46,410 bases of DNA from Kocuria sp. (GTDB taxonomy: Bacteria; Actinomycetota; Actinomycetes; Actinomycetales; Micrococcaceae), in the NCBI RefSeq assembly GCF_030538595.1, contig NZ_JAUNTS010000015.1, positions 1 to 46,410 of the forward strand. The letters are read 5' to 3'. The notes beneath the pieces were generated by a model. The model was given only the letters and a program-made list of their open reading frames with translations. It was not told where the DNA came from and searched no databases. Every line of letters starts with the position of its first letter. Position 1 is the stretch's first letter. This document shows, piece by piece, positions 1 to 46,410 of this stretch. The position numbers and the translations under genes were made by a program.

Positions 1-333
1 CTTCTGGAAGCCGGCGGGTTCAGACCGCGACTACACCCTGGATTGTGAAGAGCCGCGAAAGCCTCCTAAGGCAAGTGCTCGGGCAACCCACCCGTGAGAG
101 CACCGGTTGTTGTTGAGACCACCGCCTACAACCGGTGGTCTCAACAAGAACCGGTGCTCTCACCCGGCAGGGGTTAGCATCCCCAAACCGAACGTGTCTG
201 CATTCGTGTCCGGCCCCGTTCAGCGCATGACTGAGCCGCCTGCTCTTGCCTCTGTTGCCGGGCGGTGTGGACGTTAGGCGGGAGGTTTTCGTCGTCGTCA
301 ATCATGCGCCTGCTAAGCGTCCTCCTACCCAGT
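1..333. other. Gene-free left edge
   Basis: I see no convincing gene here. Short open frames on both strands lack a recognisable family, a ribosome binding site or a neighbour in phase. The only clear structure is the long palindrome at 94-163. The stretch lies downstream of the minus-strand gene ending at 334. Confidence 0.5.
94..163. repeat. 70-bp two-tier palindrome
   Basis: The outer arms GTGAGAGCACCGGTT and AACCGGTGCTCTCAC are perfectly complementary. After a 3-base mismatch bubble, the inner arms GTTGAGACCACCG and CGGTGGTCTCAAC are also perfect, closing an 8-base loop. That gives 28 paired bases in two tiers. It lies about 170 bases past the stop of the minus-strand gene at 334, and no T-run follows on either strand, so a classical intrinsic terminator is possible but not clear. 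It may belong with the palindrome at 8272-8318, which also begins CCGTGAG. Confidence 0.8.
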
Positions 334-1467
334 TCAGGACCGTGACACCCAAGTGGGCCCCTGAAAGCCATGGTCATGCATGGTCCACACAGTTTTCTGG
401 CCAAGTTCCAGACCGTCCACAAACCAGAAGGTTTGGTCAGGATTCCACCCCGCGATCACGCTGGACACTCCCGGTGCAACAGGTATCTCTTGGCATGCAG
501 CAGACAAGTAACCAGCCAGGCTCAGGTGAACTCCCGTGAAGTCCTGCGCAACGCGCTCCCAATCTGGCATGACCCATCGACCGCGGCGGCCGGTCACCCG
601 AAACCAGTCAGCCTGTTTGGCGTGCGTGACATCCAACGGGTAGTTGCGGCACAGCGCGGCCCAGTGCTCCGGCTCATGGATCTCATGGACTGCCCCAGTA
701 GGAACCTCCAAAAGTTTCCGAGCCTGACCTTCCTCCCAACCCAAGGCATCCTCAACCAACCACACGCCCACGGGGCTGCCGTCGGGAAACGTGCCTGTGG
801 AGGACAGCAGACCCGTGGTGCTGGGTGCGGACCACCATTCGCCGCTGGCATCACTGGAAGACCAAGGCCATGGGCGTTTAGCCGGCTGTTCCAGGGCCTC
901 TTGATGTGCACGCCACCGGCGCAGCCTCTCGGCCACAGTCAGCTCGCTGGTGATCGGACCCTCCCCCTCCCAGGCGACCGACCACTGATTCTGCGGCAAA
1001 ACACCGCCGGACCACCACTGCGTGTCCACCTGTGATCCGGACATCAGCGTCACCACACGCTCCAATCCCCGAGCAACGGGAGGTGAAGCGCACACAACGT
1101 CCACCCCATCGGGCTCTTGCCAGTAATACGCCGTACTGACGGCTTGCGAGAGAGCCCGCTGCACGGCAAGGTCCGTGGGCTGCAACAGGTCGATCTGAGC
1201 CAGGAGCTCACCTACGCTCTCCGCAGTCCCCACGACGACGGCGCCGTCCGTCACCTCATCAACGGCCCCCACCTGCTCGGTCCCTTCAGCAACCATCACA
1301 AATTCGACGCCGGGGTTCGGGTCCAGCGAATGAGCTGCCTCGTAGACGGCGTTGCCCAAAGTCCCGATCCGATAGCTTCCGGCAGATTCGGCGTCGAGCA
1401 GCAAGGCCAGCTCCAGCAGGAACCGCCTACCCCGCGAACCCGTCAGTAGGGACTGGATGTCACTCAT
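334..1467 (-). CDS. Uncharacterised 377-residue protein
   Basis: I do not recognise a named domain. The protein is soluble, rich in Trp and acidic residues, with no signal peptide or membrane segment. A motif reading YYWQEPDG near residue 120 resembles one I associate with conserved hypothetical proteins of Micrococcales; that is memory, not a search. The start at 1467 is chosen because its ATG overlaps the upstream stop codon (ATGAGTGA, 8-base overlap), which suggests translational coupling to the TPR gene at 1460-1990. A start 8 codons upstream at 1491 is also open. It forms a two-gene operon with that gene; the function is unknown. Confidence 0.7.
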   Translation of the reverse strand: MSDIQSLLTGSRGRRFLLELALLLDAESAGSYRIGTLGNAVYEAAHSLDPNPGVEFVMVAEGTEQVGAVDEVTDGAVVVGTAESVGELLAQIDLLQPTDLAVQRALSQAVSTAYYWQEPDGVDVVCASPPVARGLERVVTLMSGSQVDTQWWSGGVLPQNQWSVAWEGEGPITSELTVAERLRRWRAHQEALEQPAKRPWPWSSSDASGEWWSAPSTTGLLSSTGTFPDGSPVGVWLVEDALGWEEGQARKLLEVPTGAVHEIHEPEHWAALCRNYPLDVTHAKQADWFRVTGRRGRWVMPDWERVAQDFTGVHLSLAGYLSAACQEIPVAPGVSSVIAGWNPDQTFWFVDGLELGQKTVWTMHDHGFQGPTWVSRS

Positions 1468-1990
1468 CCATTCCGTCTTTCGCGCTGTCATCAGTCAGCG
1501 CTTGCGCATAGGCAGCGGCCGACTGCCGGTAACGGGGCAGATCTGGGATCACTGCCCCTAACGCAACGCGAAGAGCCTCAGCATGGCGCCCGGCGTCGTG
1601 TAAGGCCAACGCCAGAAAAACGGCTCGCGCCTGCCCGATCTCCGGATGTGGCTCCGCAGCCTCCAGCATGGTGATGGCTTCATCCAGGCGCCCCACATTC
1701 CGCAAAGTGGAACCCTGTTGGATGTTCAACCGGGCCAGACGCGCGCCACTGAGGCCCAAATTCCGAGCCGCCTGGTACTCCGCTGCTGCTTGTTGTTCAT
1801 ACCCGGTCGGGTCATAAACGCAGCCCATCTCAAAGCGGGCTGCGGGATCGTCGGGCGGACGCTCATCCGCCAACGCCTCCATGGCCTTCACCGACGCCGC
1901 ACGATCGGTCAGGTCCGCAGACCTCCAGAAGGCCTGAACGCAGTCTTCCCAGGAACCCGTGGAAGGTGATTCGTCATAATGCTGGGGCAC
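1460..1990 (-). CDS. TPR-like repeat protein, 176 aa
   Basis: Helical-repeat protein resembling the TPR_5 family. The pattern of Ala, Leu and Tyr/Phe at helix-packing positions recurs, for example in AARFEMGCVYDPTGYEQQAA, then RLARLNIQQGSTLRNVGRLD and the following DEAITMLEAA. Such proteins normally act as protein-protein scaffolds in the cytoplasm. The start is GTG at 1990, preceded by GAGGAG at good spacing. It is the first gene of a pair with the uncharacterised gene at 334-1467. The partner and pathway cannot be told from the sequence. Confidence 0.75.
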   Translation of the reverse strand: MPQHYDESPSTGSWEDCVQAFWRSADLTDRAASVKAMEALADERPPDDPAARFEMGCVYDPTGYEQQAAAEYQAARNLGLSGARLARLNIQQGSTLRNVGRLDEAITMLEAAEPHPEIGQARAVFLALALHDAGRHAEALRVALGAVIPDLPRYRQSAAAYAQALTDDSAKDGMDE

Positions 1991-2165
1991 TGATCAACTC
2001 CTCGCTTCATCCGATGCGCTCATAGGTGGACGGCAAATGAAACTCCTTAACGCTTGATTCTATGACCGAACCTTGAGCTGGGCACCTTTTGTCGACTCTC
2101 CGCCCGTGATTCAGTTCAGATGAAGACCTTTACGCCACCTTCGATGGCTTACCTCTCGACCGAAT

Positions 2166-5111
2166 CTACGCACCGATCTGGTCGAGAGCATCACGAATCT
2201 GTTGATGCTCACGACTACCGGTCGTCGGTAGGCGCAACAATGGCACGTTGTAAGTGGCCAGAATGGAGTCCTTTCTGGCGTCTCGGACTCGCTGTTCAGG
2301 GCAGTTTTCGTGAAATGAAAATCCATCAACCTCAACAGTTAGAACAAGTCGGTTCGTCACACGATGATAAATCGCAAAATCGACGGATGCGACAGTGTTG
2401 ACAAACCGCTTCTGTTCGTCATCAAGGAGATCCAGGGCGGGAAGGAGATTCTTGAGCCGAACCTGGGATACAACCGAGAGGTGACAAAAGCGGTCTTCGC
2501 ATAACACTTCCACCAGTGCAGCATGTACAGAGTTCTCAGAATCATAGGGTGTAATCTTTTCGATTTTAGCTGCAAATTCATTTAGGCGTTCCGAGTATTC
2601 AGCGTACAGCAAATCGAACACAGAAAGAATCTCACTTTGAACCACTTGTTGCGGATCTTGATAGCGAATGTAATCTACCAGAGCGCTCAAGTATTTGGTC
2701 TTAGGCAGCTCGTCATGGTGAACCACAACAATAAATTTCGACTTGGCCCGAGAGACTGCAACATTGACCATTCTGGGGTCATCGACGAACTTGGCACCTG
2801 TTCGGCCAACCCAAGATTCGTCAATTACTGTACTCAAAACCATGGTTTTCACACCACGCCCTTGATAACGATGAATCGTATCAGCGGCATCATGGGTAAT
2901 AGTTTTTTCAGCAGCATTCAGCGACACGCTCAACCGATTCGCTTGCAGCCTGTAGGGTGATGCTACACCAATATCCAGATCGGCAACCCCATCACCTGAT
3001 GAAGCAGAATTTTTCAAGCTTGCATCCAAGACATTTTGAGCAGTTAGAACCTCATCCCTGATGACCTCAATCTCGCGCTGATTATATGTTCCCTTGACAT
3101 TCCCATGCGTCAATCGTCGAGCGTGATTTCCTGGAGCCAGGAGGAATATCAGCATCTCAGCTTCACGCGCTGCCCCTTCATGCCTTGTTTCGATAGGAAT
3201 AAGTTCACCATCATAAAACATTTTGTTGCAGAATTCGATGATCGCAGGTGGGCAGCGAAAATGCTCACGAAGTTGCGTTTGAGGCACATTGGCTCCATAT
3301 ACTTCAATCACGGAAGACAAGATATTATGTCTCACCACATCGTATCCGTCATTCGGAGGAACTATCGGCTGTTTCTCTACGGCCTTGTCAGTAATGTGAC
3401 CCAACTGTTTGAGATCACCAACAATCACAACGTTACGAGATCTACTCATGGCCAACCCACTGATCAGAAGGTCAACTTGAGTGGCTTCATCAATAATCAA
3501 CCAATCCAGGAGGTATTCATCATTCCCCATATTGGAACGAAGGGAGTGACAGGTACTCAAGATCACTGGATACTCTCGCTGAAATTTCGGAGAGCTGACC
3601 GCAGGGTCGGAAAATTCCGACCGGTCCGCTCCTTGGTATCTACTCACAAGGGCCGATCGCAAGATTTCTGAGGACAGTTTCTGATGCTGAGCGCGGGTGG
3701 CGGACTCACCCAGTCCATCCAACTGACGTTGAATCTCCGCTTGCTGCGCTTCAAGCTCCTGCAGTCGGCGAACGTAGAAAGCTCGCTGCAACCCCAGCAC
3801 GGTGTCTCCATCACCTGTTTCCAAGTCTTTAAGGCGACCATATGTGAAGTAGTCACGGATCCGTTTCACCAAACCCGACAGGCCGGTAGGCGGATCAGGG
3901 TGAACTGTCCGATCGACCAGATACTCGATGATGCGACTCGATGACTTCTTCAACAAGGGATAGTGATCAAGGTCCGGGAGTTGGTCACCAATGGTACTTT
4001 GATCGAAGTGCCGCTTCTCCAGTCTGTAGGCAGCGATCTCACGCTGGATTTGAGCCAACTCCCTGGAATATCGCCAAACATCGGTCAATGCTGCTTCGGA
4101 CTTGCTCAGCTCATCCAGCCCGGGAACGGCAAGTGTGACATCTGCATCTGAGCTAACGGCATCTGCGCGTTGGCGCTTAATTTCACCAAGCCATCTTGAG
4201 AGATCAAGATTACGGTCTTTCTGGTCTAACACAAATTTCTTTACGCAATTCGTGTTTCCCAGACGAGCAGTAACAAATCCGAATCCTTCATCAACCAATT
4301 TTTCTTGAACGTTGTTGACTGCTGAGTTCCCTGAAGACACCACTCCCACGGTCTGATTCGGATCCAGAATCACGTTCGCAATGATATTGAGGATGGTCTC
4401 CGTTTTCCCGGTACCTGGCGGCCCTTTAATGACGCTCACCCTGTTACGAAGTGCTCTCTCCACTGCCATACGTTGATCTTCGTTGCTTTGAAATGGCAGA
4501 ATCACAGGCCGTGGTATCCATGTGGATTCGCCCAGGAATCCATTCAAGTAGCAAGCTAATGCTGAGTTCTCATCCACCCAATTGAATTTTTGATAAGCCA
4601 ACCTGGTCGGATTATCTCTCAGCCTGCCGTCGTGAGAATCTGGTTTCCCTTCCAAGAGTTCTGCGGTCCGATGCCAATACTCAAGAATTTGCGATGGCCC
4701 TTCCACTTGAGCAATGTCTGTAACAATCTCGACATCGGTTGTTTCATAGACACCAGATTTTTGCTCCCCGGCCTTCGTAGTCCAGAAAATGCGCAGAAGG
4801 CGGGCGCCATCGAGCTCTTGGGACGGTCCGTCGCTGCCGAATGCCACGGCAACGGGCCCCGAGTTCCACACAGATCCACGAATCCTGAGCCGTTTTCCCG
4901 CTGGAACTGGCACCGGCCGACCATCTCCAAAACACTCATAGGTTCCGGAGGGCTGTCGCCACTGTCGCTGAGTTTTGAGGTTCCGGAGCACCACGTAGGT
5001 ATCGTGTTTGCTGACGACCTCCAGTTGCGAAGTCTCATCTCTCCAGAACGCCTCGCTGCCGTGTTGCGAGTCCCTTTTGACCCGGATAAGCCACGTCTGC
5101 AGATCAGCCAT
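2166..5111 (-). CDS. SF1 helicase with C-terminal DUF2726-like nuclease domain
   Basis: A 981-residue DNA2/NAM7-type superfamily 1 helicase. Walker A is GPPGTGKT at about residues 230-237. A roughly 300-residue insertion with coiled-coil character follows, then Walker B (LIIDEATQ, about 538-545), VGDLKQLG, the motif IV-like REHFRCP, a motif V-like IHRYQGRGVK and motif VI VAVSRAKSK. The last ~100 residues (VDFAIY, then LTVEVDGFSFH and a basic/acidic RVRDARKD helix) match the layout of DUF2726/PD-(D/E)XK-like nuclease domains. The start at 5111 has GGAGG at 7-base spacing; an upstream GTG at 5144 has none. GC is clearly below flanking genes, which suggests horizontal acquisition. Helicase-nuclease fusions of this type are common in phage-defence islands, but this one stands alone, so a defence role is inference. 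Confidence 0.85.
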   Translation of the reverse strand: MADLQTWLIRVKRDSQHGSEAFWRDETSQLEVVSKHDTYVVLRNLKTQRQWRQPSGTYECFGDGRPVPVPAGKRLRIRGSVWNSGPVAVAFGSDGPSQELDGARLLRIFWTTKAGEQKSGVYETTDVEIVTDIAQVEGPSQILEYWHRTAELLEGKPDSHDGRLRDNPTRLAYQKFNWVDENSALACYLNGFLGESTWIPRPVILPFQSNEDQRMAVERALRNRVSVIKGPPGTGKTETILNIIANVILDPNQTVGVVSSGNSAVNNVQEKLVDEGFGFVTARLGNTNCVKKFVLDQKDRNLDLSRWLGEIKRQRADAVSSDADVTLAVPGLDELSKSEAALTDVWRYSRELAQIQREIAAYRLEKRHFDQSTIGDQLPDLDHYPLLKKSSSRIIEYLVDRTVHPDPPTGLSGLVKRIRDYFTYGRLKDLETGDGDTVLGLQRAFYVRRLQELEAQQAEIQRQLDGLGESATRAQHQKLSSEILRSALVSRYQGADRSEFSDPAVSSPKFQREYPVILSTCHSLRSNMGNDEYLLDWLIIDEATQVDLLISGLAMSRSRNVVIVGDLKQLGHITDKAVEKQPIVPPNDGYDVVRHNILSSVIEVYGANVPQTQLREHFRCPPAIIEFCNKMFYDGELIPIETRHEGAAREAEMLIFLLAPGNHARRLTHGNVKGTYNQREIEVIRDEVLTAQNVLDASLKNSASSGDGVADLDIGVASPYRLQANRLSVSLNAAEKTITHDAADTIHRYQGRGVKTMVLSTVIDESWVGRTGAKFVDDPRMVNVAVSRAKSKFIVVVHHDELPKTKYLSALVDYIRYQDPQQVVQSEILSVFDLLYAEYSERLNEFAAKIEKITPYDSENSVHAALVEVLCEDRFCHLSVVSQVRLKNLLPALDLLDDEQKRFVNTVASVDFAIYHRVTNRLVLTVEVDGFSFHENCPEQRVRDARKDSILATYNVPLLRLPTTGSREHQQIRDALDQIGA

Positions 5112-5153
5112 CGCGCGCCTCCAACTAGCAAGTTCGCCGTGCACCCCTACCAG

Positions 5154-5183
5154 AGACTAGGTTTGACCAGGCGCAACGATCAA
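5154..5183 (-). promoter_or_regulatory. Candidate promoter of the helicase gene
   Basis: On the minus strand TTGATC (5178-5183) and TAGTCT (5154-5159) are separated by 18 bases, about 45 bases upstream of the chosen ATG at 5111. The -35 matches four of six consensus bases; the -10 is weak. Confidence 0.35.
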
Positions 5184-5289
5184 GTATGTGACGAACATCA
5201 AGAATTTTCAGGCTGACGGACCTCGCGGAGCAGGCCACACGTCGCAGTCATGTAGCTCATCTACACGCCTGCATCCTTTAACCCCCCTC

Positions 5290-5352
5290 CGCCGAAAACA
5301 TGGTTTGACCCAAAAAATTGGCCCAAAACTCCGCGAAACCATGATTTCGGCG
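5290..5352. repeat. Palindrome of the CATG/CGGCGAG family, copy 1
   Basis: The left arm CGCCGAAAACATGGTTT (5290-5306) pairs with AAACCATGATTTCGGCG (5336-5352) with one mismatch, around a 29-base AT-rich loop. It is followed by AGGGTGCGG. It lies 37 bases past the ApbE stop on the minus strand, where it could terminate or protect that mRNA. The base of the stem resembles those at 40862-40922 and 41679-41728, while the inner stem differs. Confidence 0.75.
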
Positions 5353-5389
5353 AGGGTGCGGAAGGGGAGAGGGAAGGAGGGAGGCGGGG

Positions 5390-6199
5390 TTATCCCAGGC
5401 GGAAGACTCGGTCCTCCGTGGCGTCCACGCAGAACGCCTGATAGCCGGGCAGCTGCGCAAACCAGTCCAGCCCGTAACGCCCGGCCACCATCAGGCCAGT
5501 GGAGAGGATCTCGCACCACGCCGCGTCGGGTCCGGACACGGTGGCCTGGCGGGCACCGTAGCCGGGCCACCGCCCACCGGGCAGCACAATGTGCTCGCCC
5601 TTTTCAGACAGCCCGGAGGTGGCCGCCGATCCCCCATCGAGCGGGAATGAATGCACAATCGAGTGCCGATCCTCCGGGTGTGGAACTCCCACCACCCAGG
5701 GCGTCCCCACATCCGCCAGTCCCCGCACGGTGAGGTCCCCGGCAGCGTTGACGCACACGTTGCGCAACCCGCGCTCCACCAACAAGTCGGCAACCGCCTC
5801 AGCAGCCCACCCCTTGACCACTCCGGATGGATCAAATCCACCGTCAACTGCCCACGGATCAAAAGCACCCTCGGTCACCTCACGCCCCTGCTCACAGAGA
5901 GCAAGAATGTGACGGAACCACGCAACGTCGTCGTCGGAAAAGGAGCCGAACCCGCTGACAGGAATCACCGGGAGATCACCCGCGCGGTAGGCGCTCACCA
6001 ACGAATCCGGCCGGTACGTGGAAAACACCCGATCCACCCGTGCCATGAACGCACCTGCTTCCGCGAGCGCCGCCTCCACGGCCTCGGGCGCGGGTAGGCT
6101 CCCGTCCACGTCGCGCACATCCACGGTCACCACGGTTCCCCACACCTCCTCCAGGTGCCGGAAACCGGGGCAGGCGGGGGCTGCCAGTTGCGCGTTCAC
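5390..6199 (-). CDS. apbE: FAD:protein FMN transferase (ApbE family)
   Basis: A 269-residue ApbE-family flavinyltransferase: it moves FMN from FAD to a Thr/Ser of a target protein. Visible family marks are the MGT-like N-terminal segment (VWGTVVTVDV), the VDRVFSTYRPDSLVS helix, DPSGVVKGWAAEAVADLL and NVCVNAAGDLTVRG, and a C-terminal ATVSGPDAAWCEILSTGLMV. It has no signal peptide, so it looks cytosolic or non-lipidated, unlike exported enterobacterial ApbE. GTG start at 6199, directly after the FMN-binding gene stop. The obvious substrate is that neighbour (6201-6680), with the membrane flavoprotein at 6692-8131 as partner. Confidence 0.9.
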   Translation of the reverse strand: MNAQLAAPACPGFRHLEEVWGTVVTVDVRDVDGSLPAPEAVEAALAEAGAFMARVDRVFSTYRPDSLVSAYRAGDLPVIPVSGFGSFSDDDVAWFRHILALCEQGREVTEGAFDPWAVDGGFDPSGVVKGWAAEAVADLLVERGLRNVCVNAAGDLTVRGLADVGTPWVVGVPHPEDRHSIVHSFPLDGGSAATSGLSEKGEHIVLPGGRWPGYGARQATVSGPDAAWCEILSTGLMVAGRYGLDWFAQLPGYQAFCVDATEDRVFRLG

Positions 6200-6200
6200 G

Positions 6201-6680
6201 TCAGACCCCGGCCTGGTCCAGTGCCGACTGCAGGGATTGCTGGAACCCAGCGGAGCTGTAGGAGGCCCCGGCGATGGTCGAAACCTGCGCGGACTGGGCC
6301 TTCAACGCTTCATCCGTCAGTGCGGGCATGGCGCGCTGGTTGATTTGCACCGACTTGCCCTCCGCGGTGGGCGATTGCAACCACGTCACATCCGTGATGG
6401 TGCCGCTGCTGTCCACGGTGGCTTGGACCTGCACGGGCCCGTAGCGGGTCTGCACCGTGGAGCCGGTGTAGGTCTGCGCGCCGGCTGTGGTGGTTCCCGA
6501 CGCCGTTACGGCCGTACTGCTTTCCGACACAGCGCTGGTCTGGGATTGCACCCACGGCGTGTCCTGGGCCAGCAGGGCCATGGCGCTGGGGTTCAGCACC
6601 ACGGTGGAAAGCACCCCGACGGTTGCGGCGGCACCCACTGCGACCGTGCGGCCTACTGCGTGTTTGCGAGTGGTGGTCAT
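6201..6680 (-). CDS. FMN-binding domain protein, exported
   Basis: A 159-residue protein. The N-terminus (TTTRKHAVGRT followed by a hydrophobic stretch to about residue 35) is a signal or anchor segment. A Ser/Thr-rich linker follows, then an FMN-binding domain: TRYGPVQVQATVDSSGTITD and the flavinylation-type motif AGASYSS near the C-terminus, where a Ser/Thr would carry covalent FMN. The start at 6680 is chosen because it follows the upstream stop by 11 bases with GAGGA ahead of it. It sits between its presumed modifying enzyme (apbE) and an electron-donating membrane flavoprotein, which together suggest electron transfer across the membrane. The final acceptor is not evident. Confidence 0.85.
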   Translation of the reverse strand: MTTTRKHAVGRTVAVGAAATVGVLSTVVLNPSAMALLAQDTPWVQSQTSAVSESSTAVTASGTTTAGAQTYTGSTVQTRYGPVQVQATVDSSGTITDVTWLQSPTAEGKSVQINQRAMPALTDEALKAQSAQVSTIAGASYSSAGFQQSLQSALDQAGV

Positions 6681-6691
6681 GCTCTGAGTCC

Positions 6692-8131
6692 TCACATCTG
6701 GAAGAGTTCGCTGTGGATTCGGTCCGGCGCCGTACCCAACGCTCGGGCGGCCACACGGACTTCGTTGGTCATGCCGGTGGGTCCACACAGGTAGATTTCA
6801 GCCTGGCTGACATCGCCGAGCAGGCTGCGCAACCGCGCCGCATGCAAGGGCTGTGTCAGGCGCGGGCCGGCCAGAACGTGCAAGCGGATCCACCCGTCAC
6901 GGTCCAAATCCTCCAACTCCTGCAACAGCGGAGCGCGCTGACTTGTGGAGACCCTATATACGACGTCGGTCCGCACCCCTTGCTGCGCAAACTCGCGTGC
7001 CAGCGGGATCAACGGGGCAATTCCCACCCCACCGCCCACAAGAACTGCACGCTCACCGCCAAAGTGCATGGGGGTCAGCACACCGTACGGTCCTTCCACG
7101 GACACGCGAGTACCGGCCCGCAGGTAACGCATCCGCTGTGTGGCTCGCCCCGCTTCTGCCACCGTGATCCGAACCAGTCCATTACCGGGCACGGCGGAAA
7201 CCGAGAACGGATGAGCGTGCCAGGCAAGTCCGGCCGTGAAGAAGCGGAAGGACATGAACTGGCCGGGTTCAACACCCAGCTCCTCCAGTTTGTGACCGCG
7301 CATCCAGATGGAGACAACGCCCGGGGACTCGTTGACCACGGCTTCCACCCTGATCGCATGACGGTTGGAGGCCATCAGTGGACGCAGCACGCGATACACC
7401 ACAACCACTGCTGCAACACCCACGTACACCCCGATCCACAGCACCTTGCTCAAGCCGCTGACAAAGGGCCCACCAGCCGTGATCTGGTGGAAGAACGCCA
7501 GGATGATGCCGGCGTACAAACTCAGGTGGATGCTCCACCACAGGGAACGGGGCAATCTGCCACGGACCTTGGACCAGGAAGTCACCCCACCCAGCAGGAA
7601 CACCAGGGCACCCAGGAGCGCCAGGATCAAATCACCGTCGGAGAACAGGAAGGAAATGGTTGCGCTCACGGCATTGCCCGTAGCCGCAAAGGCAGTGGAG
7701 AGCACCGTGGCAGTGATGTGTACGGCAATCAGCCACAGGGACACGGGGCCCAAGACTTTGTGCCACGCAATCAGGCCGTCCTGGCCAACAGCTTTCTCCA
7801 ACGCTGGAACGCGGGATGCCAGCACCACCAAGAACAAGATGCCGAGGGTTCCAGCTGCCGCACTGACAACGGAGATGGCATCCAGCACGCCAGAGGTGCT
7901 CAGCACGATCGGGAAGATGGACTCCACCGTCAGGGCCATCACCACACCGCCCACCAGGGCCATGGCTGCCAGCCACCAGGTGGCCACTGTGTTTCGTCGG
8001 CCTCTGAGGCTTGCCATGGCCCTGTGATAAGCCGACAACTCGGCGGGTGTTCTGCCTGTGACGGTTTCCGCGGATTCGCTGCGGTGGGCGGCGGGGTCGC
8101 TGGCCCGCGTGACGTGTTCCTGTATGGACAT
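6692..8131 (-). CDS. Ferric-reductase-like membrane flavoprotein with FNR-type domain
   Basis: A 479-residue two-part protein. Residues ~45-260 carry about six membrane helices of the ferric-reductase-like type with histidines in the helices (for example AWHKVLG, AVHIT, FFHQI) that could bind heme. Residues ~265-479 form a ferredoxin-NADP-reductase fold: FAD-binding region AWHAHPFSVSAVP, the NAD(P)-binding GGGVGIAPLIPL and the terminal CGPTGM. It would move electrons from cytosolic NAD(P)H to the outer face. The ATG at 8131 has no strong ribosome binding site. It heads the operon with the FMN-binding protein and ApbE. The substrate is unknown; iron reduction is one possibility. Confidence 0.88.
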   Translation of the reverse strand: MSIQEHVTRASDPAAHRSESAETVTGRTPAELSAYHRAMASLRGRRNTVATWWLAAMALVGGVVMALTVESIFPIVLSTSGVLDAISVVSAAAGTLGILFLVVLASRVPALEKAVGQDGLIAWHKVLGPVSLWLIAVHITATVLSTAFAATGNAVSATISFLFSDGDLILALLGALVFLLGGVTSWSKVRGRLPRSLWWSIHLSLYAGIILAFFHQITAGGPFVSGLSKVLWIGVYVGVAAVVVVYRVLRPLMASNRHAIRVEAVVNESPGVVSIWMRGHKLEELGVEPGQFMSFRFFTAGLAWHAHPFSVSAVPGNGLVRITVAEAGRATQRMRYLRAGTRVSVEGPYGVLTPMHFGGERAVLVGGGVGIAPLIPLAREFAQQGVRTDVVYRVSTSQRAPLLQELEDLDRDGWIRLHVLAGPRLTQPLHAARLRSLLGDVSQAEIYLCGPTGMTNEVRVAARALGTAPDRIHSELFQM

Positions 8132-8271
8132 GGCAGTAGTACACGCCCGCGTGCTGTGGGCACCTCAGCGTGAAGCTGTGCTGATCCTGTGGGATCTGTG
8201 CTCTGCACGCGGGAGGCGGTAGGTCGTCGTCGTTGCTGAGTGGATCAAACGTGCGGCTGCGCCAACCGTGA

Positions 8272-8318
8272 GTACGCAAACGACCACGAATCGGGTGATC
8301 CAGTGGTCGTTTGCGTAC
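8272..8318. terminator. Perfect 16-bp hairpin after the ABC operon
   Basis: GTACGCAAACGACCAC (8272-8287) and its exact complement (8303-8318) flank a 15-base loop. It lies 49 bases past the stop of the ABC ATPase gene on the minus strand, so it is placed as the operon's terminator or 3' stabiliser. No clear T-run follows. The flank CCGTGAG resembles that of the palindrome at 94-163. Confidence 0.65.
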
Positions 8319-8367
8319 CCAAAAGTGGCGAACCCGTACCCAGCAGGACGAGCGGCCACGAAAACAC

Positions 8368-9159
8368 CTACTGGAGCATGGTTTTGTCATCCAGTGCGGC
8401 ACCTTTGAGTTGGGAGAAGCGGTGCAGCAAATCCTCCGGTGTCATCTGGCTTTTCTCCGCCGGGGTTGCATCCAGGATGATCCGGCCTTCGTGCATCATG
8501 ATCAGCCTGTTGCCCACCTCCAACGCTTGGGCCATGTTGTGCGTGACCATGAGCGTGGTGAGGCCCTGGGCTTGGACCACCTGTTTGGTCAGGCGGGTAA
8601 CCAACTCGGCGCGTTGGGGGTCCAAGGCCGCTGTGTGTTCATCCAGTAACAGCACCTTGGGCTTGGAGAACGTGGCCATGAGCAAGCTCAATGCTTGGCG
8701 CTGACCTCCGGAGAGCAAACCCACCTTGGTTTTCAGCCGGTTCTCCAGCCCCAGTTCCAGGGCTTTGAGTTCTTCTGCAAACCGTTCCCGTTTTGATCCG
8801 GAGACTGCACGAGCCAAACCGCGGAAAGCTCCGCGCCGGTCAGCCAAGGACAGGTTCTCCTCCACCGTGAGGTTGGGAGCGGTGCCTGCCATGGGGTCCT
8901 GGAACACCCGACCAATCCGGGAGGCCCGTTGAAACTCCTTCTGCTTGGAAATCTCCTTGCCTGCAATCTCAACGCGCCCGCGGTCCTGCTGAATGCGCCC
9001 GGCAATGGTGTTCAGAATGGTGGACTTACCGGCGCCGTTGGAGCCAATCACGGTCACAAAATCGCCCTGGGCCAAGTTCAGGGAAACATTCACCAGAGCC
9101 TTGCGCTCATTGACGGTCCCCGGGAAAAAGGTCTTGGACACATCGCTGATGTTGAGCAT
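8368..9159 (-). CDS. ABC importer ATPase (TrpZ/LivG-like)
   Basis: A 263-residue ATP-binding subunit. Walker A GSNGAGKS, Q-loop region around RVFQDPM, signature LSGGQRQ, Walker B VLLLDEHTAAL and the switch histidine in VTHNMAQAL are all present. It powers the importer formed with the permease at 9162-10241 and the lipoprotein at 10327-11355. The ATG at 9159 is preferred; a TTG at 9165 overlapping the permease stop is the alternative. It ends the operon, with a hairpin 49 bases downstream. Confidence 0.92.
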   Translation of the reverse strand: MLNISDVSKTFFPGTVNERKALVNVSLNLAQGDFVTVIGSNGAGKSTILNTIAGRIQQDRGRVEIAGKEISKQKEFQRASRIGRVFQDPMAGTAPNLTVEENLSLADRRGAFRGLARAVSGSKRERFAEELKALELGLENRLKTKVGLLSGGQRQALSLLMATFSKPKVLLLDEHTAALDPQRAELVTRLTKQVVQAQGLTTLMVTHNMAQALEVGNRLIMMHEGRIILDATPAEKSQMTPEDLLHRFSQLKGAALDDKTMLQ

Positions 9160-9161
9160 GC

Positions 9162-10241
9162 TCAAACCCCCTTGTTTCCAGCGGCACCCGCACCGCCAGC
9201 AGTACCAGCAGCTCCACCGGCATCGCTGACGCCGCCACCACCCGTTCCATTCGCCGCAACGGTTTCAGTCGCCACGGTGGGTGGCTGGTTGGGGTCGCGC
9301 TCCGGCATGGTGGCCTCAGAGGCGGCCGCGGCGCCGTCGTTGGTCAAACCGGCTCCGGCACTACCCGCACCCAGCCCGCGCCGCCAGCGCGCAAACTTGC
9401 GGAACCCGGACCACTGCGGCAGCAGCAACGCGGCAATGACCAGGAGAGCTGAGAGCAATTTCATGTCGTTGGGGTTCAGGCCGGCGTTGAGCGCGAACTG
9501 GATGGCCAAGCGGTAGAGCACCGCCCCCAGGACCACCGCCAGGGTGGCCTGAATGACCACGCGGCTGCCAAAGATCGCCTGACCCACAATCACGGAGGCT
9601 AGCCCCACCAGAATCAGACCGATACCCATTTGAATGTCCACAAAGCCCTGATATTGGGCAATCAGAGCGCCGGCCACAGCCACCAGCCCGTTGGAAATCA
9701 TGAGGCCATAAATCTTTTGCCGATCCGTGGACACCGCAAAGGAGCGGATCATCATTTCGTTGTCGCCGGTGGCTTGCAAAGCCAATCCCGCATCCGTGTG
9801 CAGGTACCAATCAATCACCACTTTGAACAGCAGTGCCACGATCAGCAGCACCGCAATGGAGCCGATACCCCGGCTGACATTGCTGTACAGCAGCGTGAAC
9901 AACGTGTCCTCGCGCAGCAGGGGCACGTTGGCGGCGCCCATGATGCGCAGGTTGATGGAATACAACCCGATCATGGTCAGGATGCCCGCCAAAAGCCCGT
10001 TGATATTGCCTTTGGTGTGCAACAGGCCGGTGATCAATCCCGCAATGGCACCGGCCACGAACGCCGCAGCGGTGGCCAGGAATGGGTTGACACCCTGGAC
10101 GATCAATACCCCGGCAGTTCCCGCGCCGGCCGTAAAAGACCCGTCCACGGTGAGGTCAGGAAAGTTCAGGACGCGGAACGTGAGATACACGCCCAGCGCC
10201 ACAATGGCGTAAATCAGCCCGAGTTCAACAGCAGTTGTCAT
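9162..10241 (-). CDS. ABC importer permease (TrpY/branched-chain type)
   Basis: A 359-residue membrane protein, hydrophobic from residue 2 to about 285, with the TAVELGLIYAIVALGVYLTFR start typical of the BPD_transp_2 permeases that pair with ABC_sub_bind lipoproteins. NFPDLTVDGSFTAGAG is a strongly conserved stretch of that group. The last ~70 residues are unusual: a Gly/Ala-rich low-complexity tail with no membrane segments. The start at 10241 has GAGGA shortly upstream. The gene overlaps or abuts the ATPase. The family includes tryptophan/tyrosine importers, so an aromatic amino acid is a likely but unproven substrate. Confidence 0.88.
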   Translation of the reverse strand: MTTAVELGLIYAIVALGVYLTFRVLNFPDLTVDGSFTAGAGTAGVLIVQGVNPFLATAAAFVAGAIAGLITGLLHTKGNINGLLAGILTMIGLYSINLRIMGAANVPLLREDTLFTLLYSNVSRGIGSIAVLLIVALLFKVVIDWYLHTDAGLALQATGDNEMMIRSFAVSTDRQKIYGLMISNGLVAVAGALIAQYQGFVDIQMGIGLILVGLASVIVGQAIFGSRVVIQATLAVVLGAVLYRLAIQFALNAGLNPNDMKLLSALLVIAALLLPQWSGFRKFARWRRGLGAGSAGAGLTNDGAAAASEATMPERDPNQPPTVATETVAANGTGGGGVSDAGGAAGTAGGAGAAGNKGV

Positions 10242-10282
10242 GGGTCCTCGTCAGATCAGAGTCACGTGAAATACGGCAGAGG

Positions 10283-10316
10283 GTGGGCCGCTCCGATGTC
10301 CACCGGAGCGGCCCAC
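10283..10316 (-). terminator. GC-rich hairpin between lipoprotein and permease genes
   Basis: GTGGGCCGCTCCG pairs exactly with CGGAGCGGCCCAC around an 8-base loop. It begins 10 bases past the lipoprotein stop. With permease and ATPase genes downstream in the same direction, it probably lets through only part of the transcription, or protects the upstream mRNA, giving more binding protein than transporter. Confidence 0.75.
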
Positions 10317-10326
10317 TCCGCCCAGA

Positions 10327-11355
10327 TCACTGGTCGCCGGCCTCGGCGGGATCCTGGGCCTCCACGTCCTCACCCACAACGACGTCGGCGCGGTCGCGCA
10401 CCTCCTGCGGGATCTCAACACCCTGAGCGGCAGCAGCCTCCGGGTTGATGTAGAGCTGGAGTTCGGTTTGCTGCTCAACCGGCATGGTGGCCGGGTCCTC
10501 GCCATCGCGCAGCACGCGGATGGCCATTTCACCGGCCTGCTTGCCCAGGGCCTCGTAGTCGATGCCGTAGGTGGCAACAGCTCCGCGGGTCACGGAATCG
10601 CCCTCAGCAGCCAGGATGGGCAGCTGGTTTTCCTCCCCGTACTGGATCACGGTTTCCAGGGCGGAAACCACCACGTTGTCCGTGGGGACGTAGATGGCGT
10701 CAACATTCAGGGACTGCAAGCCCTGCTGGACCTCGGAGGAATTGGTCACCGTGGCTTCCTGGATCTCCAGGTCCAGTTCGGAGGCGGCTTCCTTGGCCAT
10801 GTCCACCTGCACCTGCGAGTTGGCCTCACCGGAGGAGTAGACAATGCCCACGGTCTGGACATTCGGGTCCAGTTCCTTGAGCAGTTCCAGCTGCTCCTTG
10901 ACGGGGTTCATGTCAGAAGTACCCGTGACATTGCCACCGGGTTCCTCCCAGGAGTCCACCAAACCGGCTTCCACGGGATCAGTTACAGCCGTGAAGATGA
11001 TGGGCTTGTCCTGGATGGCCTGGGCGGCTGCCTGCGCGGTGGGGGTGGCGATGGCCAGGACCAGGTCCTTGTTGTCATTGGCAAAGGTGCCCGCGATGTT
11101 GGAGGCGGTGGCCTGCTCACCCTGGGCATTCTGTTCATCCCACTCGACGTCAATGCCTTCTTCATCGAAGGCAGACTTGAAGCCCTCGCGGGCAGCGTCC
11201 AGGGAGGGATGGGAGACAATCTGAGTGATACCGATCTTGTAGGGATCGCCCTCTTCCCCACCGCCACCGCTTCCGCTGTCACCGCACGCGGTGAGGGCCA
11301 ATGCAGCAATGCCGGTCAACGCGGCAGCCTTGAAGATATGGGTACGTCCGGACAT
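10327..11355 (-). CDS. ABC substrate-binding lipoprotein (ABC_sub_bind family)
   Basis: A 342-residue extracytoplasmic solute-binding protein. The lipobox LTAC puts the lipidated Cys at residue 24. The mature protein starts with a flexible Gly/Ser linker and carries the PF04392 pattern: KIGITQIVSHPSLDAAREGF, then IATPTAQAA, FTAVTDPVEAGLV, NVTGTSDM, VGIVYSSGEANS, DAIYVPTDN and ATYGIDYEALGKQAG. Homologues bind tryptophan or tyrosine; others bind different small molecules. The start at 11355 has AGGAGG at 5-base spacing; an upstream frame to 11442 is open but without support. Divergent from the PPTase gene. Confidence 0.93.
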   Translation of the reverse strand: MSGRTHIFKAAALTGIAALALTACGDSGSGGGGEEGDPYKIGITQIVSHPSLDAAREGFKSAFDEEGIDVEWDEQNAQGEQATASNIAGTFANDNKDLVLAIATPTAQAAAQAIQDKPIIFTAVTDPVEAGLVDSWEEPGGNVTGTSDMNPVKEQLELLKELDPNVQTVGIVYSSGEANSQVQVDMAKEAASELDLEIQEATVTNSSEVQQGLQSLNVDAIYVPTDNVVVSALETVIQYGEENQLPILAAEGDSVTRGAVATYGIDYEALGKQAGEMAIRVLRDGEDPATMPVEQQTELQLYINPEAAAAQGVEIPQEVRDRADVVVGEDVEAQDPAEAGDQ

Positions 11356-11501
11356 GGATCCTCCTGTGTGGTGCGTGCGCACTAGCCTGTGCTGCCAGTA
11401 CGGTCCCCTGCGGGTGGTTGTGCTTCCCGCGAATGGCCTCAAGTATCCCCGGTCACACTTCCCGACGGTGAGGACCCGCAGGAGCGTGGCGAGTTAACAA
11501 A

Positions 11502-11517
11502 TGTGACCTGGGTCACG
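11502..11517. promoter_or_regulatory. Candidate CRP/GlxR-type site
   Basis: TGTGACCTGGGTCACG fits the TGTGA-N6-TCACA consensus of actinobacterial CRP/GlxR regulators except for the last base, and it contains the palindrome GTGACC-tg-GGTCAC. It lies in the divergent region between the ABC lipoprotein gene (start 11355) and the PPTase gene (start 11544), closer to the latter. Confidence 0.45.
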
Positions 11518-11543
11518 ATCAAGAGAATAGCATCATATACGAC

Positions 11544-12134
11544 ATGAATCAGAGCTCTTCTGCAAACCGGCACCTGGATGTCCATGTCCGGATGGCTCCG
11601 ATCGCGCAGCTGCACACAGCGCTTTCCGCACTGGCAAGTGAAATCACCGGACTGACAAACTTGCACCTCACCCACGCGTGCGCCTCCTGTGGAAGCTCGC
11701 AGCACGGCAGGCCCGTGGTACGCGGGGGCGCGGACGGCGTCACCGCCTCACTTCCGGGTGTGTCCCTGTCCCGGCCACGCGTGGGTGATCAGGGCGTGGT
11801 CGCCGTGTGCACCGGCGCACAGGTTGGCATCGACCTGGAGGCCACCGGTGCCGCCTCTTTTCCCGGCTTCGACTCCGTGGCCCCGCACCCGCAGGAGCAC
11901 TGCCACAACGACGACGACCGCACCCGCCTCTGGGTCCGCAAGGAAGCTCTACTCAAAGCGCACGGCACCGGGCTGGTCACCGACCCGCGCTCAGTCCACC
12001 TCAGCCCATCGGGAGCAGTGCTGGAAGGGCCTGCGGGCACGGTGATCGACGTCGATCTGCGCCCCGATTGGTGCTGCTCGGTGGCAATCACACCCGCAGT
12101 CGGCCCGGAAAGGGTCAACGTGCGGCTGCACTGA
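11544..12134 (+). CDS. 4'-phosphopantetheinyl transferase (Sfp type)
   Basis: A 196-residue PPTase that would transfer phosphopantetheine from CoA to carrier domains. Family marks: the CASCGSSQHGRP region near residues 47-58, VGIDLE (94-99, Mg-binding Asp) and LWVRKEALLKAHGTGL (129-144, catalytic Glu and CoA-binding Lys). It is somewhat shorter than Sfp. The nearest carrier domain is in the Pls-like synthetase at 13558-17490, three genes away, which makes it the likely client. No ribosome binding site is seen before the ATG at 11544, where TATACGACATG suggests a leaderless transcript; an internal Met at residue 17 is an alternative. Confidence 0.88.
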   Translation: MNQSSSANRHLDVHVRMAPIAQLHTALSALASEITGLTNLHLTHACASCGSSQHGRPVVRGGADGVTASLPGVSLSRPRVGDQGVVAVCTGAQVGIDLEATGAASFPGFDSVAPHPQEHCHNDDDRTRLWVRKEALLKAHGTGLVTDPRSVHLSPSGAVLEGPAGTVIDVDLRPDWCCSVAITPAVGPERVNVRLH

Positions 12135-12135
12135 C

Positions 12136-12172
12136 CGGGACTGTTCAGCTCCGAACGGCAGGTTCAGTCCCG
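12136..12172. terminator. Possible bidirectional terminator
   Basis: CGGGACTG (12136-12143) pairs with CAGTCCCG (12165-12172), with GAAC/GTTC able to pair inside the loop. It lies between the converging ends of the PPTase gene and the M1 peptidase gene. There is no T-run, so it is weak. Confidence 0.4.
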
Positions 12173-12184
12173 CACCAGTGCCTT

Positions 12185-13510
12185 TCAGCCCCGACCCGGC
12201 TCCGTGGAAAGCTCGGGCAATTCAGGCAGCTCCGACTGATGCAACCATGCTCGCAAAAGGTCATCCACAGCAGCGGCAGATGATCCGGCCCAGCGCAGAC
12301 AGTGGGCCTCAAAGTCGTCGGTGGTGACCGTGGAGCCGGCGTACTGACGGGTCCACGCGCGCAGGAGGTCAAAGAACGTGGCATCCCCCAACTCAGCGCG
12401 CAGGGCGTGCAGGGTCAGCGCACCGCGTTTGTAGACCCAGTCGTCGAACATGTTGCGCACGCCGGGATCAGCCAGAGTCCGGAACATGGGCGTGGAGGAC
12501 AGCCCCGCGTAGTGCTCTTCCGCGCGCTGTTGCGCAGAAGCAGACGATCCCCGATGTTCTGACCAGAGCCATTCGGCGTAGCAGGCGAATCCCTCATGCA
12601 ACCAGATGTCACTGAGCTGGCGGCTGGTCACACTGTTGCCGAACCACTGGTGGGCCAGTTCGTGGGCCACCAGCCGTTCGTTGTTCCATTCCGGAGCCAC
12701 CAGATTCCGACCGAACGTGCTCAAGCCTTGAGCCTCCAGTGGAATCTCAAGGTCGTCGTCCACGATCACGGCACGGTATTCCGCAAACGGGTAGGGACCG
12801 AACACCTCAGAGAAGAACTCCACCATGTCAGCCTGGCGTTCAAACGCGGACCCGGGACCCACATGAACGCCACGCGGATGCACCACTTCCACCGGCACGG
12901 AGGCCGGCCGCTTCTGAGCCACATAGGGACCGATCTGGACGGTGGCCAGATACGGTGCCATGGGCCGATCCATCACGTAGGTCCAGGTACGGGTGGCGCC
13001 ACTGCGGGTGGAATCCGTCAGGGTTCCGTTGGCCACCACGTGGTACTCAGGATCGGTGATGACTTGAATGCGGTAGGTGGCTTTGTTGGCGGCGTCGTTG
13101 TTGCAGGGGAACCAACCGGAGGCACCCTGCGGCTGGGAGCCCACCATGGAACCGTCCGTGAGTTCTTCCCAGCCCGCAGCCCCGTGCACTCCGGGTACGG
13201 GGCGCGGGTTTCCGGTGACCTTGAAGGTCAACAGGAATCGGCTGCCCGGGACCCGGTCCCCCACTTCCACCGTCACCCGGTGTCCGCGGTGCCGGAACTT
13301 GGCCGGGCGGCCATCCAGCAGCACTTTGCCCACGCGCAGCCCGTAAAGGTCGACGTCGATCTTAGGCGTGGGTTCCACGATCTCCACGTAGAGCTGAGCC
13401 TGCTCCTCCAACCGGTTGGATGACACCTTGTACCTGAGGTTGAGATCGTAATGAGACACCCGGTAGCGGGTGTCACCGTGGCCTCTCAGGTACGGGTCTG
13501 GGTTGGTCAT
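12185..13510 (-). CDS. M1-family zinc metallopeptidase
   Basis: A 441-residue peptidase. The zinc site is HELAHQWFGN with the third ligand in HEGF: H283, E284, H287 and E306, the exact HEXXH-(18)-E spacing of M1 aminopeptidases. The substrate-binding motif that is normally GAMEN reads LEAQGL here, as in a smaller actinobacterial subgroup. No signal peptide or membrane segment. The start at 13510 (MTNPDP) has GGAG upstream; an open frame beyond it overlaps the Pls gene and is not used. It lies 48 bases downstream of the Pls-like gene in the same direction. A role in trimming or degrading the Pls product is plausible, but ordinary peptide turnover cannot be excluded. Confidence 0.92.
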   Translation of the reverse strand: MTNPDPYLRGHGDTRYRVSHYDLNLRYKVSSNRLEEQAQLYVEIVEPTPKIDVDLYGLRVGKVLLDGRPAKFRHRGHRVTVEVGDRVPGSRFLLTFKVTGNPRPVPGVHGAAGWEELTDGSMVGSQPQGASGWFPCNNDAANKATYRIQVITDPEYHVVANGTLTDSTRSGATRTWTYVMDRPMAPYLATVQIGPYVAQKRPASVPVEVVHPRGVHVGPGSAFERQADMVEFFSEVFGPYPFAEYRAVIVDDDLEIPLEAQGLSTFGRNLVAPEWNNERLVAHELAHQWFGNSVTSRQLSDIWLHEGFACYAEWLWSEHRGSSASAQQRAEEHYAGLSSTPMFRTLADPGVRNMFDDWVYKRGALTLHALRAELGDATFFDLLRAWTRQYAGSTVTTDDFEAHCLRWAGSSAAAVDDLLRAWLHQSELPELPELSTEPGRG

Positions 13511-13557
13511 TCGGCTCCGATCGGGACAGATACAACGTGGGCTGACAGTCCGGAAGT

Positions 13558-16500
13558 CTAGTCGTCGTCCTCCACCCAGGGTCCAATGGGGTTGCCCACC
13601 CAGCGCGTTTTGTCTGGTGCGGATTCCCCGCGCATGACCAGGGAGCCTGGGCCCACGGTGGCATAACGGCCCAAGATTGCCGCCGGCAGGATCACGGAGT
13701 TGGGTCCCAACGTGGCCCCCGGCCCCAAACGCACGGTGTCCATGGCCAGCACACGGTCGTGGAACAGGTGGGTTTGCACCACGCATCCGCGGTTGATCGT
13801 GGCTGCCTCTCCCAGCTCAATCAAATCGTGTTCGGGTAACCAGTACGTTTCACTCCACACACCGCGGCCCACAGTGGCACCCATGAGTCTGAAGTAGAGG
13901 TTGAGCAGCGCCGTGCCGGGGATGAAGCGCAGCAGCCACGGTACGGCCACGGCCTCCACAAAGGCATCGGCCAATTCGCCGCGCCACACATGACTTGACC
14001 ACAGGGGGTGTTCAGAGACCTTCCACCGCCCCACCAAGGCCCATTTGGCCAGAGCTGCACCCAGCACGGCCAACAACCCGCACCCCAGCAGAACGACGCC
14101 GGACACCGCACCTGCCGCCATCAGGTTCCAGTGGGCAGCCACCGCAGCAAGCGCGGCGAAAGCCAACAGGTACAGGTAGAGGTGTGCCAGCAAGGCCAGG
14201 ATGCGCAAGGTTTCGATCAATCCGCGCATCACCCGCAGTCCCGTGGTGGGCTGGTAGGTCCGGGAGGAATCGACCTCGCCCGGGGTGCGGCGCAGTTTCT
14301 CCGGCGGGGAGCCCACCCAGGAGGAACCGGCCTTGGCCTTCTTGCGCCGCGGGGCTGCTGACAGCACCGCCACCAGCGATTCCTTGGGAACCTTACGCCC
14401 CGGAGCCGTCATCCCGGAATTGCCCACAAAGGCACCGCGGCCAATCTTGACCCGCTCGATGCGCAACCAGCCACCGCCTAATTCATAGCCGCCGATCAAG
14501 GTGTCATCGGCCAGGAAGGCTTGGGCACCCACTCGGGTCAGGCTGGGGATCATCAGCACGGTGGAGGCTTCAGCATCCCGGCCCACGTGCGCACCCAGCG
14601 CCCGAAGCCACCACGTGGTGGCCATCCCGGCGTAGAGCGGGAACAGCCAGGTCCGGGCCTCGTCCATGAGGCGCAGCGTGGTCCAGGCCTGAAGCGCCTG
14701 GCGGCTTTGGACGGGGTGTGGTCCGCCTGTGAGTCCGATGGCGCACAGGCGGACCAGCACAAGGATCATGAGGGCCAAGGCCGCGTAGCCCACCATGCCC
14801 GCCAGTGGCAGCCACACAGCGGCCGTGAGCACCGCCTGACCCAAGGTGGTTGTACCACTGACCGGTAACCACAGCACGGCCAGTCCCACCAGGGTGGCCA
14901 CCGCAGGCAGGCACGCGATCATCACCGCCGTGAGTCCGTACAACACCGTGAACACCGGACGAGACGCGGGCCGATCCCCCCAGGGACCGCGGGCATCTCC
15001 GATCGGGGCTGCAGGGCATCCGGACCAGCGCTCCTGGCTCTCCACCGTGCCAAAAACCGTGGAGCCGGGAGCCACTTCAGCACCGGCGCCAATGCGAGCG
15101 CCGGGGGTCAACGTGGAGCGAGCACCAACCCGGGCCTGCTTGCCCACCGTGATCTGACCGATGTGGACGGTGGCGCCGTCGATCCAGTGACCTTGAAGGT
15201 CCACTTCTGGTTCCACGGACGCCCCGGCCCCGAGTTTCAGCAGACCGGTCACGGGGGGCACGGCATGGAGGTCGACGTCGCGGCCCACCTGGCAGCCCAG
15301 CATCCTTGCGTACCAGCGGATCATGCCGGCTGCACCGATGGTGCCAACCCCCATTTCATCCACCCAGCGTTCAGCCAGCCACAGTCGCAGGTGGATCTTG
15401 CCGCCGCGGGGATAGCGCCCCGGACCCACCCCGGCCAGGATGCCCCGGGCTCCCCCTGCGGCCACCATCAGGCGTCCCGGTGGGGAGATCAGCAGGACCC
15501 AGCCGACCACCAACAGCCACCAGGGCACCAGGCCCACGGTTTGACCGGGCAGCGTCCAGCCCAAGAGGTCTGCCACCTTGACGCCCACGGCCAGCCAGAG
15601 CAGGAGCCGCAGACCCCCTACGGTGCGTAGCGCCAGCAGGGCCGCTGTCTGCCCGATCTGGGTTTTGGGCGGAACCGGGTTGACGTGCTCGTTCAGACGA
15701 CCCACGGGGCTGTCCGAGGCATCCAGCCACGCGGCGAAATCATGGAGCTGCGGGTGTTCGTAGACGTCAGCCACCGTGGCGTTGACGTGGCGTTCCCGCA
15801 CCCGGGCGATGATCTGAGCTGCCGTGAGGGACCCACCTCCCAGGGCAAAAAAGTCCTCCTCGGCAGTGCTCGGGCGTGAGCCCAACACGTCCTTCCAGAT
15901 CTCCCCGAGCCATGCGGCGGTCTCCCCCAGCTCCCCGGAGGCGGTCGCGCCGTCGTCGGGAAGCGGCCAGGGTAAGGCGTCACGGTCGATCTTGCCGCTG
16001 GTTCGGGTGGGGAGGTCATCCACCACGGCCAGGCGCGGCACCAGGGCGGCGGGCATGTCCGCCCGTAGTGTCTCCAGGCCGGCTGCGCGGTCGAAGGTGT
16101 CATCCACGGTCAGATAGCCCACGATCAGCGAGTTGCCGCTGGCGGTCTTGCGCACCGCTGCGGCGGCACCCACCACCCCGGGCAGTGCCAGCAGGGCGGC
16201 GTCGATCTCCCCCAGTTCAATGCGGCGACCACCCACCTTGACCTGGTCATCGGCGCGGCCTTTGAACAGCAGCCCGGCGGGATCGTTGACCACCACATCG
16301 CCTGAGCGGTACGCGCGTTCCCAGCCCAGCGTGGGCATGGGGGCGTATTTTTCGGCGTCCTTGGCCGGGTCCAGATAGCGGGCCAGTCCCACGCCGCCGA
16401 TGATGAGTTCCCCGCTTTCGCCCTCCGGGACGGGGTGCCCGTCAGCGTCCACCACCGCCAGATCCCAACCGTCCAGGGGCAGGCCGATTCGCACCGGAGG

Positions 16501-17490
16501 TTCGCCCGTGAGCTGTGCGGCGCAGGCCACCACGGTGGCTTCCGTGGGGCCGTAGGTGTTCCAGACTTCGCGGTTCTGATTGGCCAGTCGCGCGCCGATC
16601 TCCGGCGGGCACGCCTCTCCACCCAGGATCAGCAAGCGCACGTTGTTCAGGGCCTCGGCCGGCCACAGGGAGACCAGCGTGGGGACCGTGGAGACCACCG
16701 TGACCGCATTGGCCACCAGCCAGGGCCCCAGGTCCATGCCAGAACGCACCAGCGAGCGCGGTGCGGGAACCAGACAGGCACCGTGGGCCCAGGCCAGCCA
16801 CATTTCCTCACAGCTGGCATCGAATGCCACGGACAGCCCCGCCATCACACGATCCCCGGGGCCGATGGGTTGGGCTTGCAGAAACAGGCGTGATTCTGCG
16901 TCCACAAAGGCCGCTGCGCTGCGGTGGCTCACCGCCACACCCTTGGGTTTGCCCGTGGAGCCGGAGGTGAAAATCACCCAGCAGTCATCGGTCAACGACG
17001 ACGCCGCGGGTTGGCCAGGCTCGCGGGTTTCGGTGAGGCGGCTGGTGATCACTAAATCTGCGGTGATCACGGCGGCCGCGTGGGATTCGGAGAAGACGGT
17101 TCGGGCGCGCTCGTCGGGGTCGTCGGCGTCCACCGGGACGTAAGCGGCCCCGGCCAGCAGGGTTCCCATGATGGCCACGTACAGATCAGCGGTGCCGGAG
17201 GGGACACGCACACCCACCTTGTCACCGGGGCCAATGCCCAAGTGGTTGAGGTGTGCAGCCACTTCCCCCGCCGCGTGATGAAACTCGTCATAGGTCAGCG
17301 TGGTCCCCCCGGCATCCAGCGCCGGGGAGGTGCCGTGGCGTTGCACGGTACCCAAGAAAACATCCACCAGCGTGCGTGGAGCCGGGGCACGACCACCGGC
17401 CAGCAGCGGACTGGGCATCAGCGGACTGGGGTGGGTGTTCTGGGGTACATCCTGTGGCGAATCTGTCACGGGAGAAGTATCCCAGAGCAT
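13558..17490 (-). CDS. Pls/PosA-family poly-amino-acid synthetase (A-T-membrane NRPS)
   Basis: About 1310 residues, close to the 1319 of epsilon-poly-lysine synthetase from Streptomyces albulus. Order: adenylation domain (FTSGSTGKPKG; YGPTEATVV; YRSGDVV; GRADDQVKVGGRRIELGEID; the catalytic Lys in SGKIDRDALPWP), then a carrier domain with the phosphopantetheine Ser in LGGGSLTAAQ, then membrane helices in pairs alternating with three soluble hexapeptide-repeat-like segments (for example GARSTLTPGARIGAGAEVAP and LGPGATLGPNSVILPAAILG). These match the three C-terminal domains that join amino acids in Pls. There is no condensation or thioesterase domain. The start is uncertain: ATG 17490 or GTG 17469, neither with a strong ribosome binding site. 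The amino acid used cannot be read with confidence. Confidence 0.93.
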   Translation of the reverse strand: MLWDTSPVTDSPQDVPQNTHPSPLMPSPLLAGGRAPAPRTLVDVFLGTVQRHGTSPALDAGGTTLTYDEFHHAAGEVAAHLNHLGIGPGDKVGVRVPSGTADLYVAIMGTLLAGAAYVPVDADDPDERARTVFSESHAAAVITADLVITSRLTETREPGQPAASSLTDDCWVIFTSGSTGKPKGVAVSHRSAAAFVDAESRLFLQAQPIGPGDRVMAGLSVAFDASCEEMWLAWAHGACLVPAPRSLVRSGMDLGPWLVANAVTVVSTVPTLVSLWPAEALNNVRLLILGGEACPPEIGARLANQNREVWNTYGPTEATVVACAAQLTGEPPVRIGLPLDGWDLAVVDADGHPVPEGESGELIIGGVGLARYLDPAKDAEKYAPMPTLGWERAYRSGDVVVNDPAGLLFKGRADDQVKVGGRRIELGEIDAALLALPGVVGAAAAVRKTASGNSLIVGYLTVDDTFDRAAGLETLRADMPAALVPRLAVVDDLPTRTSGKIDRDALPWPLPDDGATASGELGETAAWLGEIWKDVLGSRPSTAEEDFFALGGGSLTAAQIIARVRERHVNATVADVYEHPQLHDFAAWLDASDSPVGRLNEHVNPVPPKTQIGQTAALLALRTVGGLRLLLWLAVGVKVADLLGWTLPGQTVGLVPWWLLVVGWVLLISPPGRLMVAAGGARGILAGVGPGRYPRGGKIHLRLWLAERWVDEMGVGTIGAAGMIRWYARMLGCQVGRDVDLHAVPPVTGLLKLGAGASVEPEVDLQGHWIDGATVHIGQITVGKQARVGARSTLTPGARIGAGAEVAPGSTVFGTVESQERWSGCPAAPIGDARGPWGDRPASRPVFTVLYGLTAVMIACLPAVATLVGLAVLWLPVSGTTTLGQAVLTAAVWLPLAGMVGYAALALMILVLVRLCAIGLTGGPHPVQSRQALQAWTTLRLMDEARTWLFPLYAGMATTWWLRALGAHVGRDAEASTVLMIPSLTRVGAQAFLADDTLIGGYELGGGWLRIERVKIGRGAFVGNSGMTAPGRKVPKESLVAVLSAAPRRKKAKAGSSWVGSPPEKLRRTPGEVDSSRTYQPTTGLRVMRGLIETLRILALLAHLYLYLLAFAALAAVAAHWNLMAAGAVSGVVLLGCGLLAVLGAALAKWALVGRWKVSEHPLWSSHVWRGELADAFVEAVAVPWLLRFIPGTALLNLYFRLMGATVGRGVWSETYWLPEHDLIELGEAATINRGCVVQTHLFHDRVLAMDTVRLGPGATLGPNSVILPAAILGRYATVGPGSLVMRGESAPDKTRWVGNPIGPWVEDDD

Positions 17491-17595
17491 GGGTTGGTGC
17501 CGGGCAGATTCGCCATGACGCGCAGGTGACCGGGCGTTGACGGGAAAATTCACCGGCGGTTCAGCCTGCCGACACGCAGGGCAGGGCTGCCTTTC

Positions 17596-17614
17596 TTGAA
17601 GCATTCCAGAAAAG
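17596..17614 (+). promoter_or_regulatory. Candidate FurA operator and -35 region
   Basis: TTGAAGCATTCCAGAAAAG closely resembles the AT-rich element I recall ahead of mycobacterial and streptomycete furA-katG/catC operons. TTGAAG could serve as -35; a -10 at 17 bases (CACCAT) would put transcription start at or near the ATG at 17632, a leaderless mRNA. The exact operator match is from memory. Confidence 0.5.
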
Positions 17615-17631
17615 CGTGCACCATGGTGACC

Positions 17632-18108
17632 ATGAGCACAGACACCGCTGACCATCACCCGGAGCGCACTCTGCTGCGCCATGCCGGGCTGCGGGTTACG
17701 CGGCCCCGCGTGGCTGTGTTGAGCGCTTTACGGGATCATCAGCATTCGGATGCTGCCACCATTCTGGAGGCGGTCCGTGAGCAGATTCCGGCGGTGTCTC
17801 ACCAAGCCGTGTACGACTGTCTCCATGCCCTGACCCAAGCGGGTCTGGTGCGTTCTTTGCAGCCGGCCGGCTCCTCCGCGCGCTATGAACTCCGGCGCCA
17901 TGACAACCACCATCACCTGGTGTGCCGCGGCTGCTCCCAGCTGGTGGACGTTCCGTGTTCCACCGGGGTTGCCCCCTGTCTCCATCTGGAGGACAACCAC
18001 GGGTACCTGGTGGATGAGGCGGAGATCTACTACTGGGGGCTGTGCCCGGATTGCCGGGCGGAGAATGCCCGGGCAACCACGGCGACGTCGTCGTCCAGGG
18101 TCACCTGA
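17632..18108 (+). CDS. furA: Fur-family peroxide regulator FurA
   Basis: A 158-residue metal-dependent repressor. Winged-helix DNA-binding half ([20 protein letters not shown], then [20 protein letters not shown]), followed by the dimerisation half with the metal-binding [12 protein letters not shown] and a final CPDC, so structural zinc cysteine pairs are present. It is expected to repress itself and katG and to release DNA on peroxide stress. The start at 17632 (MSTDTADHH) follows the operator; a Met at 17623 is the alternative. katG follows 49 bases downstream on the same strand. Confidence 0.93.
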
Positions 18109-18157
18109 GTACGCAACTTTCCAGACCCCCGATTTGTCACGATTGAAAGGAACGCAA

Positions 18158-20419
18158 GTGAGCACTGAAAACCTGCCCTACGGCAATGACTCCACCACCG
18201 TTGGTGAGATGACCGAGACCGAGGCCACGGGCCTGCCTTCGGAGCCCATCCATGCTTCCCCGGAGGGCAAGTGCCCCGTGGCGCACGGTGGCGCACTGCC
18301 GCACCCCACCTCCGGGGACGCCAACCAGCAGTGGTGGCCCAACCGCTTGAACCTGAAGATCCTGGCCAAGGAACAGCCGGTGATCAGCCCACACGATCCG
18401 GATTTTGATTACGGCGCCGCTTTCGAGTCGCTGGATCTGGCGGAGGTCAAGGCTGCCATTGCTGAAGTGCTGACCACCTCCAAGGACTGGTGGCCCGCTG
18501 ACTTTGGCAACTACGGCCCGTTCATGATCCGTATGGCGTGGCACTCGGCCGGTACCTACCGTTCCCAGGACGGCCGCGGCGGCGCCGGTACCGGTCAGCA
18601 GCGGTTTGCTCCGCTGAACTCCTGGCCGGACAACGCCTCCCTGGACAAGGCTCGGCGTCTGCTGTGGCCGGTCAAGAAGAAGTACGGCCAGAACTTGTCC
18701 TGGGCTGACCTGATTGTGCTGACCGGCAATGTGGCTCACGAGATCATGGGCATGCCCACGTTTGGTTTCTCCGGTGGTCGCATGGACGCTTACGAACCCG
18801 AGGACGATGTTTACTGGGGTCCGGAGACCGAGTGGACCAACGGCGGTTCCGAGCGGTACAAGGGTGACCGCGATCTGGAGAACCCGCTGGCTGCCGTGGA
18901 AATGGGTCTGATCTACGTCAACCCGGAGGGCCCGGAAGGCGAACCCGATCCCATCAAGTCCGCACGGGACATCCGCGACACCTTTGGCCGCATGGGGATG
19001 AACGATGAGGAGACCGTGGCCCTGATTGCCGGTGGTCACACGTTCGGCAAGACCCACGGTGCGGCTGAAGTTCCGGACCATGTTGGTCCAGAGCCCGAGG
19101 CTGCCCCGTTGGAGCAGATGGGTCTGGGCTGGAAGTCCTCTTACGGCTCCGGTTCCGGCCGGGATGCCATCACCTCCGGCCTGGAAGTGACCTGGACCTA
19201 CCACCCCACCCGCTGGGACAACGAGTTCTTCCACATCCTCTACGCCTACGAGTGGGAGCTGTTCCACTCCCCCGCCGGTGCCCAGCAGTGGCGTCCGGTC
19301 AACGGTGGCGGTTCGGACATGGTTCCGGAGGCCGACGGCAACGGGCGGCGTGAGCCGCGCATGCTGACCTCCGACTTGGCGCTGCGTTTTGATCCTGCCT
19401 ACGATGCCGTTTCTCGGCGGTTCAAGGACGATTTTGCGGCGTTCCAGGATGCGTACTCCCGTGCCTGGTTCAAGCTGACGCACCGTGACATGGGACCGTT
19501 GGCTCGCCACTTGGGCGCCGAGGTTCCCTCCGAGGAACTGGTGTGGATGGATCCGATTCCGGCCGCACCGTCCGTGCCGGGTGCTTCTGAGGTGTCCGCT
19601 GTGAAGGAGGCCGTGGCTGGTGCCGGGCTGTCCGTGACCGATGTGGTCAAGACTGCCTGGGCTGCTGCTTCTACCTTCCGTCATTCTGATTTCCGGGGTG
19701 GCGCCAACGGTGGGCGTATTCGCCTGGAACCGCAGCGGTCCTGGGAGGTCAACGAGCCTGCCGTGACCGGGCCGGTGATTTCTGCGCTGGAGTCCATTGC
19801 CGCTGATCACGGGGTTTCCTTTGCGGACACCTTGGTGATCGCGGGCAACTGGGCCGTGGAGAAGGCTGCTGCCGACGGCGGTTTTGAGGTGTCCGTGCCG
19901 TTTACCGGCGGCCGTGGCGATGCCACCCAGGAGCAGACCGATGTTGAGTCCTTTGGTTACCTGGAGCCCAAGGTGGATGGTTTCCGCAACTACGATCCGC
20001 GTGGGAACAAGGAGTTCCCAGCGGAGTTCGCGCTGATTGATCGGGCCAACCTGTTGGGTCTCTCCGCTCCGGAGATGACCGTACTGGTGGCAGGCCTGCG
20101 TGTGTTGGGGGCTGTGTACGGCTCTTCTGCCGATGGTGTGTTCACCGACCGGGTGGGTGTGCTGTCCAACGACTTCCTGGTGGCGTTGACGGACATCGAC
20201 ACGTCCTGGGAGAAGGTGGCTGAGGGCCAGTACCGCGGTGTGACTGCCGATGGTGTTGAGCTGACCGGTACCCGCAACGACCTGGTGTTCGGCTCCAACT
20301 CGGAGCTGCGCACCGTTGCCGAGGTCTACGCGGCTGATGACGCGACCGAGAAGTTCGTGCACGACTTTGTTGCCGCATGGGCCAAGGTCATGAACGCGGA
20401 CCGGTTCGACGTGAAGTGA
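18158..20419 (+). CDS. katG: Catalase-peroxidase KatG
   Basis: A 753-residue bifunctional heme enzyme that removes hydrogen peroxide by catalase and peroxidase activity in the cytoplasm. Distal triad R125, W128 and H129 in [13 protein letters not shown]; proximal heme ligand H294 in [10 protein letters not shown]. The Met-Tyr-Trp adduct partners are visible as W128, the Tyr in LIYVNPEGP and the Met in [11 protein letters not shown]. The DAITSG motif (S315 in M. tuberculosis numbering) is intact. The second, degenerate peroxidase half is complete. The GTG start at 18158 has AAAGGA at good spacing. Coupled to furA upstream; terminator at 20453-20496. Confidence 0.97.
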
Positions 20420-20452
20420 GCTGGTTGATGGCCTGGTAAAGGCTGACGACAG

Positions 20453-20496
20453 CGGCCCCGCTCCTCACTTGCTGTTTCAGGTGAGGACCGGGGCCG
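20453..20496. terminator. Bidirectional terminator, katG/vapC
   Basis: CGGCCCCG-ct-CCTCAC pairs with GTGAGG-ac-CGGGGCCG around a 12-base loop, with one 2-base internal mismatch. It sits 34 bases past katG and 7 bases from the end of the oppositely oriented vapC. Confidence 0.8.
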
Positions 20497-20502
20497 TTGG
20501 TC

Positions 20503-20886
20503 TTAGATGGTCATGACCGTTTCTGGGGCAGTTTTGCCGAGCCTGGCGTCCAGGGTGAGGAGCTTGCAGCCGAGTCGACGAGCCAGAGCAACGTACATGG
20601 CGTCATAAGCAGACGTGTTGTGACGGAGTTCCCAGACATCGTTGAGGAGATCTGCCGCAGGAAGCTCATGAATCCCCAACTGCCTGAATATTTGCAGGGC
20701 TCTACGTGCTTCTTGGCCCGTGATGAGATCGCTCAAGTTCCAGCGGCGCAAGACAGAGACAACCTCGACCGTCAGGTGCGGCGGGGCCACCAGGTGTTCC
20801 TGAGCGATGACGCCAGCCATCTGGGCACCTCGATCAGTTCTCAGGAGAAGCTCGGCAATTGCAGACGCATCAACAACGAGTGTCAC
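20503..20886 (-). CDS. vapC: VapC-family PIN-domain toxin
   Basis: A 127-residue PIN-domain ribonuclease. Acidic catalytic residues are in place: D6 in LVVDASAIAELLL, the Glu in TVEVVSVLRR, the Asp in SAYDAMYVALA and LLTLDARLGK. Such toxins cut tRNA or rRNA and stop growth when the antitoxin is lost. The ATG overlaps the antitoxin stop by 4 bases (ATGA), so the two are co-translated. The pair sits at the edge of the BREX island and could help keep it. Confidence 0.92.
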   Translation of the reverse strand: MTLVVDASAIAELLLRTDRGAQMAGVIAQEHLVAPPHLTVEVVSVLRRWNLSDLITGQEARRALQIFRQLGIHELPAADLLNDVWELRHNTSAYDAMYVALARRLGCKLLTLDARLGKTAPETVMTI

Positions 20887-21107
20887 CGGCTTGCCCGCTC
20901 AGCGGCCAGCATGTCCTCGGCGGCAGGCAGGCTCTTGCGAGACTGAGCGGCAAGTTGGCCCAGGAGTTCGGCCCGGCTCGGAGCTTGGGCCAGACGCTCC
21001 AGCTCAGCCAGGAGGTAGTCGCTTAGCGAACGGCCCTCGAGTGCAGCCTTGGCCTTGAGTGCCCGGCTAGTGGAGTCTGAGACGTTTCGCACTTGGATGG
21101 TTGTCAT
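20883..21107 (-). CDS. vapB: VapB/FitA-like antitoxin
   Basis: A 74-residue antitoxin with an N-terminal ribbon-helix-helix segment (MTTIQVRNVSDSTSRALKAK, then the second helix ending in SLSDYLLAELERLA) and a C-terminal tail that would fill the VapC active site. It would bind and repress its own promoter. No Shine-Dalgarno sequence precedes the ATG, so a short or absent leader is likely. Confidence 0.9.
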   Translation of the reverse strand: MTTIQVRNVSDSTSRALKAKAALEGRSLSDYLLAELERLAQAPSRAELLGQLAAQSRKSLPAAEDMLAAERASR

Positions 21108-21125
21108 ACATTAAGCATACTGAAC

Positions 21126-21142
21126 ATGCACACGACATGCAT
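21126..21142. promoter_or_regulatory. Candidate VapBC operator
   Basis: ATGCA and TGCAT form an inverted repeat over a 7-base spacer 19 bases upstream of vapB. A second, overlapping pair (GCAT at 21115, ATGC at 21126) lies nearer the gene. The size and position suit a ribbon-helix-helix dimer, but no family consensus was checked. Confidence 0.35.
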
Positions 21143-21749
21143 CACACGCGACCGCAGAGAATCGGCGGACGCCACCGCGTCTGGTTAAACCACAGGTGCC
21201 ACGCAAACGACCTCGTCACCATGGGTTTGGGCGGTTTCAGGGGGTGAGTGCAACTGCATCTCCCAGCTAGCTCCTTCCAACATACCTGCACCGATTGGTT
21301 CGATGGTCTCGAGAGTTAGGTCATTGCCGTTGGATGTGGGAAAATCCTGAGCCTGACATAAGCCCAATCCGGTGCACCTCATTCCCACGCCACGCTCGGT
21401 CCGGCCTTGTTCGAAGCGCACAGCACCCGACAAGGTGGATAAGTCGGCGTATTTGGGTCATAGAATGAGGAGTATGCACTGCGGAGGCGCTTTGGCTGCT
21501 AGCAGACGGCATTTACACCGACTATGGCGCGCCGAAGTCACTATCTGGACCTGAATGAGAGCGACGACCTCGACCAGCCCCTAGGTTGGTCGTGCTTTAG
21601 CGTTCGAAGCGAGCATGAGCGACGATGGTGAGATGGCGAGGCGGCGCAGCACGAGAGAACCCCGGATGGAGGTTGGAATGTCGATGGGTCCTACTGGAAT
21701 CTGGCCAGCACGAGGGTTCTGCCTGACATCTATTGGCGAGCGGTGATCC
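21143..21749. other. Gene-free leader region upstream of BREX
   Basis: About 600 bases between vapBC and brxA with no gene I can support. A minus-strand frame (21185-21433) and short plus-strand frames lack family resemblance. TAGAAT at 21461-21466 is a possible -10 without a good -35. A short hairpin CGACCA/TGGTCG lies at 21571-21592. No WYL-type regulator such as BrxR is present. The BREX promoter should lie here. Confidence 0.5.
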
Positions 21750-22532
21750 GTGCCTGTTGGGAAAGAGGAGCTAGTGATAACGAGTGCTGGAAGTGCTGAG
21801 AACAACTTCGCCATGGGCACCCTGCGCACCACCGCGAGCCACACCATCGGCATTCCGCACCTGGTCGAGCTGCTGCGGGAAATGCCGTTTGATGCATCCG
21901 CAGAGCAATACCGCGATGCGGTCGTTGAAGGCAACGTTCTCGGTCGGCCGACTCAGGCTGGTCGGCAGCGGTCGTTCCGCCACCTACGCGAGTTGTACTT
22001 TCTCGACCCAGGCCGTGCCGAGTTCGCGGCGCTGAGGCGCTTCTGGGACATCGACCCCAGCTCACGACCACTCCTCGCGGGCCTACTAGCTTTCACTCGC
22101 GACCAGATACTTCGAGCGTCGTTCGCCGCAATCGTCGACCTCCCGGCGGGGTCGAGCGTCACGTCAGCTGACCTCACCGCTGCGGTCACAGCCGAGTTGG
22201 GTGAAGAGATGTCGGAGTCGACGCTCGGAAAGACTGGCCGCAACACGGGTGCCTCCTAGACTCAGACGGGGCATCTTGTCGGACGATCCAAGAAGGTGCG
22301 CATTGCGGTAGAGGCCCGCCCCGCAGCGATCGCCTACTCGGCTTATCTTGGTCATCTTGCTGGCGGCCGCGGCCTGAGAGTCCTCGACAACCCGTGGTCT
22401 CAGATCCTCGGGATCACCCCCGGCCGTTCATTGGAGAAGCTGCGTGATGCTCACACACAGGGGGTCCTCGACCTCCTGGTGGCAGGCAGCGTGGTCGATG
22501 TGTCGTTCCCAGCCCTAGGTGGTGAGGCATGA
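21750..22532 (+). pseudogene. brxA: brxA (DUF1819) interrupted by an in-frame TAG
   Basis: BrxA is the small winged-helix DNA-binding protein that begins type I BREX operons. The first part (residues 1-169) holds the family-like HLVELLREMPFDASAEQYRD and NVLGRPTQAGRQRSFRHLRE. It stops at TAG (22257-22259) just before TQTGHLVGRSKKVRIAVEAR, which continues in the same frame to a normal TGA at 22530-22532, overlapping brxB by 4 bases. A single substitution therefore explains the break; TGG (Trp) to TAG is the likeliest because a Ser-Trp fits there. No ribosome binding site supports restarting at the GTG at 22296. The start is GTG 21750, or GTG 21774 close behind GAGGAG. Without the stop the product would be 260 residues, normal for the family. 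Confidence 0.85.
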
Positions 22533-23086
22533 GTCGCGTCTCAGACCTGGTCGATGCATACAAAGCCGAGCTAGCTCTCTCCTGGAAGGACGACGTTTCC
22601 GGTGGCGAGCGTGTGTGGATGCTCGTCTACCCGCCGGACCTAGAGCGCCAGCTTCGGCACGCTTTGCCGAGCCTGGAGCTGGCGACGATTCAATCGGGGC
22701 ACGGCTGGCACGTCGTGGATGTCACCGATGACTTCGGGCACTGGGTGTCTTCGCACCGCCACGCGGAGGCCTTCTTCGAGGAGCCGAGTGACCTCACGCA
22801 GTCGATCCTTGACCAATTCGAGACGGCGCTGGGGTCCCGCATCCGTGAAGCCCTCGAAGCGGCTCCCGCGAGTGCCGTTGTGGCGCTTGTCGGCATCGGG
22901 GCGATCTTTCCGTTCTTGCGGGCGTCGAGCGTGATCAAGTCAGTTGACTCTGCGGTGACAGGTCGACTTCTCGTACTCTTCCCCGGGCTTCACGAGCCGG
23001 AGACTCATTCATTCCGTTTGCTCGACGCACGCGATGGGTTCAACTACCGCGCTCGCGTCATCGACCCGCAGAAGGACCTCGTGTGA
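22529..23086 (+). CDS. brxB: BrxB (DUF1788), BREX component
   Basis: A 185-residue BrxB protein, needed for both modification and exclusion in studied type I BREX systems; its biochemical role is not established. Family marks: VWMLVYPPDLERQLRHALPS, DVTDDFGHWVSSH, VVALVGIGAIFPFLRASSVI and a final LLVLFPGLHEPETHSFRLLD. The ATG overlaps the end of the brxA frame by 4 bases, and its own stop overlaps the brxC start by 4 bases, so its translation may suffer from the premature stop in brxA. Confidence 0.93.
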   Translation: MSRVSDLVDAYKAELALSWKDDVSGGERVWMLVYPPDLERQLRHALPSLELATIQSGHGWHVVDVTDDFGHWVSSHRHAEAFFEEPSDLTQSILDQFETALGSRIREALEAAPASAVVALVGIGAIFPFLRASSVIKSVDSAVTGRLLVLFPGLHEPETHSFRLLDARDGFNYRARVIDPQKDLV

Positions 23087-26000
23087 CTACCAACAACAAT
23101 CTCTTCGTCCGACCTCCACTCAGCTTCGAGATTCCGAACGACGGCGTGACCAACGTTGACCGGCCCGAGGACTCCAACCAATGGGACGTACTCAAGTACG
23201 AGTTGGAGAGTTTCGTCTGCGAGGGCGAGTACGAACACGGCCTCCAGCGCATTCTCGATTCGTACACCAGCCACCGCAACCGGACGACCCAGCCAGCGGT
23301 GTGGGTTTCGGGCTTCTACGGCAGCGGTAAGTCGCATCTCGTTCGTGTGCTCCAGCATCTGTGGGGTGACACGAAGTTCCCGAACGGTGCCACCGCGCGC
23401 GGCCTCACGGACATCCCGCAGGGTGTCCAGGATCAGTTGACAGAGCTGACGACGCTCGGCCGACGCGATGGTGCTGCGCCCTGGGCCGCCGCGGGTGCAC
23501 TTGACCGCAGCGGCGAGACGTTGAACTCTGTGTTCCTTTCCATCGTTCTGGGCGCGGCAGGGCTGCCCACACGCATCGCGCCCGCCCAAGTTGCGCTGTG
23601 GCTGGCGACCAACGGGCACCTTGATGCCGTGCGTGACCACGTCACGGCCAACGGCGGTGACCTCATCCAAGAGTTGGGCGAGTACAACCTCAGCACGCTG
23701 CTCGCGAACGCCATACTCGCCACCGACCCGGAGTTCGCTGCATCGGCCAAGGACGTCCGTGCGGCGCTGCGCAACCAGTTCCCGCCAGACACCCGCTCGT
23801 TCTCCACGGATGAGACGATTGCGCTGCTCAAAAAGATCCTTGATTACGTCGGCGGGGGGCAGACCCCGCCATCGCTGATCGTCCTCGACGAGGTACAGCA
23901 GTACATCAGTAGCGACGGCGGCCGGGCCATGGAGGTGCAGAACCTCGTCGAGTCCGTCTCACGGGAACTCGATGGGCACGTGCTCCTCGTGGCGACCGGT
24001 CAGCAGGAACTGACGGCAGACTCAACGCTCCAGAAGATTCAGGACCGTTTCACCGTCAAGGTTGTGCTCAAGAACCAGGATGTCGACGCCGTCGTCCGGC
24101 GTGTACTGCTGAGCAAGGAGCCCGCGGCGAAGCCCGTTCTCGCCAGCACTCTAGCGTCGGTAGCCGGGCCGGTTTCTCGGCAGCTCATCGGCAGCAAGAT
24201 TCAGCACACTGCCGAGGATGACAAGGACCTCGACGAGGACTACCCACTGCTCCCAGTACGCCGCCGTTTCTGGGCGAGCGTCCTTCGCCAGGCCGACGCC
24301 GGCCGCGCAGGTCAACTGCGCTCCCAGCTCCGCATCGTGCATGAGGCGAATCGGAAGGTCGCATCCGATTCAGTGGGAACCGTCGTCGGCGCCGACTTCC
24401 TGTATGCGCAGAAGAACGAGGACCTGAATGGCGCAGGGTTCCTCCTCAAGGAGACGCAGACGCTTATCCACGAAGAGGCACAGAAGGACGCTCTCCGCGG
24501 CCGCGTCCTCGGCCTCATCCACCTCATCGGCCTGCTCCCAACGTCCGGTCACGGTGACATCGGTGTGCGCGCGACGGCGGAACACCTCGTCGACCTCCTC
24601 GTCGAAGACCTCGCACATGACGGCGACCTGCTTCGACAGAAGATGCCCACCGTGCTCGACGCACTCTCCGACGAGGGCGTTCTCCAACGAGACGGTGAGG
24701 AGTATCGACTTCAGACCAAGGCCGGCCGCGAGTGGGACGAATCCCTTCGCAGGCACCACGCGCAAGTCACCGACAGTGAAGTGAGCACTGAGCGCAATTC
24801 GCTGCTGCTCGCGGAAGTCAATCGGGCGCTCCCCACAACAATCCAGCAAGGTCGCGCCAAGGAGTCCCGCAAAATCGCCCTGCACGCCGACGCCTCGTTG
24901 CCGCCAGAGTCTGAGGCAATCCCGGTGTGGCTCCGCTCTGAGTGGGACGAAGGCATCACCGCAAAGCAGTTTGACGAGGCGGCCCGAAGCCTCGGCGTCG
25001 AATCGCCGATCGTTCTCGTACACCTTCCTCGTATCCAGGCACCCGCGTTCGTCGCAGCAGTCCGCAACAAGATCGCGGCGCAGCGCGTGATCGACCAGCA
25101 GGGGATCCCGCAGGACGACGAAGGCAAGCAGGCGCGAAGCGCAATGCAGACCCGTCTCAACCGAGCAACGGACCAGGTCAACGCTCACGTCCGTGACGTG
25201 ATTTCGAAGGCGTCCGTCCTCCTTGGAGGCGGGACTTCGCCAAGCGGAGTCACGCTGCGTGAGAGGATCGAAGCGGGCGCCCAGGATGCCGCCACGCGTC
25301 TGTTCCCGCGCTTCTCGGAGGCCGACGACAGTCGCTGGCCGCAGGTGATCGCCCGGGTCCGGAACGGGTCGGCCGCCGATGCTCTCAAAGCCGTCCAGTA
25401 TGACGCAGACCCTGAGCAACATCGGGTGGTCAAGGAAGTGCTGAGCCACATCGGTGCGGCCGGCACGTCTGCGAGTGACGTCGAGAAGGCTGTCACCTCA
25501 AAGCCGCTCGGCTGGCCCAGGGATGCGCTTATGGCATCGCTTGGAGTGCTCCTCGATACAGGGGTGATCCGCGCAACGATCAACGGAAGCGACGCGACAA
25601 CGGCCGACGTGCTCAAACAGACTCGCCTCGGCAACGTGCAGTTCCGCCGCGAGATTACGGTTCTTAAGCCCGCCGAGAAGATTCAGGCACGTCAGGTGCT
25701 TAGCACTCTCGGGTTCCCGACCGACAACGATGGGCTCATCTCAGCGGTCGAGCAGGCCGTGAAGTCGCTCTTTCAGCGCGCGAAGGACGTGAGCGGACCC
25801 GCGCCACTGCCCGACATAAGCGTGCCGAGCAACATCCAGATCATCGTCTCCAACTCTGGCAACGACCGAGTGCATGCCCTGCTGAGCGCGAAGGACGACC
25901 TCACGAGCTTCAGCAACGAGCTCGCGGAGTACGAGTGGCGGCGCAGGAGCCGGCTGCCTTCGCTGGAACTGGCTCGTTCGCTCGCCGCGTCTTCCAGGGG

Positions 26001-26538
26001 CCTCGCCAGCGCGACGGCGGTCCGTGACCGGCTGGACGCGCTCGACGTGAGCCGCGACCTCTTTGCTGACTCCGACCCCGTGGCACCGATCGTCAAGGAC
26101 CTCGCCGACGCGCTCCGCGACGCAATCCACACAGCTGCGGCTTCACTGGCCACTGCCCGGAAGCAGGCTGTCGAGGGACTTGAGCAGCAGACAGGGTGGA
26201 ACGCCCTCGACGACGCACATCGCGCAGCAATCCTTGAGGAAAACCGCCTCATGGAAGAGCAGGAGCCGAACCTTGCTGATCCGGCGGCTGTGCTGTCGGC
26301 AGCGCGGGCGCGGCCGCTCCAAGGGTGGACGGCCGAACTGGATGCGATTCCTCAGCGTGCCTCTCGCGCCTTGGAGGCGGCCTTGCGGCTCACGACCCCA
26401 GCCGCGACGACCACTACGGTCACTGTGGCAACTGCGAGCTTGAGCAGCGCCGACGAAGTTGAGCGGTACGTCGATGACCTGCGAGTGCAGCTGCTCGATG
26501 CCATGAGCAGCAACGACACGGTCGTGGTGAAGGGCTAA
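23083..26538 (+). CDS. brxC: BrxC, large BREX ATPase
   Basis: A 1151-residue P-loop ATPase of BREX systems (DUF499-like/ORC-related group). Walker A is GFYGSGKS at residues 77-84, in VWVSGFYGSGKSHLVRVLQH; Walker B is LIVLDEVQQYI near residue 265, followed by the sensor-like HVLLVATGQQELT. The long C-terminal part is helical. It is required for host methylation and phage exclusion in tested systems. GTG start, 4-base overlap with brxB. A G6 run at 23854-23859 lies in frame (GGC GGG GGG). The gene is intact, and its codon use is like the rest of the operon. Confidence 0.95.
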   Translation: MTTNNNLFVRPPLSFEIPNDGVTNVDRPEDSNQWDVLKYELESFVCEGEYEHGLQRILDSYTSHRNRTTQPAVWVSGFYGSGKSHLVRVLQHLWGDTKFPNGATARGLTDIPQGVQDQLTELTTLGRRDGAAPWAAAGALDRSGETLNSVFLSIVLGAAGLPTRIAPAQVALWLATNGHLDAVRDHVTANGGDLIQELGEYNLSTLLANAILATDPEFAASAKDVRAALRNQFPPDTRSFSTDETIALLKKILDYVGGGQTPPSLIVLDEVQQYISSDGGRAMEVQNLVESVSRELDGHVLLVATGQQELTADSTLQKIQDRFTVKVVLKNQDVDAVVRRVLLSKEPAAKPVLASTLASVAGPVSRQLIGSKIQHTAEDDKDLDEDYPLLPVRRRFWASVLRQADAGRAGQLRSQLRIVHEANRKVASDSVGTVVGADFLYAQKNEDLNGAGFLLKETQTLIHEEAQKDALRGRVLGLIHLIGLLPTSGHGDIGVRATAEHLVDLLVEDLAHDGDLLRQKMPTVLDALSDEGVLQRDGEEYRLQTKAGREWDESLRRHHAQVTDSEVSTERNSLLLAEVNRALPTTIQQGRAKESRKIALHADASLPPESEAIPVWLRSEWDEGITAKQFDEAARSLGVESPIVLVHLPRIQAPAFVAAVRNKIAAQRVIDQQGIPQDDEGKQARSAMQTRLNRATDQVNAHVRDVISKASVLLGGGTSPSGVTLRERIEAGAQDAATRLFPRFSEADDSRWPQVIARVRNGSAADALKAVQYDADPEQHRVVKEVLSHIGAAGTSASDVEKAVTSKPLGWPRDALMASLGVLLDTGVIRATINGSDATTADVLKQTRLGNVQFRREITVLKPAEKIQARQVLSTLGFPTDNDGLISAVEQAVKSLFQRAKDVSGPAPLPDISVPSNIQIIVSNSGNDRVHALLSAKDDLTSFSNELAEYEWRRRSRLPSLELARSLAASSRGLASATAVRDRLDALDVSRDLFADSDPVAPIVKDLADALRDAIHTAAASLATARKQAVEGLEQQTGWNALDDAHRAAILEENRLMEEQEPNLADPAAVLSAARARPLQGWTAELDAIPQRASRALEAALRLTTPAATTTTVTVATASLSSADEVERYVDDLRVQLLDAMSSNDTVVVKG

Positions 26539-26540
26539 CC

Positions 26541-29500
26541 ATGACCACATCTACAACCACTGTGCTCAACTCAGAGCAACGCCGTTTCCTCGATACCCAG
26601 ACGCAACGCGCCCGTGAGGCGGCACAGCGCGCAGCTGAGGACGCACTGCGGGCACTCGCGATTGGTGAGCCGAGTCGACCCGCTTATCTGAATGACGAAC
26701 AGAACACGCTTCGCCTGGCGCTTCGAGATAAGGCTCGGCAACTTGGGGACGACACCGCACATGCGGGTGCGCCGCTCACCAACTTGATTCATGACGTGGC
26801 CTACGAACAGTGGCACCGGTTGCTGTTTGCGCGCTTCCTGGAGGTGAACGGCCTCCTGCGGCACCCCGAGTTTCGCGACATCCCGCTGTCGCTCGACGAC
26901 TGCAGCGACCTCGCACCCGACCTTGGTGAGCCGGACGCGTGGGCGGTCGCCGCACAGTTCGCGTCCGAGATTCTGCCCGGCGTCTTCCGTCTCACCGACC
27001 CTGCGGTCCAGGTGCGATTCCCCGCCGAGCATCGCAACGTCCTGGAACGGCTCCTGCTGGCGATCCCTGCCGAAGTGTTCACAACTGAGGACGCACTCGG
27101 GTGGGTGTATCAGTTCTGGCAGACGGCGGAAAAAAAGCGAGTGAACGACTCGGGGGTCAAAATCGGCGGAGCCGACCTCTCACCCGTCACGCAATTGTTC
27201 ACCGAGAACTACATGGTGCGCTTCCTGCTGGAGAACTCCCTCGGCGCATGGTGGGCTGCGCGTCACCCCGACTCCCCGCTGATTGAAGGCTGGGAGTATC
27301 TGCGACGCAGCGACGATGGCACGCTTGCGGCGGGTTCGTTCAACGAGTGGCCTGATCGCGCCGCGGACGTGACGGTTATGGACCCCTGCTGCGGCTCGGG
27401 TCACTTCCTGGTTGCCATGTTCGGGATGCTGTGGCGCATGCGCGCCGAGGAGGAGGGGCTGGCCACTGCCAAGGCGCAAGATGCGGTCCTGCGGGACAAC
27501 CTCCACGGTCTCGAACTCGACCCACGCTGCACGCAGATCGCTACCTTCAACGTCGCCCTCGAAGCTTGGAAGCAGGGCGGATTCCGGGACTTGCCCGCTC
27601 CCCAGATCGCCTGCTCTGGCGTTCCCGTGCGTGCGTCGCGCATGGACTGGGAAAGCCTTGCGAGAGACGACGGAGAACTGCGAAAGGTGATGGGCGCGCT
27701 ACACGCCCTGTTCCGCAATGCGGACACCCTAGGGTCGCTTATCGACCCACGCCCAGATGGAATGGGAGACGGTCTCTTCTCGAAAGACACGAGTGTCGGA
27801 ATCGGGTGGAGACAGGTGGGCGATGTGCTCCGAGTCGCCGTTCAGAACGAGCGTCCAGCAAGTCCGGTCCTGGGCGACGCGGTCGATGACGTCGTCGCGG
27901 CTGCTGGTCTGCTAGGGCGCAGCTACACACTGATCGCGACGAATGTTCCGTATCTGGGTTCACAGTTGCAGTCAGAGAACCTCCGGGACCACATCCAGTG
28001 GGAGTTCCCCCAGGCCGGTGGCGAACTCGGGGCCGCTTTCCTTCTCCGATGGTCAGCCACTTCGGGGGCATCGAAGCACATCGCCGCAGTCGTCCCGGGA
28101 CAGCTGGGGTTTCTTCGGAGCTTTGGAGAGTTCAGGAAGGATCTACTTGAGCATGCTGCCATGAGGATGTACTGCCCGCTTGGTCCACGTGCCTTCCGAG
28201 AGATCGGCGGGGAGGTGGTGCAGCCCGCGCTCATTGGCATTGGTGCACCAGCCGCCTCCAAAAGCGAGGTGCGTGCGTTGAGTGTGACTGCCGTGGAAGA
28301 AGACTCCCTTGAAGGGAAAGCTCGGCAGCTCCGCGATGGCCCGTTCGCCCTCATCGATCCGGAGTCTTGGCGTGCAAACAAGGGGATCGCGTTCAGCGCC
28401 ACTGTGCAGAACTTCACCACAAGGCTGTCATCGGTTTCAACGGGCGCGGAAGGTCTATCTACCGGCGACAACGGCCGCTTTGTCCGGCATTTCTGGGAGA
28501 TCAACTTCGATGGGCAGCGTTGGGCCGGGATGCAAGGCGCACCAACTGCGACCGCCCCGTACGCGGGACTTGAGTACGTCGTCCGCTGGGACCGTGGAGC
28601 CGGGGCGCTGGTCGAATCTGACGGAGCGAGAATCCAGGGACTCAATCACTTGAACCAACGCGGGGTAATTATCGGTCGTATGAGCACCTTCCGGTGCGCA
28701 ATATATCTCGGGGGCCTCTTCGACAAGAGTTGCGTCATTGCAGTTCCTAGGCGCCAGGACGATCTCGCCGCTATCTGGGCATTTGCTGAGTCTGGGGAGC
28801 TTGAGCGTGCGGTACGCGCGATTGACACGAAAGTTGGCGCATCAACTGCAACTGTCCTAAATGCTGCGTTTGACGTAGACAAATGGCGCAAGGCTGTCGA
28901 CGGTGCGCACATTCCGTTGCCCGAGGTCGTAAATCCATCGCAGTGGCTATTCTCGGGAAGCTTGCCGGGGTCGGCGTACCCGCTTCAGGTGGGCGTGGCG
29001 CGACTACTCGGTTTCCGGTGGCGAGACCAGCTACCTGACGCTCTCGATCAACTGGTCGACGCGGATGGCATAGCGGCGCTTACACCACTGCCAGGGGAGC
29101 CCGATCTCGCGACTCGTCTCAGACAACTGCTCGCGACTGCCTACGGCGCAGGGTGGTCCAGTGGTCTGGAACGCCAACTCGTCACCGAGGCGGGTGGCAA
29201 GAACGGGCGGCTCGACGACTGGCTCCGAGACTTCTTCTTCAACCAGCACGTCCGAGTATTCGACAACCGGCCGTTCCTGTGGCACATCTGGGATGGCCGC
29301 AAGGACGGGTTCGCGGTGATCGTTAACTATCACAAGCTCGACCGACGAACGCTGGAGAAGTTGACCTTCACGTCGCTTGGAGCCTGGATTGAGCGGCAGA
29401 AGCACGAGGCCCGCGCCAAGCGAGCGGGGGCCGATGCGCGCCTTGCCGCGGCTGAGGAGCTCCAGCGGCGCCTCAAGCTCATCCTCGAAGGCGCACCTCC

Positions 29501-29747
29501 CTACGACATCTACGTGCGTTGGAAAGCCATGTCCGAGCAGCCGATCGGCTGGGAACCTGACCTTGACGACGGCGTGCGCCTCAACATCCGGCCTTTCGTA
29601 GAGGCCGGAGCGCTCCGGTCGAAGGTTAACGTGCACTGGAAGAAGGATCGCGGCAAGAACCCCGATGGTACAGAGCGCCACAACGACCTTCATCCAACAT
29701 TGGAAGAACGTCGTAGAGCTCGACGCGAGGCGGAGGCCGCTCAATGA
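26541..29747 (+). CDS. pglX: PglX/BrxX adenine-specific DNA methyltransferase
   Basis: A 1068-residue N6-adenine methyltransferase, the modification enzyme of BREX and the part that sets the recognition site. SAM motif I is MDPCCGSGHFL at about 280-290; HGLELDPRC follows. The catalytic motif reads ATNVPYLG at 466-473, NVPY instead of the usual NPPY; I recall such variants in BREX PglX, but this was not checked. The region after residue ~610 (28380-28960) looks lower in GC and is probably the specificity domain, which varies between strains. The C-terminal third is well conserved (FFNQHVRVFDNRPFLWHIWD). The ATG is 2 bases past the brxC stop; the end overlaps pglZ by 4 bases. No repeat tract for phase switching was seen here. 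Confidence 0.95.
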   Translation: MTTSTTTVLNSEQRRFLDTQTQRAREAAQRAAEDALRALAIGEPSRPAYLNDEQNTLRLALRDKARQLGDDTAHAGAPLTNLIHDVAYEQWHRLLFARFLEVNGLLRHPEFRDIPLSLDDCSDLAPDLGEPDAWAVAAQFASEILPGVFRLTDPAVQVRFPAEHRNVLERLLLAIPAEVFTTEDALGWVYQFWQTAEKKRVNDSGVKIGGADLSPVTQLFTENYMVRFLLENSLGAWWAARHPDSPLIEGWEYLRRSDDGTLAAGSFNEWPDRAADVTVMDPCCGSGHFLVAMFGMLWRMRAEEEGLATAKAQDAVLRDNLHGLELDPRCTQIATFNVALEAWKQGGFRDLPAPQIACSGVPVRASRMDWESLARDDGELRKVMGALHALFRNADTLGSLIDPRPDGMGDGLFSKDTSVGIGWRQVGDVLRVAVQNERPASPVLGDAVDDVVAAAGLLGRSYTLIATNVPYLGSQLQSENLRDHIQWEFPQAGGELGAAFLLRWSATSGASKHIAAVVPGQLGFLRSFGEFRKDLLEHAAMRMYCPLGPRAFREIGGEVVQPALIGIGAPAASKSEVRALSVTAVEEDSLEGKARQLRDGPFALIDPESWRANKGIAFSATVQNFTTRLSSVSTGAEGLSTGDNGRFVRHFWEINFDGQRWAGMQGAPTATAPYAGLEYVVRWDRGAGALVESDGARIQGLNHLNQRGVIIGRMSTFRCAIYLGGLFDKSCVIAVPRRQDDLAAIWAFAESGELERAVRAIDTKVGASTATVLNAAFDVDKWRKAVDGAHIPLPEVVNPSQWLFSGSLPGSAYPLQVGVARLLGFRWRDQLPDALDQLVDADGIAALTPLPGEPDLATRLRQLLATAYGAGWSSGLERQLVTEAGGKNGRLDDWLRDFFFNQHVRVFDNRPFLWHIWDGRKDGFAVIVNYHKLDRRTLEKLTFTSLGAWIERQKHEARAKRAGADARLAAAEELQRRLKLILEGAPPYDIYVRWKAMSEQPIGWEPDLDDGVRLNIRPFVEAGALRSKVNVHWKKDRGKNPDGTERHNDLHPTLEERRRARREAEAAQ

Positions 29748-32077
29748 CCCTCGTCCGTGCCGTCGTCGCCAAGGCCCTGCGCGACGCGGCTGCCTTCAAC
29801 CCGGGCGCCGCATCGGAGCCCGCCGCCGTGCTGTGGGCCGATCCCGAGCGCGCATGGGAACCAGTGATCCGCAGCCTTCAGGAGGCGGTGCCCATCCTCG
29901 TTCTCGGTGAGTACGACCCCGCAGCCGCGCGTGGTCCTGCACTCTGGCTCCGTGCCGTCCTTGCCTCACCAGACGCCATAGAACTCCCGGCGCATCTCGC
30001 CGAGCGCGGTGATCGCAACCCTTGGGTGATCTATTTACCCGGTATCAGCAGAAGCTCCGTCGCCGAGGCATCGACTCTCGACGATTCACTTTCACCGCTC
30101 GCCGAAGTGGCCGTCCGCTCAAATTGGTGGCCGTCCGCTCATCACCAGAGGCCATGGACACCCCACTCGTTCCTCGCCTCAAAGCAGGGCGCAGGCCTCG
30201 ACATCCCTGGGGACGTTGCTACCAGGTCTGCCCTTACGCATGTCTTGGGCAAGCTCCTCTTCGAGAAGGTTGACGACCTCAAGCGCATGGGGAGACTCGA
30301 CTCGTCGCGCCTGCACCGCCTCGTGCTTGATGACTCAGTTCGCACCCTCCTCGAATGGATGAATGATCCGAACACAGTACAGGCCTCGATTGAAGGCGCG
30401 CGATGGCAAGCCTTCATTGCCTCCTGCAAGTCGGTCTACGGATTCACCCCAGAGAAGGATGGTGCGCTCAGCGCGGCTAGCAAGCTCGGAGCACGTCAGG
30501 GCGATTGGAACGCCGTATGGCAGCGGTTTGTGGAAAGTCCCGAACGGTATCCGAATATCCCTGGTCTTCTAGACCAATCACGCCCGTCTATTGTGCCGCT
30601 CTTTGAAGACGCAGAATCTCATGCCGACTCCTGGCCGTCGTGGAATCGCGACCAGGAGGAGGCGCTCCGGACCGAGCTCCGTGCGCTGGAGACTCACCCG
30701 AATCCTGGCGCGCGCGTAAAGCAACTCGCTGCCACACACTCGGCGCGTGAAGACAGCGTCTGGGCCACTCTCGGCCAGGCACCGCTCGCGCGTGCGGTTG
30801 GGTACCTCGCCGAGCTATCGAATCGGGCATCGGCCGCAGCGCTCGCGACAGACCTGAAAACCCAGGTCGACTGGTATGGCAACGAAGGGCATGTGATCGA
30901 TGACCTCGCCTTGCGGGCTATTGCTGCCGCCAAGAGCGCACAAGACCGTGCCGCAGTCACCACTGCGCTTGGCTCGCTCTATGATCCATGGGTCGACGAG
31001 CGCGCGCGGACGTTCCAGCAAGCATCGGTGAAGGACTACGGCGGTCAGGCTGGTCTGGACATCTCAGCAGGTACCGTCGTCGTCTACGTTGACGCGCTGC
31101 GCTTCGATCTCGCTTCAAGAGTGACGCGACATCTCTCGCCGTTCGCCGTTGTCGTCGAGCCAAGATTGGCCGCATTCCCGAGTGTGACACCGACCGGCCA
31201 GCCGGCGGTCGCCCCCATAGCGATCACCGCTGGCGGAGGAACCGCCTTCGACGCGGCCGACAGCCGAGGGCGCTCTCTCAAGGGGCCCATTCTGCGATCA
31301 GCGCTCGCGGAAGCGAACGTGCAGTTCCTCGAATGGGACGCCGCCGACGTTGGTGACGCGCGCGGCAAGGCGTGGACACAAACGAACTCGATCGACTCGC
31401 TCGGGCACTCCCACGGACATGCACTGGCCGATCTCGTTGACCAGCAACTCGACCTTATTGCTGAGCGGGTTCGTGGGCTGCTCGAAGCAGGATGGCGCAA
31501 AGTCGTCATCGTCACTGATCACGGCTTCCTTTTGCCTGGCCAGCCGGCGAAGAAGGTCGTGTTGCCGCTTCAGGTGACGGAAGGTGACGCGGCACGCAAG
31601 CCGCGCGTGGCGCGGTTGAAGGCCGCAGCGGCGCGCCCGGACTTTCCCATCCTGCCGTGGACGTGGGACCTGTCTGTCGACATGGTGAGTGCTCCCGGAG
31701 CTACAGCGTTCGAGGCAGGTCGCCTGTACGAGCACGGTGGACTGAGTCTTCAGGAGTGTGTGATTCCTGTCGTCACTGTGACACACGGCGACTCCGCGGG
31801 GTCACCGGCCCGGATCGAGACCGTCCGATGGACGGGACAGCGGTGTCGCATCGACTACGGCCCCGCCGAAGCCGATATCGTCGGTGAGATTCGGCTCAGC
31901 CCGGCAGACGCATCGAGCGTTGTGGGTGGCCCGAAGGCTCCCACAGAACCAGGCGAAGTCAAGGTACTCGTTGATGAAGAACAAGCCCCCGAGGGCGCCA
32001 CTGCGTGGGTCGTCCTTCTGGACGCGAACGGAACGGTTGTAGCACAAGAACGAACAACGGTGGGAGGCGCCGCATGA
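29744..32077 (+). CDS. pglZ: PglZ/BrxZ alkaline-phosphatase-superfamily protein
   Basis: A 777-residue PglZ, the hallmark BREX protein present in all subtypes. Metal-site motifs of the alkaline phosphatase fold are visible: VVVYVDALRFDLASR with D450, and VVIVTDHGFLLPG with D592 and H593. It is required for BREX function; a nuclease or phosphodiesterase activity has been proposed. The start overlaps pglX and the end overlaps brxL (ATGA). A 15-base exact direct repeat (30107-30121 and 30127-30141) lies in the coding region, read in two frames. Confidence 0.95.
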   Translation: MTLVRAVVAKALRDAAAFNPGAASEPAAVLWADPERAWEPVIRSLQEAVPILVLGEYDPAAARGPALWLRAVLASPDAIELPAHLAERGDRNPWVIYLPGISRSSVAEASTLDDSLSPLAEVAVRSNWWPSAHHQRPWTPHSFLASKQGAGLDIPGDVATRSALTHVLGKLLFEKVDDLKRMGRLDSSRLHRLVLDDSVRTLLEWMNDPNTVQASIEGARWQAFIASCKSVYGFTPEKDGALSAASKLGARQGDWNAVWQRFVESPERYPNIPGLLDQSRPSIVPLFEDAESHADSWPSWNRDQEEALRTELRALETHPNPGARVKQLAATHSAREDSVWATLGQAPLARAVGYLAELSNRASAAALATDLKTQVDWYGNEGHVIDDLALRAIAAAKSAQDRAAVTTALGSLYDPWVDERARTFQQASVKDYGGQAGLDISAGTVVVYVDALRFDLASRVTRHLSPFAVVVEPRLAAFPSVTPTGQPAVAPIAITAGGGTAFDAADSRGRSLKGPILRSALAEANVQFLEWDAADVGDARGKAWTQTNSIDSLGHSHGHALADLVDQQLDLIAERVRGLLEAGWRKVVIVTDHGFLLPGQPAKKVVLPLQVTEGDAARKPRVARLKAAAARPDFPILPWTWDLSVDMVSAPGATAFEAGRLYEHGGLSLQECVIPVVTVTHGDSAGSPARIETVRWTGQRCRIDYGPAEADIVGEIRLSPADASSVVGGPKAPTEPGEVKVLVDEEQAPEGATAWVVLLDANGTVVAQERTTVGGAA

Positions 32078-34131
32078 CCGACGCGATCACGCTGGACGAA
32101 ATCGACGAGACCGCGGCCGCGGCATTCGAGGGGTACGTGGTCCGCAAGGACCTCGCGCAACAGTTCAAGGGTGCGTACCCCGTCCCGACTTACGTGGGTG
32201 AGTTCCTCATTGGTCGCTACTGTGCCACGACCGATCCCGAAGAGATCGAAGAGGGCCTCCAGGTCGTGCGGCGTCTGCTCGCCGACCGCACCGTTCGCGC
32301 GGGTGAGGAGGAGCTGTTCAAGTCGCGCGCACGCGAGCGCATGACAATCAAGCTCATCGATCTTGTGAAGGCCCGACTCGACGCGAAGTCGAACGCGTAT
32401 GTCGCCGAGCTGCCAAGCTTGGGCCTGAGCGACGTGAGGATCGATGATGCGGTCGTGCGTGACAACGAGCGCATGCTGACTGGAGGCTTCTACGCCGAGG
32501 TGGACCTGTTCTACGACTCCGCGATTGCGGAAGAAAACAACGGCAAGCCCTTCGCCGTAGGGTCGTTGCGCCCCATCCAGCTCTCAACCCGCGACTCACT
32601 CGCACGACTGGCCGAAGGTCGCTCACGATTCACAACGCAGCAATGGAAGCACCTGTTGCTTCGATCGGTTGGCTTCGAACCCGCGCAACTCAGTGAACGC
32701 GAACAAGATGTCCTGCTGCTGCGCATGGTGCCGTTCGTGCAGCGGAATTTCAACATGGTGGAGCTCGGGCCTCGTGGTACCGGCAAGTCACACCTGTTCC
32801 AACAAGTTTCGCCGTACGCGCACCTGATTTCCGGCGGCAAGGCAACCGTCGCGCGCATGTTCGTCAACAACGCGACCGGCCAACGCGGCCTCATTGCTCA
32901 GTACGACGTGGTGTGCTTCGACGAAGTCTCAGGAGTGTCCTTTGATCAAAAGGACGGGGTCAACATCATGAAGGGATACATGGAGTCCGGCGAGTTCTCC
33001 CGCGGCCGTGAGTCCATCCGCGCCGACGGTTCGATCGTGCTTGTCGGCAACTTCGATGTCGATGTCGCGCATCAGCAGCGCATTGGCCACCTACTCTCGC
33101 CGCTGCCCCCAGAGATGCGCGACGATACCGCGTTCATGGACCGCATCCACGCCTACCTGCCCGGCTGGGATGTACCGAAGCTCAACCCGGCATACCTCAC
33201 CCATCACTTTGGGCTCGTGAGCGACTTTCTGTCCGAGTGCTGGTCGCGACTGCGAGACCAGTCACGTCTCACATCGATCCAGGGCCGTGTCCACTACTCT
33301 GAGGCTCTCTCGGGTCGCGACCTGTCCGCAGTGAACAAGACGGTGGACGGGTTGATCAAATTGCTTTACCCCGATGCCGAAACCGCCATCACCGACGAGG
33401 ACCTAGAGTGGGCAGTGCGCATTGCCCTTGAGTGCCGCCGCCGAGTTAAGGAGCAGCAGCGTCGCATCGGTGCTGCCGAGTTCAGGAACACCCAGTTCGG
33501 TTATCGCCTTGGCGAGGGCATCGAACAGTTTGTAGCGACCCCTGAACTAGCGAGTCCCGATTCAATCAGTATTGACCCACTGCCGCCAGGTCAAGTCTGG
33601 GCGATCTCCGAGGGGAGCGGTGACGCCGGTCCCGGGCTCTACCGGGTCGAGGCGGCCGATACACCTGGATCGGGGGGGCGGGGGCTCCTTAATCAAGCCG
33701 CACCGGCAACCCTCCGGGAAAGTTTCAAGGTAGCTGAGCAGAACCTCATCACCCAGGCGCGTTATCTTGTGGCTGACCGCGATCCGCGCGAACACAACCT
33801 CACCGCGCAGGTCCGAGCCCTGGACGCTGCCAAAACCGGGGCTGGCCTCGGCCTCCCTATTCTTCTCGCACTTGCTTCCGCAATGCTTCAGCGGTCGTTG
33901 CGTGGCGGGTTGATTGCGGTCGGCAACCTGTCTCTAGGGGGCGGGGTCGAGGCAGTCCTGAACGCCGCAGCGCTCGCAGAGCACGCGATGGAGAAGGGGG
34001 CATCTGCTTTGCTCCTGCCTGTGTCCGCGCGCCGCCAGCTCCTCGATGTCAGCGACGAGGTAGCAACGAAAGTCTCGTTCATTTTCTACAGTGATGCCCA
34101 GGACGCTCTCGTCAAGGCGCTCGATGAATGA
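32074..34131 (+). CDS. brxL: BrxL, AAA+ protein with Lon-like C-terminal domain
   Basis: A 685-residue protein, the type I BREX effector needed for exclusion. Walker A GPRGTGKS is at 232-239 in NMVELGPRGTGKSHLFQQVS; Walker B is VVCFDEVSG with D283 and E284. The last ~100 residues resemble a Lon-protease fold (TGAGLGLPILLALASAM, GNLSLGGGVEAV, ALLLPVSARRQL), but the usual catalytic Ser of DGPSAG is not visible, matching the view that BrxL is a DNA-binding motor and not a protease. The start at 32074 has GGGAGG upstream and a 4-base overlap with pglZ. G7 and G5 tracts lie at 33672-33684, upstream of the Lon-like part. Confidence 0.95.
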   Translation: MTDAITLDEIDETAAAAFEGYVVRKDLAQQFKGAYPVPTYVGEFLIGRYCATTDPEEIEEGLQVVRRLLADRTVRAGEEELFKSRARERMTIKLIDLVKARLDAKSNAYVAELPSLGLSDVRIDDAVVRDNERMLTGGFYAEVDLFYDSAIAEENNGKPFAVGSLRPIQLSTRDSLARLAEGRSRFTTQQWKHLLLRSVGFEPAQLSEREQDVLLLRMVPFVQRNFNMVELGPRGTGKSHLFQQVSPYAHLISGGKATVARMFVNNATGQRGLIAQYDVVCFDEVSGVSFDQKDGVNIMKGYMESGEFSRGRESIRADGSIVLVGNFDVDVAHQQRIGHLLSPLPPEMRDDTAFMDRIHAYLPGWDVPKLNPAYLTHHFGLVSDFLSECWSRLRDQSRLTSIQGRVHYSEALSGRDLSAVNKTVDGLIKLLYPDAETAITDEDLEWAVRIALECRRRVKEQQRRIGAAEFRNTQFGYRLGEGIEQFVATPELASPDSISIDPLPPGQVWAISEGSGDAGPGLYRVEAADTPGSGGRGLLNQAAPATLRESFKVAEQNLITQARYLVADRDPREHNLTAQVRALDAAKTGAGLGLPILLALASAMLQRSLRGGLIAVGNLSLGGGVEAVLNAAALAEHAMEKGASALLLPVSARRQLLDVSDEVATKVSFIFYSDAQDALVKALDE
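33672..33684 (+). repeat. G7-C-G5 homopolymer tracts in brxL
   Basis: Seven Gs (33672-33678), one C, then five Gs (33680-33684) within the codons for SGGRGL of BrxL, near residues 533-537. The gene is in frame as given. Gain or loss of one G would remove the C-terminal Lon-like part. Confidence 0.8.
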
Positions 34132-34248
34132 CTTGAGAAGTAACTCGACGAAGTTCAAGCCAGGCACACCCTCACCAGGTTTTTCGTGTTGATATGACGG
34201 TGTTCAGCGGCGGGACGTGGGAATACATGTCTGAATCAACGTCGAAAT

Positions 34249-34264
34249 TCCCCAGCTACGGGGA
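34249..34264 (+). terminator. Weak hairpin after brxL
   Basis: TCCCC and GGGGA pair around AGCTAC, about 118 bases past the brxL stop. The stem is only 5 bp with no T-run. It may instead be part of a mobile-element end. Confidence 0.25.
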
Positions 34265-34347
34265 CTGTCCGGGGTATGTCCACCGGGTCTGCTGCACGGG
34301 TAGGTGACCTCTGAACTGCTTAGACCATGTGCGGCTGGGCTGGAAGG

Positions 34348-35237
34348 ATGTGCACTGTGTTGAAGCCGTATCCCAAAAAGTTCCGTGACGATGTCGTGCG
34401 AGTGGCCAGGAACCGCGAACCCGGTGTGGAGCTGTCCCAGATCGCGAAGGACTTCGGGATCCATTTCACGACGTTGTAGGCGTAGTTGAAGAAGGCCGAC
34501 GCCGAAGACGGCATGAAGAAGGGCGCCACTGCCAGCGAGCAAGCCGAGCAGCGTCGCCGAAATAGGCTGCTTGAGAGCGAGAACGAGGTTCTGCGACGTC
34601 CGGCCACCAAACTGTCGCGAGCCAATCTGCCGCGAAAAGGCTCTACCGGCACGTGGAGGAGCTCCCCGCCGATGGTATTGCCGTCGCGGTGACGTGTCGG
34701 TTCCTCGCGCTCGCCCTCCAGCCCTATGACCGGTGGCGTGCATGCCCGGTGACTGATGTCGAATACGACGAGGCATATCGGACCAACCCGCCGCTCGACG
34801 CGCACCGCGACGGCCGGGAGTTCGGCTAACGGTTCGTCCTCGATGAGGCCCGCAAGGCTGGTCAGCCGATGACCGAACGGAGGGCATGGCGAATCTGCTC
34901 GAACAATGCCTGGTGGAGCACGTTGGGCAAGAAGCCCAGTCGGGGTGAGACCGGCAGGCCCGGTCCATAGAGACCTGGTCAACCGCCACGACGTGGCCGG
35001 GTCGATGGGTCTTGTCGGCGCGGCCGGTAACAACGCCGCTATGGAGTCCTTCTTCACACTGCTCCAGAAGATCGTGGTCGCCCGCCGTTCCTGGCGCATC
35101 CACGAAAACTCCGGACTGCGATCGTGCGCCGGATCGGGAGAACCTACCACCGCGGACGCCGACAAGACGCACTCGGCCCATTGACCCCCTTCGAATACGG
35201 GACCATCACGACCACACCAGCGGCTCAGGCAACGTAA
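34348..35237 (+). mobile_element. Decayed IS3-family element (orfA/orfB remnants)
   Basis: The orfA part (from 34348) shows the helix-turn-helix protein VLKPYPKKFRDDVVRVARN and VELSQIAKDFGIHFTTL, then two TAG codons (34476-34478 and 34482-34484) before LKKADAEDG. orfB starts near 34641 (DGIAVAVTCRFLALALQPYD), has TAA in place of the conserved Tyr of FGYRF (near 34828), a frameshift near 34967 at PGP/VHRDLV, and then jumps straight to NRHDVAGSMGLVGAAGNNAA. About 110 codons covering most of the DDE catalytic core are missing. It ends at TAA 35235-35237 after a recognisable LGPLTPFEYGTI tail. Dead element; the exact ends are not resolved. Confidence 0.85.
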
Positions 35238-35282
35238 CCCCACCTGTCATTCATCCATGCAGCAGACTCCCCGGACCGACTG

Positions 35283-35480
35283 GGTCGAAAGAGCGGGAAG
35301 ATCTCACTGGGCTCCGCAAGTAGCATGCGTTATCTCGGTGTCGGGCCCCGTCATATCGGTGTGCCCGTGCTGCTGTTAACCCACGGCCGTGTGGTGGACA
35401 TCTCCAACGCCGATACCGGTGAGGTCATCGCTCGCCACACCATCGACCCGATCCGGAACTATCTCGGCCCACTGCGCTGA
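35283..35480 (+). pseudogene. C-terminal fragment of an IS481-family transposase
   Basis: The frame RKSGKISLGSASSMRYLGVG, then the VLLLTHGRVVDISNADTGEV segment and the IARHTIDPIRNY segment, ending at TGA 35478-35480, resembles the last ~65 residues of IS481-type transposases. The rest of the gene is absent; the left side joins the IS3 remnant. Confidence 0.7.
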
Positions 35481-35570
35481 CCCCATGGGACACGGCCCTG
35501 AGGGTTAGCGGCAGGAATGTGTGTACAGAACCACGGTTTTCCCGGGTCTGGTCAGGGATGATGCTGGGTT

Positions 35571-35593
35571 GAACATGCTCGGGGAGCATGTTC
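35571..35593 (+). promoter_or_regulatory. Hairpin over the transposase ribosome binding site
   Basis: GAACATGCTC and GAGCATGTTC form a perfect 10-bp stem around GGG, ending one base before the GTG start at 35595. The only Shine-Dalgarno-like bases (GGGGAG, 35581-35586) are in the loop and right arm. This should keep transposase translation low when transcription reads in from outside. Confidence 0.65.
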
Positions 35594-35594
35594 A

Positions 35595-36754
35595 GTGCCC
35601 GCTACCCGAAATCACCCTCGCTGTGAGGTATGTGCGACCAAACTCGTGAAGAACGGCTTAACCAGTGCCGGTCGCACCCGATGGCGATGCAAATACTGCG
35701 GTGCCTCCACTGTGCGCTACCGGCAAGACATCACCGGCAAGGCCCAACTAGCCGACTTCATCACCTGGGTACAAGGCACCGGTTCACAACGCAGCCAGGG
35801 CGGTACAGGGCGTTCGTTCCGGGCTGCCACGAGGTGGTGTTGGAACATCCCCGTGCCCCAACCACCCTCAACTGGGGAAGTTTCGTCCACGGTCATACTT
35901 GATGGCACCTACCTGCAGGGCTGGTGTCTACACATCGCTCACGACGGCCACCACGTACTCAGATGGCAATGGTGTGACCGGGAGTCCACCGCTGCTTGGA
36001 CGGCGCTATTGCAACGCCTACCCGCCCCACAGATGGTTGTCATCGACGGTGGTCGCGGTATCGCTGCCGCACTAGCCCAGTCCTGGCCTGAGACTCGGGT
36101 GCAGCGCTGCTATTTCCATATCTTCCAAACCGTGACCAGGCACGTGACGATGAACCCCAGATTGGAAGCTGGTAAGCAGTTACGCGCGCTGACGAAAGCG
36201 TTGATGAAAGTCAAAGACCTTGACCAGGCCTGGGCCTGGATCCTTGAATACGCCCGGTGGGAAACACGCTGGGACGGGTTCTTGAAACACCGCAGCTACC
36301 CCGGCAAACACAACCAACGCCCCCGAGGAATCTCAGCCCATCCGCAGTGGTGGTACACCCACCGCCAGCTACGAACCTGCCGCAACCTGTTCCGGGGCCT
36401 GCTGACTCGCGACGAACTTTTCACCTGGCTCACCATCGACCCCTCAACACCACGACCACGAACCACCCCCCACTGGAAGGCGGACCGAACACGGCTATCA
36501 AAGACCTCCTACGCCACCACCGGGGCCTACCCGAGGCCCACGCCCGCACAGCGATCGAGTGGCTGCTCAACAGCCTCACTGACGCGCCCCACAGCCCCTG
36601 GAGCTTGGCCCGCCCCGAGCACTGGGCACCCACAACCACAACCACAGCCCGGGCTTACCTTGAAGAACCCAAAGGACCACAACTTGGCACCGCGTTCTCC
36701 TGGGAAGACGGCAACGGTATCCAACACGGCTGGGCAGGCCGCTGGCGCCCGTAA
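35595..36754 (+). pseudogene. IS1249-like transposase, frameshifted near its C-terminus
   Basis: DDE transposase with an N-terminal zinc-ribbon (CEVCATKLVKNGLTSAGRTR, then WRCKYCG) and the catalytic region (VILDGTYLQGWCLHIA; MVVIDGGRGIAAAL; QRCYFHIFQ). The frame from 35595 reads well to LFTWLTIDPSTPRP; the conserved LEGGPNTAIKDLLRHHRGLP segment is in the -1 frame and runs to TAA at 36752-36754. The shift lies between about 36435 and 36475, where there is a C6 run. Mutation, sequencing error or frameshifting could explain it; no standard slippery heptamer is in phase. GTG start. Confidence 0.8.
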
Positions 36755-36821
36755 CACGCCCGGCCCATACACACATTCCTGCCTATAACCCCCATTTTGT
36801 CCGCTAACCCGAACATGACGA

Positions 36822-36854
36822 AGCCCAGGTGAGAAACCTTCTCTCACCTGGGCT
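36822..36854 (-). terminator. tRNA-Pro terminator
   Basis: AGCCCAGGTGAGA pairs exactly with TCTCACCTGGGCT around a 7-base loop, 6 bases past the 3' end of the tRNA on the minus strand. The strong stem suggests an intrinsic terminator. Confidence 0.8.
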
Positions 36855-36860
36855 GTTATG

Positions 36861-36934
<74 letters not shown>

Positions 36935-36996
36935 CAGGCGGTGAGCCGCCCACATGTGCTTCACAAGACGGTCAGACCGCCTCAAGCACCCGCCAT

Positions 36997-37025
36997 ACAT
37001 TACCCCAACCGCCAGGCGATTTCAC
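36997..37025 (-). promoter_or_regulatory. Candidate tRNA-Pro promoter
   Basis: On the minus strand GTGAAA (37020-37025) and TAATGT (36997-37002) are 17 bases apart, 63 bases upstream of the tRNA 5' end. The boxes are moderate matches to consensus. Confidence 0.35.
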
Positions 37026-37052
37026 ATCGCCATCCCGCTCCACACGGAACAG

Positions 37053-37081
37053 CCCGGCACCCCCGCATCAGGGGCACCGGG
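37053..37081 (-). terminator. Hairpin after pyc
   Basis: CCCGG-ca-CCCC and GGGG-ca-CCGGG pair with a 2-base internal mismatch around a 7-base loop, 52 bases past the pyc stop. GC-rich, with no T-run. Confidence 0.55.
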
Positions 37082-37133
37082 CCGTCCAACCATCAAGTCC
37101 TCACCGGCAGCGCCGGCCAGGACAAAACCGGCA

Positions 37134-40100
37134 TCACTCCGGCTCGATCTCCACCACCAGGTCCCCACCGGCCACCGGCGACGGACCCGTGATCACCACG
37201 CGCTTGACCGTGCCGCCCACGGGCGTGGTCACGGAGGCTTCCATCTTCATGGCCTCAATGGTGGCCACACGGTCGCCCGCAGACACGGAATCGCCCTCAG
37301 AAACGGTGGCAGTGATGGAACCCGCAAACGGTGCCGCCACGTGGCCCGGCTTGGAGGTATCAGCCTTCTCCGCCTCCACAAACTCCGTGGCCACAGAGGT
37401 GTCCCGAATTTCCAACATCCGCATCTGACCGTTCAGGGTGACCATCACGGTGCGCATGCCCTTGTCGTCAGCTGGGCCAATGGCCTGCAGGGTCACCAGC
37501 AGACGCACACCCTTGCCCAACGAAATCACGTGCTCCCGCTCCGGGATCAACCCGTACAGGAAGTCACGCGTGTGCAGCACGGAGATGTCCCCGTAGTCCT
37601 TCTGCTTGGACTCAAAGTCGGCCGTGGGGCCGGGGAACAGCAGACGGTTCAGCGTGGCCCGCCGCACGGCGGACTCACCGGACAAACCGGCCAAATCCTC
37701 GGAGGACAGCTCCGCCACCGCAGGCTTCTCATGCCGTCCTTCCAAGGCACGGGTCCGGAACGGCTCCGGCCAGCCAGCAGGCGGGGTGCCCAGTTCACCG
37801 TTGAGGAACCCGATCACCGAATCCGGGATGTCAAAGTTTTGCGGATTCTCCTCGAACTCCGCCGGATCCACGTTCATCCCCACCAGTTGCAGGGCCAGAT
37901 CCCCCACCACCTTGGACGACGGCGTCACCTTCACCAGGTGCCCCAGCATGCGGTCTGCGGCGTAGTACATGTCCTCGACCTGCTCAAACTTCTCCCCCAG
38001 CCCCAGCGCAATGGCCTGCTGGCGCAAGTTGGAGAGCTGACCACCGGGAATCTCGTGCCGGTACACACGACCCGTGGGCCCGGACAGACCGGACTCGAAC
38101 GGCTTGTAAATCCCGCGAATGATCTCCCAGTACGGTTCCATGTCGCACACGGCATCCAGAGAGAGCCCGGTGTCCCGCTCGGTGTGCGCCAAAGCGGCCA
38201 CCAGCGCGGAAGCCGAGGGCTGCGACGTCGTTCCCGCCATGGTGGCCGTGGCAACGTCCACCGCATCCACCCCGGCGTCGATCGCTGCCAGCAGTGTACC
38301 GATCTGACCGCCGGCGGTGTCGTGGGTGTGCAGGTGTACGGGCAGGTCAAACCGCTCGCGCAGTGCCGTGACCAGGCGGCGTGCCGCCTCTGGACGCAGC
38401 AGACCTGCCATGTCCTTGATCGCCAGAATGTGCGCACCGGCATCCACGCACTGCTGCGCCAGATCCAGATAGTACTCCAGCGTGTAGACCTTCTCCGCCG
38501 GATCCAGCAGATCAGATGTGTAGCACAGCGCCACCTCAGCCACCGCGGTCCCGGTGGACCGGACGGCAGAAATGGCGGGCGCCATCTGGGAGACATCGTT
38601 GAGTGCGTCAAAGATGCGGAAAATGTCAATCCCGGTCTCCGCCGCCTCCTTCACAAAGGCGTCCGTGACCTCCGTGGGATACGGGGTGTAGCCCACGGTG
38701 TTGCGGCCGCGCAGCAGCATCTGGATGGGAATGTTCGGCATGGCCGAACGCAGGTACCGCAGCCGCTCCCACGGGTCCTCACCCAGGAATCGCAGCGCGA
38801 CGTCGTACGTGGCCCCGCCCCATGCCTCCATGGAGAACAGCTGCGGCAGCGTGTGCGCGTACGCGGGCGCTGCGGCCAAGAGGTCGCGGGTACGGATGCG
38901 GGTGGCCAGCAGGGACTGGTGGGCATCGCGCATGGTGGTGTCCGTGACAGCCACGGCGGTCTGTGCGCGCAGCTTGGCCGCAAAACCTTCCGGCCCCTCA
39001 TCCAGGAGAACCTTGCGCCAGCCATCCGGCGGAGTGTGCTCACCGGGCCCGTCCAACGGGGACCGGTCCGGGTCCTCCACCTTGTCACCGGGGTACCGCG
39101 GCAGCTTGGTGCGGGGGTCAATGCCCTCAATGCGCTCACCGTTGGGCTTGTTGACCGTGACTTCGGCCAGGTAGGTCAGCGCGCGGGTGCCGCGATCGGC
39201 GGTGCCGCGAGCCTCCAGCAGCTCCGGACGACGCTCGATGAAGTCCGTGGTCACATTGCCTGCCAGGAACTCCGGGTCCTCCAGCACGGACTGCAGGAAC
39301 GGGATGTTGGTGGCCACACCGCGGATACGGAACTCAGCCAGCGCACGACGAGCGCGGTGCACAGTGGTTTCGTAATCCCGCCCGCGGCAGGTGAGCTTGA
39401 CCAGCATGGAATCAAAGTGGGGAGAAATCTCCGCCCCGGCGTACAACGTGCCGCCATCCAACCGCACCCCGGCGCCACCGGCCGAACGGTATGCGGTGAC
39501 TTTCCCGACGTCGGGGCGGAACCCATTGGCCGGATCCTCCGTGGTGATACGGCACTGCATGGCAAAACCACGCACGCCCAGTTCTTCCTGGCGAATCCCG
39601 ATCTGTTCCAGGGTCTCGCCGGCGGCAATGCGCATCTGGGCCTGGACCAGGTCCACGTCCGTGACTTCCTCTGTCACGGTGTGCTCCACCTGGATACGCG
39701 GGTTCATCTCGATGAACACGTGCTCACCGGCACGCTCCCCCACGGTGTCCAGCAGGAACTCGACCGTACCGGCATTGACGTAACCGAGCTCCCTGGCGAA
39801 CTTCACGGCGTCGTTGTGCAGGGCCTCCCGGACGTCTGGGTCCAGGTTGGGGGCGGGCGCAATCTCCACCACCTTTTGGTGACGGCGCTGCAGGGAGCAG
39901 TCACGCTCGAACAGGTGCACGGTCTCGCCCGTGGCATCGGCCAGGATCTGCACCTCAATGTGGCGCGGGCGCAGCACGGCCTGCTCCAGGAACACGGTGG
40001 GATCACCGAATGCGGTCCCAGCCTCCCGCATGGCGGATTCCAGAGCCTCCGGCAGTTCCTCTGGAGTTTCCACGCGGCGCATACCGCGGCCGCCACCACC

Positions 40101-40583
40101 GGCCACGGCCTTCACAAAGATGGGGAACCCGATCTCATCCGCCACCGCAAGCAATTCTTCCGGGTCCGACGACGGCTCCGAATCCTGCAGCGTGGGAATG
40201 CCCGCCTTCTTGGCAGCCTTCAGAGCAGCAACCTTGTTCCCGGCCAGATCCAGGACATCGGCGGAGGGGCCGATGAACGTGATGCCGTTCTCCGCGCAAG
40301 CCTTGGCCAAGCCGGGGTTCTCGGAAAGGAAACCGTAGCCCGGGTACACGGCGTCTGCCCCGGATTCCTTGGCCACACGGATGATTTCATCCACGTCCAG
40401 GTATGCCTTGACGGGGTGGCCCTCCGTGCCAATGCGGTAAGCCTCATCCGCCTTCTGGCGGTGAATCGAGTTGCGGTCCTCGATCGGGTAGACAGCCACC
40501 GTCTTGGCGCCCAGCTCGTAGGCGGCTCGGAAGGCACGTACGGCGATTTCGCCGCGGTTGGCCACCAGGATCTTCTTGAACAC
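37134..40583 (-). CDS. pyc: Pyruvate carboxylase
   Basis: A 1149-residue biotin enzyme that makes oxaloacetate from pyruvate, bicarbonate and ATP to refill the TCA cycle. Domains in order: biotin carboxylase (FKKILVANRGEIAVRAFRAA; ATP-grasp glycine loop VKAVAGGGGRGMR; EMNPRIQVEHTVTEE), carboxyltransferase (DTTMRDAHQSLLATR; EAWGGATYDVALRFLGEDPW; HTHDTAGGQ) and a C-terminal biotinyl domain with the biotin Lys in IEAMKMEAS. The length is normal. The GTG at 40583 has AAGGAG at 5-base spacing; the GTG at 40589 lies too close to it. Cytosolic homotetramer in known cases. Stand-alone gene. Confidence 0.97.
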   Translation of the reverse strand: MFKKILVANRGEIAVRAFRAAYELGAKTVAVYPIEDRNSIHRQKADEAYRIGTEGHPVKAYLDVDEIIRVAKESGADAVYPGYGFLSENPGLAKACAENGITFIGPSADVLDLAGNKVAALKAAKKAGIPTLQDSEPSSDPEELLAVADEIGFPIFVKAVAGGGGRGMRRVETPEELPEALESAMREAGTAFGDPTVFLEQAVLRPRHIEVQILADATGETVHLFERDCSLQRRHQKVVEIAPAPNLDPDVREALHNDAVKFARELGYVNAGTVEFLLDTVGERAGEHVFIEMNPRIQVEHTVTEEVTDVDLVQAQMRIAAGETLEQIGIRQEELGVRGFAMQCRITTEDPANGFRPDVGKVTAYRSAGGAGVRLDGGTLYAGAEISPHFDSMLVKLTCRGRDYETTVHRARRALAEFRIRGVATNIPFLQSVLEDPEFLAGNVTTDFIERRPELLEARGTADRGTRALTYLAEVTVNKPNGERIEGIDPRTKLPRYPGDKVEDPDRSPLDGPGEHTPPDGWRKVLLDEGPEGFAAKLRAQTAVAVTDTTMRDAHQSLLATRIRTRDLLAAAPAYAHTLPQLFSMEAWGGATYDVALRFLGEDPWERLRYLRSAMPNIPIQMLLRGRNTVGYTPYPTEVTDAFVKEAAETGIDIFRIFDALNDVSQMAPAISAVRSTGTAVAEVALCYTSDLLDPAEKVYTLEYYLDLAQQCVDAGAHILAIKDMAGLLRPEAARRLVTALRERFDLPVHLHTHDTAGGQIGTLLAAIDAGVDAVDVATATMAGTTSQPSASALVAALAHTERDTGLSLDAVCDMEPYWEIIRGIYKPFESGLSGPTGRVYRHEIPGGQLSNLRQQAIALGLGEKFEQVEDMYYAADRMLGHLVKVTPSSKVVGDLALQLVGMNVDPAEFEENPQNFDIPDSVIGFLNGELGTPPAGWPEPFRTRALEGRHEKPAVAELSSEDLAGLSGESAVRRATLNRLLFPGPTADFESKQKDYGDISVLHTRDFLYGLIPEREHVISLGKGVRLLVTLQAIGPADDKGMRTVMVTLNGQMRMLEIRDTSVATEFVEAEKADTSKPGHVAAPFAGSITATVSEGDSVSAGDRVATIEAMKMEASVTTPVGGTVKRVVITGPSPVAGGDLVVEIEPE

Positions 40584-40711
40584 AGGCACTCCTTCTATCC
40601 GGGACTGGATGGGGGCGTCGTCGTGATCAAACGGGCCCCAGTCCCTGACGCAGTTTCATGCGGTTACCCGCTCCACTCGGCGTTGAGTGTGTGCGGTGCT
40701 GGGACCAGCTT

Positions 40712-40742
40712 AGGTGACACCTGTCTATTTTGTGACCGTCAC
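40712..40742. promoter_or_regulatory. Two small palindromes upstream of pyc
   Basis: AGGTGACACCT (40712-40722) and GTGACCGTCAC (40732-40742) are each perfect around a central base, separated by 9 bases, about 130 bases before the pyc start. On the minus strand TAAGCT next to the first could be a -10. This may be an operator for pyc; the regulator is unknown. Confidence 0.3.
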
Positions 40743-40795
40743 GCCGGGCCGGGCCCCTTGGTTACTTCATACCAGCATGACGTGTCCCGGGTGTA

Positions 40796-40845
40796 ACCGG
40801 TGCCAGGTGTGCGCCCCACGGGAGGTGACCCGGGCGTCGTCGTCG
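40796..40845 (+). repeat. 50-bp direct repeat, copy 1
   Basis: Starts ACCGGTGCCAGGTGTGCGCC and ends GGGCGTCGTCGTCG. It matches 41613-41662 at all but four positions. It lies 16 bases before the hairpin at 40862-40922, the same arrangement as copy 2. Confidence 0.85.
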
Positions 40846-40861
40846 GCCAGGAAAGGCAGAA

Positions 40862-40922
40862 GCCGAGATCATGTGGTAGTGCACATTTGAAGCTGAAATG
40901 TGCACTACCACATGATCTCGGC
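40862..40922. repeat. Perfect 27-bp palindrome, CATG/CGGCGAG family, copy 2
   Basis: Both arms are exact over 27 bases: GCCGAGATCATGTGGTAGTG running on to ACATTT at 40888, a 7-base loop (GAAGCTG), then the complement ending in CATGATCTCGGC, followed by GAGCGAGTGCGC. It is not next to a gene end, unlike copies 1 and 3, so it is not simply a terminator. Confidence 0.9.
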
Positions 40923-40981
40923 GAGCGAGTGCGCAGTCCACCCCTCTGGTACTGCTGTGCCGGTGGGCGTATAGTTAGGGG

Positions 40982-41053
40982 TGCAACGGGCACTAGCCCC
41001 GCGAAGTAAGCCAGGCAGTCATCCGGACGGTTCGACGAGCCTGGCTTACGCTT
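40982..41053 (+). ncRNA. Candidate small RNA with terminator
   Basis: TATAGT at 40970-40975 is a good -10 (the -35 is poor), placing a start near 40982. The transcript would be about 70 bases with no reading frame of note and end in a strong stem: GTAAGCCAGGC (41006-41016) with GCCTGGCTTAC (41039-41049), inner pairs GTC/GAC and CCG/CGG, then CTTTT. The hairpin could equally be the terminator of the gene at 41062-41601 on the other strand. Confidence 0.45.
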
Positions 41054-41061
41054 TTCCGGAC

Positions 41062-41601
41062 TCAGGCTGACACCGTGGTTACGCCCGCCACCAGAGCTTT
41101 GGACCTGACCTTCCACTGGCCCCCACGCTGATAGCACCACGCCACGGCGTCAGATATCCACAGCAGCGGCTCCTCTGAAGCCTTCAAGAAGTCGTATCTG
41201 AAGGCGTCGCCCCTACCGCGTAAGCAGTCAGCCAGGATCCGCTTGTCGGCCACCAATGTGGAATCGTCGCGTTCGATACATAGCCGATCGGCCCCGGCGC
41301 CCAAAAGGTCCTCCACCAGACGTTCTAGACAAAGCGGGCGGGCTTGGCGATCTTTCATTCCTTTGGTCAGGTAGACATGGACCGTGACATCCAGTTGTGC
41401 AAATGCGTCCAACAGCTGCTTTCGACGTGCATCTTTCTCATCGGTGAAGTGGATGCGCTTCTGCCCCGGCAACAGCAAGCGCTGGACGTTGCGCCGGGCA
41501 CGCGAAACGTCAACGGCGGCCAAGGCACTAGCCACTACGTAGTACGCACCCGCCTTGGACTCGTCCACGAAAATATGGCTGCGGGCCGGAATCTCATGCA
41601 C
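41062..41601 (-). CDS. DUF3800-like protein, 179 aa
   Basis: A small soluble protein starting HIFVDESKAGAYYVVASALA, with LLLPGQKRIHFTDEKDARRK, RLCIERDDSTLVADKR and ISDAVAWCYQRGG. The early DES and later acidic residues recall the DUF3800/RNase H-like fold, a probable nuclease-like scaffold of unproven activity found in many actinobacteria. The GTG at 41601 is preferred because the homologue-like part starts there; an ATG at 41631 lies inside the repeat at 41613-41662. It is flanked on both sides by the repeat-plus-hairpin units. Confidence 0.7.
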   Translation of the reverse strand: MHEIPARSHIFVDESKAGAYYVVASALAAVDVSRARRNVQRLLLPGQKRIHFTDEKDARRKQLLDAFAQLDVTVHVYLTKGMKDRQARPLCLERLVEDLLGAGADRLCIERDDSTLVADKRILADCLRGRGDAFRYDFLKASEEPLLWISDAVAWCYQRGGQWKVRSKALVAGVTTVSA

Positions 41602-41612
41602 CGAACAAGGGT

Positions 41613-41662
41613 ACCGGCTCCACGTGTGCACCCCACGGGAGGTGACCCGGGCGTCGTCGTCG
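41613..41662 (+). repeat. 50-bp direct repeat, copy 2
   Basis: Starts ACCGGCTCCACGTGTGCACC and continues as in copy 1 at 40796-40845 to the GTCGTCGTCG end. It lies 16 bases before the palindrome at 41679-41728. Confidence 0.85.
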
Positions 41663-41678
41663 TGGGGGTGCTGGCGAA

Positions 41679-41728
41679 ATCATGGGGGACGTAGCAATTT
41701 CAGGTGAAATCACTACGTCCCCCATGAT
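41679..41728. repeat. Palindrome of the CATG/CGGCGAG family, copy 3
   Basis: The arms ATCATGGGGGACGTAG and CTACGTCCCCCATGAT are exact; the 18-base interior is itself an inverted repeat (ATTTCA-gg-TGAAAT). It is followed by CTGGGAACCCGGCGAGCG. It lies 36 bases past the der stop, where it could end or protect that transcript. Confidence 0.88.
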
Positions 41729-41764
41729 CTGGGAACCCGGCGAGCGCAGCCGGAGAGCAAAGAA

Positions 41765-43330
41765 TCAGCGCTTGCGCGGACGGCGCTCCCGCACGCGCAT
41801 GGCCACCTCAATGGGGGTGCCCTCAAACCCGAAGGTCTCCCGCAGCCGCCGGGTGATGAAGCGCCGGTATCCGGGATCCAGGAACCCGGTGGTGAACAGC
41901 ACGAACTTGGGCGGGCGGGCGGAGGCTTGCGTACCGAACAGGATGCGCGGCTGCTTGCCACCACGCAGCGGGTGCGGGTGGGCGGCCACCAGCTCACCCA
42001 GGAACGCGTTGAGTCGCCCGGTGGAGATGCGGGTGTCCCAGGAATCCAAGGACTTCTCCAGAGCCGGCACCAGCTTGTCCTTGTGCCACCCGGTCTTGGC
42101 GGAGATGTTCACCCGCGGCGCCCAGGCCACGTGCGCCAGATCCTTCTCGATCTCGCGCTCCAGGTAGTATCTGCGCTCCTCATCCAGCAGATCCCACTTG
42201 TTGAAGGCCAGCACCAGGGCACGCCCGGAATCAATGGCCATCTGCAGGATCCGAACGTCCTGCTCCGCCAGAGGCTCCGAAACATCCAGGAGCACCACCG
42301 CAACTTCGGTGCGCTCCAAAGCCGACTGGGTACGCAACGAGGCGTAATAGTCAGCGCCTTGCGCCATGTGCACCCGCCTGCGAATACCCGCGGTGTCCAC
42401 AAAACGCCACGGACGCCCACCCAGTTCCACCATTTCATCCACGGGATCACGGGTGGTGCCGGCCAGATCATTGACCACCACGCGCTCAGCGCCTGCCAAC
42501 TTGTTCAGCAGAGAGGACTTGCCCACGTTGGGCCGTCCGATCAGGGCCACACGGCGCGGACCGCCCAGCACCTCCGGCTCAGCGACCTCAGAAAACTCCG
42601 GCAAGACCTCGAACAGGGCATCCAGTAGGTCACCGGCGCCCTTGCCGTGCAGCGCGGAGACGGGGTACGGCTCCCCCATCCCCAGCGACCACAGCTCGGT
42701 GGCCTGCAACTCCAACGCCGGGGAGTCACACTTGTTGGCCACCAGAATCACGGGGCGCCCGGCACGGCGCAGCATCTTCACGATCGCCTCATCCGTGGCC
42801 GTCACCCCCACCGTGGTGTCCAGGACCAGCAGCACCGCATCCGCGCGGGCCACGGCCAGTTCGGCCTGCTCCGCCACGGACTTGTCGATCCCGCGGGCAT
42901 CCGATTCCCACCCGCCGGTGTCCACCATGGTGAACGGACGGCCCAGCCACTCCGCACTGTAGGAAACCCGGTCACGGGTCACGCCCGGGACATCCTCCAC
43001 CACAGCCTCACGGCGTCCGATCACACGGTTGACCAGGGTGGATTTACCCACATTGGGCCGTCCCACCACAGCCACCACCGGGGCAGGCTTCCGGGTCAGC
43101 CCACCAAAGGCGTCATCCTCCCAGTCTTGCAAGAGGGCCAGGTCTTCATCGTCCAGTTCGTACTCGTCCAGCCCGGCACGGAGGGCATCGGCACGCTGGT
43201 CGGCTTCGTCGTCGTCAATCGCGGCCAAGCGTTCAACGACGTCGTCCGCCTCCCCTCCCAGCACCGATTCCACGTAGGGGTCCACCGGGTGCTGCCAGGG
43301 TTCCAGGTTTGGGGTTGAGTTCTCAGTCAT
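41765..43330 (-). CDS. der: Ribosome biogenesis GTPase Der (EngA)
   Basis: A 521-residue double GTPase needed for 50S ribosome maturation. First G domain: [11 protein letters not shown] (about 88-98) with DTGG and NKCD; second: [11 protein letters not shown] with DTAGI and NKWD; then the C-terminal KH-like domain ([17 protein letters not shown]). The acidic N-terminal extension of about 85 residues is usual for actinobacteria. The start at 43330 has GAGGAG at 8-base spacing. Last of the rluB-tyrA-cmk-der series, 59 bases after cmk. Confidence 0.97.
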
Positions 43331-43389
43331 GGAGCACTCTCCTCTCAAAAATAGTCAAGTCTGTTACTTGGGCGGGCAATGCCGGGGTT

Positions 43390-44085
43390 TCACGCCAGGT
43401 CCGGCACGGCCCGGAAAATCAGGTCCAGCACCGCTTGCACGGTCTGTTCCAGGTTCAACTCCGAGTTGTCCAGGGTGATCACACCATCGGCCGCAGTGGA
43501 GAAATTGACCACAGTTGAGTCCTTGGCATCCCGCCCCACAACCTGCGCGCGCAGGGACTCGGCATCCTGAGAGCCGCCCAGCTGGGCACCGCGACGATTC
43601 ATCCGCGCCTGCTCATTGGCCACCAGCAAAATCCGCACCTCGGCATCGGGGGCCACCACGGTGGTGATGTCCCGGCCTTCAGCCACAATGCGCCGCCCGG
43701 AATCGGCAATGATCTGGCGCTGCCGGGCCACCAAAACCTCCCGCGCGGCAGGCACGGTGGCCACCGCAGACACATGGGAGGTCACCTCCGGAGTGCGGAT
43801 CGCAGCCGTCACATCCGTGGCCCCCACCTGCACGAACTGGCGGTCGGGGTCCGTAGAAATCTCCACGGGAGCTTCCTGGGCAGCAACGACGACGGCGCCG
43901 CCATCCTCCCAGTCAGTACCCTCCGTCATGGCCCACCAGGTGACCGCGCGGTACATGGCACCGGTGTCCAGGTAACCCAGGTCCAGGCGACGGGCGATCT
44001 CCTTGGACACGGAGGACTTGCCGGAGCCCGAGGGTCCGTCAATGGCCACTACCACCTGTGTTGGTGTCTGCCCCGAGTTGGTCAC
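43390..44085 (-). CDS. cmk: Cytidylate kinase
   Basis: A 231-residue kinase that phosphorylates CMP and dCMP. P-loop DGPSGSGKSS near residues 16-25; LGYLDTGAMYRAVTWWA, EGRDITTVV and the lid region VANEQARMNRRGAQ follow. The GTG at 44085 overlaps the tyrA stop by 4 bases and has AAGGTGG upstream; an ATG at 44100 is also open. The order cmk-der is conserved in actinobacteria. Confidence 0.95.
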   Translation of the reverse strand: MTNSGQTPTQVVVAIDGPSGSGKSSVSKEIARRLDLGYLDTGAMYRAVTWWAMTEGTDWEDGGAVVVAAQEAPVEISTDPDRQFVQVGATDVTAAIRTPEVTSHVSAVATVPAAREVLVARQRQIIADSGRRIVAEGRDITTVVAPDAEVRILLVANEQARMNRRGAQLGGSQDAESLRAQVVGRDAKDSTVVNFSTAADGVITLDNSELNLEQTVQAVLDLIFRAVPDLA

Positions 44086-45275
44086 TGGACCACCTTCCAT
44101 CCGTTTGCGGTGAGCGCTTCCACCAGTTCGTCCCGGCGGTTGGGCTCCACGGAGACCTCCGCCAGACCCACCGGTTGGCCCGGTGAGTGATCAAGTCTCA
44201 AGTCTTCCAGGTTGATCCCGATCTCCCCGATGAAGCTGAGCAGATGGGCAATGGTGCCCGGCACGTCATCCACCAGGACGGTGAGCTGCGCGAATGCCTT
44301 GGGCGCTCCGCCGTGTTTGCCCGGGATGCGGGCCTGACCGGCGTTGCCTTCGGAAATCAGCTGCGCCACATCCAACCGAGACCCCGGTGCCGTGGGAGCC
44401 TCCAAGGTGGCGATGAGCCGTTGCAGGTCCTCCTGCACTCCGTGCAACGCTGGGACCACGGAGGCCGCATTGGCGGTCAGGATCTGTACCCACAACCCGG
44501 GATCGGACCCGGCAATCCGGGTGGTGTCCCGCAACCCCTGACCGGACAGCGCCAGGTGGTGCAGCGGGGTGTCCTGCAGCCGGGAGGCCAGCAGGGAGGA
44601 CATCACCTGGGGCAGGTGGGAAATCAGTGCCACGGTGGTGTCGTGTTCATCGGCGGACATCTCCGTGACGGTGGCTCCCAGCTCCACCGCGAGCGCCTTG
44701 ACCAACCGACGAGTGGAGGGAGCGGTCTGCGGCGCCGAGCACAACACCCACGGCATGGAGGTGAAGAGTTCACCGCGTGCTGCCACCGGCCCGGATTTCT
44801 CCCGCCCGGCCATGGGGTGAGAACCCACGTAACGTGTCAGATCAGCCCCGCGTTCTTCCAGCCCGCGCAGGATGGAGCCCTTGACCGATGCCACATCTGT
44901 GACCACGGCGTCTGGGAACTCCCGCAGGGCAGCCGCCACAAGATCCACTGTCACATCCGGCGGGGTGGCCACCACCACCAGCTGCGGAGCCAGCACCGGG
45001 CGATCCTGCGGCCCCTCTGCTGGGCCGGCACCACCGCCACCCGCAGCCGCCCCTGCAGCCCAGGCACGTTCACTCAGTCCAGCGCCAATGTCCTCCCCCA
45101 CGGCTTCAGTGGTCGGGGAGGCATCCCGCAGCCAGGTTTCCACCCCTAGGTTGCGCAGGCCCAACCCGATGGAAGCACCCAGCAACCCGGCGCCGATGAT
45201 CAGGACGGAACCAACCGGGGCCGTCGTCGTCATCTCCGGGGTGCGCTCAGGAGCCGAACGCCCCTGGTCAGCCAC
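44082..45275 (-). CDS. tyrA: Prephenate dehydrogenase
   Basis: A 397-residue NAD-dependent enzyme of tyrosine synthesis. Rossmann loop LIIGAGLLGASIGLGLRNLG near residue 25; VTDVASVKGSIL, YVGSHPMAGREKSG and SALISHLPQV-like VALISHLPQVMSSLLASRL carry the substrate site; the last ~80 residues form an ACT domain (LTVLVDDVPGTIAHLLSFIG) for feedback control. There is an unusual Ala/Gly-rich insertion after the Rossmann motif (WAAGAAAGGGGAGPAEG). The GTG at 45275 sits 1 base from the rluB stop; an ATG at 45233 is the alternative. Confidence 0.93.
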   Translation of the reverse strand: MADQGRSAPERTPEMTTTAPVGSVLIIGAGLLGASIGLGLRNLGVETWLRDASPTTEAVGEDIGAGLSERAWAAGAAAGGGGAGPAEGPQDRPVLAPQLVVVATPPDVTVDLVAAALREFPDAVVTDVASVKGSILRGLEERGADLTRYVGSHPMAGREKSGPVAARGELFTSMPWVLCSAPQTAPSTRRLVKALAVELGATVTEMSADEHDTTVALISHLPQVMSSLLASRLQDTPLHHLALSGQGLRDTTRIAGSDPGLWVQILTANAASVVPALHGVQEDLQRLIATLEAPTAPGSRLDVAQLISEGNAGQARIPGKHGGAPKAFAQLTVLVDDVPGTIAHLLSFIGEIGINLEDLRLDHSPGQPVGLAEVSVEPNRRDELVEALTANGWKVVQ

Positions 45276-45276
45276 C

Positions 45277-46383
45277 TCAGCTGCTCAATCCCACGGAAGC
45301 CAGCAGATGACCCACCTCCGTCTTGGAAAGGTCACGGACCACACCCTGTTTCTGGTTGCCAATGCGGATGGGGCCGATCTGGGTGCGGACCAGGCGCTCC
45401 ACGGGGTGGCCCACGGCATCAAAGAGGCGGCGCACAATGCGGTTACGGCCCGAGTGCAGGATCACCTCCACCAGAATGTGCCCAGGTACGGAATCCACCA
45501 GACGGAAGGAATCCACCTTGGCGATTCCGTCCTCCAACATGATTCCCTCCTTCATCTGTTCGCCAATGCCCTTTTCCATGGGGCCGCGGACCTGCACCAG
45601 ATAGGTCTTGGGAACTTCGTAGGAGGGGTGGGTGAGGCGGTTGGTCAACTCGCCGTCGTTGGTCAGCAGCAGCAACCCTTCGGTTTCAATGTCCAGGCGC
45701 CCCACGTGGAACACCCGGTGCTGGTGACGGTGCGAAACCAGGAAATCGGAGATGCACGGGCGCCCCTCCTGATCTTCCATGGTGGAAATGACACCTTCGG
45801 GTTTGTTGAAGGCGTAGTACACCAGCTTGTCATCCAGCTGAATCGGCAACCCGTCCACGGTGATTTCCGCGGTCTTGGGGTCTACTCGCACGCCCAGTTC
45901 GGTGATCACTTCACCATCGACCATCACACGGCCTTCGGTGATCATGTCCTCACACACTCGCCGCGATGCCACACCTGCGTTGGCCAGCAGCTTCTGCAGG
46001 CGCACACCCTCAGAATCATGGATGTCCAGGCGATCCACCGGCGGGTTCTTGGGACGACGCCGACGGTGCGGCCCGTAGATTGCCACCTTGTCCGGCATCT
46101 TCCGGCCGTAGCGGTCGGTGTTGCCGTAGGCGCGCTCGCTCCTGTCCCGCGCTGGGATGTTGCCCTTGGCTCCCAGCTTGCCTGCACCGGCTTTCCCCGG
46201 ACGAGGCTTGCTGCCCGGAGCGGAACTCGACTTGGCGGGGCCGGATTTGGGTGCGCCGGCCTTGGCCGGGCCTGACTTAGGTGCACCGCTCCGATCTGCA
46301 CCGGGCCTGCCGGAGCTCGGCTTTCCTGCACCGGGCTTGCCGCTGCGAGCACCTGGGCCTCCGGCACCTGCTCCACGCCCCAT
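45277..46383 (-). CDS. rluB: 23S rRNA pseudouridine synthase (RluB family), 5' end uncertain
   Basis: A 368-residue enzyme as read here. S4 RNA-binding domain (VRLQKLLANAGVASRRVCED), then the catalytic domain with the active Asp in HVGRLDIETEGLLLLTND and a final GRNRIVRRLFDAVGHPVERL. The first ~115 residues are a basic Gly/Pro/Ser/Lys-rich tail, low in complexity. The reading frame stays open to the window edge beyond the ATG at 46383, so the gene may begin outside. Confidence 0.9.
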   Translation of the reverse strand: MGRGAGAGGPGARSGKPGAGKPSSGRPGADRSGAPKSGPAKAGAPKSGPAKSSSAPGSKPRPGKAGAGKLGAKGNIPARDRSERAYGNTDRYGRKMPDKVAIYGPHRRRRPKNPPVDRLDIHDSEGVRLQKLLANAGVASRRVCEDMITEGRVMVDGEVITELGVRVDPKTAEITVDGLPIQLDDKLVYYAFNKPEGVISTMEDQEGRPCISDFLVSHRHQHRVFHVGRLDIETEGLLLLTNDGELTNRLTHPSYEVPKTYLVQVRGPMEKGIGEQMKEGIMLEDGIAKVDSFRLVDSVPGHILVEVILHSGRNRIVRRLFDAVGHPVERLVRTQIGPIRIGNQKQGVVRDLSKTEVGHLLASVGLSS

Positions 46384-46410
46384 GGGGCTACCTGATCCAG
46401 GGCGGCCACC

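What the first reader, a model, noticed from the sequence alone, without database searches (positions are those of the whole stretch)
21750..22532. Type I BREX operon whose brxA is split by a single in-frame TAG
Five of six core genes look intact, yet brxA has TAG at 22257-22259 with clean same-frame coding on both sides and the normal 4-base overlap into brxB. So the break is one substitution, probably TGG to TAG, and looks recent. It raises testable options: BREX works without BrxA, brxB translation is weakened by polarity, the stop is suppressed, or it is a sequence error. My recollection is that brxA is less critical than the other genes in some type I systems.
Basis: partly seen in the sequence, partly recalled or inferred. 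Interest (0 to 1): 0.75.

Follow-up and report, generated by a model that had tools for sequence, protein, structure and literature searches.

The report
Phage-defence operon with interrupted brxA
A bacterium of the Kocuria group carries an otherwise intact type I BREX anti-phage operon whose first gene, brxA, is cut short by one stop codon that none of the examined relatives shares; this is most likely a young, ordinary loss-of-function allele (or a sequence error).

Summary
One in-frame TAG (22257-22259) splits brxA; [quoted passage not shown] In 13 of 13 relatives examined brxA is uninterrupted, with the same residue at that column. The part behind the stop shows no significant extra decay, so if translation ends there, the stop is younger than roughly 15% of the window's own branch. 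Within the limits of the searches, no amber-suppressor tRNA and no second brxA were found. In a model of an intact relative the stop falls near the end of the recognition helix of the second helix-turn-helix, ahead of its wing and a C-terminal winged-helix module. Best reading: a recent nonsense allele that inactivates BrxA. Published brxA deletions cost methylation and defence in Salmonella and Acinetobacter but not in E. coli, so BREX here is probably, not certainly, off. A base-call error in this 27-contig draft cannot be excluded. Broken BREX genes are not rare: 2 of the 13 relatives have frame breaks in other BREX genes. Ordinary; low interest.

The parts
21750..22259 (+). brxA, 5' piece ending in the in-frame TAG (169 codons; the true start may lie further in, up to about 21815)
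22257..22259 (+). in-frame TAG interrupting brxA
   Evidence: sense codon in 13 of 13 relatives
22260..22532 (+). brxA, 3' piece in the same frame (90 codons plus the natural TGA)
22529..23086 (+). brxB, 185 aa, overlapping the brxA end by ATGA
   Evidence: PDLC02469 E 6.8e-52; Pfam PF08747
23083..26538 (+). brxC, 1151 aa, Walker A GFYGSGKS at residue 77
   Evidence: PDLC02489 E 0; motif
26541..29747 (+). pglX methyltransferase, 1068 aa, PCCGSG at residue 282; the expected NPP[YF] motif reads NVPY
   Evidence: PDLC02528 E 0
29744..32077 (+). pglZ, 777 aa
   Evidence: PDLC02566 E 3.1e-206; Pfam PF08665
32005..34131 (+). brxL; the ORF call probably starts too far upstream, the true start being near the pglZ end
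   Evidence: PDLC02506 E 5.8e-279 from residue 29; Pfam PF13337, PF20442; in L048, L053 and L055 the matching frame has a stop within the first residues

Best explanation
A type I BREX operon in a Kocuria-group actinomycete carries a young nonsense allele of its first gene. Shown: one in-frame stop, relatives uninterrupted, no significant decay behind the stop. Inferred: ribosomes end at the TAG and make a truncated BrxA that keeps the first helix-turn-helix and most of the second but lacks the second's wing and the C-terminal winged-helix module, so BrxA is inactive or unstable. Inferred from published deletions in other species: without BrxA, BREX methylation and restriction are lost or weakened. 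Ending translation about 270 bases before brxB may also lower brxB expression; this step is speculation.
Against: No reads were available, so the stop may be an error. brxA deletion had no effect in E. coli (PMC6326788, passages). The lack of decay behind the stop is equally what an error or continued expression of the 3' part would give. The 3 of 51 behind the stop, though not significant, is the highest share of the 11 taxa for that piece (others 0 to 2 of 45 to 50). A premature stop in the Acinetobacter brxR gene changed BREX protein levels and restriction little (PMC9122589, passages), which speaks against strong polarity as a rule.
Confidence: 0.6

Rival explanations
1. Sequence or assembly error: the strain has an intact brxA and the TAG is a wrong base call in a draft assembly.
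For: Draft in 27 contigs; no significant decay behind the stop; the only stop of its kind among the relatives examined.
Against: The other five BREX frames and katG are open in the same contig; substitution errors in assembled contigs are uncommon (general knowledge, not tested). Read depth was not available.
Confidence: 0.2
2. The stop is real but BREX stays active because this system, like that of E. coli HS, does not need BrxA, or the truncated protein is enough.
For: brxA deletion left methylation and defence intact in E. coli (PMC6326788, passages). The other BREX genes of the window hold open frames and change at shares within the range of the other taxa.
Against: Required in Salmonella and Acinetobacter. 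The allele is too young for the state of the other genes to show that they still work. brxA is uninterrupted in 13 of 13 relatives, so the lineage has kept it.
Confidence: 0.15
3. The 3' part is still made, by stop read-through, or as a separate C-terminal piece restarted at an in-frame codon such as GTG at 22296, giving a working split BrxA.
For: The frame behind the stop is conserved about as well as the rest of the operon; in-frame start-like codons exist behind the stop, the first at 22296.
Against: No CTA anticodon among the tRNAs that ARAGORN read in 30 loci (of 45 Rfam tRNA matches), and the amber-loop pattern overlaps only an Arg-TCT tRNA. No clear ribosome-binding site before 22296 (read by eye). 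2 of 17 other window genes checked end in TAG, so it is in use as a stop.
Confidence: 0.05

Closest known systems
Type I BREX (brxA-brxB-brxC-pglX-pglZ-brxL), for example E. coli HS (PMC6326788, passages read)
   Same: Same six genes in the same order and on one strand.
   Different: brxA carries an in-frame stop; intact actinobacterial relatives have a longer BrxA (about 251 aa against 200 in E. coli HS) with an additional C-terminal winged-helix module.
Tripartite BrxA (two HTH plus a C-terminal wHTH) in a subset of type I systems (PMC12839542, passages read)
   Same: The model of the intact relative L003 has a C-terminal stretch, 179-251, that matches winged-helix domains at middling Z, about 7; the 7zge match already reaches residue 214, so the border of the extra module is not sharp.
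   Different: In the window this module and the wing before it lie behind the stop. Membership in that published subset was not tested.
Mutant StySA BREX of Salmonella lab strains (PMC9009780, passages read)
   Same: A BREX operon with all genes present but point changes that include an early stop; the authors inferred polarity on the following gene.
   Different: There brxC and pglZ are altered; here brxA.

Membership tests
[quoted passage not shown]
   PADLOC models for all six on one strand in the order A-B-C-X-Z-L, neighbours overlapping or a few bases apart; brxA in two pieces. Co-transcription was not tested
Type I BREX | brxA encodes one uninterrupted protein | tested here: not met
   TAG at 22257-22259
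Type I BREX | N6-adenine methylation at a 6-bp non-palindromic site | not testable with these tools
   needs long-read methylation data
Type I BREX | PglX catalytic motifs | tested here: inconclusive
   PCCGSG present; NVPY instead of NPP[YF], as also in L050
BrxA family | profile match over the length | tested here: met
   both pieces on PDLC02450, positions 10-162 and 164-249 of 259
BrxA family | BrxA/SspB double-HTH fold | tested here: met
Amber recoding or suppression | a tRNA with anticodon CTA | tested here: inconclusive
   none in the 30 tRNA loci read by ARAGORN; the other 15 of 45 matches are covered by the pattern search only if they have a GTTCRA T loop

The most novel reading that the evidence does not exclude
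A natural type I BREX system that works with a BrxA cut after its second recognition helix, or with BrxA made as two separate pieces, which would separate the roles of the BrxA modules in methylation and restriction.
Probability: 0.08. Interest if true: 0.5.

Novelty: new member of a known kind. Interest (0 to 1): 0.2.

Why it matters
If the stop is real, the strain is a natural test of the open question why BrxA is needed in some BREX systems and not in others: methylation data of the unaltered isolate would speak to it for this actinobacterial subgroup. Otherwise it is one more example of a defence gene switched off by a point mutation.

Tried and rejected
Polarity, promoters and terminators: a consensus scan of 20400-23200 found no promoter-like and no terminator-like site, so polarity could not be judged from sequence. 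brxB has the purine-rich stretch AGGTGG six bases before its ATG (read by eye), so it may not depend on coupling.

I first thought that the stop might hit the conserved residue W123 named in the BrxA structure paper (PMC9240713, passages). An alignment with E. coli BrxA, with the 7zge letters read beside it by eye, puts the stop later, near 7zge residue 156; the idea was dropped. The hhalign comparison of A1 with E. coli BrxA gave no meaningful match, and the PDB sequence search with intact BrxA found only chance matches, so residue-level mapping onto 7zge is weak.

In one search genome G791 was listed with a TGA inside brxA; reading it showed the natural end of the gene. In one search the weak match G231 (E 4.6e-4) also has a TGA; it was not examined. 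The order-wide BrxB model search gave 13 of 396 genomes, the 12 other than the own genome weak, E 1e-6 to 4e-4. A plasmid search by protein gave 7 records, all below 60% identity, and by DNA none. brxA-like DNA is in 399 of 5426 E. coli genomes, in 345 with at least 80% of the gene; the listing (60 of 399 records) does not show point stops and was not pursued. Literature: searches for BREX with brxA, with premature stop and pseudogene, with Kocuria and with frameshift and pglX listed no title or abstract that reports this allele; only open-licence PubMed Central papers are held. The one Kocuria paper listed reports no complete BREX system in its strains (PMC10740426, passages).

Full report
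What is there. The frame 21750-22532 (+) is open except for TAG at 22257-22259. The other two frames of that strand hold 8 and 7 stops over the same stretch, this frame one. The pieces before and behind the stop match PADLOC BrxA model PDLC02450 at positions 10-162 and 164-249 of 259, E 3.5e-36 and 5e-21. [quoted passage not shown] This is a type I BREX operon with an interrupted brxA.

Host. The window is the first 46,410 bases of a 98,482-base contig of a 3.14-Mb draft in 27 contigs, 99.99% complete. A genome placed in its genus (G004) holds the stretch L011, which lies letter for letter in the Kocuria coralli record L003, so the host belongs to the same genus as that species in the grouping used by the tool. 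Among 27 genomes searched in the genus, the own included, 2 carry this brxB. Der, cytidylate kinase and pyruvate carboxylase genes and a tRNA-Pro gene in the window suggest a chromosomal setting.

Relatives. A brxB-based search of genome contigs, blind to the state of brxA, gave nine loci; in 9 of 9 the codon at the stop's place is a sense codon for the same residue, and brxA ends with the same ATGA overlap into brxB. Four further loci come from genomes of the class search (which used brxA itself as query, so a lost brxA would have been missed there). Together 13 of 13 relatives have uninterrupted brxA, and the column is invariant in their alignment (residue 161 by L003 numbering; the rows L055, L056 and L057 are trimmed at the ends). 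In one search the apparent stop in L045 brxA lies upstream of that gene's own start: one search reads the same gene, as L008, as one 251-aa frame. Other BREX genes are broken in 2 of these 13 loci: brxC and pglZ frames in L053, brxB and pglX frames in L055, where brxL also matches only over residues 1-514 of 708; draft errors cannot be excluded there either. L002, L056 and L057 end before the operon does; for L002 the rest of pglX, pglZ and brxL was found on another contig, L047; so for L056 and L057 only part was checked. In the phylum search 14 of 396 genomes match the BrxA model, several weakly or in part; the only internal stop is the window's, because the TGA listed for G791 is the natural end of the gene. 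In the class search 10 of 394 genomes match, five of them only weakly (E 8e-5 to 8e-4), with stops in the window and in one weak, unexamined match. The two surveys and the 13 loci overlap: G551 is in both surveys and is L054, and G623, G768 and G449 of the class survey are L055, L056 and L057.

Age. At columns invariant in the other taxa the window changed 3 of 51 behind the stop, 4 of 80 before it, 4 of 127 in brxB, 32 of 744 in brxC, 25 of 403 in pglZ and 14 of 576 in brxL; behind the stop against the rest gives Fisher p 0.47. The 3 of 51 is still the highest share of the 11 taxa for that piece (others 0 to 2 of 45 to 50), and the window is among the faster-changing taxa in the other genes too. 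pglX, done apart, gives 12 of 434, the other nine taxa 5 to 20 of 427 to 442. Fourfold sites put the window's own branch at about 0.45 substitutions per site; if the 3' piece had drifted neutrally for the last 15% of that branch, 3 or fewer changes would have P 0.03, and for the last 25% P 0.002. The relatives are all distant (0.87-1.12 per fourfold site), so this is a rough bound, not a date, and it assumes that the 3' piece lost its constraint when the stop arose.

Function. Deleting brxA had no effect on protection or modification in E. coli (PMC6326788, passages); it abolished defence and lowered methylation in Salmonella (PMC11341690, passages); it lost methylation and significantly reduced restriction in Acinetobacter (PMC9122589, passages). 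Acinetobacter BrxA binds BrxC and lowers its DNA binding (PMC13326643, passages). [quoted passage not shown] the present allele beside an open brxB would argue against such a strict pair here, if the stop is real and BrxB is made. In Acinetobacter a premature stop in brxR changed expression and restriction little (PMC9122589, passages). On balance loss of BREX activity is more likely than not, but not shown.

Suppression. The genome has 45 Rfam tRNA matches; the anticodons that ARAGORN read in the 30 loci held include no CTA. A pattern for an amber anticodon loop followed by a T loop matched 10 places, against 99 for its reversed control; one of the 10 overlaps a tRNA match, which is Arg-TCT. 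Of 17 other window genes checked, 2 end in TAG. I find no sign of recoding.

Verdict. It becomes interesting only if the isolate proves to methylate and restrict in spite of it.

Noticed in passing
window 26541-29747 (pglX), column aligned with L046 residue 468: The catalytic NPP[YF] motif of PglX reads NVPY in the window and in L050, 2 of 10 actinobacterial sequences aligned; the other 8 have NPPF or NPPY. Possibly a tolerated variant.
   Followed up: partly
window 20503-21107 (-): PIN-domain gene and FitA-like ribbon-helix-helix gene side by side, a toxin-antitoxin-like pair just upstream of the BREX operon (Pfam PF01850 and PF22513).
   Followed up: partly
window 35499-36794: Mutator-family transposase gene (35595-36788) with 27-base inverted repeats (89% complementary) at its borders, between brxL and the tRNA-Pro gene at 36860-36934 (-); possibly an insertion hot spot.
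   Followed up: no
window 2166-5144 (-): 992-aa helicase-like protein with AAA_11/AAA_12 and a C-terminal DUF2726 domain; partial PADLOC matches, the best to MkoC and MkoA. Possibly another defence gene.
   Followed up: no
L053 (Ornithinimicrobium sp. CNJ-824) 4502-13473: Frame breaks in brxC and at the start of pglZ in a related BREX operon.
   Followed up: no
   Followed up: no
window 36954-40796 (+) and 37134-40589 (-): Two long overlapping antiparallel open frames; the minus one has pyruvate-carboxylase-type domains, the plus one has no Pfam or PADLOC match.
   Followed up: yes
window 34204-35181 (-): 325-aa open frame behind brxL without any Pfam or PADLOC match.
   Followed up: no
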